From assembly GCF_000737575.1 (NCBI RefSeq), contig NZ_CP006270.1:1739163-1803162 (forward strand): a DNA stretch of 64,000 nt. Direction: 5' to 3'. Positions 1 through 64,000 of the stretch are shown piece by piece. Position numbers and translations under genes: made by a program. Within the stretch, counting starts at the first letter, position 1; every line of letters begins with the position of its first letter. Origin of the DNA: Synechococcus sp. KORDI-49 (GTDB taxonomy: Bacteria > Cyanobacteriota > Cyanobacteriia > PCC-6307 > Cyanobiaceae). A model generated the notes under the pieces. That model had not been told where the DNA came from and did not search any database. It worked only from the letters and a program-made list of their open reading frames with translations.

Positions 1-329
1 GTCCGGCTGATGTCCAGGGCGATGAAGGCAGGGGGGCGCAGCGCCGTCAGCAATGGATCCACCTTGCGGGCGTTGCCGATCCCGAATTCCATCACCACGC
101 CCTCACCCACGGCTGAGGCGATCTCTGGCGCCCGTTGTTCGAGCAGGGTGATCTCCGTGCGGGTGAGGGTGTATTCCGGCTGTTCGCAGATCTCGGCGAA
201 CAGCCGTGATCCCTCGGCGTCGTAGAGCAGCCAGGCCGGCAGCTGTTTCGGCTGCTGGGCCAGGCCTGCCTCTACCAGCCGATGCAGGTCGGCCGGCGCA
301 GGATGCAGATCGATCAGCTCGACACTCAT
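1..329 (-). CDS. egtD: L-histidine N-alpha-methyltransferase EgtD (partial, N-terminal part)
   Basis: Only the first 109 residues lie in the window; the gene continues past base 1. EgtD trimethylates histidine with SAM to give hercynine, the first step of ergothioneine synthesis. The visible part shows the family N-terminus: a Leu-Pro then Tyr-Asp-x-x-Gly-Ser-x-Leu-Phe segment (about residues 30-44), a Pro-Glu-Tyr-x-x-Thr-Arg-Thr-Glu motif (about 51-59), and a SAM-binding MEFGIGNARK stretch (about 80-89). Its ATG overlaps the egtB stop in an ATGA arrangement, so egtB is upstream and the two are probably translated together. Family assignment is confident; the C-terminal half cannot be judged. 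Confidence 0.88.
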   Translation of the reverse strand, partial: MSVELIDLHPAPADLHRLVEAGLAQQPKQLPAWLLYDAEGSRLFAEICEQPEYTLTRTEITLLEQRAPEIASAVGEGVVMEFGIGNARKVDPLLTALRPPAFIALDISR

Positions 330-1492
330 CGGGCCAGGCGCACTCCCGACGCCATCCAGCGGCTGGCGGGAGGGAAGAAATTTCTGTAGGTGTCGCGGGC
401 ATGGCCGTGGGGCGTCAGCCAGCAGCTGCCCCGCAGCACGAACTGGGAACTCATGAATTTGCCGTTGTATTCCCCGATGGCGCCGTCCGGTGGTGTGAAG
501 CCCGGGTAAGGGCGGTAAGGGCTTGCCGTCCACTGCCAGAGAGTGTCGTGAGCAGCGGCGATTCGCTCGCCGTGCTGCGTCACGGCCACTTCCCATTCCG
601 CTTCAACCGGCAGACGGGCCCCGCTCCAACGGGCGAATGCATCGGCTTCAAACCAGCTCAGATGGCGGACCGGTGCAGCGGGATCAAGCGGTTGGCGTCC
701 GGCCAGGGTGAATTCGTCCTGCCATTCGGCCGCTTCCCCGCTGCCGCGCCAGTAACGCGGGGCCTGCCAGTTCAGTCGCTGCCGCAGCCCCCAGCCCTCA
801 CTCATCCACAGCTCCGGTCTCTCATACCCGCCGTCGGCGATAAACGCCCGGTAGTCGGCGTTGCTCACCAGCTGCGTCGCCAGCTCGAACGGTTCCAGCC
901 ACACCCGGTGTCGTGGCCCCTCGTTGTCGAAATGAAAGCCTGTGCCGCTGTGACCGATCTCCATCAGTCCCCCATCGCAGGTCAGCCAACCCGCGTCGCT
1001 CACCCGGAGGGTCAGATCCGCGTCCGCTGCGTAGGTCGGTTCCAGCGGCTGACGGCTGAATCCGTCCAGCAGGTCCATCAGCAGCAGCTCCTGATGCTGC
1101 TGTTCGTGATGCAGCCCCAGTTCAGCCACCGGATGCAGCTCCAGGCAGGAGCGGTCGAGCAGTTGTTCCAGTCCGAGATCGATCCGGCGGCGCCAGGCCA
1201 GCACCTCCCTGATGGTGGGTCTGCTCAGCAGCCCCCGTTGCGGCCGGGGATGCCGTTCCCCGACAGCCTCGTAATAGGAATTGAACTGATAGCTCCAGCG
1301 TGGATCGCAGGCGGTGTGGCCCGGCAGATGCGGCTGCAGCAGGAAGGTGTCGAAAAACCAGGTGGTGTGGGCCAGATGCCATTTCGGAGGGCTGGCGTCC
1401 TCCATGCCCTGAAGAACCAGATCCTCCGGTTCCAGCGGTGAGATCAGGGCTTCGCTTCGACGCCGCACCTCCAGAAGGGTCTCGAGCAGCAC
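326..1492 (-). CDS. egtB: Ergothioneine biosynthesis protein EgtB (hercynylcysteine-sulfoxide-type synthase)
   Basis: This 388-residue protein is a non-heme iron sulfoxide synthase that joins a thiol substrate (cysteine or gamma-glutamylcysteine) to hercynine with O2. The N-terminal DinB-like domain carries the iron-ligand signature HLAH (His42) and HHEQQHQE (His129, His133), spaced as in characterised EgtB. The C-terminal half is an FGE-sulfatase (formylglycine-enzyme-like) domain with a WQWTASPYRPYPG motif and an RGSCW motif near the end. The first codon is GTG. It overlaps downstream egtD by four bases. No egtC is adjacent, which is common in cyanobacteria. The thiol donor cannot be decided from sequence. 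Confidence 0.92.
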   Translation of the reverse strand: MLLETLLEVRRRSEALISPLEPEDLVLQGMEDASPPKWHLAHTTWFFDTFLLQPHLPGHTACDPRWSYQFNSYYEAVGERHPRPQRGLLSRPTIREVLAWRRRIDLGLEQLLDRSCLELHPVAELGLHHEQQHQELLLMDLLDGFSRQPLEPTYAADADLTLRVSDAGWLTCDGGLMEIGHSGTGFHFDNEGPRHRVWLEPFELATQLVSNADYRAFIADGGYERPELWMSEGWGLRQRLNWQAPRYWRGSGEAAEWQDEFTLAGRQPLDPAAPVRHLSWFEADAFARWSGARLPVEAEWEVAVTQHGERIAAAHDTLWQWTASPYRPYPGFTPPDGAIGEYNGKFMSSQFVLRGSCWLTPHGHARDTYRNFFPPASRWMASGVRLAR

Positions 1493-1528
1493 GAGATAGG
1501 GATGCGCTGGCCCGGACCCTAAGAGGCA

Positions 1529-3664
1529 ATGTCAACGGCCGAACCGTCGGTACGATCAGCCAGCCCACTGAAGCAGCGTCGGCTTGTGAGCGAATCCAGC
1601 GCCTTGGGTGCCGGTACCGTCCTGGCGCAGCGTTACCGCCTGGAAGACCCCCTGAGCGAGGGCGATCCCATCCAGGGTCGGCTGTGGCGTGCGCTGGACA
1701 CCCTGGCCGGAGACACCCCCCTGGTGATCCGCCAGGTTCAGAGTTCCGAATCCCGCCAGCGGTTTCAGCAGATCTGGCCGCGGCTGCAGTCTCTGCTGCA
1801 TCCCCAGCTGCCGCGCTGCGGTGAACTGCTGGAGTCCCACGGCAGCCTCTGGACGGTGCGGGACTGGCAGGAGGGCGAGGCCTACAGCCTGATCCTGAGC
1901 CAGCGCAGCGAGCGTCAGATGGTGTTCGGTGCAGGGGAGGTCCTGCTGCTGCTGCGTCAGACCCTGCCACTGCTGGCGGTGATCAACGGTCGCGGGCTGG
2001 TGCATGGGGATGTCAATCCCCGCAACCTGCTGCGACGTCACAGTGACGGTCTGCCGGTGCTGCTGGATTTCGGTCTGGTCCAGATCCGAGGAGAGGCTCC
2101 GCTGGCCGGTGCAACGCCGGGCTATGCCCCCCGTGCCCAGGGTCGTTCGGAACCCTGCGCGCCCTGGATGGATCTGCATGGCCTCGGGGTCACCGCGCTG
2201 GTGCTGCTTAGCGGCCGCACCCCTGAGAGCCTGATCGCCTCGGATGGAGGAGGTTGGTCATGGCCGGATCAGCTCGAGCTGGAGCCTGAATTTCGGGCCG
2301 TGCTTGAGCGCTTGCTGCTCGAAGACCCGGACAGGCGCTTTGCCGAAGCTGCCCAGGTTCTGGCCGCGCTCGAGCCGTTGCCGATGCCGGACAGCACCGG
2401 CCCCATCGCCCGAGCCGATCGGACCGTGGTGCTCGCTCCCCGGGCCGCGGGCCGTCCGGCTCCGGATCTGCCCTCGCTCAGGAGCCCGGCTGACCCTGTT
2501 CCCGCCGCGGATCCCACATCCATGCGCCGCAGTCGAGCCGAAGCACGGGAGCAGGGAGCCGAGGGAGGCCTCTGGCCAGTGGTGCTGGCCCTCGCTCTCT
2601 CCGCTCTCGCCGGCACAGCCATCGGCTGGTACGTGTTGACGCGGGGAGCCTCCCGGGACACGGCTCCCTCCACCAGTCGCGATGTGGTGGGCCGTTCCCA
2701 GGGCATGAGTCTGCCGCCGGCGGAGGTGGATGAACGGCAGAAGCTGCTCAGTCGTCTGCGGGCCTTGCAGGTTGACCGAACCTGGTTTCTCAAGCTGGTG
2801 GACAGCAGCCTGCTGGCTCGATTCCCGGAACGGGGCGGACGGCTGCCGTCCGATTCCCTGGAGGACGCCCCGCTGCGCCGCGTCTGGAATGATCTGGCGG
2901 AGGAGTGGCTCGCCCGCATCGAGCAGCTCCCGCCAGGGATGCGCTCCAGGCTTGGCCAGCTGAAGGAGACGGACTGGCGCAAGCAGCGGCAGGACCTGGT
3001 CAGTCAGGGTGTGAACGGCACGGTGGTGGAGCAGCTGGTCAGTGCCGGAGCCCGTGACCTGCTGCCCGGCGATATCCAGGGCCGCAGGCCTGAAGAGCCT
3101 TATCGCCAGCTCTGGTATGCCGCCGCGATTCAGAGCCTTTCGGAGGTGACGATCGAGAACGTCACGGCCAAACCAGGCACGGCCACCAATCTTTCGCTGC
3201 GGGTGCCGTCGGGCGGCGCCCGACTGATCTCCGTGACTGTTCCAGCTGGCCATGATCTGGTGCTGGGCATCAACGGCACGCCGCTGATGCAGATGACCAT
3301 CTTTGGAGCGCAGGGTCAGGTGGAGAAGCAGCGCGGCCCCCTGAGGGTGGTCACCCTGCCGGCGGCGGCCGGCTCACCCGTGCAGGTGCTGGTCACCAAC
3401 GAAGGGGTGTCTGCGGGTCTGCTGACGCTCTCCTGCCGGGCCGATCGCGCCGAACGGCCCCCTCTTCCGGCCATTGATCCCAATCCGTTCCCGGATCCCG
3501 CCACAGGAGCGCCCAGCACGCCAGCGACCCCGAACCCCCAGCCGCAGCCTGGCCGTCCACCCTCCGTGCAGTCCGACGATCGCCCAACCCCGGAGGCACC
3601 CTCCTCTGCTCCCAGGCCCCCTGGCGCTCCCATGCAGGAGAGCGACTTCAACCCGATGGATTAG
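1529..3664 (+). CDS. Membrane-anchored protein kinase-like protein (possible pseudokinase)
   Basis: A 711-residue protein with an N-terminal kinase fold and a single predicted membrane helix at about residues 348-370, followed by an extracytoplasmic region ending in a Pro/Ser/Thr-rich tail. The catalytic loop HGDVNPRN (about residue 158) keeps the Asp and Asn of active Hanks kinases, and DFG follows at about 180. The glycine loop is poorly conserved, the usual VAIK lysine position reads VIR, and the APE motif reads APR. It may therefore be weakly active or a pseudokinase sensor. It is divergent from egtB by 36 bases and overlaps smpB tail-to-tail by four. Substrate and ligand are unknown. Confidence 0.75.
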
Positions 3665-4161
3665 AGCCGGGCGATCGCAGCCCGGACCTCCTTCTTGCTC
3701 TGCTTCTCTTTCTCGGCGGCGCGCTTGTCGTGCAGCTTGCGGCCCTTCCCGAGACCGATGGTGAGCTTGATCCAGGAGCCCTTCAGATGGATGTTGAGGG
3801 GCACCAGGGTCAGTCCTTTTTGATCGAGCTGGCCGCGCAGTTTGTCGATCTCGCGCCGGTGGGCCAGCAGCCGTCTGGTGCGCAATGGGTCGTGGTTGAA
3901 ATAACTGCCCGCATGGCTGTGGGGCGAGATGTGCACGTTGTGCAGCTGCAGCTCTCCGTTGCGGATCAGGCAGAAGCCGTCCCGCAGATTGGCTTTGCCG
4001 GCACGGATCGATTTCACTTCCGTTCCGACCAGTTCGATGCCGGTCTCCAGGGTTTCCAGAATGTCGTATTGATGACGCGCCTGACGGTTGTCCGCCAGAA
4101 GTCGGTTGGCCGCTGCCCGTGCCGCTGCCGCCGCGGCTTTCTTGGTCCCGCCTTTCGCCAT
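3661..4161 (-). CDS. smpB: SsrA-binding protein SmpB
   Basis: SmpB binds tmRNA and delivers it to stalled ribosomes for trans-translation. The 166-residue reading has the family core: a [22 protein letters not shown]-like beta-barrel segment (about residues 41-62), a central NVHISP motif, and the basic C-terminal tail with [11 protein letters not shown] chose the ATG at 4159-4161, which gives the normal family length; an upstream in-frame start would add an unrelated extension into the ruvB leader. The Lys/Ala-rich N-terminal 20 residues are a lineage-typical extension. It converges on the kinase-like gene with a four-base overlap and is divergent from ruvB. Confidence 0.95.
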
Positions 4162-4211
4162 ACCTGCGCCTCCTTCTCCCGACCCTATCCAGAGCTGGGT
4201 ACCCTGCCTGC

Positions 4212-5254
<1,043 letters not shown>

Positions 5255-5258
<4 letters not shown>

Positions 5259-6028
5259 AGGCGGTGCTGACGCTGGCGGTGCTGAGCCTGCTGCTGTTCG
5301 GTGCGTTCCCGGCCGTGGCTCTCGAGGGGGAGCTGCTCTACGGGCAGGCTCTGAGCGCAAGCCGTGAGGGGGATTTCGTGCGGGCGCTGCCGCTTTGGAA
5401 CAGCGTTCTTGAGGTTCTGCCGGAGGATCCCGCCGCCCTCAGCAACCGCGGCAATGTGCGCCTGGCCCTCGGTGATGCCACCGGTGCCATCGACGATCAG
5501 AGTCGTGCCATCGCCCTGGCCCCTGAGGAAGCCGATCCCCATCTGAATCGGGGCACCGCGGAGGAAGCCCTGCAGGACTGGTCTGCGGCGGCGGCGGATT
5601 ACCTCTGGATTCTGGATCGCGATCCCATGGAGGCCTCCGCCCTTTACAACCTGGGCAATGTGCGTGGCTCCGAAGGGGACTGGGCTGAAGCACGTTCGCT
5701 TTACGGGCGTGCGTCAGAGGCCAGACCGGGATTCGCGATGGCCCGTTCCAGTGAGGCACTGGCGGCCTGGCAGGAGGGTGACCAGGTCTGGGCCGAGGCG
5801 GAGCTGCGCAAATTGATCCGGCGCTATCCGCTGTTCGCCGATGCCCGTGCTGCCCTCAGTGCTCTGCTGTGGCAGCGCGGAGCGTCTGGTGAAGCGGAGA
5901 GCCACTGGGCCGCTGCCTCCGGTCTTGACAACCGCTACCGGGATGGCGAATGGCTGCTGCAGATCCGGCGCTGGCCCCCTGTTCCCACAGCGGATCTGAT
6001 GGCTTTCCTGGCGCTTGACAGCCGATGA
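5255..6028 (+). CDS. Exported tetratricopeptide-repeat protein
   Basis: A 257-residue protein with a clear signal peptide (hydrophobic residues 5-19, likely cleavage after Ala-Val-Ala near residue 23) followed by tandem TPR units. Repeat-type motifs such as [15 protein letters not shown] and [15 protein letters not shown] are visible, so it probably acts as a protein-protein scaffold in the periplasm or lumen. It lies between ruvB and an M20 amidohydrolase with four-base overlaps on both sides, which implies cotranscription but not a shared function. The partner is unknown. Confidence 0.8.
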
Positions 6029-7194
6029 CCGTGCTCGATCTGCTGCCCGAGGCGCTTCCCGAGTTGATCGAGCTGCGGCGTCATCTGCATGCCCATCCGG
6101 AACTGAGCGGTGAAGAGCACCAGACCGCTGCTCTGGTGGCTGGTGAACTGAGGCGCATCGGCTGGCGTGTGCGTGAAGGGGTCGGCCGCACGGGTGTGCT
6201 CGCGGAACTCGGTCCGGACCATGGCCCCACCGTTGGTCTGCGCGTTGACATGGATGCTCTGCCGGTGGAGGAACGCACCGGGCTGCCCCATGCCTCCCGG
6301 CATCAGGGGGTGATGCATGCCTGCGGGCACGATCTGCACACCTGCATCGGTCTTGGGGTGGCCCGTCTGCTGGCGGCCGACGACGGGCTGGCCACCCGGG
6401 TTCGTTTGCTGTTTCAGCCTGCCGAAGAACTCGCCCAGGGGGCGGTCTGGATGCGCGATGCCGGAGCGGTGGAGGGGCTGGATGCTCTGTTCGGTGTGCA
6501 TGTCGTGCCCAACCTGCCGGCCGGATCGGTCGGCATCCGCAGCGGTTGCCTGACGGCGGCTGCCGGGGAGCTGGAGATCACGGTGCACGGGGAGGGGGGC
6601 CATGGCGCCCGTCCCCATGAGGCGGTGGATGCGATCTGGATCGCGGCCAGGGTGGTGACGGAGCTGCAGCAGACGATCGCTCGCCGATTGGATGCACTGC
6701 AGCCGGTGGTAGTCAGTTTTGGACGGATTGAGGGCGGCCGGGCGTTCAATGTGATCACGGATCGCGTGCGGCTGCTGGGAACCGTCCGTTGTCTGGATCT
6801 GGCACTGCATGAGCGGTTGCCGGGCTGGATCGAAGAGACGGTTCAGGGCATCTGCCGAGCCGCCGGGGGAGATGCGGATGTGCGGTACCGGTGCATTGCG
6901 CCTCCGGTGCACAACGATCCGGAACTCACCGCTCTGATGGAGCGCTGCGCCGTGGAACGGCTGGGATGCTCAAGGGTTGTGGCCGTGGAGCAACCCTCCC
7001 TGGGGGCCGAGGATTTCGCCGAACTGCTGCGGGATGTGCCGGGCACCATGCTTCGGCTCGGGGTGGCCGGACCGCAGGGTTGTGCACCCCTGCATCACTG
7101 TCGCTTTGATCCGGACGAGGCCTCTCTGCCGGTTGGCATCGAGGTGCTGACGGCAACGTTGCAGGCCTGGATGCTGGAGCGTCAGACGCCGTGA
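6025..7194 (+). CDS. M20 family amidohydrolase (hippurate/IAA-amino acid hydrolase-like)
   Basis: A 389-residue metal-dependent amidohydrolase of the M20D group, which cleaves N-acyl amino acids or related amides. The metal-binding pattern is visible: RVDMDALPV (about residue 73), HACGHD (about 97), QPAEE (about 132), and a late LGAEDFAELL motif contributing a ligand. The dimerisation insert lies roughly at 180-290. It overlaps the TPR gene upstream and the small membrane-protein gene downstream by four bases each. The true substrate is not predictable; members of this family are often over-annotated as specific hydrolases. Confidence 0.88.
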   Translation: MTVLDLLPEALPELIELRRHLHAHPELSGEEHQTAALVAGELRRIGWRVREGVGRTGVLAELGPDHGPTVGLRVDMDALPVEERTGLPHASRHQGVMHACGHDLHTCIGLGVARLLAADDGLATRVRLLFQPAEELAQGAVWMRDAGAVEGLDALFGVHVVPNLPAGSVGIRSGCLTAAAGELEITVHGEGGHGARPHEAVDAIWIAARVVTELQQTIARRLDALQPVVVSFGRIEGGRAFNVITDRVRLLGTVRCLDLALHERLPGWIEETVQGICRAAGGDADVRYRCIAPPVHNDPELTALMERCAVERLGCSRVVAVEQPSLGAEDFAELLRDVPGTMLRLGVAGPQGCAPLHHCRFDPDEASLPVGIEVLTATLQAWMLERQTP

Positions 7195-7409
7195 GGAAAC
7201 TGATGCCTGTGCTGATGTCCTTCGGGGCGCCGCTGCTGATCGCTGTGGCGGTGGTGGCGATGCAGCAGCGGCAGGGGACCGATCGATCCCACGCCCTGCC
7301 GGCGCTGCTGGTGGGTTCCTGGCTGATCGTCAGCAGTGCCGCCGGTCGCCGTCGTCGGCGCGCCAGGCTGCTGTCAGCTCTGCGCACCAGCCGGGCTGAA
7401 ACCGACTGA
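7191..7409 (+). CDS. Small membrane protein, DUF3188-like
   Basis: A 72-residue protein with two hydrophobic helices (about residues 8-23 and 36-50) and a strongly basic stretch after the second one (RRRRRAR). It begins with GTG overlapping the amidohydrolase stop. An ATG four codons downstream is an alternative start. The shape resembles the DUF3188 family of small cyanobacterial membrane proteins, but that is from memory of the family's character rather than from an alignment. Function unknown; the four-base overlap and five-base gap to the next gene support it being real. Confidence 0.6.
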   Translation: MRKLMPVLMSFGAPLLIAVAVVAMQQRQGTDRSHALPALLVGSWLIVSSAAGRRRRRARLLSALRTSRAETD

Positions 7410-7414
7410 TTCCG

Positions 7415-8032
7415 ATGACGTCCGCTCCCGACGACCAGCGCCCCGATCTTCCCGCCCTGAGGGATGCCATCTCCAGTGGTGATCCGGTCCGGGCGATGCC
7501 GGCCCTGACCCAGCTGCGGTTCTGCAGCGATGAGGAGGCGGTGCCGCTGCTGGTGCTGGGTACCGAACAGAAACCGTTCCTGGTGCGTTCCCTCAGTTGC
7601 AGTGGCCTCGGCTACAAGCGCACGGAGCAGGGCTGGCAGGTGCTGAGCCGCCTGTTGGTGGACGACGAGGATTCGAACGTGCGGGCGGAAGCGGCCAATG
7701 CCCTGGCTAGTTATGGCGTGGAGCGGTCCTGGCCTCTGCTGCGCTCCTCCTTTGAAGCGGATGACGCCTGGTTGGTGCGTTGCAGCATCCTTTCGGCGCT
7801 GGCTGAACAACCGGAGATCGATCTGAACTGGCTGCTGGAACTGGCAACGATGGCGATCAGGGATGCCGATGGCACCGTGCGGGTCAGCGGGGCTGAAATC
7901 CTCGGCCGTGTCGTTCGGGATGGTGCTGATCAGCCCTTGGGTGATCAGGCCCGCACCCTGCTTCAACCCCTCCAGCAGGATGTTGATCACCGGGTGGTGG
8001 CTTCGGCGCTGAATGGGTTGCAGCGGGTTTGA
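7415..8032 (+). CDS. HEAT-repeat protein (phycobilisome lyase/NblB-like family)
   Basis: A 205-residue all-helical protein built from HEAT-like repeats of about 30 residues; LLVDDEDSNVRAEAANALASYG and a later DADGTVRVSGAEILG-type unit are diagnostic. In cyanobacteria this fold includes CpcE/NblB bilin-lyase relatives, as well as many scaffolds of unknown role. It lacks an obvious motif that would separate lyase from scaffold, so I leave the function open. It is the last gene of the ruvB-headed series and ends three bases before a convergent methyltransferase gene. Confidence 0.75.
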   Translation: MTSAPDDQRPDLPALRDAISSGDPVRAMPALTQLRFCSDEEAVPLLVLGTEQKPFLVRSLSCSGLGYKRTEQGWQVLSRLLVDDEDSNVRAEAANALASYGVERSWPLLRSSFEADDAWLVRCSILSALAEQPEIDLNWLLELATMAIRDADGTVRVSGAEILGRVVRDGADQPLGDQARTLLQPLQQDVDHRVVASALNGLQRV

Positions 8033-8035
8033 GCG

Positions 8036-8743
8036 TCACTGCCGGGTGAAGTTGATCGAGTTTTGCGGCAGCAGGAAGCCTGTGACAGACCTTGTTTCCA
8101 GGCCCCAGAGCCTGAACAGTTCACGAGGAAAGGGTTCAACGAATGCGTGTTGTTGGATTAAGCCCGCTCGGCGCAGCAGATCCAGGTTCATGTGCCCTTT
8201 CTCATCGCCTTCGCAATCGTCGAGAGCGATCAAGGTGTCGGGTTTTAGCAGCTTGCCCAGCAGCTGAAGGTCCTCCTTCATCAGCCGACCATCCAGATGG
8301 AGCATGTCGAGCTTGGCTCCTTTGGAGGCGAGAAACTCGAACATCTGGGTGCTGCTTCCTTGCACCACTTGCGCTTTGCTGCCTTCAGGCAGCTGAAGGC
8401 CTGCAAATGGCTGTTGGGTGCAGGGATGCATGTCGCAGGTGATCAGCTGCACTGCCTGGCCGATGAGTCCTGCGCCACAGCCCATGGCAGCAGCACTGTT
8501 GCCGATGTAGGTGCCAACCTCTGCGATCAGCTTCGGCGCGCGCTTCTGGCTGGCCAGAAACAGGCTGAGGGCACTGCCTAGGCCGATGCTGCCGGAATTG
8601 GTCCGCTGCAGGGTGGGGTCCAGCAATCGCTGGCTGATCAAGGGCAGCAAGGTCATCTCAAACGTTGGTTTGAGATGGGTTCCTCCCTCTAACAGTTGCC
8701 GACCGAAGGCAGTGCTGAGCGTGGATGGGTTCAGCCTCAGCAT
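8036..8743 (-). CDS. Class I SAM-dependent methyltransferase
   Basis: A 235-residue protein of the Methyltransf_24 (caffeoyl-CoA O-methyltransferase-like) type. The SAM-binding motif I reads AEVGTYIGNSAA (about residues 75-86); an acidic CDMHP follows as motif II; and LDMLHLDGRLMKEDL (about 144-158) resembles the metal/substrate loop of this group, with DDCEGD further on. The substrate is not predictable, although relatives occur in glycan and secondary-metabolite loci. It is divergent from the TPP riboswitch/thiC unit and convergent with the HEAT-repeat gene. Confidence 0.72.
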   Translation of the reverse strand: MLRLNPSTLSTAFGRQLLEGGTHLKPTFEMTLLPLISQRLLDPTLQRTNSGSIGLGSALSLFLASQKRAPKLIAEVGTYIGNSAAAMGCGAGLIGQAVQLITCDMHPCTQQPFAGLQLPEGSKAQVVQGSSTQMFEFLASKGAKLDMLHLDGRLMKEDLQLLGKLLKPDTLIALDDCEGDEKGHMNLDLLRRAGLIQQHAFVEPFPRELFRLWGLETRSVTGFLLPQNSINFTRQ

Positions 8744-8837
8744 CTCGAAAGGAACAGCAAAATCTGAATCGCAAGATTGTCCCAGGTCGCATGTATCCGA
8801 GCCTCATCGCTCACTCGCTTAACCGAACGCTTGCTAG

Positions 8838-10370
<1,533 letters not shown>

Positions 10371-10394
10371 AAGTATCAGATTGACAAAACTTTT

Positions 10395-11924
10395 ATGGGC
10401 TGTGCAGAATTTTTAAAGTGGCACCCTTCTTCTAGGAAAGCTTCTCAGCTTCAACATGAGTCTGAATATATTATTAGTGCCTTGATTCAGTCGCCTTGCA
10501 AGGGGATAGCAATTTTAAAAGATAAATATGAATTTGGCCTTCACTCTCAGCTTTGGGATGATCATGTGTTTAACACTATCATACGCCTTTCTCTTGAGAG
10601 GGTAATAAAAACCAACAGCCTGAGTCAATCTCTTAAGGACACTGTTGATTGGTTCTCAAGCCTGGATCATGAGTTGTTTCTTCCTTATGTTAGAAGAGTT
10701 GAAAATCCAGAAAGATTCAGAACAGCCTTTTGGAATGTAAACTCATATGCGCAAGTTTTGTCCTCAAGGTTCCATGACCATTGGGTCGCAGGCTCAGAAG
10801 CCAGTGAGCCACGGCCTAGCAAGCTACTTAATAACAATAAATCTTTAAAAAAAATTCTTTTTATTTTGAAAGGCCCTTATGAATTGGCTCATGTAGAATT
10901 TTTAAATGCTTTATTGCATGGCTCAAATTACTTTTCCTCTGTAATAGAGGTCCATTTGCTTTTGTTGGATGCAACCAAGAATTCTGCTAGGCATTCAGGC
11001 ATTCAGGTCGTTTCTTTTTCCGAGATTAAATCCACATTTGATAAGCTTAAAAAGTATAGAAGCTACTGTTGTATGCAGGATTTTGATAGCATTTGCTGGG
11101 TAGCGTGTGTTCAGAATCTTACTCTATATATGGGCATGCAAACCTGTCCTTCTCAGGCATACTTATCCATGAAATATCATAGTATTATCATGCCTACCAT
11201 ACAAAAATACGCAGGTATTGGCTCGTCTTCTGTTGCATTTTCTTTTGATACGATAGATTGGTTCAGAGGAAGAGCATTTCCTCATTTAAGCCTAAAATCC
11301 AAGAATGATGAATTTTGCCTGTGTGCAAAGAAAAAGTTTTGTATAACAGATTCTTCATTTGTTATGGGCTGCTTTGTCAGAAGTGAAAAACTTCACAACA
11401 TAGGCTATTGGAGGGTAATCGAAGAGTTGCTTTCTGAATTTAATAAAGCTGTATTTGTATTTGCTTCTCAGGATATACCTCTGAATATCCAAGATTACTT
11501 AAGCCGATCTCTTTTTAGGGACAGAATCAAGCATCTTGGATGGGTTGATACGAAAGCATGGTGCTATGTTTTGGATTTGTATGTAGACAGTTTTCCGCGT
11601 GGGTCTGGCAATACAATGTTTGAGGCCATTTTTGCTCATGTGCCTTGTCTAATTATGGACACTCCTGAGAACAGAGAATCATCTGCGCTTAACTATATTG
11701 ATTCTACGAATGCAACTAAAAGTGCATTGGGTATCACCCGTGATGCAGATGGACATGTGATCGAAGCAAGAAAAATTATTCAATCTTCAGCATATGCTAA
11801 GTTCATTGCTGCAAACCAGTTCAATGTATTGCAACGTCTGAAGAATTCATCTCATATATTCGCGAAGGATTACTTGAACTATTTTCTGGATTCTTCTTTC
11901 ACGCTTTCCTCCGATGCAAGCTAA
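10395..11924 (+). CDS. Putative GT41/HMW1C-like glycosyltransferase
   Basis: A 509-residue protein of markedly AT-rich codon use. The C-terminal half looks like a GT-B nucleotide-sugar domain: FVMGCFVRSEKLHNIG (about residues 325-340), a strand-helix unit ending RIKHLGWVD, and DLYVDSFPRGSGNTMFEAI (about 396-414), resembling the donor-site loop of O-GlcNAc-transferase-like and HMW1C N-glycosyltransferases. The N-terminal half shows no recognisable domain. It starts 25 bases after thiC and precedes a sugar aminotransferase and an acetyltransferase. Acceptor (protein or glycan) is unknown. Family call is moderate; composition suggests horizontal transfer. Confidence 0.6.
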   Translation: MGCAEFLKWHPSSRKASQLQHESEYIISALIQSPCKGIAILKDKYEFGLHSQLWDDHVFNTIIRLSLERVIKTNSLSQSLKDTVDWFSSLDHELFLPYVRRVENPERFRTAFWNVNSYAQVLSSRFHDHWVAGSEASEPRPSKLLNNNKSLKKILFILKGPYELAHVEFLNALLHGSNYFSSVIEVHLLLLDATKNSARHSGIQVVSFSEIKSTFDKLKKYRSYCCMQDFDSICWVACVQNLTLYMGMQTCPSQAYLSMKYHSIIMPTIQKYAGIGSSSVAFSFDTIDWFRGRAFPHLSLKSKNDEFCLCAKKKFCITDSSFVMGCFVRSEKLHNIGYWRVIEELLSEFNKAVFVFASQDIPLNIQDYLSRSLFRDRIKHLGWVDTKAWCYVLDLYVDSFPRGSGNTMFEAIFAHVPCLIMDTPENRESSALNYIDSTNATKSALGITRDADGHVIEARKIIQSSAYAKFIAANQFNVLQRLKNSSHIFAKDYLNYFLDSSFTLSSDAS

Positions 11925-11951
11925 ATTGTACTTACATTTCTTGCTACTCTA

Positions 11952-13064
11952 ATGGATCCAATTTATGTAACCAAGCCATATCTCCCTCCGTTTGAGGAAG
12001 TCTCACCTTTATTAAGGCAAATATGGGACAGGAAAATTCTAACAAATTCAGGTCCAAATCATCAGCTTCTCGAGGCTGATTTGATTCGATATTTAGGAAT
12101 AAAAAATATTTCACTATTTTCTAATGGCACCTTAGCGCTCTTGGTCGCATTAAAGTCTCTAAGGCTTGTTGGGGAAGTAATTACGACTCCTTTTACATTC
12201 ATTGCTACTGCAAATTCAATTTGCTGGAATAACTTAATTCCTGTGTTCGCCGATATTGATCCAATAACATTCAATCTTGATCCTGTTGATGTAGAAAAAA
12301 GGATTAACTCTAATACATGTGCGATACTTCCAGTACATTGCTACGGAAATCCTTGCGACGTTAAAGCTTTCGAGGCTTTAGGCGAAAACTATAATCTTCC
12401 TGTTGTTTACGATGCATCGCATGCATTCGGTGTTGAGATTGATAATGAATCAATTTTGAATTTTGGTGAATTTTCAACTTTGTCTTTTCATGCAACAAAG
12501 GTATTCAATACCTTTGAGGGGGGGGCAGTCGTCTCGCCAAATTTATCCGTCAAGAAGAGACTGGATAGATTAAAAAATTTTGGATTTGTTAGTGAGTCAG
12601 TTGTGGCATCAAATGGGATCAACGCAAAAATGTCAGAATTTTCTGCGGCATTGGGCTTATGTCAATTGAATTATGTTGATAAATGTATTAAGATGCGTAG
12701 AAATATAGCAAAGGTGTATTGTGAATTGCTTGCGGGAGTTAACTGGTTATCTCTTCCTTGCTATCCTGAAAACATTTTTCACAATACTGCTTATTTTCCT
12801 GTTCGAGTAGGCCTAGATGCTTTTGGGATGCGTGATTCTTTGGTTGAGCACATGAAAGAAGTTTTCGAGGTTTACCCTAGAAAGTACTTCTATCCTTTGG
12901 TATATGATTTCCCTTATTTTAGTGGTTATCATGACAAAGAGCGTTATCCCCTGCCAAATGCCACCAAGGCTGCGGCTGAAGTTATTTGCCTTCCTATTTA
13001 TCCTGACCTTTCCGAAAGCGATATATCTAGGGTTGTAGAGTCAATAACTTCTTTTCGCTGTTAG
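11952..13064 (+). CDS. DegT/DnrJ/EryC1/StrS-family sugar aminotransferase
   Basis: A 370-residue PLP-dependent enzyme that transfers an amino group to a nucleotide-linked keto sugar. Visible features are TSGP-like NSGPN near residue 33, the SNGTLALLVAL cofactor loop, PFTFIATANS, YDASHAFG, and the Schiff-base lysine in SFHATKVFNTFEGG (about residue 185). This SFHATK lysine is typical of the family. The adjacent acetyltransferase suggests an N-acetylated 4-amino-4,6-dideoxyhexose as product. A run of eight G (12518-12525) lies just after the lysine codon region. AT-rich like its neighbours. No dehydratase lies beside it. Confidence 0.88.
   Translation: MDPIYVTKPYLPPFEEVSPLLRQIWDRKILTNSGPNHQLLEADLIRYLGIKNISLFSNGTLALLVALKSLRLVGEVITTPFTFIATANSICWNNLIPVFADIDPITFNLDPVDVEKRINSNTCAILPVHCYGNPCDVKAFEALGENYNLPVVYDASHAFGVEIDNESILNFGEFSTLSFHATKVFNTFEGGAVVSPNLSVKKRLDRLKNFGFVSESVVASNGINAKMSEFSAALGLCQLNYVDKCIKMRRNIAKVYCELLAGVNWLSLPCYPENIFHNTAYFPVRVGLDAFGMRDSLVEHMKEVFEVYPRKYFYPLVYDFPYFSGYHDKERYPLPNATKAAAEVICLPIYPDLSESDISRVVESITSFRC
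12518..12525 (+). repeat. Homopolymeric G8 tract inside the aminotransferase gene
   Basis: Eight consecutive G bases encode part of the Glu-Gly-Gly-Ala stretch just after the PLP lysine. In an AT-rich gene such a run is conspicuous. Single-base slippage here would shift frame within the catalytic domain. Confidence 0.9.
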
Positions 13065-13066
13065 TC

Positions 13067-13732
13067 GTGGCCAGTTTGGTAATTTTTGGCGCGGGAGGTC
13101 ATGCCAATAGTGTATTTGATGTTGTTGCTGGGTATAAGGGTGTCAGAGCGGATGAACTGAAGGTAACCCTTGATAGTAAATATATAACCCCCGGCCTTTG
13201 CCTGCAAAGCGTTCCCGTAATTGACTATGAAAACTTAGGTCAAGAAGATAGTTTTCTTTATCATGTTGCTATTGGCGAGAATTTCCTTAGAGAGATTATT
13301 TTTCGTAGGTTTAAGTCTCGATTTGCTCGCGCCTCGCTTATGGATCCTGTTGTGCATTCTTCAGCTGTTGTGAGCCCTTCGGCGCGTATTGGTCTGGGTT
13401 CTTACGTAGGGGCATTTGCTTATGTTGGTCCCAACGTCGAGATTGGAATTGGCTGCGTAGTGAATACTTCGGCAGTTGTAGAGCATGACTGTCAGTTGGG
13501 CGATTTTTCTTCGCTTGCTCCAGGAGCTGTCATTGGTGGAAACGTATTTCTTGGCAAGCGCTCGTTTATAGGTTTGGGTTCCTTGGTGAAAGATAGTACT
13601 TTAATAGAGCACGATGTTGTCATCGGGAGTGGGTCTAATGTTTTGTCGTCAATAAGGTCTTCGGTGTTGGTGTATGGATCTCCTGCAAAAATTATTCGAG
13701 ATAGATCGAAGAGTGAATTGGTATTTAAATGA
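13067..13732 (+). CDS. PglD/NeuD-type sugar O/N-acetyltransferase (left-handed beta-helix)
   Basis: A 221-residue protein with an N-terminal Rossmann-like segment IFGAGGHANSVFD (about residues 6-18) and a C-terminal left-handed beta-helix of hexapeptide repeats. The repeat region includes VNTSAVVEHDCQLG, whose His is the general base in PglD-type enzymes. It probably N-acetylates the amino sugar made by the upstream aminotransferase using acetyl-CoA, as PglE/PglD do for UDP-bacillosamine in Campylobacter. The start is GTG, two bases after the upstream stop. The gene ends directly at a perfect terminator hairpin. Confidence 0.85.
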   Translation: MASLVIFGAGGHANSVFDVVAGYKGVRADELKVTLDSKYITPGLCLQSVPVIDYENLGQEDSFLYHVAIGENFLREIIFRRFKSRFARASLMDPVVHSSAVVSPSARIGLGSYVGAFAYVGPNVEIGIGCVVNTSAVVEHDCQLGDFSSLAPGAVIGGNVFLGKRSFIGLGSLVKDSTLIEHDVVIGSGSNVLSSIRSSVLVYGSPAKIIRDRSKSELVFK

Positions 13733-13760
13733 AAACCCGACATATTTTATGTCGGGTTTT
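13732..13760. terminator. Perfect bidirectional terminator hairpin
   Basis: AAAACCCGACATA (13732-13744) pairs perfectly with TATGTCGGGTTTT (13748-13760) around a TTT loop. Because both strands end in a run of T, it can terminate the AT-rich cassette on the plus strand and tktA on the minus strand. Confidence 0.93.
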
Positions 13761-13792
13761 AAGTCGGTTTAGCCTGAGGTTGACGGACTTAC

Positions 13793-15802
13793 TTACCTCA
13801 GCAGCGCCTTGGCTTTGGCCACTACGTTCTCCACGGTGAACCCAAACTCCTTGAGGCAGGTTCCACCGGGAGCTGAAGCGCCGAAGCGGTTCATGGTCAC
13901 GCTGTCGCCATCGAGGCCGATGAAGCGATGCCAGCCGAAGGATTCAGCGGCCTCCACCACCATGCGCTTGCGCACGGCGATGGGGAGCACCTCTTCCTTG
14001 TAGGCGTCGCTCTGCTCGTCGAACAGTTCCACGCAGGGCATCGACACCACGCGCACCTTGCTGCCTGCTTCGCTGAGCTGCTTGGCGGCCTGCACGCAGA
14101 GGTCGAGCTCAGTGCCGGTGCCGATCAGGATCAGGTCGGGGGTGCCGTCGCAGTCTTCCAGGATGTAGCCACCCAGAGCGACCTTCTCAATCGAGGAGTT
14201 CGCCTGGTTGGCCATGCCCTGGCGGCTCAGACACAGTGCACTGGGGCGCTTGCGGTTTTCAATGGCCAGCTTGTAGGCGCCGCTGGTTTCGTTCGCATCA
14301 CCCGGACGAAACACCAGCATCCCGGGCATGGCGCGCAGGGAGGGAATGGTCTCGATCGGCTGGTGGGTGGGGCCGTCTTCACCGACGCCGATGGAGTCGT
14401 GGGTGAGCACGTAGATCACACCCAGCTCACTCAGGGCCGACAGGCGCATGGAGCCGCGCATGTAATCGGCGAACACCAGGAAGGTGCCGCCGTAAGGGAT
14501 CAGGCCACTGTCGTGATAGGCGATGCCGTTGAGGATGGCCGCCATGGCGTGCTCGCGTACCCCGAAGTGCAGATAGCGCTTCTCAGGCGTTTCCGGCTGG
14601 TAGGAGCCGGTTTCGCCCTTGATGTCGGTGTAGTTGGAGTGGGTGAGGTCGGCGGAGCCGCCGATCAGTTCGGGCAGGTTGGGGCCCAGGGCACCCAGGC
14701 AGATCTGGGAGTGCTTGCGGGTGGCCAGTCCCTTCTCTTCGGGGCCGGCGGTGGGCAGATCCTTGTCCCAACCCTCGGGCAGTTCGCCGCGCAGCATCCG
14801 CTCGAATTCAGCGGCTTCGCTGGGGTACTTGGTGCGGTACGCCGCCAGGGACTGGTTCCACTCGGCTTCGAGGCTGGCGCCACGGTCGATGGCCTGGCGG
14901 TACTGGTCGTAGGCCTCCTGGGGCACCTCGAAGGGGCCGTAGTTCCAGCCCAGCTGCTTGCGGGTGAGCTCAGCCTCTTCCTCGCCCAGCGGTGCGCCGT
15001 GCACACCGGCGGTGTCGCCCTTGTTGGGGGAGCCGTAGCCGATGGTGGTGGTCACCTTGATGATCGAAGGCTTGTCGGTGACAGCCTTGGCGGCCTCGAT
15101 CGCCTTGGCGATGGCATCCACATCGGTGTTGCCATCCGCCACATGCTGCACATGCCAGCCGTAGGCCTCGTAGCGCTTCAGCACGTCCTCGGTGAAGGAC
15201 ACATCGGTGCGGCCGTCGATGGTGATGTGGTTGTCGTCGTAGAGGGCGATCAGCTTGCCCAGCTTCAGATGGCCGGCCAGGGAGCAGGCTTCCGAAGCGA
15301 TGCCCTCCTGGTTGCAGCCATCACCCATCACCACGTACGTGTAGTGATCCACGATCTCGGCGTCAGCCTTGTTGAACTTGGCGGCCAGATGGGATTCGGC
15401 GATCGCGAGACCCACAGCGTTGGAGATGCCGGCTCCCAGGGGACCGGTGGTCACCTCAACGCCGGGGGTCTCGAAGGTCTCGGGATGGCCCGGGGTTTTC
15501 GAGCCCCACTGACGGAACTGCTTGATGTCCTCGATGGTGACCGAGTCGTAGCCGGTGAGGTGCAGCAGCGCGTAGATCAGCATGCAGCCGTGGCCGGCGG
15601 ACAGCACGAAGCGGTCGCGGTTGAACCACTTGGGGTTCTTGGGGTTGTGCTTGAGGAACTTGTCCCACAGGGTGTATCCCATCGGGGCACAACCCATGGG
15701 CAGGCCGGGGTGCCCGCTCTTGGACTTGTTGACCGCATCAACCGCCAGGAAGCGGATGCTGTTGATGCAGAGCGTGTCGAGAGAAGCGGGAGCAGCGACC
15801 AT
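13793..15802 (-). CDS. tktA: Transketolase
   Basis: A 669-residue thiamine-diphosphate enzyme of the Calvin cycle and pentose phosphate pathway that moves two-carbon units between ketoses and aldoses. The ThDP/Mg2+ motif starts at MGDGCNQEG (about residue 156) and ends near [23 protein letters not shown] near residue 69 and [17 protein letters not shown] (about 467) are the expected active-site segments. Length is normal for the family. It reads away from fabF, with about 64 bases between the genes, and ends at the shared hairpin. Confidence 0.97.
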
Positions 15803-15866
15803 GGTGAGTAGGAGGGAGTGCGTAAGAAATGCGTATGAGTTTGACCGATGACGTCGATGTCGCCGG

Positions 15867-17114
15867 TTACCTCATCTGTCGGATGGCCAGGCAGACGTTG
15901 TGGCCGCCGAAACCGAAGGAGTTGGACAGCACCGTGCCCAGTGTCTGATCCCGGGCGGTGTTGGGCACGACATCCAGATCACAGTCGGGATCTGGATTGC
16001 TGTGGTTGATCGTGGGGGGAACCACCCCCTGGCGCAGGGCCAGAACGCAGGCCACCGCTTCGATGCCGCCGGAGCCACCCAGCAGGTGGCCGGTCATTGA
16101 TTTGGTGGAGCTCACAGGGATCTGCAGGGCCCGATCCCCGAGGGCGCTCTTGATCGCGGCGGTTTCGTTTTTGTCGTTCGCTGGGGTGCTCGTGCCGTGA
16201 GCGTTGACGTAATCCACATCGGCGGGATCGATGCCGCCATCCATGAGGGCAAGACGCATCGCTTCGGCACCCCCCACGCCACCCGGGCTGGGAGAGGTGA
16301 TGTGGTGGGCGTCGCAGGTCATGCCGTAGCCGACGATTTCCGCTAGCACCGTGGCGCCGCGCGCTTCCGCGTGGGCCAGGGTCTCCAGCACCAGAACACC
16401 GGCCCCCTCGCCGATCACGAAGCCATCCCGTTCGGCATCGAAGGGACGACTGGCGGTGGCGGGGTCGTCGTTGCGGAAGGACAGCGCCTTGGCACTGGCG
16501 AACCCGGCAACCCCGAGGGGGGTGATCGCCGACTCCGCTCCTCCGCAGACCATGGCGTCCGCCTTGCCCAGCTGCAGCAGCCGGAAGGCATCACCGATGG
16601 CATTGGAACCAGCAGCACAGGCGGTTGCCACCGCTGAGCTGGGTCCCTTCGTGCCGAGGGCGATCGCCGCCAGGCCCGTCGCCATGTTGGGAATCATCAT
16701 CGGCACCGTGAACGGGCTCACCCGTCCCGGTCCCTTGCCTTCCAGCACGTGGGCCTGCGTCTCCATCGTCAGCAGACCGCCGACGCCGGAGCCGATGATC
16801 ACGCCGATGCGGTCAGCGTTGGCGTCGGTGATTTCGAGGCCTGCATCAGCAAGGGCCTGCTTGGACGCCACCACGCCGAATTTGCAGAAGCGATCCCAGC
16901 GCTTGGCTTCCTTTGGTTCGATTAGCCCCGTTGGGTCGAACGCCTTCACCTCCGCCGCAAAGCGACAGGCGTGAGCTGACGCGTCGAAGAGCGTGATGGG
17001 GGCGACCCCGTTGCGACCTCCTGTGAGGCCGCTCCAGTACTCCTCAACCGTGTTGCCGATCGGTGTGACCGCGCCGAGACCGGTGACCACGACGCGATGG
17101 AGACCCTCCACCAT
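15867..17114 (-). CDS. fabF: 3-oxoacyl-[acyl-carrier-protein] synthase II (FabF)
   Basis: FabF condenses malonyl-ACP with acyl-ACP during fatty-acid elongation. The 415-residue protein has the nucleophilic cysteine in [12 protein letters not shown] (about residue 167), the two histidines in VNAHGTSTP and GHLLGGSGG, and the family C-terminus NSFGFGGHN. It lies eight bases downstream of acpP on the same strand, the standard acpP-fabF arrangement, so the pair is almost certainly cotranscribed. Confidence 0.97.
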
Positions 17115-17122
17115 GCCGCTCC

Positions 17123-17365
17123 TCAGGCCTGCTTGTCTTCGATGTACTTGACGGCGTCACCAACGGTGGTGATGCCCTCGGCGGCTTCATCGGGGATTTC
17201 GATATCGAAGGCCTCTTCAAGGGCCATCACGAGCTCCACGGTGTCCAGCGAGTCGGCGCCGAGGTCGTTCTGAAAGTTGGATTCCGGCTTCACTTCGCCA
17301 GCATCGACGCTGAGTTGCTCCGCAACGATCGAACGCACTTTCTCGAGGATCGCTTCCTGGGACAT
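17123..17365 (-). CDS. acpP: Acyl carrier protein
   Basis: An 80-residue acidic protein whose serine in [11 protein letters not shown] (Ser39) takes the 4'-phosphopantetheine arm. The chosen ATG at 17363-17365 gives the exact family length; an upstream extension to 17500 would run through the psaC promoter region and has no ACP similarity. It is followed by fabF and is divergent from psaC over about 140 bases. Confidence 0.97.
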
Positions 17366-17439
17366 GGGCCGTGGCAACGGGACGCTGCATCCTACGGGCA
17401 CGCCTCTGGGGCGCCAGAGCCGGGCGTTAACAACGGTGA

Positions 17440-17751
<312 letters not shown>

Positions 17752-17787
17752 TCGTCCCAACCTCCCTTTGAAAACCCCATAAGCTCT

Positions 17788-17811
17788 GCCCGGCCACAGC
17801 CGGGCTTTTTT
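17788..17811 (+). terminator. Rho-independent terminator after psaC, abutting glmS
   Basis: GCCCGGC (17788-17794) pairs with GCCGGGC (17799-17805) around CACA, followed by six T (17806-17811). The T run ends two bases before the glmS ATG at 17814. Confidence 0.92.
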
Positions 17812-17813
17812 GT

Positions 17814-19721
17814 ATGTGCGGAATCGTTGCGCTGGTCGGTTCCCGTGAGGCGGCCCCACTGTTGCTGGAGGGCCTGCGCCAGCTCGAATACAGGGGGTAT
17901 GACTCCGCCGGCATCGCCACGGTCGACTCCAGTTCCCTGGATTCAGGCAGCGGCGTGCTGCACTGCCTGCGAGCCAAGGGAAAGCTCGTCAATCTCACGG
18001 CTCGTTTCGACGAGCAGGGGGCTCCAGGACAGTGCGGCATCGGCCACACCCGCTGGGCCACCCATGGCAAGCCGGAAGAGCGCAACGCCCATCCCCACCG
18101 TTGCTGCGATGGCGGTGTGGCGGTGGTGCAGAACGGCATCATCGAAAACCATCGCAGCCTGCGCGATGAGCTGCAGGCAACCGGAGTGGTCTTCCAGTCG
18201 GAGACCGACACCGAAGTCATTCCTCATTTGGTGGCTGCCGAGCTGAAGCGGCTCCAGGCGGGTGGTGGTCAGGCCGGAGGCCCCCTGCTGCTGCAGGCTG
18301 TGCAGGTGGTTCTGCCTCAGCTGCAGGGGGCCTATGCCCTGGCGGTGATCTGGCAGGACGCTCCCGGAGCTCTCGTGGTGGCCAGGCGCGCCGCGCCCTT
18401 GCTGATCGGTCTGGGGGAGGGGGAGTTTCTCTGTGCCAGCGACACGCCGGCCCTGGCCGGTTTCACCCGCACGATCCTGCCGATGCAGGACGGCGAGGTG
18501 GCCTTGCTGTCCCCTCTCGGGGTGGAGCTCTACGACGCCGAGGGGCAGCGGCAGCAGCGCATGCCTTCGGTTCTGTCCGGCACTGATCATGTGGCCGACA
18601 AGCGCCACTTCCGCCACTACATGCTCAAGGAGATCCATGAGCAGCCGGAGACGGCAGAGCTCTGGGTGGCCCGTCATCTGCCGCAAGGCCTGGCACCGGA
18701 GACGCCTGTGGCGCTTCCCTTCGACGATGCCTTCTATGCCGGCCTCGAGCGTATTCAGATCCTCGCCTGCGGCACCAGTCGCCATGCCGCGCTCGTGGGG
18801 GCTTATCTGCTGGAGCAGTACGCCGGGATTCCCACGGCGGTCCATTACGCCAGTGAATTCCGCTATGCACCGCCTCCGCTGGCTCCGCACACCCTCACGA
18901 TCGGTGTGACCCAGTCCGGCGAGACCGCCGACACCCTGGCGGCTCTTGCCATGGAGGCGGAACGGCGGACGGCTCACGGTGACCCGGCTTTCGCACCGCG
19001 ACAGCTGGGTGTGACCAACAGGCCGGAAAGTTCCCTCTCCCGTCAGGTGCCCCACATCCTCGACATCGGTGCCGGCATCGAGGTGGGTGTCGCCGCCACC
19101 AAGACCTTCCTCGGACAGCTGCTCGCCTTCTATGGCCTGGCGATGGCTTTTGCGGCCCAGCGCGGCAGCCGTTCGCCGGATGAGATCAAGGCCATGGCCA
19201 ACGAGCTGCGCCAGCTGCCACAGCAGCTGCAGGAGCTTGTAGAGCTCCATGATCGCCAGTCCGAAGCCCTCGCCCATCGGTTTGCTGAAACCCAGGACGT
19301 GATCTTTCTGGGCCGGGGCATCAACTACCCGATTGCCCTTGAAGGCGCGTTGAAGCTCAAGGAGATCAGCTACATCCATGCCGAGGGCTACCCGGCCGGG
19401 GAGATGAAGCATGGTCCGATCGCCCTGCTGGATGCCCATGTCCCCGTGGTCTCCATCGCCGTTCCGGGTGCCGTCTTCGAGAAGGTGCTCAGCAACGCTC
19501 AGGAGGCCAAGGCCCGTGACGCGCAGCTGATCGGCGTGGCTCCGCAGGGTCCGGACACGGACCTCTTCGATGAGCTGCTTCCGGTCCCGGAGGTGAGCGA
19601 GTGGATCAGCCCGCTGCTCACGGTGGTTCCGATGCAGCTGCTGAGCTATCACATCGCCGCCCATCGCGGACTGGATGTGGATCAACCCCGCAATCTGGCT
19701 AAGAGTGTGACGGTGGAGTGA
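17814..19721 (+). CDS. glmS: Glutamine-fructose-6-phosphate aminotransferase (isomerizing)
   Basis: GlmS makes glucosamine-6-phosphate, the entry to UDP-GlcNAc and hence peptidoglycan and amino-sugar glycans. The 635-residue protein begins MCGIVALVG, with Cys2 as the N-terminal nucleophile of the glutaminase domain, so the start is certain. Two SIS domains follow (ACGTSRHAAL near residue 319 and a second one from about 490), ending in the invariant-type NLAKSVTVE. The psaC terminator ends two bases before this ATG, leaving no room for a Shine-Dalgarno site. No glmS ribozyme is evident. Confidence 0.97.
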   Translation: MCGIVALVGSREAAPLLLEGLRQLEYRGYDSAGIATVDSSSLDSGSGVLHCLRAKGKLVNLTARFDEQGAPGQCGIGHTRWATHGKPEERNAHPHRCCDGGVAVVQNGIIENHRSLRDELQATGVVFQSETDTEVIPHLVAAELKRLQAGGGQAGGPLLLQAVQVVLPQLQGAYALAVIWQDAPGALVVARRAAPLLIGLGEGEFLCASDTPALAGFTRTILPMQDGEVALLSPLGVELYDAEGQRQQRMPSVLSGTDHVADKRHFRHYMLKEIHEQPETAELWVARHLPQGLAPETPVALPFDDAFYAGLERIQILACGTSRHAALVGAYLLEQYAGIPTAVHYASEFRYAPPPLAPHTLTIGVTQSGETADTLAALAMEAERRTAHGDPAFAPRQLGVTNRPESSLSRQVPHILDIGAGIEVGVAATKTFLGQLLAFYGLAMAFAAQRGSRSPDEIKAMANELRQLPQQLQELVELHDRQSEALAHRFAETQDVIFLGRGINYPIALEGALKLKEISYIHAEGYPAGEMKHGPIALLDAHVPVVSIAVPGAVFEKVLSNAQEAKARDAQLIGVAPQGPDTDLFDELLPVPEVSEWISPLLTVVPMQLLSYHIAAHRGLDVDQPRNLAKSVTVE

Positions 19722-19730
19722 TGCGATCCG

Positions 19731-20894
19731 ATGGCTGGCGGCATGTCGGTGGAGCTGAATCGAAGCCTCCACGGTCGCCAGGTCCGGCGCAGCAGTGATG
19801 CCGTTCGCCCGAGGCGCCTCAGCGAGCGTCCAGGGGATCTGCCTGGGCCCCTGTTCGTCCATGGCGGCATCGCCCCCACCGTGCTCTCGGCGCTGCGCTT
19901 CGATCCCGAGGCCGTTTCCACCCATCAGCACCTCACACCTGATCAGCTGAGTGCCCTGGTGGACAAGGGCGTTCCCCTCTGGGTTCGCATCAAGGGGCTC
20001 GGAGATCCGCTCCTGCTGGCGGAGGTGCTCAGGATGCTGCAGATTCCCGACGATCTGCATCCCGTGCTGCTCGAGACACCGCAGCGCACCCGAGTCGATG
20101 CCCTTGGCGAGTGTCTTCAGGTGGTGACCCATCGCCTCCACATGGGCGCGAATGGTCGGGTCATCAGCGAACAGGTGGGGGTGGTGCTGCTGCCGAATCT
20201 TGTGCTGTCCGTCGAGGAGGTCCCCCGGCCGGTCTCCTTCCCGGAACTCACGCAGTGGCTGAAGCAGCTGCCGGAGTCGCCGGCCCGCGGTCATCTGGAC
20301 GACATCTTCTTCTTTCTGCTGGATGAGGTGCTCGATGACGTGCTGCCTCTTCTGGAAACGCTGGCGGACCACCTGGACGATCTTGAGGAAGCATCACTCC
20401 GGCGACCGTCGCCGCGGGTGCTGCAGAGGGCCTATGCCATCCGCGCCACGCTGCGCCGCATCCGCACCATCATCTGGCCGTTGCGCAGTCAGCTGATCGT
20501 GCTGATCCGTCAGGGGAAACGCCTGCTGGATCGTGAGGCTCTGCGCGGGTTCCGGGAGGTGAACACCCACGTGGATGTGCTGTTCGAAACCACCGAACTG
20601 CTGCGGCATCAGTGCGACGGTGTGACCACCAGCTACATGGCCAGCATCAGCAACCGCATGAATCAGGTGATGAAGGTGCTCACGATCATTTCGAGCATCT
20701 TCGTGCCACTCACCTTCATCGCCGGGGTCTACGGCATGAACTTCAATCCGGAGTCATCCCCCTGGAACATGCCGGAGCTGGATGCCCGCTACGGCTACCC
20801 GATCTGCCTGGCGGTGATGTTCGGTCTGTCGGTGGTTCAGATCAGCTGGTTCTGGAAACGCGGCTGGTTTCAGGACTGGACCGGGATGCGCTGA
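19731..20894 (+). CDS. corA: CorA-family magnesium/divalent-cation transporter
   Basis: A 387-residue protein with a long cytosolic N-terminal domain, a coiled helical stalk (about residues 200-310) and two C-terminal membrane helices. The YGMNF pore signature (the GMN motif of CorA/Mrs2) lies at about residue 336-340 directly after the first helix. It imports Mg2+ or related divalent cations. It begins nine bases after glmS and overlaps the convergent manC-like gene by 25 bases. Confidence 0.93.
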   Translation: MAGGMSVELNRSLHGRQVRRSSDAVRPRRLSERPGDLPGPLFVHGGIAPTVLSALRFDPEAVSTHQHLTPDQLSALVDKGVPLWVRIKGLGDPLLLAEVLRMLQIPDDLHPVLLETPQRTRVDALGECLQVVTHRLHMGANGRVISEQVGVVLLPNLVLSVEEVPRPVSFPELTQWLKQLPESPARGHLDDIFFFLLDEVLDDVLPLLETLADHLDDLEEASLRRPSPRVLQRAYAIRATLRRIRTIIWPLRSQLIVLIRQGKRLLDREALRGFREVNTHVDVLFETTELLRHQCDGVTTSYMASISNRMNQVMKVLTIISSIFVPLTFIAGVYGMNFNPESSPWNMPELDARYGYPICLAVMFGLSVVQISWFWKRGWFQDWTGMR

Positions 20895-22330
20895 TCGCTG
20901 CGGCCGTAGCGGTCTTCGAAGCGAACGATGTCGTCCTCCCCGAGATAGGTGCCGCTCTGAACCTCGATCAGCTCCACAGGGATCTTGCCTGGGTTGGAAA
21001 GGCGATGACGGCACCCCAGGGGGATGTAGGTGCTCTGGTTCTCACCGAGCAGTTGCTGCTCGCCGTCGCGTTCCACCACGGCGGTGCCGCGAACTACCAC
21101 CCAGTGTTCGGCGCGGTGGTGGTGCATCTGCAGCGACAGGCTGGCCCCCGGTTTCACCGAGATGCGCTTCACCTGCCAGCGGCTGCTTTCCACCACGGAG
21201 GTGTAGTGGCCCCAGGGGCGGTAGATCTTGCGGTGGGCCTTGCCTTCCGGGCTGCCATCGGCCTCCAGCTGTTTCACCACCTTCTTGATCTCCTGTGCCC
21301 TGGAGCGGTCGGCGATCAGCACAGCGTCATCGGTCTCCACCACCACCAGGTTCTCGACGCCCAGACCCACCACCAGTCGGTGCTCGCTGCGCAGGTAGCA
21401 GTTGCGGCTGCCTTCGCTGATCACCCGGCCCTGCAGCACGTTGCCATTCCCGTCCCGGTCGGAGGTTTCCCACAGAGCACTCCAGCTGCCCACATCACTC
21501 CAGCCGGCATCGAGTGGAAGCACCGTCCCAAGTTCGGTTTTTTCCATCACCGCCACATCAATGGCGATGTTCGGACACTTCGCGAAGGCTTCTCGCTCGA
21601 GCCGCAGAAAGTCCAGATCCGCAGTGTCCTGCTCGAGGGCTGCCCGGCAGCAGCTCACCACCTCTGGTGACAGGCGTTCCAGCTCCGCCAGCATCGCGCT
21701 GGCCCGGAACAGGAACATGCCGCTGTTCCAGGTGAAGCGTCCCGTGCTGAGAAAGGTTTCCGCCGTGGCTCGGTCGGGTTTCTCCACGAAGCGGGCGATC
21801 GGCACATCCTGAAGCGGGCCGCCGGAGAAGGGCTGGGCGGCTTCGATGTAGCCATAACCCGTTTCCGGTGCCGTCGGCACGATGCCGAAGGTCACCAGTC
21901 GTCCTTCCTCCGCCGGTCGCCGGCCGGCTTCCACCACTGCACGGAAGTGGCTGGCATCGCGGATCACGTGATCCGCGGCCAGCACCAGCAGCAACGGATC
22001 CGCGCCATCCGCCGTCGCCTGCAGGGCCGCCACGGTCACCGCCGGGGCCGTGTTCCGTCCCATCGGCTCCAGCAGGATCGCGTTCGGTTCCACATCGATC
22101 TGCCGCATCTGTTCGGCCACGATGAACCGGTGGTCTTCGTTGCAGATCAGCAGCGGCGATCCGAGGCCGTCGAGGCCATTCAGTCGTTGCTGGGTCTGCT
22201 GCAGCAGGGTCGACTCACCATCGCCGCTGAGAGCCCAGTACTGCTTCGGGTAGCTGGCGCGCGACAGCGGCCAGAGACGGGTCCCGGTTCCGCCACAGAG
22301 GATGACGGGGATCAGTGGGGTGGCAGCCAA
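20870..22330 (-). CDS. manC: Mannose-1-phosphate guanylyltransferase/mannose-6-phosphate isomerase
   Basis: A 486-residue bifunctional enzyme that makes GDP-mannose, the donor for mannose and the precursor of GDP-fucose, perosamine and related sugars. The N-terminal nucleotidyltransferase has GGTGTRLWPLSR (about residues 13-24) and YPKQY; the lid FVEKPDR is at about 180. The C-terminal cupin (type II PMI) shows HHHRAEHWVVVRGTA. The predicted start is TTG; no better in-frame ATG is seen just upstream. It feeds the surface-glycan genes elsewhere in the window. Confidence 0.94.
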   Translation of the reverse strand: MAATPLIPVILCGGTGTRLWPLSRASYPKQYWALSGDGESTLLQQTQQRLNGLDGLGSPLLICNEDHRFIVAEQMRQIDVEPNAILLEPMGRNTAPAVTVAALQATADGADPLLLVLAADHVIRDASHFRAVVEAGRRPAEEGRLVTFGIVPTAPETGYGYIEAAQPFSGGPLQDVPIARFVEKPDRATAETFLSTGRFTWNSGMFLFRASAMLAELERLSPEVVSCCRAALEQDTADLDFLRLEREAFAKCPNIAIDVAVMEKTELGTVLPLDAGWSDVGSWSALWETSDRDGNGNVLQGRVISEGSRNCYLRSEHRLVVGLGVENLVVVETDDAVLIADRSRAQEIKKVVKQLEADGSPEGKAHRKIYRPWGHYTSVVESSRWQVKRISVKPGASLSLQMHHHRAEHWVVVRGTAVVERDGEQQLLGENQSTYIPLGCRHRLSNPGKIPVELIEVQSGTYLGEDDIVRFEDRYGRSDQRIPVQS

Positions 22331-22397
22331 GACATCCGCTCATCCAGGGCTCAAGGATCGCCTGATGGCAGGTGCTTTGTCGACTGGCAGGACGGGT

Positions 22398-22931
22398 TCA
22401 AAGCTCCAGCAGCCCCGGCGGCGGCGTCAGCAGCAGCCAACCTTCCTCCGCAACCACGCGCGGCACGATCGCCTCCACGAACGGCACCAGCACCCGGCGT
22501 CCATCCTTGAGCTCGATTTCCAGCAGATCGTTGCCTCCGCTGATCAGATCCGTCACCCGACCGATCGCTGGCCCCTGCGGGTCGAGGCGGGCGTCCAGAT
22601 CCACCAGATCGAGCAGGTGGAATTCCCCCTCCTCCAGCTCCGGCCGATCGTCAGCAGGCACCAGCAGCTCACGCCCCACCAGGGCCTCCGCGGCGGCGCG
22701 ATCGTCCACTCCTTCGAAATGCACCACGAACAACGACTTCCCCGGCAGTTGGCGACCGCGGACCAGGGCGACTTCCTGGCGATGGCCCCCTGCAGCTGCC
22801 TTGAGCCAGCGGGGGCCAGGGCGGGTGAAGCGTTCCGGGAAGTCGCTGCTGGGATTGATCCTCAGGTCTCCCTGCAGTCCCTGGGCCCCGACAACCCGTC
22901 CCACCATGAGCCAGTCCTCGCTGTCATCCAT
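22398..22931 (-). CDS. rimM: 16S rRNA processing protein RimM
   Basis: RimM binds S19 and helps mature the 3' (head) domain of the 30S subunit. The 177-residue protein has the family N-terminus [16 protein letters not shown] (about residues 10-25), the FPERF motif, and a C-terminal PRC-barrel ending [11 protein letters not shown]. The ATG at 22929-22931 gives the usual length; a longer reading would overlap the divergent ndhS gene. Only 54 bases separate it from ndhS, so their promoters must overlap. Confidence 0.93.
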
Positions 22932-22985
22932 GCAGTGGTCGATCGCTCTGCTGATAATGGCGTCAGACCAAACCGTGCCCGATCC

Positions 22986-23171
22986 ATGGCGAGCGCTGCA
23001 GCCCCGATCCTCCCTGGCTCCACGGTCACCGTTGAGGATGTGACGTCGATCTACAACGGTTACACCGGCTTCGTTCAGCGGATCAGTGGTGATCGAGCTG
23101 CAGTGCTGTTCGAGGGTGGTAACTGGGACAAGCTGGTGACGCTTCGGCTGAGGGATCTGAAGCCCGCCTGA
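22986..23171 (+). CDS. ndhS: NAD(P)H-quinone oxidoreductase subunit NdhS
   Basis: A 61-residue SH3-like protein. The sequence contains [20 protein letters not shown] and [10 protein letters not shown], matching the cyanobacterial NdhS (Ssl0352-type, formerly DUF3252) family. NdhS forms part of the ferredoxin-docking site of photosynthetic NDH-1 in cyclic electron flow. It is divergent from rimM and five bases upstream of a potassium-channel gene. The usual Tyr-Tyr segment near residue 22 reads IYNGY, a minor difference. Confidence 0.88.
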
Positions 23172-23176
23172 TCGAT

Positions 23177-24022
23177 ATGCCCGTTCCGCGACGTTTGCGC
23201 TCCCGACTGAGAACGGTCGTTCTGGAAGCGGGCACACCGGCAGGAAAGCTCTACAACATCATTGTTTTCGGGGCGATTCTGTTGAGTGTTCTGGCTCTGA
23301 TGCTGGAACCGGATCCTTTCGGCAACACCGCCCTGCGGCAAACCAATGTGGCCTGGATCGATGCGATTCAGAACATCTGCCTGGCTGTTTTCTCGGTCGA
23401 CTTCTTCTTGCATCTGTATGTGAGTGAACGGCCGAAACGGTATTTCTTCAGCTTCTACGGGCTGGTTGATTTCACTGCAGTTCTGTTCTTCTTCGTGCCG
23501 CAGGTGCGCAGTGAAATTCTGCTCTGGGTGTTCAAATTCGGCCGAATTCTGCGTGTTTTCAAGTTGCTCCGTTTTGTCGATGAAGCACGGGGAATGGGGC
23601 AAGCCTTGCGCACCAATGCCCGCACGATTGCGGTGTATCTGTTTTTCGTCGTCATGCTGCAGGTGGTGCTGGGCTATTTCATTTTTGTGATTGAAAGTGT
23701 CAACCCAAACACCCAGTTCAAGACTGTGGCCAATGGCGTGTACTGGGCCATCGTCACCATGACGACCGTCGGCTACGGCGACTACGTTCCCCAGACATCT
23801 CTAGGGCGGCTGCTGGCTTCGGTGGTGATGCTGCTCGGATTCGGCATCATCGCGATCCCCACCGGACTTCTGACGGTCTCCGGCCTGAAGGACCATCAAA
23901 GCCGTCAGGCCGTCCGCCCAGAAGCCTGCGTGGCCTGTGGACGGCGTGGACACCGTGTTGATGCGAGCCATTGTGATCATTGCGGGACATCGCTCGACGT
24001 TGATGTTGCTGCTGAGCTCTGA
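23177..24022 (+). CDS. Voltage-gated-type potassium channel with C-terminal zinc ribbon
   Basis: A 281-residue six-helix ion channel. Predicted helices lie at about residues 22-43 (S1), 64-82 (S2), 94-108 (S3), 115-131 (S4, with regularly spaced Arg/Lys), 150-173 (S5) and 211-232 (S6). The selectivity filter TTVGYGDY precedes S6, identifying K+ selectivity. The C-terminus has a small CxxC...CxxC unit (CVACG and CDHCG, about 17 residues apart), a putative zinc ribbon. It begins five bases after ndhS and overlaps the convergent rnc gene by 46 bases. Confidence 0.88.
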
Positions 24023-24714
24023 TGCCGGATCAGAGCCAGTGCTTCCCTGGCGGCCTGCTGCTCAGCATCCTTACGGGATTTTCCGAATCCTTCGGCGCTC
24101 GTTTCCCCGGCCACGGAGACGATGCTCCGAAACCGCTGCGGGTCGCCATGGTGTTGGCTGATCTGCTCAGTGGCATAGACCGGGAGGCCGTGCCCGAGAC
24201 CCTGGCTGTATTCCTGAAGGCTCGATTTGCTGTTGAACCGTTCCGGGTGGCGCAGCATCTCCGCACTTGAGCTGTTCCAGTGAGGAGTGAGCCAGGTGAG
24301 GACGGTATCGATCCCCGAGCTGGTGAACACAGCGCCGATCATCGCTTCGGTGATTTCCGCCAGGATCGTGTTGGTGGCGGTGGTGTCATGACGCCCCTTC
24401 TCACCCATGTCGATCAGCTCCAGCAAACCGATCTGATCACCGAAGATCGCAAGCCAGCGATCGCTGACCAGCCATGCCCGCAGCTCGGACTTCTGGCCGA
24501 CACTGAGTTCCCCCTGGTGTTGACGTAAGTATTGCGTTGCCGCCAGCCGCAGCACGGCATCTCCAAGAAACTCCAGTTCTTCGTGATTGCTGGATCGACC
24601 AGCAGAGGTGTGGGTCAGAGCTTCCTGCAGAGGTTCTGTGTTGATGACATCCAGCGCCTGTTGATTCAGCCATTTCAGCAGCTTGTCAGCTTTGTTCACT
24701 TCCGGTGAGGACAT
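23977..24714 (-). CDS. rnc: Ribonuclease III
   Basis: A double-strand RNA endonuclease for rRNA and mRNA processing. The 245-residue reading shows the catalytic signature HEELEFLGDAVLRL (about residues 38-51), a second acidic site in EITEAMIGAVF (about 120), and a C-terminal dsRNA-binding domain ending with SAEGFGKSRKDAEQQAAREAL. I chose the ATG at 24712-24714, which fits the family; a start at 24768 would add 18 residues of low-complexity sequence and cannot be excluded. It overlaps the channel gene tail-to-tail by 46 bases. Confidence 0.92.
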   Translation of the reverse strand: MSSPEVNKADKLLKWLNQQALDVINTEPLQEALTHTSAGRSSNHEELEFLGDAVLRLAATQYLRQHQGELSVGQKSELRAWLVSDRWLAIFGDQIGLLELIDMGEKGRHDTTATNTILAEITEAMIGAVFTSSGIDTVLTWLTPHWNSSSAEMLRHPERFNSKSSLQEYSQGLGHGLPVYATEQISQHHGDPQRFRSIVSVAGETSAEGFGKSRKDAEQQAAREALALIRHQSSAATSTSSDVPQ

Positions 24715-24800
24715 GACAGCACCAGCTGGCTTGACGATTTTAGTTTGTTGCGATGCAGCTGCATGCAAACAAGTTAAATTGGCTTAAAAAGTATTGATCG

Positions 24801-25655
24801 ATGTCCATCCGGTTGAACCGACTCAGAAGTCTTGATGAATTTCATGACTATTGCCATCGTTACGCACCGCAGATGGAGGCTCATTTCGCAAGAGTCAATG
24901 ATGCTCTTGCATGGGTTGACGATCAGAATCAAACGCGCTTCAAGGCTTTTTCCTATCCTGCTGGTCGCAAGGTTCAAATGATTGTGAACCGGCAACAGGT
25001 TGAAGGACGCTGGATCAGGAACGACAGAGAATCATTTGTGTGCCCTAAAACAGGGTTGAATAACAGGATGAGAGCCTCGATTCATCTGATGGATCTTGTG
25101 GCTGATTTGTATCCCGATTCTCGTATTTATCTCACTGAACAGGTCACATCGCTGTTTCGTGCCGTGCAACGGCAATACCCCGACTGTGTTGGTAGTGAAT
25201 ACCTTGGTGAGAACTTTTCTCCTGGAATGGTCAATGCAGAGGGTGTTCGGCATGAAGATCTCGAACGATTAAGTTTTGCTGACCAATCATTTGATCTCGT
25301 TATGAGTTTTGATGTGCTTGAGCATGTCGTGGACGCTCACCGTTCGATGCAGGAGGTTTTTCGCTGCTTGGATGGCGGAGGAACATTCATCTGGACAGCA
25401 CCGTTTGATTCCGGGAGAAAGCAAAATACAGTGCGTGCTGTCGTTCAGGACGGTGAGATTGTTCATCTCATGCCACCGGAGTATCACGGGGATCCGATGA
25501 AGCCTGATGGTGTTCTCTGCTTTCGTTACTTTGGCTGGGATGTACTTGATCACTTGCGAAATATCGGCTTTCAAGATGCCTATGTTTTGTTGGTGCACTC
25601 TGAACTGTATGGCTATGTTGGGCGCCCACTCAGCTTTTTCGTGGCTAAAAAGTGA
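24801..25655 (+). CDS. Class I SAM-dependent methyltransferase (Methyltransf_11-like)
   Basis: A 284-residue protein with a Rossmann methyltransferase core in its second half. RIYLTEQVTSLFRAV (about residues 112-126) occupies the motif I/II region, and SFDLVMSFDVLEHVVDAHRSM (about 166-186) is the classic motif IV to post-motif region of this family. A CPKT segment near residue 80 may be a small cysteine-containing N-terminal part. The sequence is less GC-rich than the flanking core genes. It faces a TPR-WcbI gene tail-to-tail across an imperfect hairpin. Substrate unknown; a glycan role is plausible. Confidence 0.78.
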   Translation: MSIRLNRLRSLDEFHDYCHRYAPQMEAHFARVNDALAWVDDQNQTRFKAFSYPAGRKVQMIVNRQQVEGRWIRNDRESFVCPKTGLNNRMRASIHLMDLVADLYPDSRIYLTEQVTSLFRAVQRQYPDCVGSEYLGENFSPGMVNAEGVRHEDLERLSFADQSFDLVMSFDVLEHVVDAHRSMQEVFRCLDGGGTFIWTAPFDSGRKQNTVRAVVQDGEIVHLMPPEYHGDPMKPDGVLCFRYFGWDVLDHLRNIGFQDAYVLLVHSELYGYVGRPLSFFVAKK

Positions 25656-25670
25656 GAGTGCTGACGGATC

Positions 25671-25705
25671 CGCCAAGCGATCATCTTTCGCTTGATCGCA
25701 TGGCG
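25671..25705. terminator. Long inverted repeat between convergent genes, possible terminator
   Basis: CGCCAAGCGATCA (25671-25683) pairs with TGATCGCATGGCG (25693-25705) around a nine-base loop, with one A-A mismatch. It sits between two gene 3' ends. There is no adjoining T tract, so intrinsic termination is uncertain; mRNA 3'-end protection is also possible. Confidence 0.55.
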
Positions 25706-25724
25706 TAGCCTTCAATAAAGCTGC

Positions 25725-27242
25725 TTATTTAAGCATTTCGTTGATGAAATTTCGGGCTATTGTAAGTTTGGGGTGGCTTGCATTGTGATCAAAGATGCTT
25801 GGATTGGTTTTGTATAAGTTAATGCTTGTCTTGATTTGAGGCACGTAGTCTTGTAATGACGTTCGTGCCTCAATCTGCCCAGAGGCTTCCCATGGGTGTT
25901 GGAAATGCGTTGAGGTGAGTGACCTTGTTACGAAGGATGGTATGGGAAGTTGTAGTTGATTGAGTGGATCTTTTGTGTAGGGTATGTAGTATGCAGCATC
26001 GCACTTTAAAGCCTTCGTCCATATTTTTAAATACATTTTTTGGAGAAACTGGTTGCCTGGATGGTTGAATGTATGGCCAGTTCCTGCCTCGAGGTTGTCT
26101 TGTAGAATATCGGCATAATTTGGATACCTCTTTGAGAATTGTAGAAATGAATTCACGGCTACATTGTGAATCACCGTAGATCCCTTGTAGTGATCTTTTT
26201 CGGTGAGATAAATGGCATGAAAAAACTTTTCAATCCTGCCATCGGTCTCCTGGCTTAGTTGCATGGCAAGAAAGTCATGGTAATCGCCATAAAGGTGGTC
26301 TGAGTGTTGAAGGTCTTTTCCTCTGAGCGTTGCTCCTGCTTTTGTTTTTACGTATCCAAAGAGTGGGTAAAATGCTTCAAAGTGAAAAGAGGGATAGCTG
26401 ATGAATAGTGATTCTTGGTGACACTCTTTAGATGCCTTTTCAGATCCAAAGCGAAATCCATTAAACCCCTCTTTGACTGGTATCATGAAAATCATATCGG
26501 CGCTTTTTACATCTTCAAGCCAATTGTCAATGGTCGATTGGTGCTCAATCAAGTGATACGGTTCAAGGCATTTGATTTGGGAAAATGGAAAGCTTTCTTC
26601 CAGCCATTCAGAAATTGCTTGAATTTGGCAGTTGCCTGCGATGCAGATTGAAGGCGGCATTTGCTTAGGACTGAATCTTTCCTGGTTGGTAGACATATAG
26701 TGGTTCATTTTTTTCTCAAGCTCAATGAGTTGATTGCAGGCAGGAGAAGATGAAATCGCTTTTTTGAGTAATTTCTTGGCTTTTTTTGTTTTTCCCATGT
26801 GGATCAAATTGAGAATCGTTTGAGTTTGTAATTTGATCTTTTTGGGGCAAAGAAAGGCTAGTTTTAGCTGGTATTGAAAGGCTTTCCTGTGTTTTAATTT
26901 GCTGCATAATCTGAACGCAATTTTTGTCAGGCGCCTGTTTTTGGGCTGTTGCTTAAGCCCTTTTTCCAGGATTGCAATCGCTGCTTGTGTTGAGCCCAGG
27001 TCGTCTAGGCATCTGGATGCACGTGCATATCCCTTCCAATGATCTGGTTCAAGATCAATCAGGCGTTGTGCAGTTTTCAGGGCGATTTTTGGTCGCTTTG
27101 TTGCTTTGTATAAGCGGAAGGCGAGATTGTGAAGAGCTCTGTCGTTAGGGAGCTCTCGAATGCCTCTTTTTAGAAGCTTTTCAGCCTCTGCATAATTTTT
27201 TGCGTCTAACAGCGCGGCAACTTTCTCAGAGTCCGCTGCCAT
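25725..27242 (-). CDS. TPR protein with C-terminal WcbI polysaccharide-biosynthesis domain
   Basis: A 505-residue protein. The N-terminal part (about residues 1-170) is a helical TPR array, with repeats such as YAEAEKLLKRGIRELPND and a Lys-rich tail. The C-terminal part starts at about residue 195 with ICIAGNCQIQAISEWL, whose GNCQ signature is typical of WcbI, a putative acetyl-CoA-binding protein of capsule synthesis. Later blocks MIFMIPVKEGF, SYPSFHFEAFYP and HTFNHPGN fit that family. AT-rich relative to the core genes. It likely acts on a surface polysaccharide; the exact reaction is unknown even for characterised relatives. Confidence 0.8.
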   Translation of the reverse strand: MAADSEKVAALLDAKNYAEAEKLLKRGIRELPNDRALHNLAFRLYKATKRPKIALKTAQRLIDLEPDHWKGYARASRCLDDLGSTQAAIAILEKGLKQQPKNRRLTKIAFRLCSKLKHRKAFQYQLKLAFLCPKKIKLQTQTILNLIHMGKTKKAKKLLKKAISSSPACNQLIELEKKMNHYMSTNQERFSPKQMPPSICIAGNCQIQAISEWLEESFPFSQIKCLEPYHLIEHQSTIDNWLEDVKSADMIFMIPVKEGFNGFRFGSEKASKECHQESLFISYPSFHFEAFYPLFGYVKTKAGATLRGKDLQHSDHLYGDYHDFLAMQLSQETDGRIEKFFHAIYLTEKDHYKGSTVIHNVAVNSFLQFSKRYPNYADILQDNLEAGTGHTFNHPGNQFLQKMYLKIWTKALKCDAAYYIPYTKDPLNQLQLPIPSFVTRSLTSTHFQHPWEASGQIEARTSLQDYVPQIKTSINLYKTNPSIFDHNASHPKLTIARNFINEMLK

Positions 27243-27349
27243 CTCGGTCGTCTCCTGAAATGCTGTCCGTCGAAGCTTGAATTCAGTTTAGCTAAGTCGT
27301 TGAAGAGACGATCCTGGTTGCTAAGTGATGTGCTTCTTGGTTTGTTCGG

Positions 27350-27748
27350 ATTGGGTGAAAGCAGGACATAAGCCGGGTTCTGTTCACACCTCCAAGGAGG
27401 GTGGGCGGTTATCTATCTGGGACCGACGTCTCCGCCGGCCTCGAGCGGCGCGTTCAGACGGAACGGGGCCAATGGCCAGCCGTCGTTCCTTGGCCTTGCT
27501 CCCAGCCGGGGTTTACCGAGCCAGCACCTCTCGATGCTGCTGGTGCGCTCTTACCGCACCTTTGCACCCTTGCCTGTGCCTGGGGGAGGTCCCCACGGGG
27601 CCATCGGCGGTGTGTTTCTGTGGCACTCTCCTCACGGTCACCCGCACTGGGCGTTACCCAGCAAGCCTGGCCATCGGGGAGCCCGGACTTTCCTCAACCG
27701 GATCCGGTGGGATCCGATCGCAACCACCTCGCCTGCTTTCATTCTCCA
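27350..27748 (-). ncRNA. rnpB: RNase P RNA component (bacterial type A)
   Basis: The catalytic RNA that removes 5' leaders from pre-tRNA. On the minus strand the conserved P4 5' strand GAGGAAAGTCCGGGCTC is at 27679-27695 and the matching 3' conserved region AACCCGGCTTAT lies at about 27368-27379. The P1 helix is visible as GAAAGCAGG near the 5' end pairing with CCTGCTTTC at the 3' end. The ends given are estimates from the P1 helix, about 399 bases. It is transcribed away from tRNA-Arg, with about 46 bases between the two 5' ends. Confidence 0.95.
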
Positions 27749-27794
27749 TCATGCCCCGTGGGCATAATTTGAGGGTCCAGGGCCATCGGTCCCT

Positions 27795-27868
<74 letters not shown>

Positions 27869-27961
27869 TCACGAGCCTCGTCTCGCTGTAATCACCGCTA
27901 CATCTGGTGGGGTGGTTTGATCGCGCACCACCGCTAGGGTTGGGCCAACAAGGTGGGTGCC

Positions 27962-28288
27962 ATGACCCAGCTCCACGATCTCCGTCTTCGCCTGCTGGTG
28001 CAGCAGGAAAGTGAGCGGATCGCCGATTCCCAGCAGGCGGATCTCGATCTCTCAGTGGTCCAGGCCAGGTGCCTGTGCTGGCTTGCCCTTCTGGCTGAAG
28101 CCCATGAGGATCAGGCCAGCGACGCAGAACGTCGCGGCGACACCGAACAGGCCATGGGCTGGTTCGCCGATTCCATGCGGCTCAGGGATGTGATTCAGGT
28201 GGTGTCGTCCATCGAGATTCCCCTGCCTGGAACCCTTGAGGACGATGAGAAGGATGCCGACGACAGTTCTGATCCCCTTGCGGCCTGA
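27962..28288 (+). CDS. Hypothetical acidic protein
   Basis: A 108-residue protein of unknown function. It is helical throughout its first 80 residues, rich in Ala, Asp, Glu and Gln, and ends in an acidic Asp/Ser tail. No membrane segment, signal peptide or metal motif is visible. I chose the ATG at 27962; a GTG nine bases upstream would add three residues. It lies between tRNA-Arg and another small gene on the same strand. Codon use fits the GC-rich background, which supports it being a real gene, but I know no family for it. Confidence 0.6.
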   Translation: MTQLHDLRLRLLVQQESERIADSQQADLDLSVVQARCLCWLALLAEAHEDQASDAERRGDTEQAMGWFADSMRLRDVIQVVSSIEIPLPGTLEDDEKDADDSSDPLAA

Positions 28289-28325
28289 CGGATGCCATGA
28301 TGTGGAATGTGTAAGAGGGACTGCG

Positions 28326-28787
28326 GTGCCGGAAGAGCCCTGCCAATGCCCGGACTGTCAGAGGTTCTACCGGGAGCATGACCGGCTGATCCGTGAGTTC
28401 CCGACGCTGCGCCAGCAGCAAGAGCTCAGCTGGGCCGCCCTCCAATCCTTCCGAACGCTGTCCGGTCGCGTCCTCGAAGACCTTCAGAAGCAGCACGGCT
28501 CCCGTGCGGCCGAGGCTGCGTCAGCCCAGCCTCTCTCCGTCGCTGGAGGTGGTGAGGAGTCGTCTGATGCGCTTCAGCAGGCGATGGCTGATCTGGAGAA
28601 CATCAATGCCCATCTGTTCTCGATTGAGGCTCTGATGGAGCGGGTCTTCGATGTGCGCGTTCCCGAAGAGATCGAGCAGAAATTCCGGGAACTGGCGGGT
28701 GAGCTGGCTCCCGATCCGCTGAATGTGGATCGGCTGCGGCTGAACCGCCTGCTTCACCAGACGCCCGACCTACCCGACCGCAGCTGA
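28326..28787 (+). CDS. Hypothetical protein with N-terminal Cys cluster
   Basis: A 153-residue protein starting at GTG 28326, preceded by an AGAGGG Shine-Dalgarno-like site about seven bases upstream. A longer reading from 28236 would overlap the preceding gene. The N-terminus holds CQCPDCQRF, three cysteines that could bind a metal, and the rest is mostly helical with a probable coiled coil at about residues 80-110. No recognised domain. It converges on ackA with an 18-base overlap. Confidence 0.6.
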   Translation: MPEEPCQCPDCQRFYREHDRLIREFPTLRQQQELSWAALQSFRTLSGRVLEDLQKQHGSRAAEAASAQPLSVAGGGEESSDALQQAMADLENINAHLFSIEALMERVFDVRVPEEIEQKFRELAGELAPDPLNVDRLRLNRLLHQTPDLPDRS

Positions 28788-29846
28788 CGCCGGCGTTTCG
28801 CTGTGGCGTCGGCAGAGGCGGGCGATCATGCCCTCCTCATCCGCTGGAATCACCACGGTGGTGAACGCTCCCCACCACTGAAGAGACTCGCTCAGCTCCT
28901 CATGGAGTTGTCGGTCGTGTTCGCCGATCCCTCCCGTGAGGGCCAGCACGTCCACTCCGCCGAGGCTCGCTGCCATTGAGCCGAGCAACTGCAGCAAGCG
29001 GTGACGGAACACCTCGAGGGCCCGGATGGCTCCGTTGTGGCCGTGGGCAGCGGCCTCACGGATGTCACGCATGTCGCCGCTGAGGCCCGACAGCCCCTTC
29101 AGTCCGGATTCCTTCTGCAGGATTCTGGCCATCTGGTCCTCGCTGTAACCCTCTCGCATCAGCTCCAGCAGCAGGCCTGGATCGATGCTGCCCGACCGGG
29201 TGGCCATCACCAGGCCCTCAAGCGGGGTGTAGCCCATCGTGGTGTCGATGCAGCGCCCCCCTTTCACGGCAGCCAGCGAGGCGCCGGCGCCGAGGTGGGC
29301 ACTGATCAGCCGCAGCCTTGATGGGTCCCTGCCCTGACTGCGCCACTGCTCTGCGGCGGTTTCCGCCACATGCTGATGGTTGATGCCGTGGAACCCGAAG
29401 CGGCGGAAGCCACGGCAGCGGAAGTCCTGGGGAATGGCATAGCTGTAGGCCGCCGCCGGCAGACTGCTGTGGAAGGCGGTGTCAAAGCAGGCCCACTGAG
29501 GCAGCTGCGGCGCCCAGCGCCGACTCCAGGCCAGGCCCTTCAGGGCTGGCGGATTGTGCAGTGGGGCTAGGGGAATCAGTTCCTCGAGGGTCGCTTCCAC
29601 CTCTGGTGTGATCCGGGTCGGAGCTGTGAAGCGCTCACCTCCGTGCACCACCCGATGACCGATCAGGCTCACCTCCTGGCGATGGGCTTCCAATTCCGGT
29701 GCCAGCCAGCTCTCCAGCACCTCGTCGAGAGATTCATCCGCAGCAATGCTGCGGCTGCTGTGCCAGGGGGCGGTCCCGGTGGAATCCACCAGGGCCGCCT
29801 TGAGGCTGGAACTGCCGAGATTGATGACCAGGCAGAGGTCGGCCAT
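28770..29846 (-). CDS. ackA: Acetate kinase
   Basis: AckA converts acetyl phosphate and ADP to acetate and ATP. The 358-residue protein shows the N-terminal NLGSSSLK motif (about residues 9-16), HRVVHGGERF (about 63-72), the FDTAFH segment with its conserved Asp, SAHLGAGAS, and the LALTGGIGEHD adenosine motif near the C-terminus. It is somewhat shorter than the typical 390-400 residues. It starts in a one-base TGATG overlap with the glgP stop, so it is the last gene of the xfp-glgP-ackA operon. Confidence 0.94.
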   Translation of the reverse strand: MADLCLVINLGSSSLKAALVDSTGTAPWHSSRSIAADESLDEVLESWLAPELEAHRQEVSLIGHRVVHGGERFTAPTRITPEVEATLEELIPLAPLHNPPALKGLAWSRRWAPQLPQWACFDTAFHSSLPAAAYSYAIPQDFRCRGFRRFGFHGINHQHVAETAAEQWRSQGRDPSRLRLISAHLGAGASLAAVKGGRCIDTTMGYTPLEGLVMATRSGSIDPGLLLELMREGYSEDQMARILQKESGLKGLSGLSGDMRDIREAAAHGHNGAIRALEVFRHRLLQLLGSMAASLGGVDVLALTGGIGEHDRQLHEELSESLQWWGAFTTVVIPADEEGMIARLCRRHSETPASAAVG

Positions 29847-32368
29847 CAGCGCACGTCGCAGGTGATTTCGACGTTCAGGGCCTCCACGTTCCAGATGTTC
29901 TGGCAGTACTCAGCGATGGAACGGTCGGAGGAGAAGAAGCCGGTTCGTGCTGTGTTCAGCAGCGACATGCGGTTCCAGTGCATCCGATCGGTCCAGGCGA
30001 GGCTGACCGCTTCCTGGGCGCGCAGATAGTCGGCGAAGTCCGCCATCACGAAGAAGGGATCGTTGCCGGTGAGGTTGTCCAGCAGAGGCCGGAACAGTTC
30101 GCCATCGCCATTGCTGAAGTGGCCCATCTCGATCAGGCGCAGGGCTTCCTGCAGCTCAGGGACGGCGGCGATGAAGTCGCCGGGACGGTAACCCTGCTCC
30201 TTGAGAGCCTTGATCTCTTCGACGGTTTTGCCGAACAGGAAGAAGTTCTCGGCACCCACCAGCTCACGGATCTCCACATTGGCGCCGTCGAGGGTGCCGA
30301 TGGTGAGGGCACCATTCATGGCGAACTTCATGTTGCCGGTGCCGGAGGCTTCCTTGCCGGCGGTGGAGATCTGCTCCGAAAGATCGGAGGCGGGATACAC
30401 CCGCTCCGACAGTTTCACGTTGTAATCCGGCAGGAACACCACACGCAGGCGTCCGTCCATGTCGGGATCGCTGTTGATCGTGTCAGCGATGCCATTGATG
30501 AAACGGATGATCAGCTTGGCCATGTAGTAGCCGGGAGCCGCCTTGCCGCCGAAGATCACCGTGCGAGGGGCCATGCCGTCGGCCTGACCGTTCTTGATCC
30601 GCAGGTACTGGGTGATCACCTGCAGGGCGTTGAGGTGTTGGCGCTTGTATTCGTGAATGCGCTTCACCTGCACGTCGAACAGGGTGGAGGGATCCACCAG
30701 CACACCGGTGTTCTTGTGGATGTAGCCGGCCAGCTTGCGCTTCACCGACAGCTTGGTTTCGCCCCAGTGCTCGAGGAAGCCGTGGTCGTTCTGACGCTCC
30801 TCCAGCTTGCGCAGGTTCTCCATGTTGGAGATCCAGTCCTCACCGATGTGCTCGTTGAGCAGGGTGGACAGCTCGGGATTGGCCAGGGCCACCCAGCGGC
30901 GGGGGGTGACGCCATTAGTGACGTTGGTGAATTTCTCGGGCCAGAGCTCGGCGAATTCCGGCAGCAGGTCGGTTTTCACCAGATCGGAGTGCAGCGCCGC
31001 CACTCCGTTCACGTGGTGGGCACCGATGGTGGCCAGGTGCGCCATGCGCACCGCCTTGCTGCCGTCTTCATCGATGATCGACAGCTTGCGCTGGATGGCG
31101 TCGTTGCCGGGGTAACGCAGACGCAGCTGCTGGAGGAACCGGCGGTTGATCTCGTAGATCAGCTCCAGGTGGCGGGGCAGCAGGCTGCTGAACAGGTTGA
31201 GGTCCCACTTCTCCAGGGCCTCCGGCAGCAGGGTGTGGTTGGTGTAGGCGACGGAACGGGAGGTGATGTCCCAGGCCTTCTCCCAATCCATGTGACGGTC
31301 GTCGATCAGCAGGCGCATCAGCTCCGCCACGGCGATGGCCGGGTGGGTGTCGTTGAGCTGAACGGTCCAGTACTTGGGGAAGTCCTCCACGGACAGGCCT
31401 CGGTTGTCGAGGCTGCGCAGCATGTCCTGGAGAGAGCAGCTCACGAAGAAATGCTGCTGCTTCAGACGCAGACGCCGGCCTTCATCGGTGCCGTCGTTGG
31501 GATAGAGCACCTTGGAGAGGGTTTCGCTCCCCACCTTCTCCTCAACGGCGCCGTAGTAATCGCCGATGTTGAAGGCGTAGAAGTCGAAGCTTTCGGTGGC
31601 GTCGGCGCGCCAGAGGCGCAGACGATCGCAGATGTTGACGCGATATCCCAGGACGGGCACGTCGTGGGGGATGCCGATGGCATGTTCGGCGGGGATCCAG
31701 CGGGAGCGGTAGCTGCCCTTGTCGTCGATGTAGCTCTCGGTGCGGCCACCGAAGCCGACGAAGCAGGCCTCATCGGGCTGGGGCAGTTCCCAGGGCCAGC
31801 CGCCCTTCAGCCACTTGTCGGTGACCTCCACCTGCCAGCCGTCGCGGATCAGCTGGTCGAAGATGCCGAATTCGTAGCGGATGCCATATCCCGTGGCGGG
31901 GATCTTCAGGCTGGCGAGGGATTCCATGTAGCAGGCCGCCAGACGGCCGAGGCCGCCGTTGCCGAGCCCCGGCTCCTCCTCCACCTCCAGGATCTGCTGC
32001 AGCGACTCGATCCCGAAATTCCGCAGGGCCTCTTCGACCTCCTTCTGGATTCCCAGGTTGAGCAGGTTGTTGTTCAGCTGGGGGCCGATCAGGAATTCCG
32101 CGGAGAGATAGGCCACGGATTTCTGGGGGTGGGCCCGCATCGCCTCGGTGGTGGCGAGGTAACGCATCATCAGGCGATCCCGCACCGCATAGCTCAGAGC
32201 CATGTAGAGGTCATGGCGGCTGGCGGTGGGCGCGAGTTTGCCGAGCGTGAAGAACAGGTGCTCGGTCATGCCGTCGAACACGCTTTTGGCATCAAGCCCG
32301 GCGCGTTCGGGATCGTTGTAACAGCCAGGGGTCGGCAGACGCAGATCGAGGGGTTGGGAGGAGGTCAT
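29846..32368 (-). CDS. glgP: Glycogen/alpha-glucan phosphorylase
   Basis: GlgP releases glucose-1-phosphate from glycogen with inorganic phosphate. The 840-residue protein has the PLP lysine in ASGTGNMKFAMNGALTIGT (about residue 689 for the Lys), the substrate-gate region RIHEYKRQHLNAL, and the N-terminal GNGGLGRLAACYMESLA segment. It lies 57 bases downstream of xfp and overlaps ackA by one base. The order suggests that glycogen-derived hexose phosphate enters the phosphoketolase route. Confidence 0.97.
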   Translation of the reverse strand: MTSSQPLDLRLPTPGCYNDPERAGLDAKSVFDGMTEHLFFTLGKLAPTASRHDLYMALSYAVRDRLMMRYLATTEAMRAHPQKSVAYLSAEFLIGPQLNNNLLNLGIQKEVEEALRNFGIESLQQILEVEEEPGLGNGGLGRLAACYMESLASLKIPATGYGIRYEFGIFDQLIRDGWQVEVTDKWLKGGWPWELPQPDEACFVGFGGRTESYIDDKGSYRSRWIPAEHAIGIPHDVPVLGYRVNICDRLRLWRADATESFDFYAFNIGDYYGAVEEKVGSETLSKVLYPNDGTDEGRRLRLKQQHFFVSCSLQDMLRSLDNRGLSVEDFPKYWTVQLNDTHPAIAVAELMRLLIDDRHMDWEKAWDITSRSVAYTNHTLLPEALEKWDLNLFSSLLPRHLELIYEINRRFLQQLRLRYPGNDAIQRKLSIIDEDGSKAVRMAHLATIGAHHVNGVAALHSDLVKTDLLPEFAELWPEKFTNVTNGVTPRRWVALANPELSTLLNEHIGEDWISNMENLRKLEERQNDHGFLEHWGETKLSVKRKLAGYIHKNTGVLVDPSTLFDVQVKRIHEYKRQHLNALQVITQYLRIKNGQADGMAPRTVIFGGKAAPGYYMAKLIIRFINGIADTINSDPDMDGRLRVVFLPDYNVKLSERVYPASDLSEQISTAGKEASGTGNMKFAMNGALTIGTLDGANVEIRELVGAENFFLFGKTVEEIKALKEQGYRPGDFIAAVPELQEALRLIEMGHFSNGDGELFRPLLDNLTGNDPFFVMADFADYLRAQEAVSLAWTDRMHWNRMSLLNTARTGFFSSDRSIAEYCQNIWNVEALNVEITCDVR

Positions 32369-32425
32369 GGGAAAAGGCGTGTTTGAGAGGAACTCAGGCG
32401 AGGAGAGATAAAAGCGAGGTTTGGC

Positions 32426-34858
32426 TCAGCCGTTGCAGGCACCGTGGCCGAATTTCCAGCGCCAGTTGTTGATCTCGGGCGCATCCATGCCGTGGGTGTA
32501 GGCATGGTTGCGGTGCTTGTGGATCTCGTCCTTCATCCGCTCTTTGATGTGAGCGGCGCGGGAGCCGAGGCTGTCCACCCGATCGATCACATCGATCACC
32601 AGGTTGAATCGATCGATCTGGTTGCTGATGGCCAGTTCCAGGGGGGTGTTGATGTTTCCTTGTTCCTTGTAACCGCGAACGTGGAAGTTCGCATGGTTCG
32701 GTCTGCGATACGTGAGCCGGTGAATCAGCCACGGGTAGCCGTGGAAGTTGAAGATCACCGGGCGATCCGGTGTGAACAGATCCTCGAAATCGCGATCGCT
32801 GAGGCCGTGGGGATGTTCCGAGGAGGGGGACAGGGAGAACAGCTTCACCACGTTCACGTAGCGGATCTTCAGCTGCGGGATCTGTTCGCGCAGGATCTCG
32901 ATGGCTGCCAGGCACTCCTTGGTGGGGATGTCCCCTGCCGAGGCCAGCACCACATCCGGTTCATCCATCTCGGTGCCGCAGTCGTCATTGCAGGCCCAAT
33001 CCCAGATGCCGACCCCTTTGGCCACGTGACGACGGGCCTGATCCAGGGTCAGGTACTGAAGATGTTTCTGCTTGTCGGAGACGATGATGTTGGAGACATC
33101 GGTCTCGGTGAGGGCCTGCTCGGCGACGGCGAGAAGGCTGTTGGAGTCGGCAGGTAGGTAGACCCGGGTGATCGATCCCTTCTTGTTTCCGGCCAGGTCC
33201 ATGAACCCTGGGTCCTGGTGGGTGAATCCGTTGTGGTCCTGCCGCCACACGGTGGAGGAGATCAGGCAGTTCCAGGGACCGATCGGTGCGCGCCAGGGGA
33301 TCTCTTCGCAGTGCTCCAGCCATTTGCAGTGCTGGTTGTACATCGAGGAGATCACATGGGCGAAGGCTTCGTAGGTGTGGAAGAAGCCGTTGCGCCCGGT
33401 GAGCAGATAGCCCTCCATCATCCCGACCAGGGTGTGTTCGGAGAGCATCTCGATCACCGAACCGTCCCGGGACAGTTCACTGCCGTTCAGGTCCTCGGGG
33501 AGGAAATTGGCCATCCACACCTTCTTGGAGACCTCGTAGACGGCCTGAAGACGGTTGGAGTGGGTTTCGTCAGGTCCGAACAGCTTGTAGGCGCCGGGGT
33601 TCTCGCGAATGAGATCACGGATCACCTCGCCGAGCGGGTAGGTGTTCTCCGCCTCGATGGTGCCGGGCGAGTCCACATCGATGGCGTACTTCTCGATCGC
33701 CGGGAACAGCAGGTCCCGGCGCAGAACACCGCCGTTGGTGTGGGGGTTGCTGCCCATCCGGCGATCTCCGTTGGGGGAGAGGGCGCGGATGTGCTCCTTG
33801 ACGGCACCGTTCTCGTCGAACAGCTCCCAGGGGCGGTAGCTCTTCATCCAGTCCTCGAGCAGCCGCAGGTGTGCCTCGTTGGTCCGAACGTCGGCCACGG
33901 GCACCTGATGGGAGCGCCAGAAGTTCTCGATCTTCTTGCCGTCGACGTCCTGGGGACCGGTCCAACCCTTGGGGGAACGCAGCACGATCATCGGCCAGCG
34001 GGGCCGGAAGGCTTCACCGCTGGTGCGGGCCTGCTCCTGCTGAGCGCGGATGTCGAGCACCGCCTGTTCGAAGGCCACCGCCATGTCGCGATGCATCGTC
34101 ATCGGGTCGGCGCCCTCGACGAAAATCGGCGTCCAGCCGTACCCCTTCAGCAGGTTGTCCAGCTCCTCATGGTCGATGCGGCTGAGGATCGACGGGTTGG
34201 CGATCTTGTATCCGTTGAGATGGAGGATCGGCAGGACGGCGCCGTCCCGGATCGGGTTGATGAACTTGTTGATGTGCCAGCTGGTGGCCAGCGGGCCGGT
34301 TTCAGCCTCACCGTCGCCGACGCAGGCGATCGTGATCAGTTCGGGGTTGTCGAGGATGGAACCGCAGGCATGCGACAGCACATAGCCGAGCTCACCTCCT
34401 TCGTGGATGGAGCCGGGCATCTCCGCGGTGCAGTGGCTGCCGATGTGCCCCGGGAAGGAGAACATCTTGAAGAACTTCTGCAGGCCTTCCTCGTCGAAGG
34501 ACTTGTCCGGATAGCGCTCGCTGTAGCTGCCGTCGATGTAGACCGGACCGCGGGCGCCTGGGGCGCCGTGACCGGGGCCTGACATGTAGATCATGTCCAG
34601 GTCGTATTTCCGGATCAGGCGGTTGGCATGGGTCCAGATGAAGGCCTGACCCGGGCTGGAGCCCCAGTGCCCCAGCAGGCGGGGCTTGATGTGCTCAGGC
34701 CGCAGGGGCTCCCGCAGCAGAGGGTTGCTCTGCAGGTAGATCATCCCGACAGCCAGGTAGTTGGCTGTACGCCAGTAGGCGTCAAGCAGCTGGAGCTCGT
34801 CGTCCGAGGGAGCGTTCACGGCGGCGAGGGCCTGCTGCTGATGAGGCGCGGTCGTCAT
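32426..34858 (-). CDS. xfp: Phosphoketolase (xylulose-5-phosphate/fructose-6-phosphate)
   Basis: A thiamine-diphosphate enzyme that splits xylulose-5-P or fructose-6-P with phosphate into acetyl phosphate plus glyceraldehyde-3-P or erythrose-4-P. The 810-residue length is typical. Visible segments are SGPGHGAPG (about residue 93), HIGSHCTAEMPGSIHEGGEL (about 136-155), GDGEAETGPLA (about 180) with the ThDP motif, and HTYEAFAHVISSMYNQH. As the first gene before glgP and ackA, its acetyl phosphate can be cashed in for ATP by AckA. Substrate preference cannot be read from sequence. Confidence 0.97.
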   Translation of the reverse strand: MTTAPHQQQALAAVNAPSDDELQLLDAYWRTANYLAVGMIYLQSNPLLREPLRPEHIKPRLLGHWGSSPGQAFIWTHANRLIRKYDLDMIYMSGPGHGAPGARGPVYIDGSYSERYPDKSFDEEGLQKFFKMFSFPGHIGSHCTAEMPGSIHEGGELGYVLSHACGSILDNPELITIACVGDGEAETGPLATSWHINKFINPIRDGAVLPILHLNGYKIANPSILSRIDHEELDNLLKGYGWTPIFVEGADPMTMHRDMAVAFEQAVLDIRAQQEQARTSGEAFRPRWPMIVLRSPKGWTGPQDVDGKKIENFWRSHQVPVADVRTNEAHLRLLEDWMKSYRPWELFDENGAVKEHIRALSPNGDRRMGSNPHTNGGVLRRDLLFPAIEKYAIDVDSPGTIEAENTYPLGEVIRDLIRENPGAYKLFGPDETHSNRLQAVYEVSKKVWMANFLPEDLNGSELSRDGSVIEMLSEHTLVGMMEGYLLTGRNGFFHTYEAFAHVISSMYNQHCKWLEHCEEIPWRAPIGPWNCLISSTVWRQDHNGFTHQDPGFMDLAGNKKGSITRVYLPADSNSLLAVAEQALTETDVSNIIVSDKQKHLQYLTLDQARRHVAKGVGIWDWACNDDCGTEMDEPDVVLASAGDIPTKECLAAIEILREQIPQLKIRYVNVVKLFSLSPSSEHPHGLSDRDFEDLFTPDRPVIFNFHGYPWLIHRLTYRRPNHANFHVRGYKEQGNINTPLELAISNQIDRFNLVIDVIDRVDSLGSRAAHIKERMKDEIHKHRNHAYTHGMDAPEINNWRWKFGHGACNG

Positions 34859-35073
34859 GGAGTGTCAGGAAGGCAACACTTTTGGGAGGCACCCACGGCC
34901 TCAGGCGCCGATCGGGCGCTGGGACCATGCGGTTGTCCGGAAAGTAGCCGTCACGTCCTGGGCTGCCCGTAAGCGACCCGACATCAGGGATGTATCCATA
35001 CGATCCGGACCTTGGCAATCACCAGCGTCATCGGACACCGCCACTAAGGTCGGCTTGAGCCTTGCGCAGCACA

Positions 35074-36456
35074 ATGCTGTTTCCTGCCCTGCTGAGTGAG
35101 ATCAGCAGCCATGACCTGGAGGTAGCCGAAACGCTGATCGGCGTGCTCCGGTTCATTCTGATCTTCATCGCAGCGCGGACCCTCTCGGAGTTTCTGGTCC
35201 GTTTCGAGCTCCCCACGATTCTGGGTGAGCTGATGGCTGGTGTGATCATCGGCGCGTCCGGTCTGCATCTGCTGGTGCCTCCGGAGACCCAGGTGCATCT
35301 CAGTGCCGCATTCAGTGATGTGGTGGGCGGCTTGGCCCACATCCCACCGGATGAGGTCCCCGAGATCTACAACGAATCGTTCGGGGCGCTCAGTTCCGTT
35401 TCGAATCTGGGTCTGTATTCCCTGCTGTTCCTGGCCGGCCTCGAAAGCGAGCTGGAAGAACTGATGGCCGTGGGGGCTCAGGCCTTCTCCGTCGCTGTTG
35501 TTGGTGTGGTGCTGCCGTTTGCACTCGGCACCATCGGCCTGATGAGCATCTTCCACGTTGATGCGATTCAGGCGATCTTCGCGGGAGCCTCCATGACGGC
35601 CACGAGCATCGGGATCACCGCGAGTGTGTTCAGCGAACTGGGATATCTGCGAACCCGTGAGGGGCAGATCGTGATCGGTGCTGCGGTGCTCGACGACATT
35701 CTCGGGATCGTGATCCTGGCGATCGTGGTGTCTCTGGCCGCAGGAGGATCCCTCGAGATCGGACCGATCGTGCAGCTTGTGGTGGCTGCCGTGGTGTTCG
35801 TGGCGGTGGCACTGCTGCTGAGTCAGAGGGCTGCTCCCGCCTTCGACTGGATGATCGATCAGCTCAAGGCTCCCGGATCCAAGCTCGTGGGGTCTTATCT
35901 GCTCCTGGGTGCAAGTTGCTTCGTGGCGACGGCCATCGGTCTCGAGGCTGCTCTCGGTGCCTTCGCGGCTGGATTGATCGCCAGCACATCGAAACACCGG
36001 CATGAGATCCAGGTGGCGGTCACGCCGATCGTCAGTCTCTTCGCCACGGTTTTCTTCGTGCTGGTGGGTGCCGGTATGGATCTCTCCGTGATCAATCCCT
36101 CCGATCCTTCCTCCCGTTCGGCGCTGGTGATCGCAGCGTTCATGTTCCTGGTGGCCATTGTCGGCAAGGTCGCCGCCGGTTGGGCAGTCTTCGGTAAGGA
36201 GAAGACGAACAACCTCGTGGTCGGCCTGGGCATGCTTCCCCGCGGAGAGGTGGGTCTGATCTTTCTCGGCCTGGGCACGGCGGCCAACCTGCTCACGCCC
36301 GGCCTCGAGGCAGCGATCCTTCTGATGGTGATCGGAACCACCTTCCTGGCTCCCGTTCTTCTCCGGATTGTGCTCAAGGGCAAGCCCCCGGAGGATGGGG
36401 ACTCGATGCCACAAGAGTTGGTGGCCGATCCGACGGCAGGTCCCTCGGTTCCCTGA
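35074..36456 (+). CDS. CPA2-family cation/proton antiporter
   Basis: A 460-residue membrane protein with about twelve hydrophobic helices. The sequence LPTILGELMAGVIIGASGL near residue 45 and SMTATSIGITASVFSELG with VLDDILGIVILAIV (about 180-220) are typical of the NapA/KefB type; the paired aspartates in LDD form the ion-binding site. It probably exchanges Na+ or K+ for protons. The short cytosolic end lacks a TrkA-N regulatory domain. I chose the ATG at 35074 over a TTG twelve bases upstream. It is divergent from xfp across about 215 bases in which I see nothing further. Confidence 0.9.
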   Translation: MLFPALLSEISSHDLEVAETLIGVLRFILIFIAARTLSEFLVRFELPTILGELMAGVIIGASGLHLLVPPETQVHLSAAFSDVVGGLAHIPPDEVPEIYNESFGALSSVSNLGLYSLLFLAGLESELEELMAVGAQAFSVAVVGVVLPFALGTIGLMSIFHVDAIQAIFAGASMTATSIGITASVFSELGYLRTREGQIVIGAAVLDDILGIVILAIVVSLAAGGSLEIGPIVQLVVAAVVFVAVALLLSQRAAPAFDWMIDQLKAPGSKLVGSYLLLGASCFVATAIGLEAALGAFAAGLIASTSKHRHEIQVAVTPIVSLFATVFFVLVGAGMDLSVINPSDPSSRSALVIAAFMFLVAIVGKVAAGWAVFGKEKTNNLVVGLGMLPRGEVGLIFLGLGTAANLLTPGLEAAILLMVIGTTFLAPVLLRIVLKGKPPEDGDSMPQELVADPTAGPSVP

Positions 36457-36470
36457 ATCCCCTGACCGCG

Positions 36471-36824
36471 TCAGTCGGACCCGTCTCCGGAACTGGAGAG
36501 GGCCAGCAGCAGACTCCAGCCGATGCCGATCAGCGCCAGGCTGGAGGCCCATCCCGGTCCGAGGACCCAGCTCATCAGCAACTGGGCCACCAGCCCCACG
36601 GCCATCGCCAGCAGCAGGCTGCTGACCACCAGCGCGATCTGTTTCCACTGGTCCGACAGCGCACTGTCCGAGAGGCTTGATTCGAAGCGACCCAGTGGTC
36701 CGCTCAGCGGTACGTAGAGGGCCAGTGCCCAGAACAGGGCTCCACGCCAGAGAACTGCATCCGTCAATGGTCCGCCGTATGCCTCCAGCCCCTGCATTCG
36801 CTGTTGAAAACTGCTGCCTAGCAT
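36471..36824 (-). CDS. Small two-to-three-helix membrane protein
   Basis: A 117-residue protein with hydrophobic segments at about residues 23-38, 59-80 and 90-108 and an acidic C-terminus. The ATG at 36822-36824 is preferred over an upstream start that would run into the divergent hydrolase gene. The protein has no recognisable domain. It probably sits in the inner or thylakoid membrane; function unknown. Its 3' end lies 14 bases from the antiporter stop. Confidence 0.55.
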   Translation of the reverse strand: MLGSSFQQRMQGLEAYGGPLTDAVLWRGALFWALALYVPLSGPLGRFESSLSDSALSDQWKQIALVVSSLLLAMAVGLVAQLLMSWVLGPGWASSLALIGIGWSLLLALSSSGDGSD

Positions 36825-36845
36825 CGCCGCTCTGATCGGCCGGCT

Positions 36846-37754
36846 GTGGAGAGAGTCACCTGGAGCCATCTCGGCCATCCCGTGCATGCGGTGGTGGATC
36901 GCCCCGATGCACCTGATCCTGAGAGTCCGGCGCTGTTGCTGGTGCATGGCTTCGGCGCTTCAACGGACCACTGGCGTCACAACATTCCGGTTCTCGCCCG
37001 CAGCCACGACGTGCATGCTCTGGACCTGCTCGGGTTCGGCCGCAGCGCCAAGCCTGCGGGCCTGGCCTACGGCGGTGCCCTCTGGCGGGATCAGCTGGTG
37101 GCCTATGTGCGTGAGTGCATTGGTCGGCCGACGGTGATCGCCGGGAATTCCCTCGGAGGGTTCGCCGCCCTTGCGGCGGGAGCGGCCCTGAAACGGGAGT
37201 GCGCCGGGGTGGTGCTGCTCAATGCGGCCGGCCCTTTCAGCGATGAGCAACAGCCCCCAAAGGGCTGGGGAGCGATCGCCCGCCAGTCGATCGGCAGTGC
37301 CCTGCTGAGCAGCCCCGTGCTGCAGCGTCTTCTGTTCGAAAATCTCAGGCGTCCCGCCACGATCCGCCGCACACTGCGGCAGGTGTACGTGGACCGCACC
37401 AATGTGGATGAGGCCCTTGTGGAGTCGATCCGCCGGCCTTCCCTGGATCCCGGAGCCTTCGGGGTGTTTCGGACCGTCTTCGATATTCCTCGCGGTCAGC
37501 CTCTGGATGAGCTCTTCGCTGAACTGACAGCTCCCCTGCTGCTGCTCTGGGGCATCCGGGATCCCTGGATCAATGCTCCCGGACGTCGTGCCACGTTCCA
37601 GCGTCATGCTCCGCCGTTCACGACGGAAGTGGTGCTGGAGGCGGGGCATTGTCCTCACGATGAGGTGCCCGATCAGGTCAACGGCGCTCTGCTCGACTGG
37701 CTCAGGAGACCTGAGGTGAGCCAGAGCACCGGCATGGTTGCTGGCCAGAGCTAG
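36846..37754 (+). CDS. Alpha/beta-fold hydrolase
   Basis: A 302-residue protein with the alpha/beta-hydrolase layout: oxyanion loop LLVHGFGASTDHW (about residues 31-43), nucleophile elbow GNSLGG (about 99-104), and the catalytic histidine in AGHCPHDEVPDQV (about 263-275). The pattern is close to cyanobacterial and plant homologues that act on esters of lipids or pigments, but the substrate is not predictable. It starts with GTG and is divergent from the small membrane-protein gene by 21 bases. Confidence 0.88.
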   Translation: MERVTWSHLGHPVHAVVDRPDAPDPESPALLLVHGFGASTDHWRHNIPVLARSHDVHALDLLGFGRSAKPAGLAYGGALWRDQLVAYVRECIGRPTVIAGNSLGGFAALAAGAALKRECAGVVLLNAAGPFSDEQQPPKGWGAIARQSIGSALLSSPVLQRLLFENLRRPATIRRTLRQVYVDRTNVDEALVESIRRPSLDPGAFGVFRTVFDIPRGQPLDELFAELTAPLLLLWGIRDPWINAPGRRATFQRHAPPFTTEVVLEAGHCPHDEVPDQVNGALLDWLRRPEVSQSTGMVAGQS

Positions 37755-37788
37755 TTTCCAGCCACCTCAGCCGCCTTGGCGGATGCCG

Positions 37789-38637
37789 ATGACACTGACG
37801 CAGCAGACGGGCCCCTATGCCCACTGGGAATACATCCATCCCGAGAGCGGTGATCGTCTGCGGATCGTTCCCGAGCGGGGCGGCATCGTGACCGAGTGGC
37901 GCTGCGGCGAACGGGAGGTGCTCTATTTCGATCAGGAGCGTTATGCCGACCCCGGCAAGAGCATCCGTGGCGGCATCCCGGTGCTGTTCCCGATCTGCGG
38001 CAACCTGCCCGGCGATCTGCTCGAGGTGAGCGGCGTTGCGCACACCCTCAAGCAGCATGGTTTCGCGCGCAATCTTCCCTGGCAGCTTCAGCTGCTGGAG
38101 GATCAGAGCGGTGTGAGGCTCACCCTCAGCGACACCGAGGACACCCTGGCGGCCTATCCCTTTTCCTTCGTTGTGGAGATGGAGATCCGTCCGGTGGCAC
38201 AGGCCCTGGAAATCCACACCACGATCCAGAACCGCAGCGAGAGCGTCATGCCTTTCAGCTTCGGCCTGCACCCCTACTTCAACATCAGTGATCTGGCTCA
38301 GACTGATCTGGCCGGTCTGAATGAGCGCTGCCTCAACCATCTGGAGATGGCGGAGACAGACACCGCGTCTCAGCTGGGTCGTCTGCCGGACGGGGTGGAT
38401 TTCCTCTGCCGTCCTGCCGGCCCGGTGACGCTGATTGATCGGACCAACGGCCAGCAGCTGCAGCTGCAGCATCAGGAGCCCATGGATCTGACGGTGATCT
38501 GGACGGAGCCTCCTCGCGCCATGGTCTGCGTCGAGCCCTGGACGGGCCCTCGCCAGTCGCTGATCTCCGGTGATCGCAAGCTTGAGATCCAGCCCGGCTC
38601 CAGCTGTGCCCTCAGCTGCCGTTACGCCGTCTCCTGA
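37789..38637 (+). CDS. Aldose 1-epimerase-like protein (hexose-6-phosphate mutarotase type)
   Basis: A 282-residue member of the galactose-mutarotase-like superfamily, which interconverts alpha and beta anomers of free or phosphorylated hexoses. Recognisable segments are IRGGIPVLFPICGNL (about residues 63-77), KQHGFARNLPW with the catalytic His, and SFGLHPYFNI (about 156-165), also with a conserved His; CVEPWTG is the late acidic motif. ATG codons at 37783 and 37789 are both possible starts. Its 3' end is near the convergent glcE-like gene. Confidence 0.85.
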   Translation: MTLTQQTGPYAHWEYIHPESGDRLRIVPERGGIVTEWRCGEREVLYFDQERYADPGKSIRGGIPVLFPICGNLPGDLLEVSGVAHTLKQHGFARNLPWQLQLLEDQSGVRLTLSDTEDTLAAYPFSFVVEMEIRPVAQALEIHTTIQNRSESVMPFSFGLHPYFNISDLAQTDLAGLNERCLNHLEMAETDTASQLGRLPDGVDFLCRPAGPVTLIDRTNGQQLQLQHQEPMDLTVIWTEPPRAMVCVEPWTGPRQSLISGDRKLEIQPGSSCALSCRYAVS

Positions 38638-39773
38638 TCGACGCCTGGCAATCGTCCGCGGCAGAGTTGCTGGCGCGGATCGAACTGGCGCTTCACGGCT
38701 TCGATCACCGGACGTGCCGGGGTGTCGAGCCAGGCGGGCAATCCGGCCGCCTCAGGCTGTTTGAGCACCGTCAGCTGGCCCCCCAGGTCGATCACCCTCC
38801 GGCGCAGGGCGTCGACCCGGTAGGGGGCCGTTGGTTCAGAGCACCAGCCATCACCGCAGCCGGCACCGGCGGCCAGATCCCACTGCCATCCCTTCAGTGC
38901 GAGGAGGGTCCCATCGCTGAGCAGCTGATGCAGGACGGCGGAGGGAAGGGCGACACGCACCAGCCAGGTCGGATCCATGCAGGGCAGGCCACTGTCCAGT
39001 GGATCGGCACCGGAGTGCCGTTGCGCCTTCAGCCGATGGCTCCCGGCCATCGCCTCGAGGCGCTTCATCTGGTCTTCCACCGCCTGATCCGACACGCTGC
39101 TGAGCAGCAGCCGCAGTTGCCAGTGGCCATCGCCACGGCTCTGCCAGTCGCAGCGTTCTGGGGTGAGGGTTGATCGCAGCAGTTCGGCGCGGAAGCTGTT
39201 CTGGGAGCTGAGGTCGCCGTGCAGAAGAAGAGTGGCGTGGGCTGGCCGGATCGGCTGCACCCGCAGGGTGAGTTCGGTGATCAGGGCCAGGCTGCCCCAG
39301 CTGCCGCAGAGCAGTTTCATCAGGTCGTATCCCGCCACGTTCTTGACCACGCGCCCTCCGGCACGGGCCTCCACACCGTCGCTGCGCAGCAACGTGATGC
39401 CGATGATCTGATCGCGGACGCCGAGATGACGCTGCCTCAGGCCCCCTGCCAGCCCGCGGGCCACCAGACCGCCGATGCTGCCTTGAGCTTCTCCGCGCGG
39501 GTGGTCCAGAGGCAGCCACTGGCCGCGCTCCGCCAGCACAGCCTGCAGGTCGGCCAGAGGGCACCCGGCTTGCACCGTGATGGTGAGATCGTCCACGGCG
39601 TGGTCGATCACCCGGTTCAGTCCTCGGCAGCTCAGCACCGGATGACGGGCATCCAGGGGCGGTCCCCAGTCCAGGCGTGTGCCGAGACCGCTAGGAATCC
39701 AGGGGGAGGCCGCATCGTGCCACTGGCGCACCAGGGCGATCAGCTCCTTGCGGGTGGCAGGGGAAGGAGGCAC
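38622..39773 (-). CDS. glcE: FAD-binding oxidoreductase, GlcE-like glycolate dehydrogenase subunit
   Basis: A 383-residue flavoprotein of the FAD-linked oxidase (FAD_binding_4) type. The FAD region includes CPLADLQAVLAERGQWLPLDHP (about residues 70-91), GSIGGLVARGLAGG and GRVVKNVAGYDLMKLLCGSWG (about 140-160). It is shorter than GlcD and fits GlcE, a non-catalytic or auxiliary subunit that oxidises glycolate with GlcD and GlcF in photorespiration. The GTG at 39771-39773 is chosen because longer starts enter the divergent kinase gene. A glcF-like gene lies about 1.3 kb upstream on the same strand. Confidence 0.85.
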   Translation of the reverse strand: MPPSPATRKELIALVRQWHDAASPWIPSGLGTRLDWGPPLDARHPVLSCRGLNRVIDHAVDDLTITVQAGCPLADLQAVLAERGQWLPLDHPRGEAQGSIGGLVARGLAGGLRQRHLGVRDQIIGITLLRSDGVEARAGGRVVKNVAGYDLMKLLCGSWGSLALITELTLRVQPIRPAHATLLLHGDLSSQNSFRAELLRSTLTPERCDWQSRGDGHWQLRLLLSSVSDQAVEDQMKRLEAMAGSHRLKAQRHSGADPLDSGLPCMDPTWLVRVALPSAVLHQLLSDGTLLALKGWQWDLAAGAGCGDGWCSEPTAPYRVDALRRRVIDLGGQLTVLKQPEAAGLPAWLDTPARPVIEAVKRQFDPRQQLCRGRLPGVDQETA

Positions 39774-39787
39774 GGCACGATGGTGCC

Positions 39788-41137
39788 ATGAAGGTTGTTG
39801 TGATCGACGACGACCCAACCGGCTCGCAGACGGTTCACAGCTGCCCTCTGCTGCTGCACTGGGACGTGGAGGACCTGCGGGAGGGGCTGCGTCACCCGTC
39901 CCCACTGCTGTTTCTGCTGGCGGACACCCGGGCGCAGACCGAGGAGGCTGCAGGGGAACGCAACCGCGAGATCGCTGCCAATCTCGATGCTGCCCTCAGC
40001 GCCGAGGGCCTCCAACGCAGCGATGTGCTGCTGGTGAGCCGAGGTGACTCCACCCTCCGCGGCCATGGGGTGCTGGAGCCTGCCGTTCTCGCGGAGTGCT
40101 TCGGACCCTTTGATGCCACCTTCCACGTGCCGGCTTTTCTGGAGGGTGGGCGCACCACGGTCAACGGAGTCCACCTGCTTCGGGGTGTGCCCGTTCACAC
40201 CACGCCCTTCGCCTGCGACCGGTTGTTCGGATACGGCACCAGCGATCTGCCCGGCTGGCTGGAGGAGAGAAGCCATGGTTCCATTCACGCTGCCGATGTG
40301 GTGCGGATCAGCGGGCGGGACTTGGATGCCGCCTGCGGCAGCGGGTTGCCCAATCTGATCGAGCGGTTGCGGCAGCTGGTGGGAAATGCGGCGGTGGTGG
40401 TGGATGCTGAGCGTCTTCCCCAGCTGACCGCCTTCGCGGCAGCGGTGCGCAGTCTGCGCCGGGAGAAACGTTTTCTGTTTCGCTCTGCCGCCAGCCTGGT
40501 GAAAGCCCTGGCGGATCCAGGCCGCCAGCCCCTGGATGGCCCAGGCCTGGCGGCCTTGCGTCGCCGGGATGGTCGAGGCTGCCGATTGCCGGGACTGGTG
40601 ATGGTCGGATCCCATGTGCCCCTTGCCGATCAGCAGCTGGCGTTGCTGCTCTCGGAAGAATCCTGCGTGCCCATCGAGCTTCCCGTGCCCCGCATTGCGA
40701 GGGTGCTGGAGGGTCCGACCCCTGATCTGCTGTTGGCGGATCTGGAACAGGTGTGGCGGGAGCAGCTTCAGCTTGCGCTGGTCAGAGGGGCCACGCCGGT
40801 GCTGTTCAGCAGTCGTGGCGAACTGCGCTGCGGCAGTGAGCGGGAGGGTCGGCGGTTGTCGCGTGAACTCGCCCGGCTGATGGCACGACTGGCATCGGCG
40901 ATGGCGCCATCTCTCGGCTACCTGATCAGCAAAGGGGGAACAACCACGCAGACTCTCCTCAGTGAGGGGCTGGCGCTGCGATCCCTGCATCTGCAGGGTC
41001 AGCTGCTGCCGGGTCTGTCACTGGTGCTCCCCTCAGGCGGGGGGCGGTTGCAACAGCTGCCGATCCTCACCTTTCCGGGCAATCTCGGTGATGCCGGCAC
41101 GCTGCTGCTGGCCTGGCAGCGGATGCAGGCCGGCTGA
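39788..41137 (+). CDS. Four-carbon acid sugar kinase family protein (DUF1537)
   Basis: A 449-residue protein of the DUF1537 (OtnK/DenK-like) kinase family, which phosphorylates C4 sugar acids such as erythronate or threonate. The N-terminal domain has IDDDPTGSQTV (about residues 6-16), LLVSRGDSTLRGH (about 87-99) and GRTTVNGVHL; the C-terminal nucleotide-binding part shows ISKGGTTTQTLL and FPGNLGDAGTL. The usual otn partners (aldolase, dehydrogenase) are absent. It is divergent from glcE by 14 bases and overlaps glcF antisense by 105 bases, so a glycolate-related role is possible but unproven. Confidence 0.88.
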   Translation: MKVVVIDDDPTGSQTVHSCPLLLHWDVEDLREGLRHPSPLLFLLADTRAQTEEAAGERNREIAANLDAALSAEGLQRSDVLLVSRGDSTLRGHGVLEPAVLAECFGPFDATFHVPAFLEGGRTTVNGVHLLRGVPVHTTPFACDRLFGYGTSDLPGWLEERSHGSIHAADVVRISGRDLDAACGSGLPNLIERLRQLVGNAAVVVDAERLPQLTAFAAAVRSLRREKRFLFRSAASLVKALADPGRQPLDGPGLAALRRRDGRGCRLPGLVMVGSHVPLADQQLALLLSEESCVPIELPVPRIARVLEGPTPDLLLADLEQVWREQLQLALVRGATPVLFSSRGELRCGSEREGRRLSRELARLMARLASAMAPSLGYLISKGGTTTQTLLSEGLALRSLHLQGQLLPGLSLVLPSGGGRLQQLPILTFPGNLGDAGTLLLAWQRMQAG

Positions 41138-42418
41138 GGCCGCCAGCAGCTCCATGGGGTGATGCACGCTGGCCCGCGCGCCGAGATGCTGACGCAGCTG
41201 CAGGGTGCAGCCGATGTTGGCGCTCGCCACCAGATCCGCACCGGTGCTGCTGAGGTCGTCTGCCTTGATGCGCCCCAGTTCCGCCGCCTCCTGGGGTTGC
41301 ACCAGGTTGTAGATGCCGGCGCTGCCACAGCAGACGCCCGCTTCTGTGGCTTCCCGGAGTTGCAGGGCGGGAATGTTGTGCAGCAACTCCCTCGGCTGAG
41401 CCTGGATCCCCTGGCCATGAATCATGTGGCAGGCGTCGTGGAAGGCGACCGTGATCCCGAGGGGTTGCAGGCGTCGGCGGAAGGGTTCGCTCAGACCGCG
41501 TGCCGCAAGGAATTCGTGAACATCCAGAACGGGGGAACGGAAGAGGGCCTCACCCATCAGCAGCTCTTCATAGGCCTTCATCGTGTGGCCGCAGCCGGAG
41601 GCTGCCACCAGCACGGCATCGACATCCCCTTCGATCGCGTTGAAGCTGCGCACCAGATCCGAGGCCAGCTGGCGGGTCAGCTCCAGTTCTCCCTGGTGAT
41701 GACTGACGGCTCCGCAGCAGCCCTGGTCGGGAGGTAGCACCACCTCGAAGCCATTGGCCTGAAGCACCGCCACGGTGGCTCTGCTGACGGCGGGATCAAA
41801 ACAGCGCTGCACACAGCCCAGCAGCAGCGCCACCCGTCCTCGCCGTTCACCAGTGGCGGGATTCAGCTGCGGCAGATGGTCGCTGTAGCTGTCGGCGGCC
41901 AGAGGGGGCAACAGCCGTTCCATGGCTTCGATCTGGGGACCGAACAGGCGGGTGAGTCCAGTCCGGCGGGCAAGCGCTTGAACCGGCGTTCCCGCATAGA
42001 TCCGCAGGGGTTGCAGCAGGGCTCTCAGGCGGCTGGGGTACGGCAGCACCTGCAGCAGCAGTCGCCGGAAGGCCACCTCCCACGGGCTGCGATGGCCGGC
42101 CTTGATCAGCTTCGGACGGGTGTGCTCGATCAGCTGGTCGTAGCGGACGCCGGACGGACAGGCGCTGACGCAGGCAAAGCAGCCGAGGCACGTCTCGAAA
42201 TGACTGGCAACACTGGCATCGAGCTCCAGCTCTCCGGCTTCGATCGCCCGCAGCGCATGAATGCGGCCACGGGGGGAATCCATCTCACTGGCCAGCACCC
42301 GGTAGCTGGCACAGGTGGGCAGGCAGAACCCGCAGTGGACGCATGGGTCGGCCGCACCGGCGGGGAGTCCCGGCAGGTTGACAGAGGCGCTCTGATCCGG
42401 CCTGGAGGACTGAGTCAT
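41033..42418 (-). CDS. glcF: Glycolate dehydrogenase iron-sulfur subunit, GlcF-like
   Basis: A 461-residue (Fe-S)-binding protein. Two ferredoxin-type clusters are seen at CVHCGFCLPTCASY (about residues 26-39) and CLGCFACVSACPSG (about 79-92), then two CCG-type (DUF3390/CCG) domains with GCCGAVSHHQGE and AGVCCGSAGIY. Electrons from GlcD/GlcE-bound flavin pass through it to a quinone. The last 25 or so residues after the conserved HHPMELLAASAG lie in the 105-base overlap with the sugar-acid kinase gene and look like a nonconserved tail. glcD is not in this window. Confidence 0.92.
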   Translation of the reverse strand: MTQSSRPDQSASVNLPGLPAGAADPCVHCGFCLPTCASYRVLASEMDSPRGRIHALRAIEAGELELDASVASHFETCLGCFACVSACPSGVRYDQLIEHTRPKLIKAGHRSPWEVAFRRLLLQVLPYPSRLRALLQPLRIYAGTPVQALARRTGLTRLFGPQIEAMERLLPPLAADSYSDHLPQLNPATGERRGRVALLLGCVQRCFDPAVSRATVAVLQANGFEVVLPPDQGCCGAVSHHQGELELTRQLASDLVRSFNAIEGDVDAVLVAASGCGHTMKAYEELLMGEALFRSPVLDVHEFLAARGLSEPFRRRLQPLGITVAFHDACHMIHGQGIQAQPRELLHNIPALQLREATEAGVCCGSAGIYNLVQPQEAAELGRIKADDLSSTGADLVASANIGCTLQLRQHLGARASVHHPMELLAASAGLHPLPGQQQRAGITEIARKGEDRQLLQPPPA

Positions 42419-42508
42419 GCTGCGATTCTGACGGAGCACTTTCTGTTCTGGGTTACTCTCAGCCCCACCCAGGCCTTGGATCAGGTCATCAGGACAAGAG
42501 TCAATGTG

Positions 42509-43450
42509 ATGGCCGAGTCTTCATCTTCCAGGGTCAAGATTCATGTCGGGGTTTCACGTACAGGGACAACAGTTCTTCAGCGTCATGTCTTCCCTGAGCT
42601 GAGAAATCATCTCGTCTTTGCCAAGAAGCCATTCACATCTTCGATATCGTCATTGCCGGTCGGTTGGGATTCCAGGCTGCAGTTCGTCGATCATTGCTTG
42701 CAGAAACCCCTGCAACTCCGAAGCTCTTCAGAGCGTCATCATTTGGCGGGGAAAATCCTTTTTCCTGTTGCTATTGCCGCCAGCAGGCAGGACAGTGCTG
42801 ATCAGTCTGTCTTCCGTCAATACCTGAGCTGTGTTGTCCGTCAGATGATCGAAGAGTCGCAGCGTGATGGCCGAAGGCTGTTGATCTCCAGTGAGCGTTT
42901 GGCACAGACCAATTTTTCCATTTGGGCCAAAAAACGTAACTTCTCCAAGTCCGTTGTAACGACCTTTCCTGTTTATGAGTTGTGTCGTGCTTTTCTTGAT
43001 GCTTCTGGCCAGAAGCCCCAGGTGATTGTGGTGCTCAGGGAGCCGATCTCCTATCTGCGTTCCAATTACATTCGGATGTGCGAAATGCGGAAGAAGCATG
43101 GGAATTCTTGCCTCTCAGCTGATCGTTTCGTGGCGCGTCAGGCGCGATGTGAAAAGGCTCACCCTGGGACATCGGCGCTGACTGCTGCCATGCATCAGTC
43201 GTTTGTAAGTGCTCTGGAGGCTGTCGCGGAGGTGAAGGCTGTTGGTTTCCGCGAGCAGATCGCCAGCAGCGATCTGTGTTCACTCTTCGGTCTGGAGGGT
43301 GAGCCAGGGTTCTCCTTCGCTCAGTTCCCCCGTGAAAACAGATTTACCGAGATGGCCGACGATGAGGCGACGATTGAACGGCTGATCACTGAAACGCTTG
43401 CGAAGAAAGGGTTTCTGGATCGTCTTCACGCCGAGCAGCGCTATGAGTGA
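42509..43450 (+). CDS. Sulfotransferase-like protein
   Basis: A 313-residue protein with the PAPS-binding P-loop-type start VKIHVGVSRTGTTVLQ (about residues 9-24), equivalent to the 5'-phosphosulfate-binding loop, and a second motif VIVVLREPISYLRSNY (about 174-189) that fits the 3'-phosphate-binding region. It probably transfers sulfate from PAPS to a glycan or other surface molecule; a kinase of the same P-loop fold is less likely. It lies between glcF and icd and ends three bases before the convergent icd stop. Confidence 0.72.
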   Translation: MAESSSSRVKIHVGVSRTGTTVLQRHVFPELRNHLVFAKKPFTSSISSLPVGWDSRLQFVDHCLQKPLQLRSSSERHHLAGKILFPVAIAASRQDSADQSVFRQYLSCVVRQMIEESQRDGRRLLISSERLAQTNFSIWAKKRNFSKSVVTTFPVYELCRAFLDASGQKPQVIVVLREPISYLRSNYIRMCEMRKKHGNSCLSADRFVARQARCEKAHPGTSALTAAMHQSFVSALEAVAEVKAVGFREQIASSDLCSLFGLEGEPGFSFAQFPRENRFTEMADDEATIERLITETLAKKGFLDRLHAEQRYE

Positions 43451-43453
43451 CCG

Positions 43454-44878
<1,425 letters not shown>

Positions 44879-44910
44879 GGCGGTCGATTGGGCGTCAGCA
44901 AGGCGAGCCT

Positions 44911-45894
44911 ATGACTGAGTGTGCAGCCTTACGGTTCAGCCATCACCAGCAGGTTCGGATGGTCCGCGAGCAGCTCTGGGTCGTAGCGGCTTGCTTCAAC
45001 GAGCACAGCATCATCTGTCGGTTCATTGAGGAGGTGCTTCAGCTCCACGTCGTGGATCGACTGGTTCTGATCGATGACGGCTCTGGAGACGCCACGGTGA
45101 CTGTGATCCGCCAGTGGCAGGAGGCCCATCCCAGCGCTCCGCTGGTCTTGCTGGAGCTGACGCGCAACTTCGGCAAGGAAGCGGCGATGCTGGCCGGCCT
45201 CGACCATGCATCTGGACGCTGCGGTGCGGTGGTCTTGATCGATTCCGACCTGCAGCATCCACCGGAGAGGATTCCCGTGATGGTTGAAGCGTGGAGGCAG
45301 GGGGCCGAGGTGGTCACTGCTGTGCGGGATGACCAAGACGCCGAGTCTCTGGTGAAAGTGGCCACAGCCTCCTGGTTCTATCGGGTGTTCAATCGGTTGG
45401 TGGATTCGATTCAGCTGCAGGAGGGGGCCGGTGACTTCCGTTTGCTGAGTGCTCCGGTGGTGGAAGCGGTGACCCAGATGCGTGAAGCCGCGCGTTTCTC
45501 AAAGGGGTTGATGCCCTGGACGGGATACCGCAGCGTGGAGATCCCTTACAGCCGCGTGGCACGTCTGGGGGGGGGCAGTTCCTGGAGCTCCTACAGGCTC
45601 TGGCGTTACGCCCTTGATGGCATCTTTTCCTTCTCGGTGAAGCCCCTCAAGGTGTGGGGGGTGATCGGTGTGCTGATTTCTCTGCTCAGCTTCCTCTACG
45701 CCGCGCTGATCGTTCTGCGCACCGTTGTCTTCGGGGTGGACCTGCCGGGCTATGCCTCACTGATCGTGGCCATTCTGTTTCTCGGTGGAATCCAGCTGAT
45801 CGGCATCGGTGTGCTCGGCGAATACATCGGCCGGATCTACATCGATGTGAAGAAGCGGCCGCACTATTTCATCCGCGCGGTGCACGAGTCCTGA
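44911..45894 (+). CDS. GT2 glycosyltransferase of the GtrB/polyprenyl-phosphate sugar synthase type
   Basis: A 327-residue GT-A enzyme. The N-terminal catalytic domain shows VVAACFNEHSII (about residues 25-36), LVLIDDGSGDAT (about 49-60) with a DD pair, and IDSDLQHPPE (about 107-116), the DxD-type metal site. Two C-terminal membrane helices lie at about 245-268 and 283-303. Such proteins load a sugar onto undecaprenyl or dolichyl phosphate. It is tail-to-tail with a GtrA-containing protein, the usual flippase partner, with a 26-base overlap. An internal ATG at 44959 is an alternative start. Confidence 0.92.
   Translation: MTECAALRFSHHQQVRMVREQLWVVAACFNEHSIICRFIEEVLQLHVVDRLVLIDDGSGDATVTVIRQWQEAHPSAPLVLLELTRNFGKEAAMLAGLDHASGRCGAVVLIDSDLQHPPERIPVMVEAWRQGAEVVTAVRDDQDAESLVKVATASWFYRVFNRLVDSIQLQEGAGDFRLLSAPVVEAVTQMREAARFSKGLMPWTGYRSVEIPYSRVARLGGGSSWSSYRLWRYALDGIFSFSVKPLKVWGVIGVLISLLSFLYAALIVLRTVVFGVDLPGYASLIVAILFLGGIQLIGIGVLGEYIGRIYIDVKKRPHYFIRAVHES
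45567..45575 (+). repeat. Homopolymeric G9 tract inside the GT2 gene
   Basis: Nine consecutive G encode Leu-Gly-Gly-Gly of ARLGGGSSW between the catalytic domain and the membrane helices. It is the longest G run I see in the window; slippage would remove the membrane anchor. Confidence 0.9.
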
Positions 45895-47113
45895 GGGCCT
45901 GCCACTCCCGCTGCCTGTCCGTGCTGCTGAAGAAGCCTGCGGACAGCTGGAATCCGTAGCGCTCCATGGCGGCAGCGTTTCCGGCTACTGCCGGATGGCT
46001 CAGCAGGAGATTGGGTGTGTCTCCTTCGCGCGTTGGACTCCATGCCAGTCCCTGGAGGCATGCCTCGAGAGGGCGTCCCGTCATGCGTCCTGTAAACAGC
46101 ACACCACTGAATGCGCCGTTGGTGCTGATGCCGGCTCGCTTCAGCCGGGGAATGGCCAGGCCGCTGAGCAGTTGCAGCACCAGCCACTTGAGCAGGCCTC
46201 CGCTGCGCAGCGCAGACCACCAGCAGGACAGAGGCAGATCTGTGGGCAGCGGTTCCCGTGTTGTGCGAATCCAGTCGATCTGATGCTGTTTGGACTGTCT
46301 CAGCAGGCAGTCCAGAACGATGGGCGTCAGATGGATGTGCTGATGGCCGTCAAGCGGAATCCGTCGTTGTTCGGTGAGCGTCCGGAAACGGTGGACCTGG
46401 TGTTCGATGGCGCGCTCCAGTTGCGGCAGGAATCGCTGGCGACGCGCGGGCAGCAGTGAGGCCAGCAGCAACGTGCCGAAGCTCGCCGGTAGATCCGGAC
46501 AGCCTTCCACGCCTGGGCCTTCCGTCAGGCAGAGATGCAGGCAGAGTCCCGCGGCGTCGGGCAGCGTCCGCCAGGCGGCGGCGGCCTCCTGTGCCGATGC
46601 CCCGTCCACCAGCAGGCTGGCGCCTTGCAGCTGACCGCTTGTCGCAAGGCTCAGGATGGCTTCATCAACCTCCGGGGCCAGACCGAGGTCGTCTGCATGA
46701 ATCAGGTCAGGCAGGGCTGGGGTGTGACGCTGTCGCTGGCTGAAGCGAGCAGCCCGGCTCCAGATCAGGGCATTCAGCACTGTGGGGGTGAACACCAGCA
46801 GCAGGGTGCGCCATGCCGGATGGGCCCAGTCCGTCAGCAGCAGTGGCAACAGCGCGCAGACGCTCAGATTGATGCCGTATTGGAGGATCAGCCAGCGCCG
46901 GGCAAAGCGACGACCTCCGGTCTCCTCCCGGAAGGTCACCAGAGCATGGCCGAGATAACCCGCCACAGAAGCGGCCAGAAAAGCGAGAGGGTTGGCCAGC
47001 CAGCTGGGAATCACCATCTCAAGGCTGATCAGCACGACGAGATGAACACCTGCCGCCACAGCACCCACTGCTCCGTAGCGCCCCAGGCGCCGGAGCAGCG
47101 CCGCGGATTTCAT
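45869..47113 (-). CDS. GtrA-like flippase domain fused to ChbG/YdjC-family deacetylase
   Basis: A 414-residue two-domain protein. Residues 1-135 form a four-helix GtrA-like membrane domain (helices at about 10-30, 37-58, 72-95 and 100-118, with GYLGHALVTFREE between), the type that flips polyprenyl-phosphate sugars. Residues about 140-414 match the YdjC/ChbG/HpnK deacetylase fold: LIHADDLGLAPEVDEAI with its metal-binding Asp pair, LCLHLCLTEGP with a metal-binding His, and DGHQHIHLTP. The fusion suggests deacetylation of a lipid-linked amino sugar coupled to translocation. It is preceded on the same strand by mtnN with a four-base overlap. Confidence 0.88.
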   Translation of the reverse strand: MKSAALLRRLGRYGAVGAVAAGVHLVVLISLEMVIPSWLANPLAFLAASVAGYLGHALVTFREETGGRRFARRWLILQYGINLSVCALLPLLLTDWAHPAWRTLLLVFTPTVLNALIWSRAARFSQRQRHTPALPDLIHADDLGLAPEVDEAILSLATSGQLQGASLLVDGASAQEAAAAWRTLPDAAGLCLHLCLTEGPGVEGCPDLPASFGTLLLASLLPARRQRFLPQLERAIEHQVHRFRTLTEQRRIPLDGHQHIHLTPIVLDCLLRQSKQHQIDWIRTTREPLPTDLPLSCWWSALRSGGLLKWLVLQLLSGLAIPRLKRAGISTNGAFSGVLFTGRMTGRPLEACLQGLAWSPTREGDTPNLLLSHPAVAGNAAAMERYGFQLSAGFFSSTDRQREWQALRTRAPRG

Positions 47114-47880
47114 CGGCGGGGCGCTGAGGCCTGTCGCCGGAGCAGTGTCTCAATCAACGTCCAGGCCCGTGCGTCGTAGGCCTGAACGAAGTCATTGAAG
47201 CTCTGTGCGGCCTCCGAATCCGCCCCATCCGAGATCACACGCAGAACCAGCCAGGGAACGTTCTCCTGTTCGGCCACCTGCGCCACCGCGGCACCTTCCA
47301 TTTCCACGGCCTGCAGATCGGGCAGGGCGTCGCGCAGGGTTGCGATCACAGCAGCATCCCCGATGAACTGATCACCGGTTCCGATCAGTCCCGGCTTGGG
47401 CCGGCCGAATCCCTGGAGTGCACCGGCGGAGTGGCTCTGCTCAAGCGCGTTGAGGGCCCAGTGAAACCAGGCCTCCTGGGGTGCCAACACGGCCCGGTTC
47501 AGTGGTGGCACTACGAATCTCGGCAGGATCGGTCGCACGTCCAGATCGTGCTGGACAACCGAATCGGCCAGCACCACATCCCATTGCTGCAGGGCTGGGT
47601 CGGCACCACCGGCGACCCCGGTGAACAGAAGCAGATCGATCGGCGCCTCCGGGGAAGCTGAGGCGAGCACACGGGTGGCGGTGCGAGCAGCGCAGACCTT
47701 GCCCCAACCGCTCCAGGCCAGCGTCAAGAGCACCGGCGTGCCGCCATCCCCCTGCCATTCGCCGCGATGAATCACCAGATCGCCGAAGGTTTCGCGACTC
47801 AGGTTGTTCAGATGAGCCAGATCAGAACCGATTTCCTCCGGCATGGCCCCAAGCAGACCGAGATGGAGAGGGCGTTCCAT
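47110..47880 (-). CDS. mtnN: 5'-methylthioadenosine/S-adenosylhomocysteine nucleosidase-like protein
   Basis: A 256-residue PNP/UDP-phosphorylase-fold protein. It starts LGLLGAMPEEI (about residues 7-17), has LLFTGVAGGADP (about 84-95), and carries the ligand motif LQAVEMEGAAVAQVA (about 190-204) plus ISDGADSEAAQSF with the catalytic Asp. It should cleave MTA or SAH to adenine plus methylthioribose or ribosylhomocysteine, recycling products of SAM chemistry. Futalosine hydrolase is a relative, but the MEGAA and SDGAD motifs favour MTA/SAH nucleosidase. It overlaps the GtrA fusion by four bases. Confidence 0.85.
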   Translation of the reverse strand: MERPLHLGLLGAMPEEIGSDLAHLNNLSRETFGDLVIHRGEWQGDGGTPVLLTLAWSGWGKVCAARTATRVLASASPEAPIDLLLFTGVAGGADPALQQWDVVLADSVVQHDLDVRPILPRFVVPPLNRAVLAPQEAWFHWALNALEQSHSAGALQGFGRPKPGLIGTGDQFIGDAAVIATLRDALPDLQAVEMEGAAVAQVAEQENVPWLVLRVISDGADSEAAQSFNDFVQAYDARAWTLIETLLRRQASAPRR

Positions 47881-47946
47881 GATCGACGCGAATTGCTGTC
47901 ACCGTAACGGCGGGCCAGGGTGGATCCGTGCAGGATTGGGCGAGGT

Positions 47947-48402
47947 GTGACGTCGGTCGTGAACGCAGGTGAAACGGTGTGCAGCGTGGAGCAGGCCCGG
48001 GTCATCGCCTCCGCAGTGACGCTGGTGCGGCGACATTTTCCTGCCGCCAAGGAAAATCTGCGTCCGTGGAGGGATGACGCCCAGACACGTCAGTGGAGCG
48101 AACCCGAGTCGATCGATCTCTCCTTTCACTTCCCGGGCTGGAGCCCGCGGCTGCAATGCCGCAGCCTGCTGATGCAGCTTCGTCTCAGCAGGCGTGAAGC
48201 CGATCAGCCAGGTCACCTGCTGGGTGTGCTGATGCGCGGCATGACCTACGACGGCGAGCGCTGGCGGCTGGCGACCGTCGGCGATTGGCAGCCCACAGGG
48301 TCCCATCTCCCCCAGCCGGATCAGGTGCAATGCCTGCGCCAGATCTGTCAGGACCTGTTCGTTCTGTTTTCAGCGGGCGCATCGGATGAGGCTGCCCCGT
48401 AA
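47947..48402 (+). CDS. Hypothetical protein
   Basis: A protein of about 151 residues read from GTG 47947; GTG codons at 47920 and 47959 are equally possible starts. The central part contains several aromatic and basic residues (FHFPGWSPRLQCRSLLMQLRL) that look like a compact alpha/beta domain, but no motif I recognise. No signal or membrane segment. It lies between a divergent mtnN gene and heme oxygenase (75 bases upstream of it). Likely cyanobacterial and conserved, but I cannot assign a function. Confidence 0.6.
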   Translation: MTSVVNAGETVCSVEQARVIASAVTLVRRHFPAAKENLRPWRDDAQTRQWSEPESIDLSFHFPGWSPRLQCRSLLMQLRLSRREADQPGHLLGVLMRGMTYDGERWRLATVGDWQPTGSHLPQPDQVQCLRQICQDLFVLFSAGASDEAAP

Positions 48403-48477
48403 CCCTTCGCAACTCAGACGGCCGCTGGTTGGATATCTCCTAATAAGGTCGAGGAATCGCTCAACCACAGGCTGATC

Positions 48478-49191
48478 ATGTCCGTCGCACTGGCTGCACA
48501 GCTTCGTGAAGGCACGAAGAAGTCGCACACCATGGCCGAGAACACCGGCTTCGTGAGTTGCTTTCTGAAAGGCGTCGTCGATAAGGCCAGCTACCGCAAG
48601 CTCGTGGCTGATCTCTATTTCGTGTACACAGCGATGGAGGAGGAAATCGGAAAGCTCGGAGACCATCCTGTGGTGGCACCGATCGGAATGAAGGAGCTCA
48701 ACCGCCGTGAGGCCCTCGAGCAGGACCTGACCTATTACTTCGGAGCCAACTGGAGGGATCAGATTCAGGCTTCACCTTCAGCAGCGGTTTACGTCGATCG
48801 CATTCATGCCATCGCCAAGGAGTCTCCTGAGCTGCTGGTGGGTCACCACTACACGCGTTATCTGGGTGATCTCTCCGGTGGACAGATCCTCAAGAACATC
48901 GCCCAGAAGGCGATGAACATGGATGGTGATGACGGTCTGCGTTTCTACGTCTTCGATGACATCGCTGATGAGAAGGCGTTCAAAACCGCCTACCGCGCCG
49001 CGATGGACGAGCTGCCCATCGATCAGTCCACAGCGGATCGGATCGTCGAGGAAGCCAACCACGCCTTCCACCTGAACATGAACATGTTCAAGGAGCTGGA
49101 GGGCAATCTGGTTGCAGCGATCGGCAAGGTGCTGTTCGGTTTCCTGACCCGTCGGCAGCGCACCGGCAGCACGGAGGCGGCAGCCGCCTGA
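48478..49191 (+). CDS. ho1: Heme oxygenase (biliverdin-producing)
   Basis: Heme oxygenase opens heme to biliverdin IX-alpha, CO and iron with ferredoxin electrons, the first step of phycobilin synthesis. The 237-residue protein has the proximal heme ligand His17 in REGTKKSHTMAEN, and the distal helix GDLSGGQILKNIA (about residues 130-142). HHYTRYLGDLSGGQ precedes it. Length is normal for cyanobacterial HO1 (PbsA). A glycosyltransferase gene follows after seven bases, possibly cotranscribed, without an evident functional link. Confidence 0.97.
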   Translation: MSVALAAQLREGTKKSHTMAENTGFVSCFLKGVVDKASYRKLVADLYFVYTAMEEEIGKLGDHPVVAPIGMKELNRREALEQDLTYYFGANWRDQIQASPSAAVYVDRIHAIAKESPELLVGHHYTRYLGDLSGGQILKNIAQKAMNMDGDDGLRFYVFDDIADEKAFKTAYRAAMDELPIDQSTADRIVEEANHAFHLNMNMFKELEGNLVAAIGKVLFGFLTRRQRTGSTEAAAA

Positions 49192-49198
49192 AGCAGCC

Positions 49199-50251
49199 GT
49201 GGCCACCAGGCTTGTTCGCTTTCTGGTTCCCGGCACCAGCGGTCGTTTCCGCTGTGGTGGACTGAGCGTTGAGCTGCAGACGGCACGTCTGGTGGCCTCA
49301 CTGTGTGAGACGGAGATCGTCACGTACCGCGAGCGTCGGGAGGACGTCCCCTTCCTGCACGACCTTCTCCGCGATGAATCCGCCTCAGACCATGTGCTCT
49401 GGATCGTCAGTTGGGGTTTCGATGTTCCAGGGTTGATCCGTTGCCTGAGAGGTCACCGGGTGGCCTACCACGCCCACAGCAGTGGGTACGGCTTTGATCT
49501 GCCTCCTGGGATTGCCGTTCTGGCCGTGAGCCGGAACACCCTCGGGTACTGGGGTGACCGAGCGCCTCGGAACCCACTGTTCCTGGTTCCGAATGCCCTG
49601 GAGCAGGCCTGGCTCGACCGTGGTGATCGTGCCGACGCCAGTGGCCGGGAGCGTCCCATCGATGTGCTGGTGCAGGCCCGAAAAAGCAGCGATTACGTTC
49701 TTCAGAGGCTGGTGCCGGCTCTTCGTCAACGGGGGCTCTCGGTGGAGGTGCAGAGCGGCTGGGTGGATGATCTGGTGGGCTTGTTCAACAACGCCAAGGT
49801 GTACCTCTACGACTCCGCCGAGTACTGGCGGGGACGGGGCGTCACGGAAGGCTTCGGCCTGCCGCCGTTGGAGGCGATGGCCTGCGGCTGTGTCGTGTTC
49901 ACCAGCCTGAATCACGCTCTTGCAGACCACTGTGATCCGGGCCGATCAGCTCATCAGATCGGCTGCGGCAGCCTGGCCCATGATCTGCAACGCATTCAGG
50001 CCGCCGTCGCCGAACCGCTGCGATGGCGCCCACCGATGGCGGAGCTGGGGGTTCTGCTTCAGAACAGTGGTGAACAGCGATTGTTGGAGCGCTGGCGACA
50101 GGTGATGACAGATCTCGATCAGCTCCAGGGCCAATGGCAGCTGGATGCACCCCTCAGCAGCCCATCCACGTTGAGGTTGCGTTTGGCTCAGATGCTCCAT
50201 CGCGCAAGGCGAGTGGTCGATCGGTTACCCGGCTGGCCGAAACGGTCCTGA
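49199..50251 (+). CDS. GT4-like glycosyltransferase
   Basis: A 350-residue GT-B protein starting with GTG. The C-terminal donor domain has DVLVQARKSSDYVLQRLVP (about residues 156-174) and the GT4 E-x7-E motif in VTEGFGLPPLEAMACGCVVF (about 219-238). The N-terminal acceptor domain is unusual in opening with VPGTSGRFRCGG. It heads the run of sugar-transfer genes leading into an ABC exporter. Sugar donor and acceptor are unknown. Confidence 0.8.
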   Translation: MATRLVRFLVPGTSGRFRCGGLSVELQTARLVASLCETEIVTYRERREDVPFLHDLLRDESASDHVLWIVSWGFDVPGLIRCLRGHRVAYHAHSSGYGFDLPPGIAVLAVSRNTLGYWGDRAPRNPLFLVPNALEQAWLDRGDRADASGRERPIDVLVQARKSSDYVLQRLVPALRQRGLSVEVQSGWVDDLVGLFNNAKVYLYDSAEYWRGRGVTEGFGLPPLEAMACGCVVFTSLNHALADHCDPGRSAHQIGCGSLAHDLQRIQAAVAEPLRWRPPMAELGVLLQNSGEQRLLERWRQVMTDLDQLQGQWQLDAPLSSPSTLRLRLAQMLHRARRVVDRLPGWPKRS

Positions 50252-50333
50252 AACGTCAGAGCTGACGGCTTAACTCATCAAGTTGTCAGAGATTTCCTGC
50301 AGATTCGTTTCGGCGAAGAGATCAGTTCGTTCT

Positions 50334-52154
50334 ATGCCCGTTTTGCAGAGCCAGACCTGGAAAGAACTGAGCACTCTTTTTCGTGAGTTGTCACCGGAAC
50401 GGCGGAAGTCTCTTCTTATTGTTCTCGCTGCATCGTTATTCCAGGGTGTTATTGACATCCTGTTGGTGGGTCTGCTCGCCAGGCTGGTCGGGCTCCTGGC
50501 TGGAGCGAAATTGGAGGATCAGATTCCTGGGATCCGTTTCTTTGGAGGTGGGTTTCTGGATCAGGCGGGTTGGATCGTTCTGCTGCTGATTGCGTCGTTC
50601 TGGTTCGCTTCTGCCGTGCGCTTCGGGGTGGCGTTACTGGAGGCGCTTCTTGCTGCAGATATCTGGTCAGATCTGGTCAATAAGGTGTACGGCAATCTGT
50701 TGATGCAGAACTACGAGTTCTTCACGCAGAAACGCTCCGCTGTTCTCTCGGAGCGATTCAATCGCATCCTCACCAGAGTCACGTCAACGGTGATTTCCCC
50801 GATGATCGCCATCTCCGGGAATGTGTTGAGTGTTTCGGCTTTGTTGATTGGTGTTGCCATCGCCCTGGGTGGCAAGGCACTCACAATCTTCGTGTTTCTG
50901 TTGATTGCCTATCTGATTGCTTCCCTGATCATCACGCCTTATCTGCGCCTGTTCCTGCGCCAGAAAATGCGTTATACGCGTCGGATTCGGCTCACTTTCT
51001 CTGAGTCGCTGCGATCGATGCGTGACATTCAGTTGTATTCCTCGCATCAGTTTTTTGTCGACCGTTTCATGCGCGACGGAACGATCGCCAAGCGCAATGA
51101 CCGGCTTGCCAATCTTCTGCCGAATGTCCCCAAATTTCTGATCGAGCCAGCCGGCATCACCATCCTGTTCCTGGTCGGTCTTGCACCGGCCCTGGTGAGT
51201 GGGGACAGCGATCAGTTGCGTGCGGCCATGCCGGAACTGGCAACGGTGCTGGTTGTGCTTCTCCGGATTTCAGGTCCCCTGCAATCGATGTTCCGCAGCC
51301 TCAACAAACTGCGTGGTGGTCTGCCGGAAGTGAAGGATGCCCTTGATCTGCTGTGCATGCGTCCAACCCGCCTTTCGCTCGCTGATCCGTCCGTGCCATC
51401 TCCGGAGGGGGTCATGCCTCGCCGTCTGATCGAGCTGCGCGACGTCACCTTTTCCTATGGGCTCTCGGGTGAACCGGTGCTGCGCAATGTGGATCTGTCC
51501 ATTCCTGTGGGTTCGCGCATTGCGCTGGTCGGCAAGACCGGAAGCGGCAAGACAACACTGGCTCATCTGCTGCTGGGTTTGTACAAACCGGAGTCGGGCG
51601 AACTGTTGCTCGATGGTCTGCCGGTGTCAGATGAGGAAATGCCTGCCTGGCAGTCCAATTGTGCTTTTGTGCCGCAGCAGATTCGTCTGCTGGATGCCAG
51701 CGTGCGTGAAAATGTGGCGTTCTGTGAAAGTCCCGACGAAATCGATGATGACGAGGTGTGGGCCGCCTTGAAAGCTGCTCAGTTTGCTGATTTTGTTGCC
51801 GACATGCCCTATGGGCTGTTCACCATGTGTGGGGAGAACGGCATGAAGCTCTCCGGTGGACAGCGTCAGCGGTTGTCTCTGGCCCGAGCGTTTTACCGCA
51901 ATGCCAAGTTGCTGGTGCTCGATGAAGCCACCAGCGCTCTGGACAACAAGACCGAGTACGACGTGATGCAGGCGCTTGAGCTGGTGGGTCGGCGCTGCAC
52001 GATGGTGGTCATCGCCCATCGCCTGTCCACAGTGAAGAAATGCGATCGGATCTACGAAATCGCAGACGGAGGTATTCGGGCTTACGGCGATTTCGAAACG
52101 TTGAAAGCGACGTCCACCAGCTTCCGTGAGATGGCGATGCTCGATGACGCCTGA
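50334..52154 (+). CDS. ABC exporter (fused permease-ATPase), probable glycan or lipid-linked glycan flippase
   Basis: A 606-residue half-transporter. The N-terminal membrane domain has about six helices (about residues 27-50, 75-95, 145-170, 175-200, 265-290 and beyond), and the C-terminal ATPase shows Walker A GKTGSGKTT (about 395-403), the LSGGQRQRLSLARAF signature, Walker B LLVLDEATSAL, and the AHRLS H-loop. PglK/Wzk- and MsbA-type exporters share this layout. Flanking glycosyltransferases make an oligosaccharide-lipid substrate likely. The ATG at 50334 is chosen over a TTG 51 bases upstream. Confidence 0.9.
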   Translation: MPVLQSQTWKELSTLFRELSPERRKSLLIVLAASLFQGVIDILLVGLLARLVGLLAGAKLEDQIPGIRFFGGGFLDQAGWIVLLLIASFWFASAVRFGVALLEALLAADIWSDLVNKVYGNLLMQNYEFFTQKRSAVLSERFNRILTRVTSTVISPMIAISGNVLSVSALLIGVAIALGGKALTIFVFLLIAYLIASLIITPYLRLFLRQKMRYTRRIRLTFSESLRSMRDIQLYSSHQFFVDRFMRDGTIAKRNDRLANLLPNVPKFLIEPAGITILFLVGLAPALVSGDSDQLRAAMPELATVLVVLLRISGPLQSMFRSLNKLRGGLPEVKDALDLLCMRPTRLSLADPSVPSPEGVMPRRLIELRDVTFSYGLSGEPVLRNVDLSIPVGSRIALVGKTGSGKTTLAHLLLGLYKPESGELLLDGLPVSDEEMPAWQSNCAFVPQQIRLLDASVRENVAFCESPDEIDDDEVWAALKAAQFADFVADMPYGLFTMCGENGMKLSGGQRQRLSLARAFYRNAKLLVLDEATSALDNKTEYDVMQALELVGRRCTMVVIAHRLSTVKKCDRIYEIADGGIRAYGDFETLKATSTSFREMAMLDDA

Positions 52155-52159
52155 AGGCC

Positions 52160-54379
52160 ATGGCTGATGTCATCCTCCTGTCCACAGCGGACTGGGATCA
52201 TCCGCTCTGGACGAACAAACAGCACCTGGCCGTTTCGCTGGCGGATGCCGGTCATCGAGTGCTCTACATCGACTCCCTTGGAGTTCGCGGTGCCCGTGCT
52301 GGTCGGGCTGATGCCAGGCGAATCCTGCGCCGACTGCTGAGAAGCTTGAATCCTCTCCGGCAGGTGCGTCAGCGCATCTGGGTGGTGTCGCCACTGGTGC
52401 TTCCAGGGCGGACCACTGGAATGGCGGGGCGACTCAACCGCTGGAGCTTCGGTCTTGCGCTGTTCTGGGCCGATTGGCGTCTGGATCTGCGCACTCCTCT
52501 GTTGTGGACCTTCAACCCGAACACGCGCTCTTATCTGAAGCTCGGGCGTTTCCAGGCCACGATCTATCACTGCGTCGATCGCATCCAGGCGCAGCCCGGC
52601 ATGCCTTCTGAATCGCTTGAACGCGCAGAACAGGATCTGTGCGGTGCCGTCAATGCTGTGTTCACGACAGCTCCTGAGTTGCAGAAGGAGCTGGCACCGC
52701 TCAATGCCGGGACGCATCTGTTCGGCAATGTTGCCGATGCTCAGCATTTCGGACGGGCCCGTTCGCAAGAGCTGCTGCGTCCCCCTGATCTCCCCGCGAT
52801 CCAAGGGCCCTGCCTGATCTTCATCGGCGCCATCGATGCCTACAAGCTCGATCTGGCGATGCTGGAGGCCCTGATCGCCTCGACTCCGCAATGGACCTAT
52901 GTGCTGATTGGTCCAGTCGGTGAAACGGATCCGTCGACCGACGTGGAGCCCCTGGCTTCCCATTCCCATGTGCATCTGCTCGGCCCCAGGCCCTATTCCG
53001 AGCTGCCGGGGTATCTGGCATTGGCCGATGTCGCCCTGCTGCCGCTGCAGCTCAACGACTACACCCGCCACATGTATCCGATGAAATTCTTCGAATACCT
53101 GGCCGCTGGTTGTCCTGTGGTGGCCACGGCCATTCCGTCGCTCTTGGACCAGGGGGATGTGGCCACGCTCTGTCCACCAGATGCCACGGCGTTTCAACAG
53201 TCGATCGCCGCAGTGCTGAAAGGTGATGTTCCGGCTTTGGAGCAACGCTTGGCTCGTGCGGAACAGTTCACCTATGAGCGGCGCACGGCCTCGATGCTGC
53301 ACTGTCTCGGCCGACACGGCCTCTTGCCTCAGGAGCCGGCTCCGCCGCAGGCGATGCCGTATCACCGCGTGCGGCGACAGCTGCGGGTTGATTGGGTCGC
53401 TGCCCAGGTGGGTCTGCTGCCGGTTCAGGCCATGGATCGATTGGGATGGCAACGGCTCAGCAGCCCCCTGCTGGATGCTTTTCTCCGCAGGTGGCCGTTC
53501 AGCATTCCCTTGCTCAGCGTTCGGGCCAGCCAAGCCTTGGCTCAAGGCGATCACGACAGGGGCCGCCACCTGATTGAACAGATCTGGCAGCTGGACGGTG
53601 AAGCTGAGCTGCTGCATCAACTGCTGTTCCGCCGCGGTTCCCGTCCTGGTGATCGCGGGGATCAGCTGGCGATGTTCGATGCTCTGGCTTCGAGCACGGT
53701 GCTGCCGCTCCACTTTTCCGGTTACTGCCGGGTGGTGCGCACCTACAGGGCGATTGATCAGAAAGATCAAGCCCATCTGCGGCGTTGCTGCAACGCCCTG
53801 GATGACATCATCGCTGCGTTGGACGATGACTCCGACACTTATCAGTGCCTGAGGCCGAATCGGGTGAACCGGGCCAAGCTGCTGATCTCGGCTCATCTCA
53901 CCAGGCTGCGCGGATTGATGGCGTTGCACGATCATCCCGCCCTCAACCAAGCCGCCTTGCAGCTTGAGCAGTGCGCCCGGCGCTACGACCCATTTGCAAT
54001 TGATCGGACCACCGCGATTCGGATGACCCGCAACATCATGCGTTGTCTGGCGATTGCGGCGGTGATGGCCTGGCATGCAGGAGACAGCTGCCGTCTGGAT
54101 GCTGTGGTCGCGCAGGTGGAGCGCTTGCGATCGGCGAGTTATGCCGATCGCTTTGACCCCATTGCGGAACGAACCCAGGAGGACCATCGCTCTTTTGCCG
54201 ACTGGATGCTGGAGCGTCTGCGAGGTTGCCGCTGGCCCGGAGGCCAAGCGACGCTGAAACCACCCGCCTCGTTGTTCGTCGAGCCCGTGTTGCTGGTGTA
54301 TTTCCCGGTGCTGCGGCTGGATCGGGCTGAAAAGGCCTGGCGCTTTCTCACTCCCCTCAGCGGACAGGCCGCGGCGTGA
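52160..54379 (+). CDS. Glycosyltransferase with large helical C-terminal extension
   Basis: A 739-residue protein. Residues about 1-390 are a GT-B glycosyltransferase similar to the TuaH/GT4 type: WTNKQHLAVSLADAGHRVLYID (in parts, about residues 14-35), CLIFIGAIDAYKLDL (about 213-227), and the donor loop YPMKFFEYLAAGCPVVAT (about 309-326). Residues about 395-739 form a mostly helical region of unknown fold with repeats such as QGDHDRGRHLIEQIW that look TPR-like. It begins five bases after the ABC gene and overlaps the next gene by four. The extension may bind a partner or acceptor. Confidence 0.82.
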   Translation: MADVILLSTADWDHPLWTNKQHLAVSLADAGHRVLYIDSLGVRGARAGRADARRILRRLLRSLNPLRQVRQRIWVVSPLVLPGRTTGMAGRLNRWSFGLALFWADWRLDLRTPLLWTFNPNTRSYLKLGRFQATIYHCVDRIQAQPGMPSESLERAEQDLCGAVNAVFTTAPELQKELAPLNAGTHLFGNVADAQHFGRARSQELLRPPDLPAIQGPCLIFIGAIDAYKLDLAMLEALIASTPQWTYVLIGPVGETDPSTDVEPLASHSHVHLLGPRPYSELPGYLALADVALLPLQLNDYTRHMYPMKFFEYLAAGCPVVATAIPSLLDQGDVATLCPPDATAFQQSIAAVLKGDVPALEQRLARAEQFTYERRTASMLHCLGRHGLLPQEPAPPQAMPYHRVRRQLRVDWVAAQVGLLPVQAMDRLGWQRLSSPLLDAFLRRWPFSIPLLSVRASQALAQGDHDRGRHLIEQIWQLDGEAELLHQLLFRRGSRPGDRGDQLAMFDALASSTVLPLHFSGYCRVVRTYRAIDQKDQAHLRRCCNALDDIIAALDDDSDTYQCLRPNRVNRAKLLISAHLTRLRGLMALHDHPALNQAALQLEQCARRYDPFAIDRTTAIRMTRNIMRCLAIAAVMAWHAGDSCRLDAVVAQVERLRSASYADRFDPIAERTQEDHRSFADWMLERLRGCRWPGGQATLKPPASLFVEPVLLVYFPVLRLDRAEKAWRFLTPLSGQAAA

Positions 54380-55533
54380 ACCAGCAGGTGGCCGGAACGA
54401 TCGCCTTCAGCATCGACTCCCTGAAGCTCGGTGGAGCCGAGAGGACCTTGCTGCGCTGGGCAGTCTGGTGCCGGGATGCCGGTTGGCGGGTGGTGGTGAT
54501 CACGCGCCATGGACCGGAGCGGGATGCCTATCCGGTGCCGGAGGGTGTGGTCCGCCGTCAGGAGCCTCGTCTCTCGCCTGCTCTGGAACGGCTTGGCTGG
54601 TGGGCCTTTCCCGCAAGGTTGCTGGCGTTGCGCTCGCTGCTGCGCCAGGAGTCGATTGATGTGGCGGTGGGGGTGACGGTGCTGCCTGCTGTGAAGCTGC
54701 TGTTGGCCTGTCGTGGACTGGGACTTCGTTGTGTGGTGTCAGAGCGCAACTACCCCCCGGCGCGCCCGCCGGCGTTGCCCTGGCGATGGTTGCGGCGCTT
54801 GGCCTATCCCTGGGCTGATCTGCATCTGGTGCAAACCCGCACAACCGGCTGTTGGTTGCGGCGCCATTGCGGTGCTGAGCATCAGCAGTTGATGCCCAAT
54901 CCTGTGGTCTGGCCGCTTCCGAACCATGAGCCGGCTCTGTCCCCAGATGCCCTGTTGCCGCCTGAGGTCCCTGTGCTGTTGGCGGCGGGAACCAAGGCTC
55001 ATCAGAAGGGTTTTGATCGGTTGATGCCCGTCTTCAGGGGGTTGGCCGATCGCATCCCGGAGCTCCATCTGGTGGTGCTGGGGTTGGGGGATACCCCGTA
55101 TCAGGGCGTTGATCAGCAGGCCTGGCTGCGGCAATTGCTTGGGGATGGCTCGGATCGGCAGAGCAGACTGCTGCTGCCGGGCCCGGTGGGCAACATGTCC
55201 GATTGGTACGCGAGAGCCAGCTTGTTCCTCCTGCCATCGCGATTCGAGGGGTTCCCCAATGTGCTGCTGGAGGCCATGGCTGCAGGCTGCGCCTGCGTTG
55301 CCAGTGATTGCCCCACCGGTCCGGCCGATCTGATCGAGGATCACAAGAACGGGCGGTTGTTGCCGGTTGATGCGTCGTCAGACGTCTGGATTGAGGTGTT
55401 GGAGAGCCTGTTGCGGGGTGAGGAGCAGCGCGCCCGGTTTGCTGAGCAGGCGATGTGCGTTCGTGACCGCTTCAGCGAGCGACACCTTCGGGCTGTGTTT
55501 CTCGATGCCGTTCAGGGACTGAGCCATGGATGA
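54376..55533 (+). CDS. GT4 glycosyltransferase
   Basis: A 385-residue GT-B enzyme beginning with GTG in the stop of the preceding gene. It has the N-terminal SIDSLKLGGAERTLLRWA acceptor-side motif (about residues 13-30) and the donor site SRFEGFPNVLLEAMAAGCACVASD (about 288-311 in parts), with the E-x7-E pair intact. This combination is typical of transferases that add hexoses or HexNAc to polyprenyl-linked glycans. It overlaps the next glycosyltransferase by eight bases, so the cluster is translationally coupled. Specificity unknown. Confidence 0.9.
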   Translation: MNQQVAGTIAFSIDSLKLGGAERTLLRWAVWCRDAGWRVVVITRHGPERDAYPVPEGVVRRQEPRLSPALERLGWWAFPARLLALRSLLRQESIDVAVGVTVLPAVKLLLACRGLGLRCVVSERNYPPARPPALPWRWLRRLAYPWADLHLVQTRTTGCWLRRHCGAEHQQLMPNPVVWPLPNHEPALSPDALLPPEVPVLLAAGTKAHQKGFDRLMPVFRGLADRIPELHLVVLGLGDTPYQGVDQQAWLRQLLGDGSDRQSRLLLPGPVGNMSDWYARASLFLLPSRFEGFPNVLLEAMAAGCACVASDCPTGPADLIEDHKNGRLLPVDASSDVWIEVLESLLRGEEQRARFAEQAMCVRDRFSERHLRAVFLDAVQGLSHG

Positions 55534-56824
55534 TCTCTGGGTGGTGCTGCCTCATCTCGGAGCAGGGGGCGCTCAGAAAGTCGGCCTGCTCGCAGCAGAA
55601 CATTTCGCCGCACAGGGGTTCCAGGTTCGGGTGCTGTCGCTGCGACCGGAGCATCCGGTCAAGCACCGGCTGCCCGACAACGTGTCCATGCTGGACATGG
55701 ATCCAGATCCGAAATCCCTCCATCCCTGGCTGCGGGATGTGGAGAACCGTTCCTGGCAGGCACGCGGGCGGCGCTTCACCGTTGCCCAGCTGATCAAGGT
55801 GCGGCGATTCATCGTTCGGCTCGTCACTGTCGTTTTGCTGCGCGGCATCCAGCTCGCCTTGCCCTGGGTTGATGATCGATTGCAACCGGGCCGGGGTGGA
55901 CTGGCCAACGCGCTGTTGTCCTGCTGCATGGAAAGCGTTGGCGGCCTTCGTTACGCACGCCTGCGCGACTTGCTGGTTGAGCAGCAACCGGGGCGGGTGT
56001 TGGCACTGCTCAGCAAAACCAACATTCTTTGCTGTGCCGCGGCTTGGGATCTGCCGATTCATCTGGTGGTGTCGGAACGCAATGATCCCCGACGGCAATC
56101 GATGGATCGTTTCTGGCGCTGGCTGCGTTGTGTGTACTACCGCCGAGCCGATGTGGTGACGGCCAACACCGAGGGCGTGCTGGAGGCTCTGCAGGAGATG
56201 GGGGATTGGCAGCGGCTGGAATTGCTGCCCAATCCCCTGCCCGCCGGTGTGCTTCACGAGGATGCGGAGCCTGCCCATGGCGCTGAGCAGGAGATTCTTG
56301 CGGTGGCCAGGTTGGTGCCGCAGAAAGGCCTGGATCTTCTGCTCAGAGCCTTTGCCGAGCTGGACCCGTCCCTCCGAGAGGGTTGGCGCGTGACCCTTGT
56401 GGGCGATGGTCCGGAGCGTGAACGGTTGCACCGGCTGGCCGCGGATCTGGCGATCGGTGATTCCGTTGTGTTCGAAGGTTTCCGCTCGGATCCTTTCCGC
56501 TTCATGCAGCGGGCCTCGATCTTTGCTTTGCCCTCCCGTTTCGAGGGGATGCCGAATGCGCTGCTGGAAGCCATGGCGGCCGGACTCCCCGCGGTGGTGA
56601 GTGATGCATCGCCAGGGCCGTTGGAGATGGTGCGAGATGGCGTGAACGGCTTGGTGGTGCCCACCGAAAACCACCTCGCGTTCGCGAGGGCGTTACAGCA
56701 GTTGATCGACGATGGCGGGATGCGGGATCGGCTCGGTGATGCCGCCCGTGAGAAGCTCCGGTCACTGGACTGGAGCGTGGTGGAGCCCCACTGGCGTTCC
56801 GTGCTCGCCCTCCCAGCTCTGTGA
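55526..56824 (+). CDS. GT4 glycosyltransferase
   Basis: A 432-residue GT-B enzyme similar in type to its upstream neighbour: VVLPHLGAGGAQKVGLLAA opens the acceptor domain (about residues 6-24), and LPSRFEGMPNALLEAMAAGL (about 332-351) is the donor-site E-x7-E motif. An internal stretch of about residues 70-125 is rich in Arg and hydrophobic residues and may touch the membrane. It overlaps the genes on both sides. It probably acts consecutively with the neighbouring transferases on one glycan. Confidence 0.9.
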   Translation: MDDLWVVLPHLGAGGAQKVGLLAAEHFAAQGFQVRVLSLRPEHPVKHRLPDNVSMLDMDPDPKSLHPWLRDVENRSWQARGRRFTVAQLIKVRRFIVRLVTVVLLRGIQLALPWVDDRLQPGRGGLANALLSCCMESVGGLRYARLRDLLVEQQPGRVLALLSKTNILCCAAAWDLPIHLVVSERNDPRRQSMDRFWRWLRCVYYRRADVVTANTEGVLEALQEMGDWQRLELLPNPLPAGVLHEDAEPAHGAEQEILAVARLVPQKGLDLLLRAFAELDPSLREGWRVTLVGDGPERERLHRLAADLAIGDSVVFEGFRSDPFRFMQRASIFALPSRFEGMPNALLEAMAAGLPAVVSDASPGPLEMVRDGVNGLVVPTENHLAFARALQQLIDDGGMRDRLGDAAREKLRSLDWSVVEPHWRSVLALPAL

Positions 56825-57972
56825 TGCCGGCGGCTCTTCAGGGTGCACTGATGGTGTTCGCTCCAACGCGCCAGGCGGCGAGTGAAACCTTCATCCGCGC
56901 CAACCTGGCGGGACTTCCGTTTCGGATCCAGGCCTGGTTCGGGGACGAGCGCCCCCTCGTTCAACCCCTTCGGTGTCTGTACGGCAGCGCGATCCTGCTG
57001 AGCAAGCTGCTGACGCGGCTACGTTTGCTGCGACTCGCCGGATTGCCGGCTGCATGGGTGGCCTGGCTGTTGATTCGCCTTGATCCCCCGGATGTGGTGC
57101 TGGCGGAATTCGGCTTCGAAGCGGTGCGCGTGATGGAAGCCTGCCGCTGGAGTGGTGTGCCGCTGGTGGTGCATTTCCGTGGATCCGATGCGTCGGCCCG
57201 GAACCGCATCGGGCTGTTGGAGGAGCGCTACCGCCGGCTGCTGCGTCTGGCCGGTGGCGTGATCGTGAAATCGGAACGGATGGCCCTTCGCCTGGAGGAG
57301 CTCGGTGCTGAACGGCAGCGGATTCAGATCAGCCCATCCGGTGCCAATCCGGCGCTGTTTCATGGCAGTCAGCCTTGTCAATCGCCTCCGCTGCTTCTGG
57401 CGGTCGGTCGCTTCGTGGCCAAGAAGGGTCCGCTGCTCACCTTGCGGGCTTTTCAGCTCTGTCTGCAGCGAACCGATGTCTCACCGCTTCCGCAGTTATG
57501 GATGGTGGGAGAGGGCCCGCTGCTTGCAGAAGCGAGGCGGTTTGTTGTTCAGCATCAGCTGCAGAACAATGTGGTGTTTGCCGGGGTCTGTTCTCAGGAG
57601 CAGGTGGCGGAACGGATGCGTCAGGTGCGTGCCTTCGTGCAGCACTCGATCGTGGCCCCGGATGGAGACAGTGAGGGAAGCCCCGTGGCTGTGATGGAAG
57701 CGCAGCTCAGCGGCCTGCCAGTGATCGCCACCCGTCATGCCGGGATTCCTGATGTGGTTCTCGATGGGGGAACGGGCCTGCTGGTGGAGGAGGGAGACGT
57801 GGACGCGATGGCCCAGGCGATGCTGACCCTGCTCGCAGAACCGATGCTGGCTCAAAAGCTTGGAGAGGCCGGCCAGAGGCGCGCCCTCCAGCACTTCACG
57901 GTGGAGCATCATTTGCGGGACGTCACCGAACTGCTGTTGCGGGTGAGTTCCGCGGCCCGGGCATTGTCATGA
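56824..57972 (+). CDS. GT4 glycosyltransferase (WcaL/colanic-acid-like)
   Basis: A 382-residue GT-B enzyme. Near the N-terminus, TRQAASETFIRANLAGLP (about residues 14-31) is the pattern of WcaL/AmsK-type galactosyltransferases. The donor region reads GDSEGSPVAVMEAQLSGLPVIAT (about 280-302 in parts), followed by HAGIPDVV. The ATG at 56824 is chosen; a GTG three bases earlier is possible. It overlaps the preceding stop by one base and the following sulfotransferase by four, so glycosyl transfer and sulfation may be coupled. Confidence 0.88.
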   Translation: MPAALQGALMVFAPTRQAASETFIRANLAGLPFRIQAWFGDERPLVQPLRCLYGSAILLSKLLTRLRLLRLAGLPAAWVAWLLIRLDPPDVVLAEFGFEAVRVMEACRWSGVPLVVHFRGSDASARNRIGLLEERYRRLLRLAGGVIVKSERMALRLEELGAERQRIQISPSGANPALFHGSQPCQSPPLLLAVGRFVAKKGPLLTLRAFQLCLQRTDVSPLPQLWMVGEGPLLAEARRFVVQHQLQNNVVFAGVCSQEQVAERMRQVRAFVQHSIVAPDGDSEGSPVAVMEAQLSGLPVIATRHAGIPDVVLDGGTGLLVEEGDVDAMAQAMLTLLAEPMLAQKLGEAGQRRALQHFTVEHHLRDVTELLLRVSSAARALS

Positions 57973-58844
57973 GTCGTCCCCCAACCCTGCTGCTGATCCG
58001 CGGCCTGGGCCACAGCGGTACCACGATCCTTGATCTTGCTCTTGGTGCTCACCCTCTGGTGATGGGTCTTGGGGAAGCTGCCCGGATTCTGAAGACTCCG
58101 GAACCTGGTGAAGAACAACGTGGTCCCGCCATGCTGCGTGGTTCACAACGACAGGACCGACTCTGCACCTGTGGGGCCACTGCCAAGGACTGCCCGATCT
58201 GGGGACCGGCCTTGGAGTGGCTGGTGGCGCATGACCACCTGTCACTTCCGGACAAGATGCAGCGGCTGATGCAGTTCTCCAGCGCGATGCCGTCCGCCAC
58301 TGGGGAGCCCCACCGGGTGATCGTCGATTCCTTTCAGGATGAACTGGTGCTGCCCCAGGCGATGCCTGATCAACTGGATGTGCGGGTGATTCACCTGGTG
58401 CGTGACGTCCGCTCCTGGCTGCACTCCCGGTTGAAGCCAGCCCGCGCATCAGCGCAGCCGTTCTCCGAGCTGCGCACCTTGTTGCGTTGGTGGTACGTGA
58501 ATCGCAAATTCGATCGGGCTCTGCAGCGCTGCGGCCGGCCTGTGTTTCGTCTGGGCTATGAGGAACTGGCGCTCCAACCCGAGCGTTCGCTGCAGCTGTT
58601 GTGCGACTGGTTGGCTCTGCCCTATTCCGATCAGATGCTGTCGCCCGGAGCTAACAGCACAAGCCATATCCTTTCGGGCAATCGGATGCGGTTTGATCCG
58701 GCTCGCTCGCGGGCGATCCGTTACGACGCCGCCTGGATGGCCTCCAACGACTGGCTGCTTCGCACGGCTCTGCTGATTCCGGCTGTGGCTGGGCTGAACC
58801 GGAAACTGGTGTATTCCAACGACGTTCTCCAGTCCTGTGTGTAG
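57969..58844 (+). CDS. Sulfotransferase
   Basis: A 291-residue protein with a PAPS-binding start IRGLGHSGTTILDLALG (about residues 9-25) and a 3'-phosphate motif VIHLVRDVRSWLHSRL (about 139-154). A CTCGATAKDCPIW segment (about 59-71), with three cysteines, is seen in many cyanobacterial and actinobacterial sulfotransferases of this type. It ends the plus-strand glycan operon with a four-base overlap to the upstream GT4 gene. It probably sulfates the sugar made by that operon. Convergent with a second sulfotransferase, seven bases away. Confidence 0.85.
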   Translation: MSRPPTLLLIRGLGHSGTTILDLALGAHPLVMGLGEAARILKTPEPGEEQRGPAMLRGSQRQDRLCTCGATAKDCPIWGPALEWLVAHDHLSLPDKMQRLMQFSSAMPSATGEPHRVIVDSFQDELVLPQAMPDQLDVRVIHLVRDVRSWLHSRLKPARASAQPFSELRTLLRWWYVNRKFDRALQRCGRPVFRLGYEELALQPERSLQLLCDWLALPYSDQMLSPGANSTSHILSGNRMRFDPARSRAIRYDAAWMASNDWLLRTALLIPAVAGLNRKLVYSNDVLQSCV

Positions 58845-58851
58845 TTGGCAC

Positions 58852-59691
58852 CTAGCGGCACCAGCGGCTAGCCGTTGGCCAGTGCCGGCACAGATCAAGC
58901 TCCGGCAGTTGATCGGCAACGCCGCGGTACACCGCAGCCTGGCTTTCACCGATGCTGGCAAGAACGTCGTCCGGCAGATCAGTGGTGGAGCGACTTTCGT
59001 TCACCCGATGGCTCCAGTTCGGTTGCTGGTATGGAACCATCAGATGACGGCAGAGCTGCTCATAAACGGGTTCGGTGAACAGACGTTCGTAGAGCTCAAT
59101 GAATAGATCCTTGGGGGCAAATGCCTGGCTTAATGCCTTGAGTGTGTGCAGATAATCGCTGCGCTGACTGGACTGCTGCCTGAGTTTATGGGCGGTGCGC
59201 AGCAAATGATTCCGTTCGATGTCCGGCTGAAGTTCCCCGCGTTTGCGTAATTTCATCCGTTGTTGCGACAGAATTCGCTCCACTGGATCCCGCATCAGGA
59301 AGACCACCCGGGTGGCGATGTTTCTTTGGTCAAATTCCTGACGCACCCAAGCCATCGTTTCGGGCGAAAGGCAGCTGTACGACGGGGTGATGTCACCGGT
59401 GAGTTGAATGGACGACTTTTTCAGTAAGCGGCTGAAGTAGTCGAAATAGCGAGAGCTGTCCGTCAGGAAACGTTGCCGGCGCCAGGTTCTCCATTTCCAG
59501 GGAGCTGCATGTCTGGGTCTGAAATGTTCAAATTGCGGCAATGTTATTGCGTCAAGAATGTGATACTCCTTGCAGAAGCCGAAATCTGCGTCCTGACGGC
59601 AATGTAATTGCTCATGCAGCCAGGAGGTGCCTGCCTTTTGTGCGCCAACGCCAAACAGGAAGACTTTTCGCGTTTGGTTTGACTTTCTCAT
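58852..59691 (-). CDS. Sulfotransferase (Sulfotransfer_1/3 type)
   Basis: A 279-residue sulfotransferase. The phosphosulfate loop FGVGAQKAGTSWLHEQL (about residues 13-29) and the 3'-phosphate motif RVVFLMRDPVERILSQQRM (about 128-146) are clear and close to the heparan/glycan sulfotransferase pattern. GDITPSYSCLSP (about 99-110) resembles the substrate-cleft region. It overlaps the upstream membrane-protein gene by four bases and is the last gene of a minus-strand series including kdsA. Confidence 0.88.
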   Translation of the reverse strand: MRKSNQTRKVFLFGVGAQKAGTSWLHEQLHCRQDADFGFCKEYHILDAITLPQFEHFRPRHAAPWKWRTWRRQRFLTDSSRYFDYFSRLLKKSSIQLTGDITPSYSCLSPETMAWVRQEFDQRNIATRVVFLMRDPVERILSQQRMKLRKRGELQPDIERNHLLRTAHKLRQQSSQRSDYLHTLKALSQAFAPKDLFIELYERLFTEPVYEQLCRHLMVPYQQPNWSHRVNESRSTTDLPDDVLASIGESQAAVYRGVADQLPELDLCRHWPTASRWCR

Positions 59692-61481
59692 TGAATTCTC
59701 CTGAAGATTTTGCCATTGTTCTCATTTGGATTGTAATTATAAATTTCCCTGTAGGCGGTCATGTCAATATGATGTGTTGCCAGGCGTTTGCCAGTGTCAA
59801 TATTCACAAGTAAGTCCCCTTTGACAGGGGAGTAGAAAGACCCTTTTCCGACTCCTTCCATGACAGTGTATACATCATCCTCTAGGTCAAAATAAATCAG
59901 ACGGTCGAAATTCAAACGCTCCAGAGGCCCGCGATTTCTGAACCATGATTTGGAGTAGATGATGTTGATCTCTTCTCCATTCTGGCGAGCATTTGTTGTG
60001 ATTGTGCGCAACCGATCATAGGTTTGTACCCAGCTTTCCTGGTCGACTTTCATCTTGCTGATTCTGTGATTAAAGCCTTTTCCTTCAAGATGCTCGATAC
60101 CAATCAGACAACTGCTTGCTACGACTCCTGCAATGCCAATCAGCTTTGTATTGTCGCCTTTGTGAATCAGTGGTGTTGTTGCCCAGATCCATAGCATGGT
60201 CAAGTTCAGTGTCGCGATGAGTTGAACAGGCAGTGCCATGTAATTGCTGGAGCGAAACCCCACAAGGGCGAACAATCCAAGGGCGTAAGCTAAGGCGCCG
60301 ATATTGAAAGCATCCAGCAGAGAAAATCGTACTTTTCGAAGATGGATCAAGATGCTTCGTGTCGCCATGGTCAGCATCAGGATTCCAAATCTGTAATCGG
60401 ATTCGAAGCGAGAAAATCGAAGAGCGGAGTCGTAGGCATTATTGCCATGGTAGAAGCTTGGTATGTAACTTAGAAACAGGAACGAAATTGCCAGAACAAA
60501 GATTAAACTGATGAGACATATCTCCAGCCTGTATGCATTGATCCAGGCTTCCAGTGTTTTTCTAGACAGCTTTGGCCTGCCCGCGAGAGCCCCGCTGCAC
60601 CCAGCAAGCAACACAAACATTGGTGGCACGGTGAAGAGAATGAAGCCTGTATCTTTGAAAAAGATGCCGACCAGTGCCGGAAGTATTGTTAGATATTGAT
60701 CTCGGGACCGCTTGGATTTCCAGTAGTGACTATAGAAGTAGATGTAGATTGCAAACAGAAGAGTAACGATTCTTTCGCTATAAATAAACTGGAAAAATGT
60801 AAACCCTGTAGCGGTGTCAAACAAAAATAGAATACTGAAAACCAGGAGAATCTCTTTCCTGTTGGATCTGTTGCTTAATTCACCAGCTGTTTTAGCGCTG
60901 AGAATGCAGATTGTGACAAGCTCGGCTGCGTTCACCAGCATCCAAATGCTTACATAGGGTGTCAGCCAGCTCAGAATGTGTAGATCCTGGTGCGATAGAG
61001 GAAAGAAGCGAAAATCATTGCGGAACATTGTTTCTTTGACGAGTTCCCAGCGCAATGCGAAGTTGTTCAGCAAGTGATCAGTGTGAATATCTTTGTACCA
61101 GCTGATGATTTCCTTGTAAAACCAGCTTGCTTGCTGAAGCATCAGAGATGCATAGAAGGCAAACAAACCCGATGCGAGAGGGTGTCTTCTAACCCATTGC
61201 AATATCCTTTTAATGCTTCCTGCATTCTTCTCTGTTTGGTATTGTGTGGCGGTTTCAGACTGTGCCTTGTGAAGCAGAAATAAGCAGGTTGCAGTGAGAA
61301 GCAGGAGGAAAAAAAGATGTGAAATCGCGTTGTAGCGCTTCAGCAAGAGTTTGCCGCTTTCACTGGCCACCTCAGGCAGCCATGTGCCCGAAGGGATCAG
61401 GATGAGGATTGCAAACAGTCCAATGCCGATCAACACCAGCCACAGAACTCCAAGCCAGCGAACGGTCGTTGACCCAAACAT
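59688..61481 (-). CDS. Polytopic membrane protein, possible glycan polymerase or GT-C transferase
   Basis: A 597-residue protein of AT-rich composition with about ten or eleven hydrophobic helices spread over residues 10-470 and a soluble C-terminal region of about 110 residues. A loop after the third helix (about residues 128-165) holds several acidic residues and histidines, which resembles GT-C or O-antigen-polymerase-like proteins, but no diagnostic motif is visible. It lies between kdsA and a sulfotransferase on the same strand, so a role in the surface glycan is likely. Confidence 0.6.
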   Translation of the reverse strand: MFGSTTVRWLGVLWLVLIGIGLFAILILIPSGTWLPEVASESGKLLLKRYNAISHLFFLLLLTATCLFLLHKAQSETATQYQTEKNAGSIKRILQWVRRHPLASGLFAFYASLMLQQASWFYKEIISWYKDIHTDHLLNNFALRWELVKETMFRNDFRFFPLSHQDLHILSWLTPYVSIWMLVNAAELVTICILSAKTAGELSNRSNRKEILLVFSILFLFDTATGFTFFQFIYSERIVTLLFAIYIYFYSHYWKSKRSRDQYLTILPALVGIFFKDTGFILFTVPPMFVLLAGCSGALAGRPKLSRKTLEAWINAYRLEICLISLIFVLAISFLFLSYIPSFYHGNNAYDSALRFSRFESDYRFGILMLTMATRSILIHLRKVRFSLLDAFNIGALAYALGLFALVGFRSSNYMALPVQLIATLNLTMLWIWATTPLIHKGDNTKLIGIAGVVASSCLIGIEHLEGKGFNHRISKMKVDQESWVQTYDRLRTITTNARQNGEEINIIYSKSWFRNRGPLERLNFDRLIYFDLEDDVYTVMEGVGKGSFYSPVKGDLLVNIDTGKRLATHHIDMTAYREIYNYNPNENNGKIFRRIQ

Positions 61482-61491
61482 TGTGCTCAGA

Positions 61492-63278
<1,787 letters not shown>

Positions 63279-63358
63279 CGTAAGTTATCTTTCTTGGCAA
63301 ATTATAGGCTGCAACTCTGCGTTGTCCAAAGCCTTAGCACTATAGTTGCGATGAAGGC

Positions 63359-64000
63359 ATGGATGTGCAAATGCCAAAGCAAGTCGTCTCTTCCCTTCGC
63401 CCTGTTTTGCGCAGGATGGCCTTCACTTCATTCAACAGGATCTCCGCCTTGATGGCATTGGCCGGATTTCTGTGGATTTTGTTTCACAGTGCTCATGGCA
63501 TCAATGGTGATGAGATCGGTAGCGATGCTGGTCAGAACCTTCAGTCTGCCTTGAACCTTGTCGGTCATGGGGTTTATGGAGAAGGAGTCTTTGAGGGCAT
63601 TCCTGAGCATGGCTTCCGGAGAGAGCCATTCCCCAATGTTCTGCTGGCAATTCATCTTTTGATTTCGTCCTGGTTTGTGCCTGGGATGGACTTCACCCAA
63701 GCGCATCAGGATCAGGATTTTCTGCGCATTGCCAAAGGAGTTAATGTGAGTTATGTGGCTGTCTTGTTGGGGGGCTTGTGGATCCTGTTACGCCGTTTGA
63801 TTCGGCCTGAATTCATTGCGGACGGCTTATCTTTGGTTTTGTTTTTCTTTGTAGATCGCTATTTTATTCAATTTGAAATCAATGATCTGAATACGGAGTT
63901 GCCCGCATCCGCCTGCCTCGTGTGGGTCTCGCTGTTGCTTGTGCTCGCTCATCAGCAAGGGCAAGGGCGTTGGCTCATGGCCTCTGGATTGGGCTTTGGG
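63359..64000 (+). CDS. GT-C-like membrane glycosyltransferase (partial, N-terminal part)
   Basis: An open frame with no stop before the window edge. From ATG 63359 (or 63371) 214 residues are visible: a hydrophobic helix at about residues 30-45 followed by a loop starting INGDEIGSDAGQ. Acidic residues in that first extracytoplasmic loop are the usual catalytic/metal site of GT39-type GT-C enzymes. Further hydrophobic helices lie at about 143-160 and 172-190. These enzymes use polyprenyl-phosphate sugars, matching the divergent GT2 gene 80 bases away. Because it is cut, the family call is moderate. Confidence 0.62.
   Translation, partial: MDVQMPKQVVSSLRPVLRRMAFTSFNRISALMALAGFLWILFHSAHGINGDEIGSDAGQNLQSALNLVGHGVYGEGVFEGIPEHGFRREPFPNVLLAIHLLISSWFVPGMDFTQAHQDQDFLRIAKGVNVSYVAVLLGGLWILLRRLIRPEFIADGLSLVLFFFVDRYFIQFEINDLNTELPASACLVWVSLLLVLAHQQGQGRWLMASGLGFG

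Follow-up and report, generated by a model that had tools for sequence, protein, structure and literature searches.

A gene fusing a GtrA-like membrane domain to a YdjC-type deacetylase domain beside a GtrB-type glycosyltransferase gene in picocyanobacteria

INTRODUCTION

Enzymes of the YdjC family act, among other substrates, on free chito-oligosaccharides, and the structurally solved members ChbG and CmCBDA are soluble proteins acting on free oligosaccharides. In a lipid-linked pathway, FlmK puts galactosamine on lipid A. Before this modification, NaxD, a member of the YdjC superfamily, removes the acetyl group from undecaprenyl-phosphate-linked GalNAc to give galactosamine; the accessible part of the source places the FlmF2/NaxD pathway in Francisella, and NaxD also in Acinetobacter (PMC11279074). 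A second group of systems, represented by CsbB/GtcA/YfhO and by Shigella GtrA/GtrB/GtrX, combines a GtrB-type loader, a GtrA flippase and a GT-C transferase, according to the portions available of two papers (PMC8035078, PMC7389260).

Among open-licence full texts, a search for GtrA together with YdjC returned nothing, and one for YdjC with Synechococcus or Prochlorococcus returned none among the matches listed. The literature on YdjC and undecaprenyl phosphate in these full texts consists of reviews.

Here, we analysed a stretch of 64,000 nucleotides (the window; NZ_CP006270.1, 1,739,163 to 1,803,162) of Synechococcus sp. KORDI-49, in which a GtrA-like domain and a YdjC-type deacetylase domain had been predicted to reside in one protein encoded next to a GtrB-type family 2 glycosyltransferase (GT2), and to form a unit that loads a sugar on a lipid, flips it and deacetylates it.

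RESULTS

One open reading frame encodes both domains

A single open reading frame with an ATG start (45869-47113, minus strand) encodes a protein of 414 aa in which both Pfam domains exceed their cutoffs: GtrA_DPMS_TM at residues 12-105 (39.5 bits, cutoff 26.1, E 7e-10) and YdjC at residues 138-409 (118.9 bits, cutoff 29.7, E 5e-34). Together with the Pfam matches, an AlphaFold2 model of the fusion (pLDDT 92.9, pTM 0.85) delimits a four-helix GtrA-like domain (residues 1-130; 46724-47113, minus strand) and a deacetylase domain (residues 138-409; 45887-46702, minus strand), the latter also by structural alignment. The model places a deacetylase barrel after four long helices (2-32, 37-64, 72-92 and 99-130), as the original prediction of a four-helix GtrA domain joined to a deacetylase had it. 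The ADDLG and HQHIH sequences on which that prediction relied lie within HADDLG (residues 139-144; 46682-46699, minus strand) and DGHQHIH (residues 255-261; 46331-46351, minus strand). The KORDI-49 genome (2,585,813 bases, one contig, 99.98% complete) holds this fusion as its one YdjC copy, and a second GtrA domain within a GT2-GtrA protein.

On the opposite strand, the GT2 gene (44911-45894, plus strand; its true start may be internal) encodes a predicted polyprenyl-phosphate sugar synthase. The two genes overlap tail-to-tail by the expected 26 bases (45869-45894). Being convergent, they do not form one transcript.

The deacetylase site is conserved

Residues D141, D142, H193, E198, H257, H261, R283, H373 and P374 are invariant in 46/46 aligned fusions, and the site residues stay unchanged across fusion identities down to 36%; D141, D142, H193, H257 and H261 are, we assume, the metal-site ligands. 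An absence of these ligands would have refuted the original prediction, and the residues are present throughout. The model superposes on ChbG (7vi8) with Z 22.7 over 231 residues at 2.8 Å and on 2i5i with Z 22.6; the rows of the structural alignment (VIA-align) span residues 133-414, that is, they contain none for the GtrA half. In a profile alignment, the fusion motifs line up with the corresponding motifs of ChbG. The module might also not handle an N-acetylhexosamine at all, with the YdjC domain removing another acyl group or acting as a non-catalytic sugar sensor. We consider this improbable, as invariance of the site down to such low identity would be unlikely for a dead enzyme.

The best NCBIfam match of the fusion is HpnK (TIGR03473), likewise of the YdjC family, and on this ground one might suppose that the domain acts on a hopanoid-linked sugar. 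The match, at 83.7 bits, is far below the HpnK cutoff of 232.6, and the KORDI-49 genome gave no hopene cyclase match in a search whose sensitivity was only partly shown (2/14 control genomes matched, none over the cutoff). We thus rejected a hopanoid role as the main reading and regard it as hardly credible.

The deacetylase domain is predicted to face the cytoplasm

The hydropathy of the fusion has four peaks, at residues 26, 52, 84 and 113, in keeping with the three or four transmembrane helices expected of a GtrA protein. Loops 1 and 3 each contain on average 0.4 lysine plus arginine residues, whereas the mean is 2.7 in the N-terminus, 4.2 in loop 2 and 4.5 beyond helix 4, and this excess is seen in 46/46 fusions. 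Such a charge pattern makes it likely that both ends are cytoplasmic (N-in/C-in) and that the YdjC domain is in the cytoplasm, so that deacetylation would most likely come before flipping. This is where the original prediction fares less well: a fused flippase and deacetylase with a GtrB-type partner stands, while the order of load, flip and deacetylate does not agree with the charges. Some envelope deacetylases do act outside, which would suit flipping before deacetylation, with the latter taking place at the outer face. In the fusion, this order appears very improbable, given a charge distribution that fits a cytoplasmic C-terminal domain in every sequence and a model in which the barrel follows helix 4 with no extra helix in between.

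The fusion recurs throughout one cyanobacterial family

Is the fusion a recurrent architecture or an accident of assembly? Among 60 stretches read, from the family (Cyanobiaceae) and from outside it, a two-domain phmmer match called a fusion reading frame in 48 loci; the fetched stretches without one include stand-alone YdjC genes, outside loci and genome G033. Since the same architecture is repeated in 48 loci of other genomes, the fusion is neither chance nor an assembly error, and a split into separate genes in close relatives, which would have undermined the prediction, was not what we found. Alignment A1 comprises 46 fusions, that of the window and 45 of the 48 loci (L074, L079 and L110 were left out), and both Pfam domains match in all 46, GtrA with E 0.001 or better.

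Within the genus, 23 of 34 genomes (KORDI-49 included) match the fusion over nearly its full length, the other 22 with 57-68% identity. One genome (G013) matches in two pieces and G033 over residues 5-150 only; the search found no match in 9/34. A scan of GTDB contigs, restricted to the best 80 of 156 relatives, which correspond to 78 distinct loci (many from the same genomes as the 48-locus set), placed both domains in one reading frame in 48/51 cyanobacterial loci. Two of the remaining three are cut by contig ends (L168, L172), and in the third the frame is interrupted (L163). In the same scan of the best 80 of 156, 0/27 outside loci had the GtrA and YdjC profiles on one reading frame. Carriers include Synechococcus WH7803 and RCC307, Prochlorococcus MIT 0701 and Vulcanococcus, and among the matches listed the fusions are confined to this one family. 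Across the phylum (386 genomes), no YdjC frame outside the family exceeds 365 aa among the matches listed, except one of 403 aa (G649). Viral contigs gave two matches, to the YdjC part only. In a midpoint-rooted tree sampling 21 of the 46 fusions, all 21 fall on one side of a branch with support 100/100; the tree contains long branches that meet.

A GtrB-type glycosyltransferase accompanies the fusion

The neighbouring GT2 had been taken for a GtrB-type enzyme. Indeed, among proteins of solved structure its profile comes closest to Synechocystis GtrB (sll0501; E 5e-106, profile positions 10-316 of 325), with ArnC next, and the match to GtrB extends over the full length, C-terminal membrane part included. 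The NCBIfam model that fits it best is PgfS (251.7 bits, below the cutoff of 500). A search for the pair across cyanobacteria, as originally proposed, found a convergent GT2 beside the fusion in 48/48 loci. In 47 of these the 3' ends range from a 132-base overlap to a 22-base gap; in the other (L067), fusion and GT2 lie 1.9 kb apart with two other reading frames between them.

We then counted co-occurrence in 400 genomes of the family, with unfetched fusions scored by an open frame of at least 340 aa and GT2 orthologs by 370 bits or more. YdjC is present in 94, of which 85 reach this frame length and were taken as fused; in 9, one of them also with a fused frame, a copy is shorter or stands alone, and in G172 the copy is broken. 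GT2 orthologs are present in 84, and 27 more have a weaker match. Fusion and GT2 ortholog occur together in 82 genomes, the fusion without the ortholog in 3, the ortholog without the fusion in 2 and neither in 313, counts that come from related genomes, so that Fisher values overstate their independence. The three fusion-only genomes comprise one in which a different, non-orthologous GT2 of the same kind takes the position of the ortholog (G107), one in which the contig edge is reached (G322) and one with, by eye, an apparent GT2 remnant (G363). The two GT2-only genomes are G172, with its broken YdjC, and G033, in which the deacetylase domain is absent.

The gene icd is near the pair in 37/48 loci, as in the window, and heme oxygenase in 36/48. 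The pair is found away from icd in 11/48 loci, still together, so we treated icd and heme oxygenase as context only; the pair keeps together in different surroundings. An MtnN-like nucleosidase gene (47110-47880, minus strand) is co-directional with the fusion, its stop overlapping the fusion start by 4 bases. It adjoins the fusion in just 6/48 other loci, with the 4-base overlap in 3 (counting the first start), which points to local gene order, and the nucleosidase is probably not part of the sugar pathway.

Is the GtrA domain more than an anchor?

Genome G033 bears on the role of the membrane domain. Here, the GtrA part extends through helix 4, continues at once with KEWTSAQQL-type residues and stops; the L067 fusion has similar residues (KEWTSAQQL) close to its end. 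The G033 GtrA gene overlaps the GT2 gene by 18 bases. To judge from these sequences, this looks like a natural in-frame deletion of the deacetylase with GtrA and GtrB retained, and since GtrA was kept beside GT2 after YdjC was lost, GtrA seems useful without the deacetylase.

The GtrA domain differs in part from the GtrA proteins with which we compared it. Its Pfam match is weak and stops at residue 105, and residue 56 is His in 45/46 fusions, whereas the equivalent position is Asn in six separate outside GtrA genes and in the GT2-GtrA protein of KORDI-49. We equated H56 with N69 of GtcA by the distance from a conserved Phe. In the part of the GtcA study available, N69 is a >99% conserved Asn among 1000 GtcA homologs and yet the N69A variant kept function, while N132 was needed (PMC7389260), which weakens the case for H56 as an essential change. 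In helix 4 of the fusion, N114 is invariant; the register relative to other GtrA proteins, and hence the match to N132, is unsure.

Such a weak match and non-canonical His would suit a GtrA domain that does no more than anchor the protein in the membrane or dock GtrB, keeping the deacetylase close to the lipid-linked sugar, with another protein flipping the sugar. The second GtrA domain of KORDI-49 could do so, and findings on what the GtrA protein Rv3789 does are in conflict, as far as the text available goes (PMC7389260). Yet Y13, N41, W74, Q78, N82 and N114 are invariant in 46/46 fusions, and in G033, a single genome, GtrA stays open beside GT2 with nothing left to anchor. We therefore consider the anchor unlikely and continue with GtrA as the probable flippase.

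A candidate transferase outside the locus

Which enzyme would transfer the sugar? With three home-made profiles, we found a GT-C-type gene near the pair in 10 of the 11 loci not linked to icd (DUF2079 in 8, PMT/ArnT-like in 2, L098 and L099), the remaining one (L084) having only a DUF6311 protein; the same profiles found such a gene in 0/37 icd-linked loci, the type to which the window belongs. RCC307 (L082, L164) and its kin carry DUF2079 upstream of GT2, the two genes sharing 4 bases. In genus g68, the fusion is directly preceded by a PMT/ArnT-like gene in 3/4 genomes, the contig of the fourth (G288) ending too soon; the PMT-family gene of L098 scores 122.6 bits against the ArnT model (cutoff 567).

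DUF2079 is present in 78/85 fusion genomes versus 92/315 genomes without the fusion, and its co-occurrence is thus not specific to the fusion. Of the seven fusion genomes lacking it, four are all four g68 genomes, which suggests that an ArnT-like enzyme replaced DUF2079 in g68; completeness is 87%, 65% and 85% in the remaining three. More than 0.4 Mb away from the window, KORDI-49 encodes a protein 60% identical to the DUF2079 of L078, as part of a gene run that also includes PMT-like, GT2-GtrA and PMT_2 genes.

The model of DUF2079 is of low confidence (pLDDT 65.0) and gave no Foldseek match at E 0.001. Short of this threshold, rows 1-16 are glycosyltransferases that depend on lipid-linked sugars (ALG12, DPY19, ArnT, PglB, GPI mannosyltransferase I) or oligosaccharyltransferase and translocon complexes, and rows 17-19 are GPI transamidase; the top structures presumably hold GT-C folds. 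A sequence search of the PDB gave no match for DUF2079, and open-licence full texts gave nothing on it. From gene content, the unit at the window appears to be without a linked final GT-C transferase, and we propose a partner encoded elsewhere, probably DUF2079, which is thereby flagged as a candidate GT-C transferase.

DISCUSSION

Taken together, these results support the original interpretation in part. We think it fairly probable that the pair belongs to a module that decorates the cell envelope with a sugar in four steps: load, deacetylate, flip and transfer. From its family, the GtrB-type GT2 would load an N-acetylhexosamine, with GlcNAc as the simplest guess, on polyprenyl phosphate at the cytoplasmic face. 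On the same face, the YdjC domain would strip the acetyl group and leave a lipid-linked free-amine hexosamine, as its fold, its site residues and the NaxD precedent suggest. The GtrA domain of the same polypeptide may then move this amino sugar across the membrane, and a GT-C enzyme encoded elsewhere (probably DUF2079; ArnT-like in one genus) could pass it to an envelope acceptor, e.g. LPS.

We speculate further, with considerable doubt, that the fusion acts as a coupled gate, in which a flippase retuned by its His takes the product of its own deacetylase and only free-amine sugar reaches the surface; DUF2079 would be a new GT-C family performing the transfer, and G033 would have switched its surface charge by deleting the deacetylase.

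In known pathways, separate proteins load, deacetylate and flip, and the side and order of action are hard to show. Where nature has joined four helices to an enzyme predicted to be cytoplasmic, the side of action is set, an order is suggested and a single protein is available for testing. Synechococcus and Prochlorococcus are abundant marine phototrophs, and the fusion predicts a free-amine surface sugar in both, suggesting that marine picocyanobacteria put such a sugar on their surface. Even if the sugar reading is wrong, a stable two-gene envelope unit exists in 82/400 genomes of the family.

How does this unit compare with known systems? Outside the family, mostly in Alphaproteobacteria, the same families are adjacent as in the fusion locus: a GtrB-like GT2 lies beside YdjC in 15 of the 27 outside loci, 6 of these with a separate GtrA, and one further arrangement is a GT2-YdjC fusion (L186). 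These loci contain near-copies and derive from the best 80 of 156 relatives, so that 15/27 is not an unbiased rate. There, the genes are separate and their YdjC proteins occupy other tree branches than the picocyanobacterial fusion; families that are neighbours elsewhere are, two of them, joined in the picocyanobacterial gene.

With ChbG and CmCBDA, the fusion has the barrel fold and site motifs in common, at 18-20% identity in the structural alignment. With FlmF2/NaxD/FlmK, it shares a GT2 polyprenyl-phosphate-sugar synthase and a YdjC-family deacetylase, NaxD being likened here by its description in the accessible part of the source (PMC11279074). An ArnT-like GT-C gene stands beside the pair in the g68 loci and none at the window, and the deacetylase here is fused to GtrA. 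The acceptor may differ as well: FlmF2/NaxD/FlmK target lipid A, whereas the available portion of a review of marine Synechococcus (WH8102, CC9311) describes lipid A without phosphate and an LPS in which glucose is abundant and glucosamine and galacturonic acid are lesser components (PMC4515613). With the GtrB/GtrA/GT-C systems, the unit shares the loader and flippase families and, as proposed, a GT-C transferase, but has a His in helix 2 in place of the conserved Asn and adds a deacetylase in the flippase's own protein. We thus regard the picocyanobacterial unit as a fused variant of known GtrB/GtrA/YdjC-type machinery, in which flippase and deacetylase are joined.

Related genes in the window and in other genomes

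In the genome of strain KORDI-49 itself, we found at 1293000-1299000 (stretch L215) a run of PMT-like (assigned by eye), GT2-GtrA, PMT_2 and DUF2079-like genes, which we read as a second, predicted polyprenyl-phosphate-sugar system. At the window end, an additional GT2 gene (62397-63278, minus strand; closest model AglJ, 91.3 bits, below the cutoff) adjoins a PMT_2-type GT-C gene, which runs from 63359 onward and continues past the window edge.

The domains of the GtrA-YdjC fusion also occur in other arrangements. The YdjC domain is missing from the fusion in G033, a genome of the same family (stretch L112, 7772-8170), where the loss is in-frame and the C-terminal residues are retained, and a deltaproteobacterial MAG encodes a GT2-YdjC fusion of 598 aa (stretch L186, 1649-3445). 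At 4516-6158 of stretch L067, two ORFs, methyltransferase-like by eye, separate the GT2 gene from the fusion.

Beyond the heme oxygenase gene, window positions 49199-59691 hold a gene series that comprises GT1-like glycosyltransferases, two ORFs resembling sulfotransferases and an ABC exporter; except for the GT1 at 49199, these labels come from reading only. A 597-aa membrane protein is encoded at 59688-61481 (minus strand); by eye, a 644-aa protein at the broken GT2 site of G363, another genome of the family, resembles it (stretch L214, 5071-7005). The window further contains a Kdo-8-phosphate synthase gene (61492-62343, minus strand; model NF009109, 508.9 bits, above the cutoff), which contrasts with the marine Synechococcus LPS covered by a review, where it is described as being without Kdo (PMC4515613).
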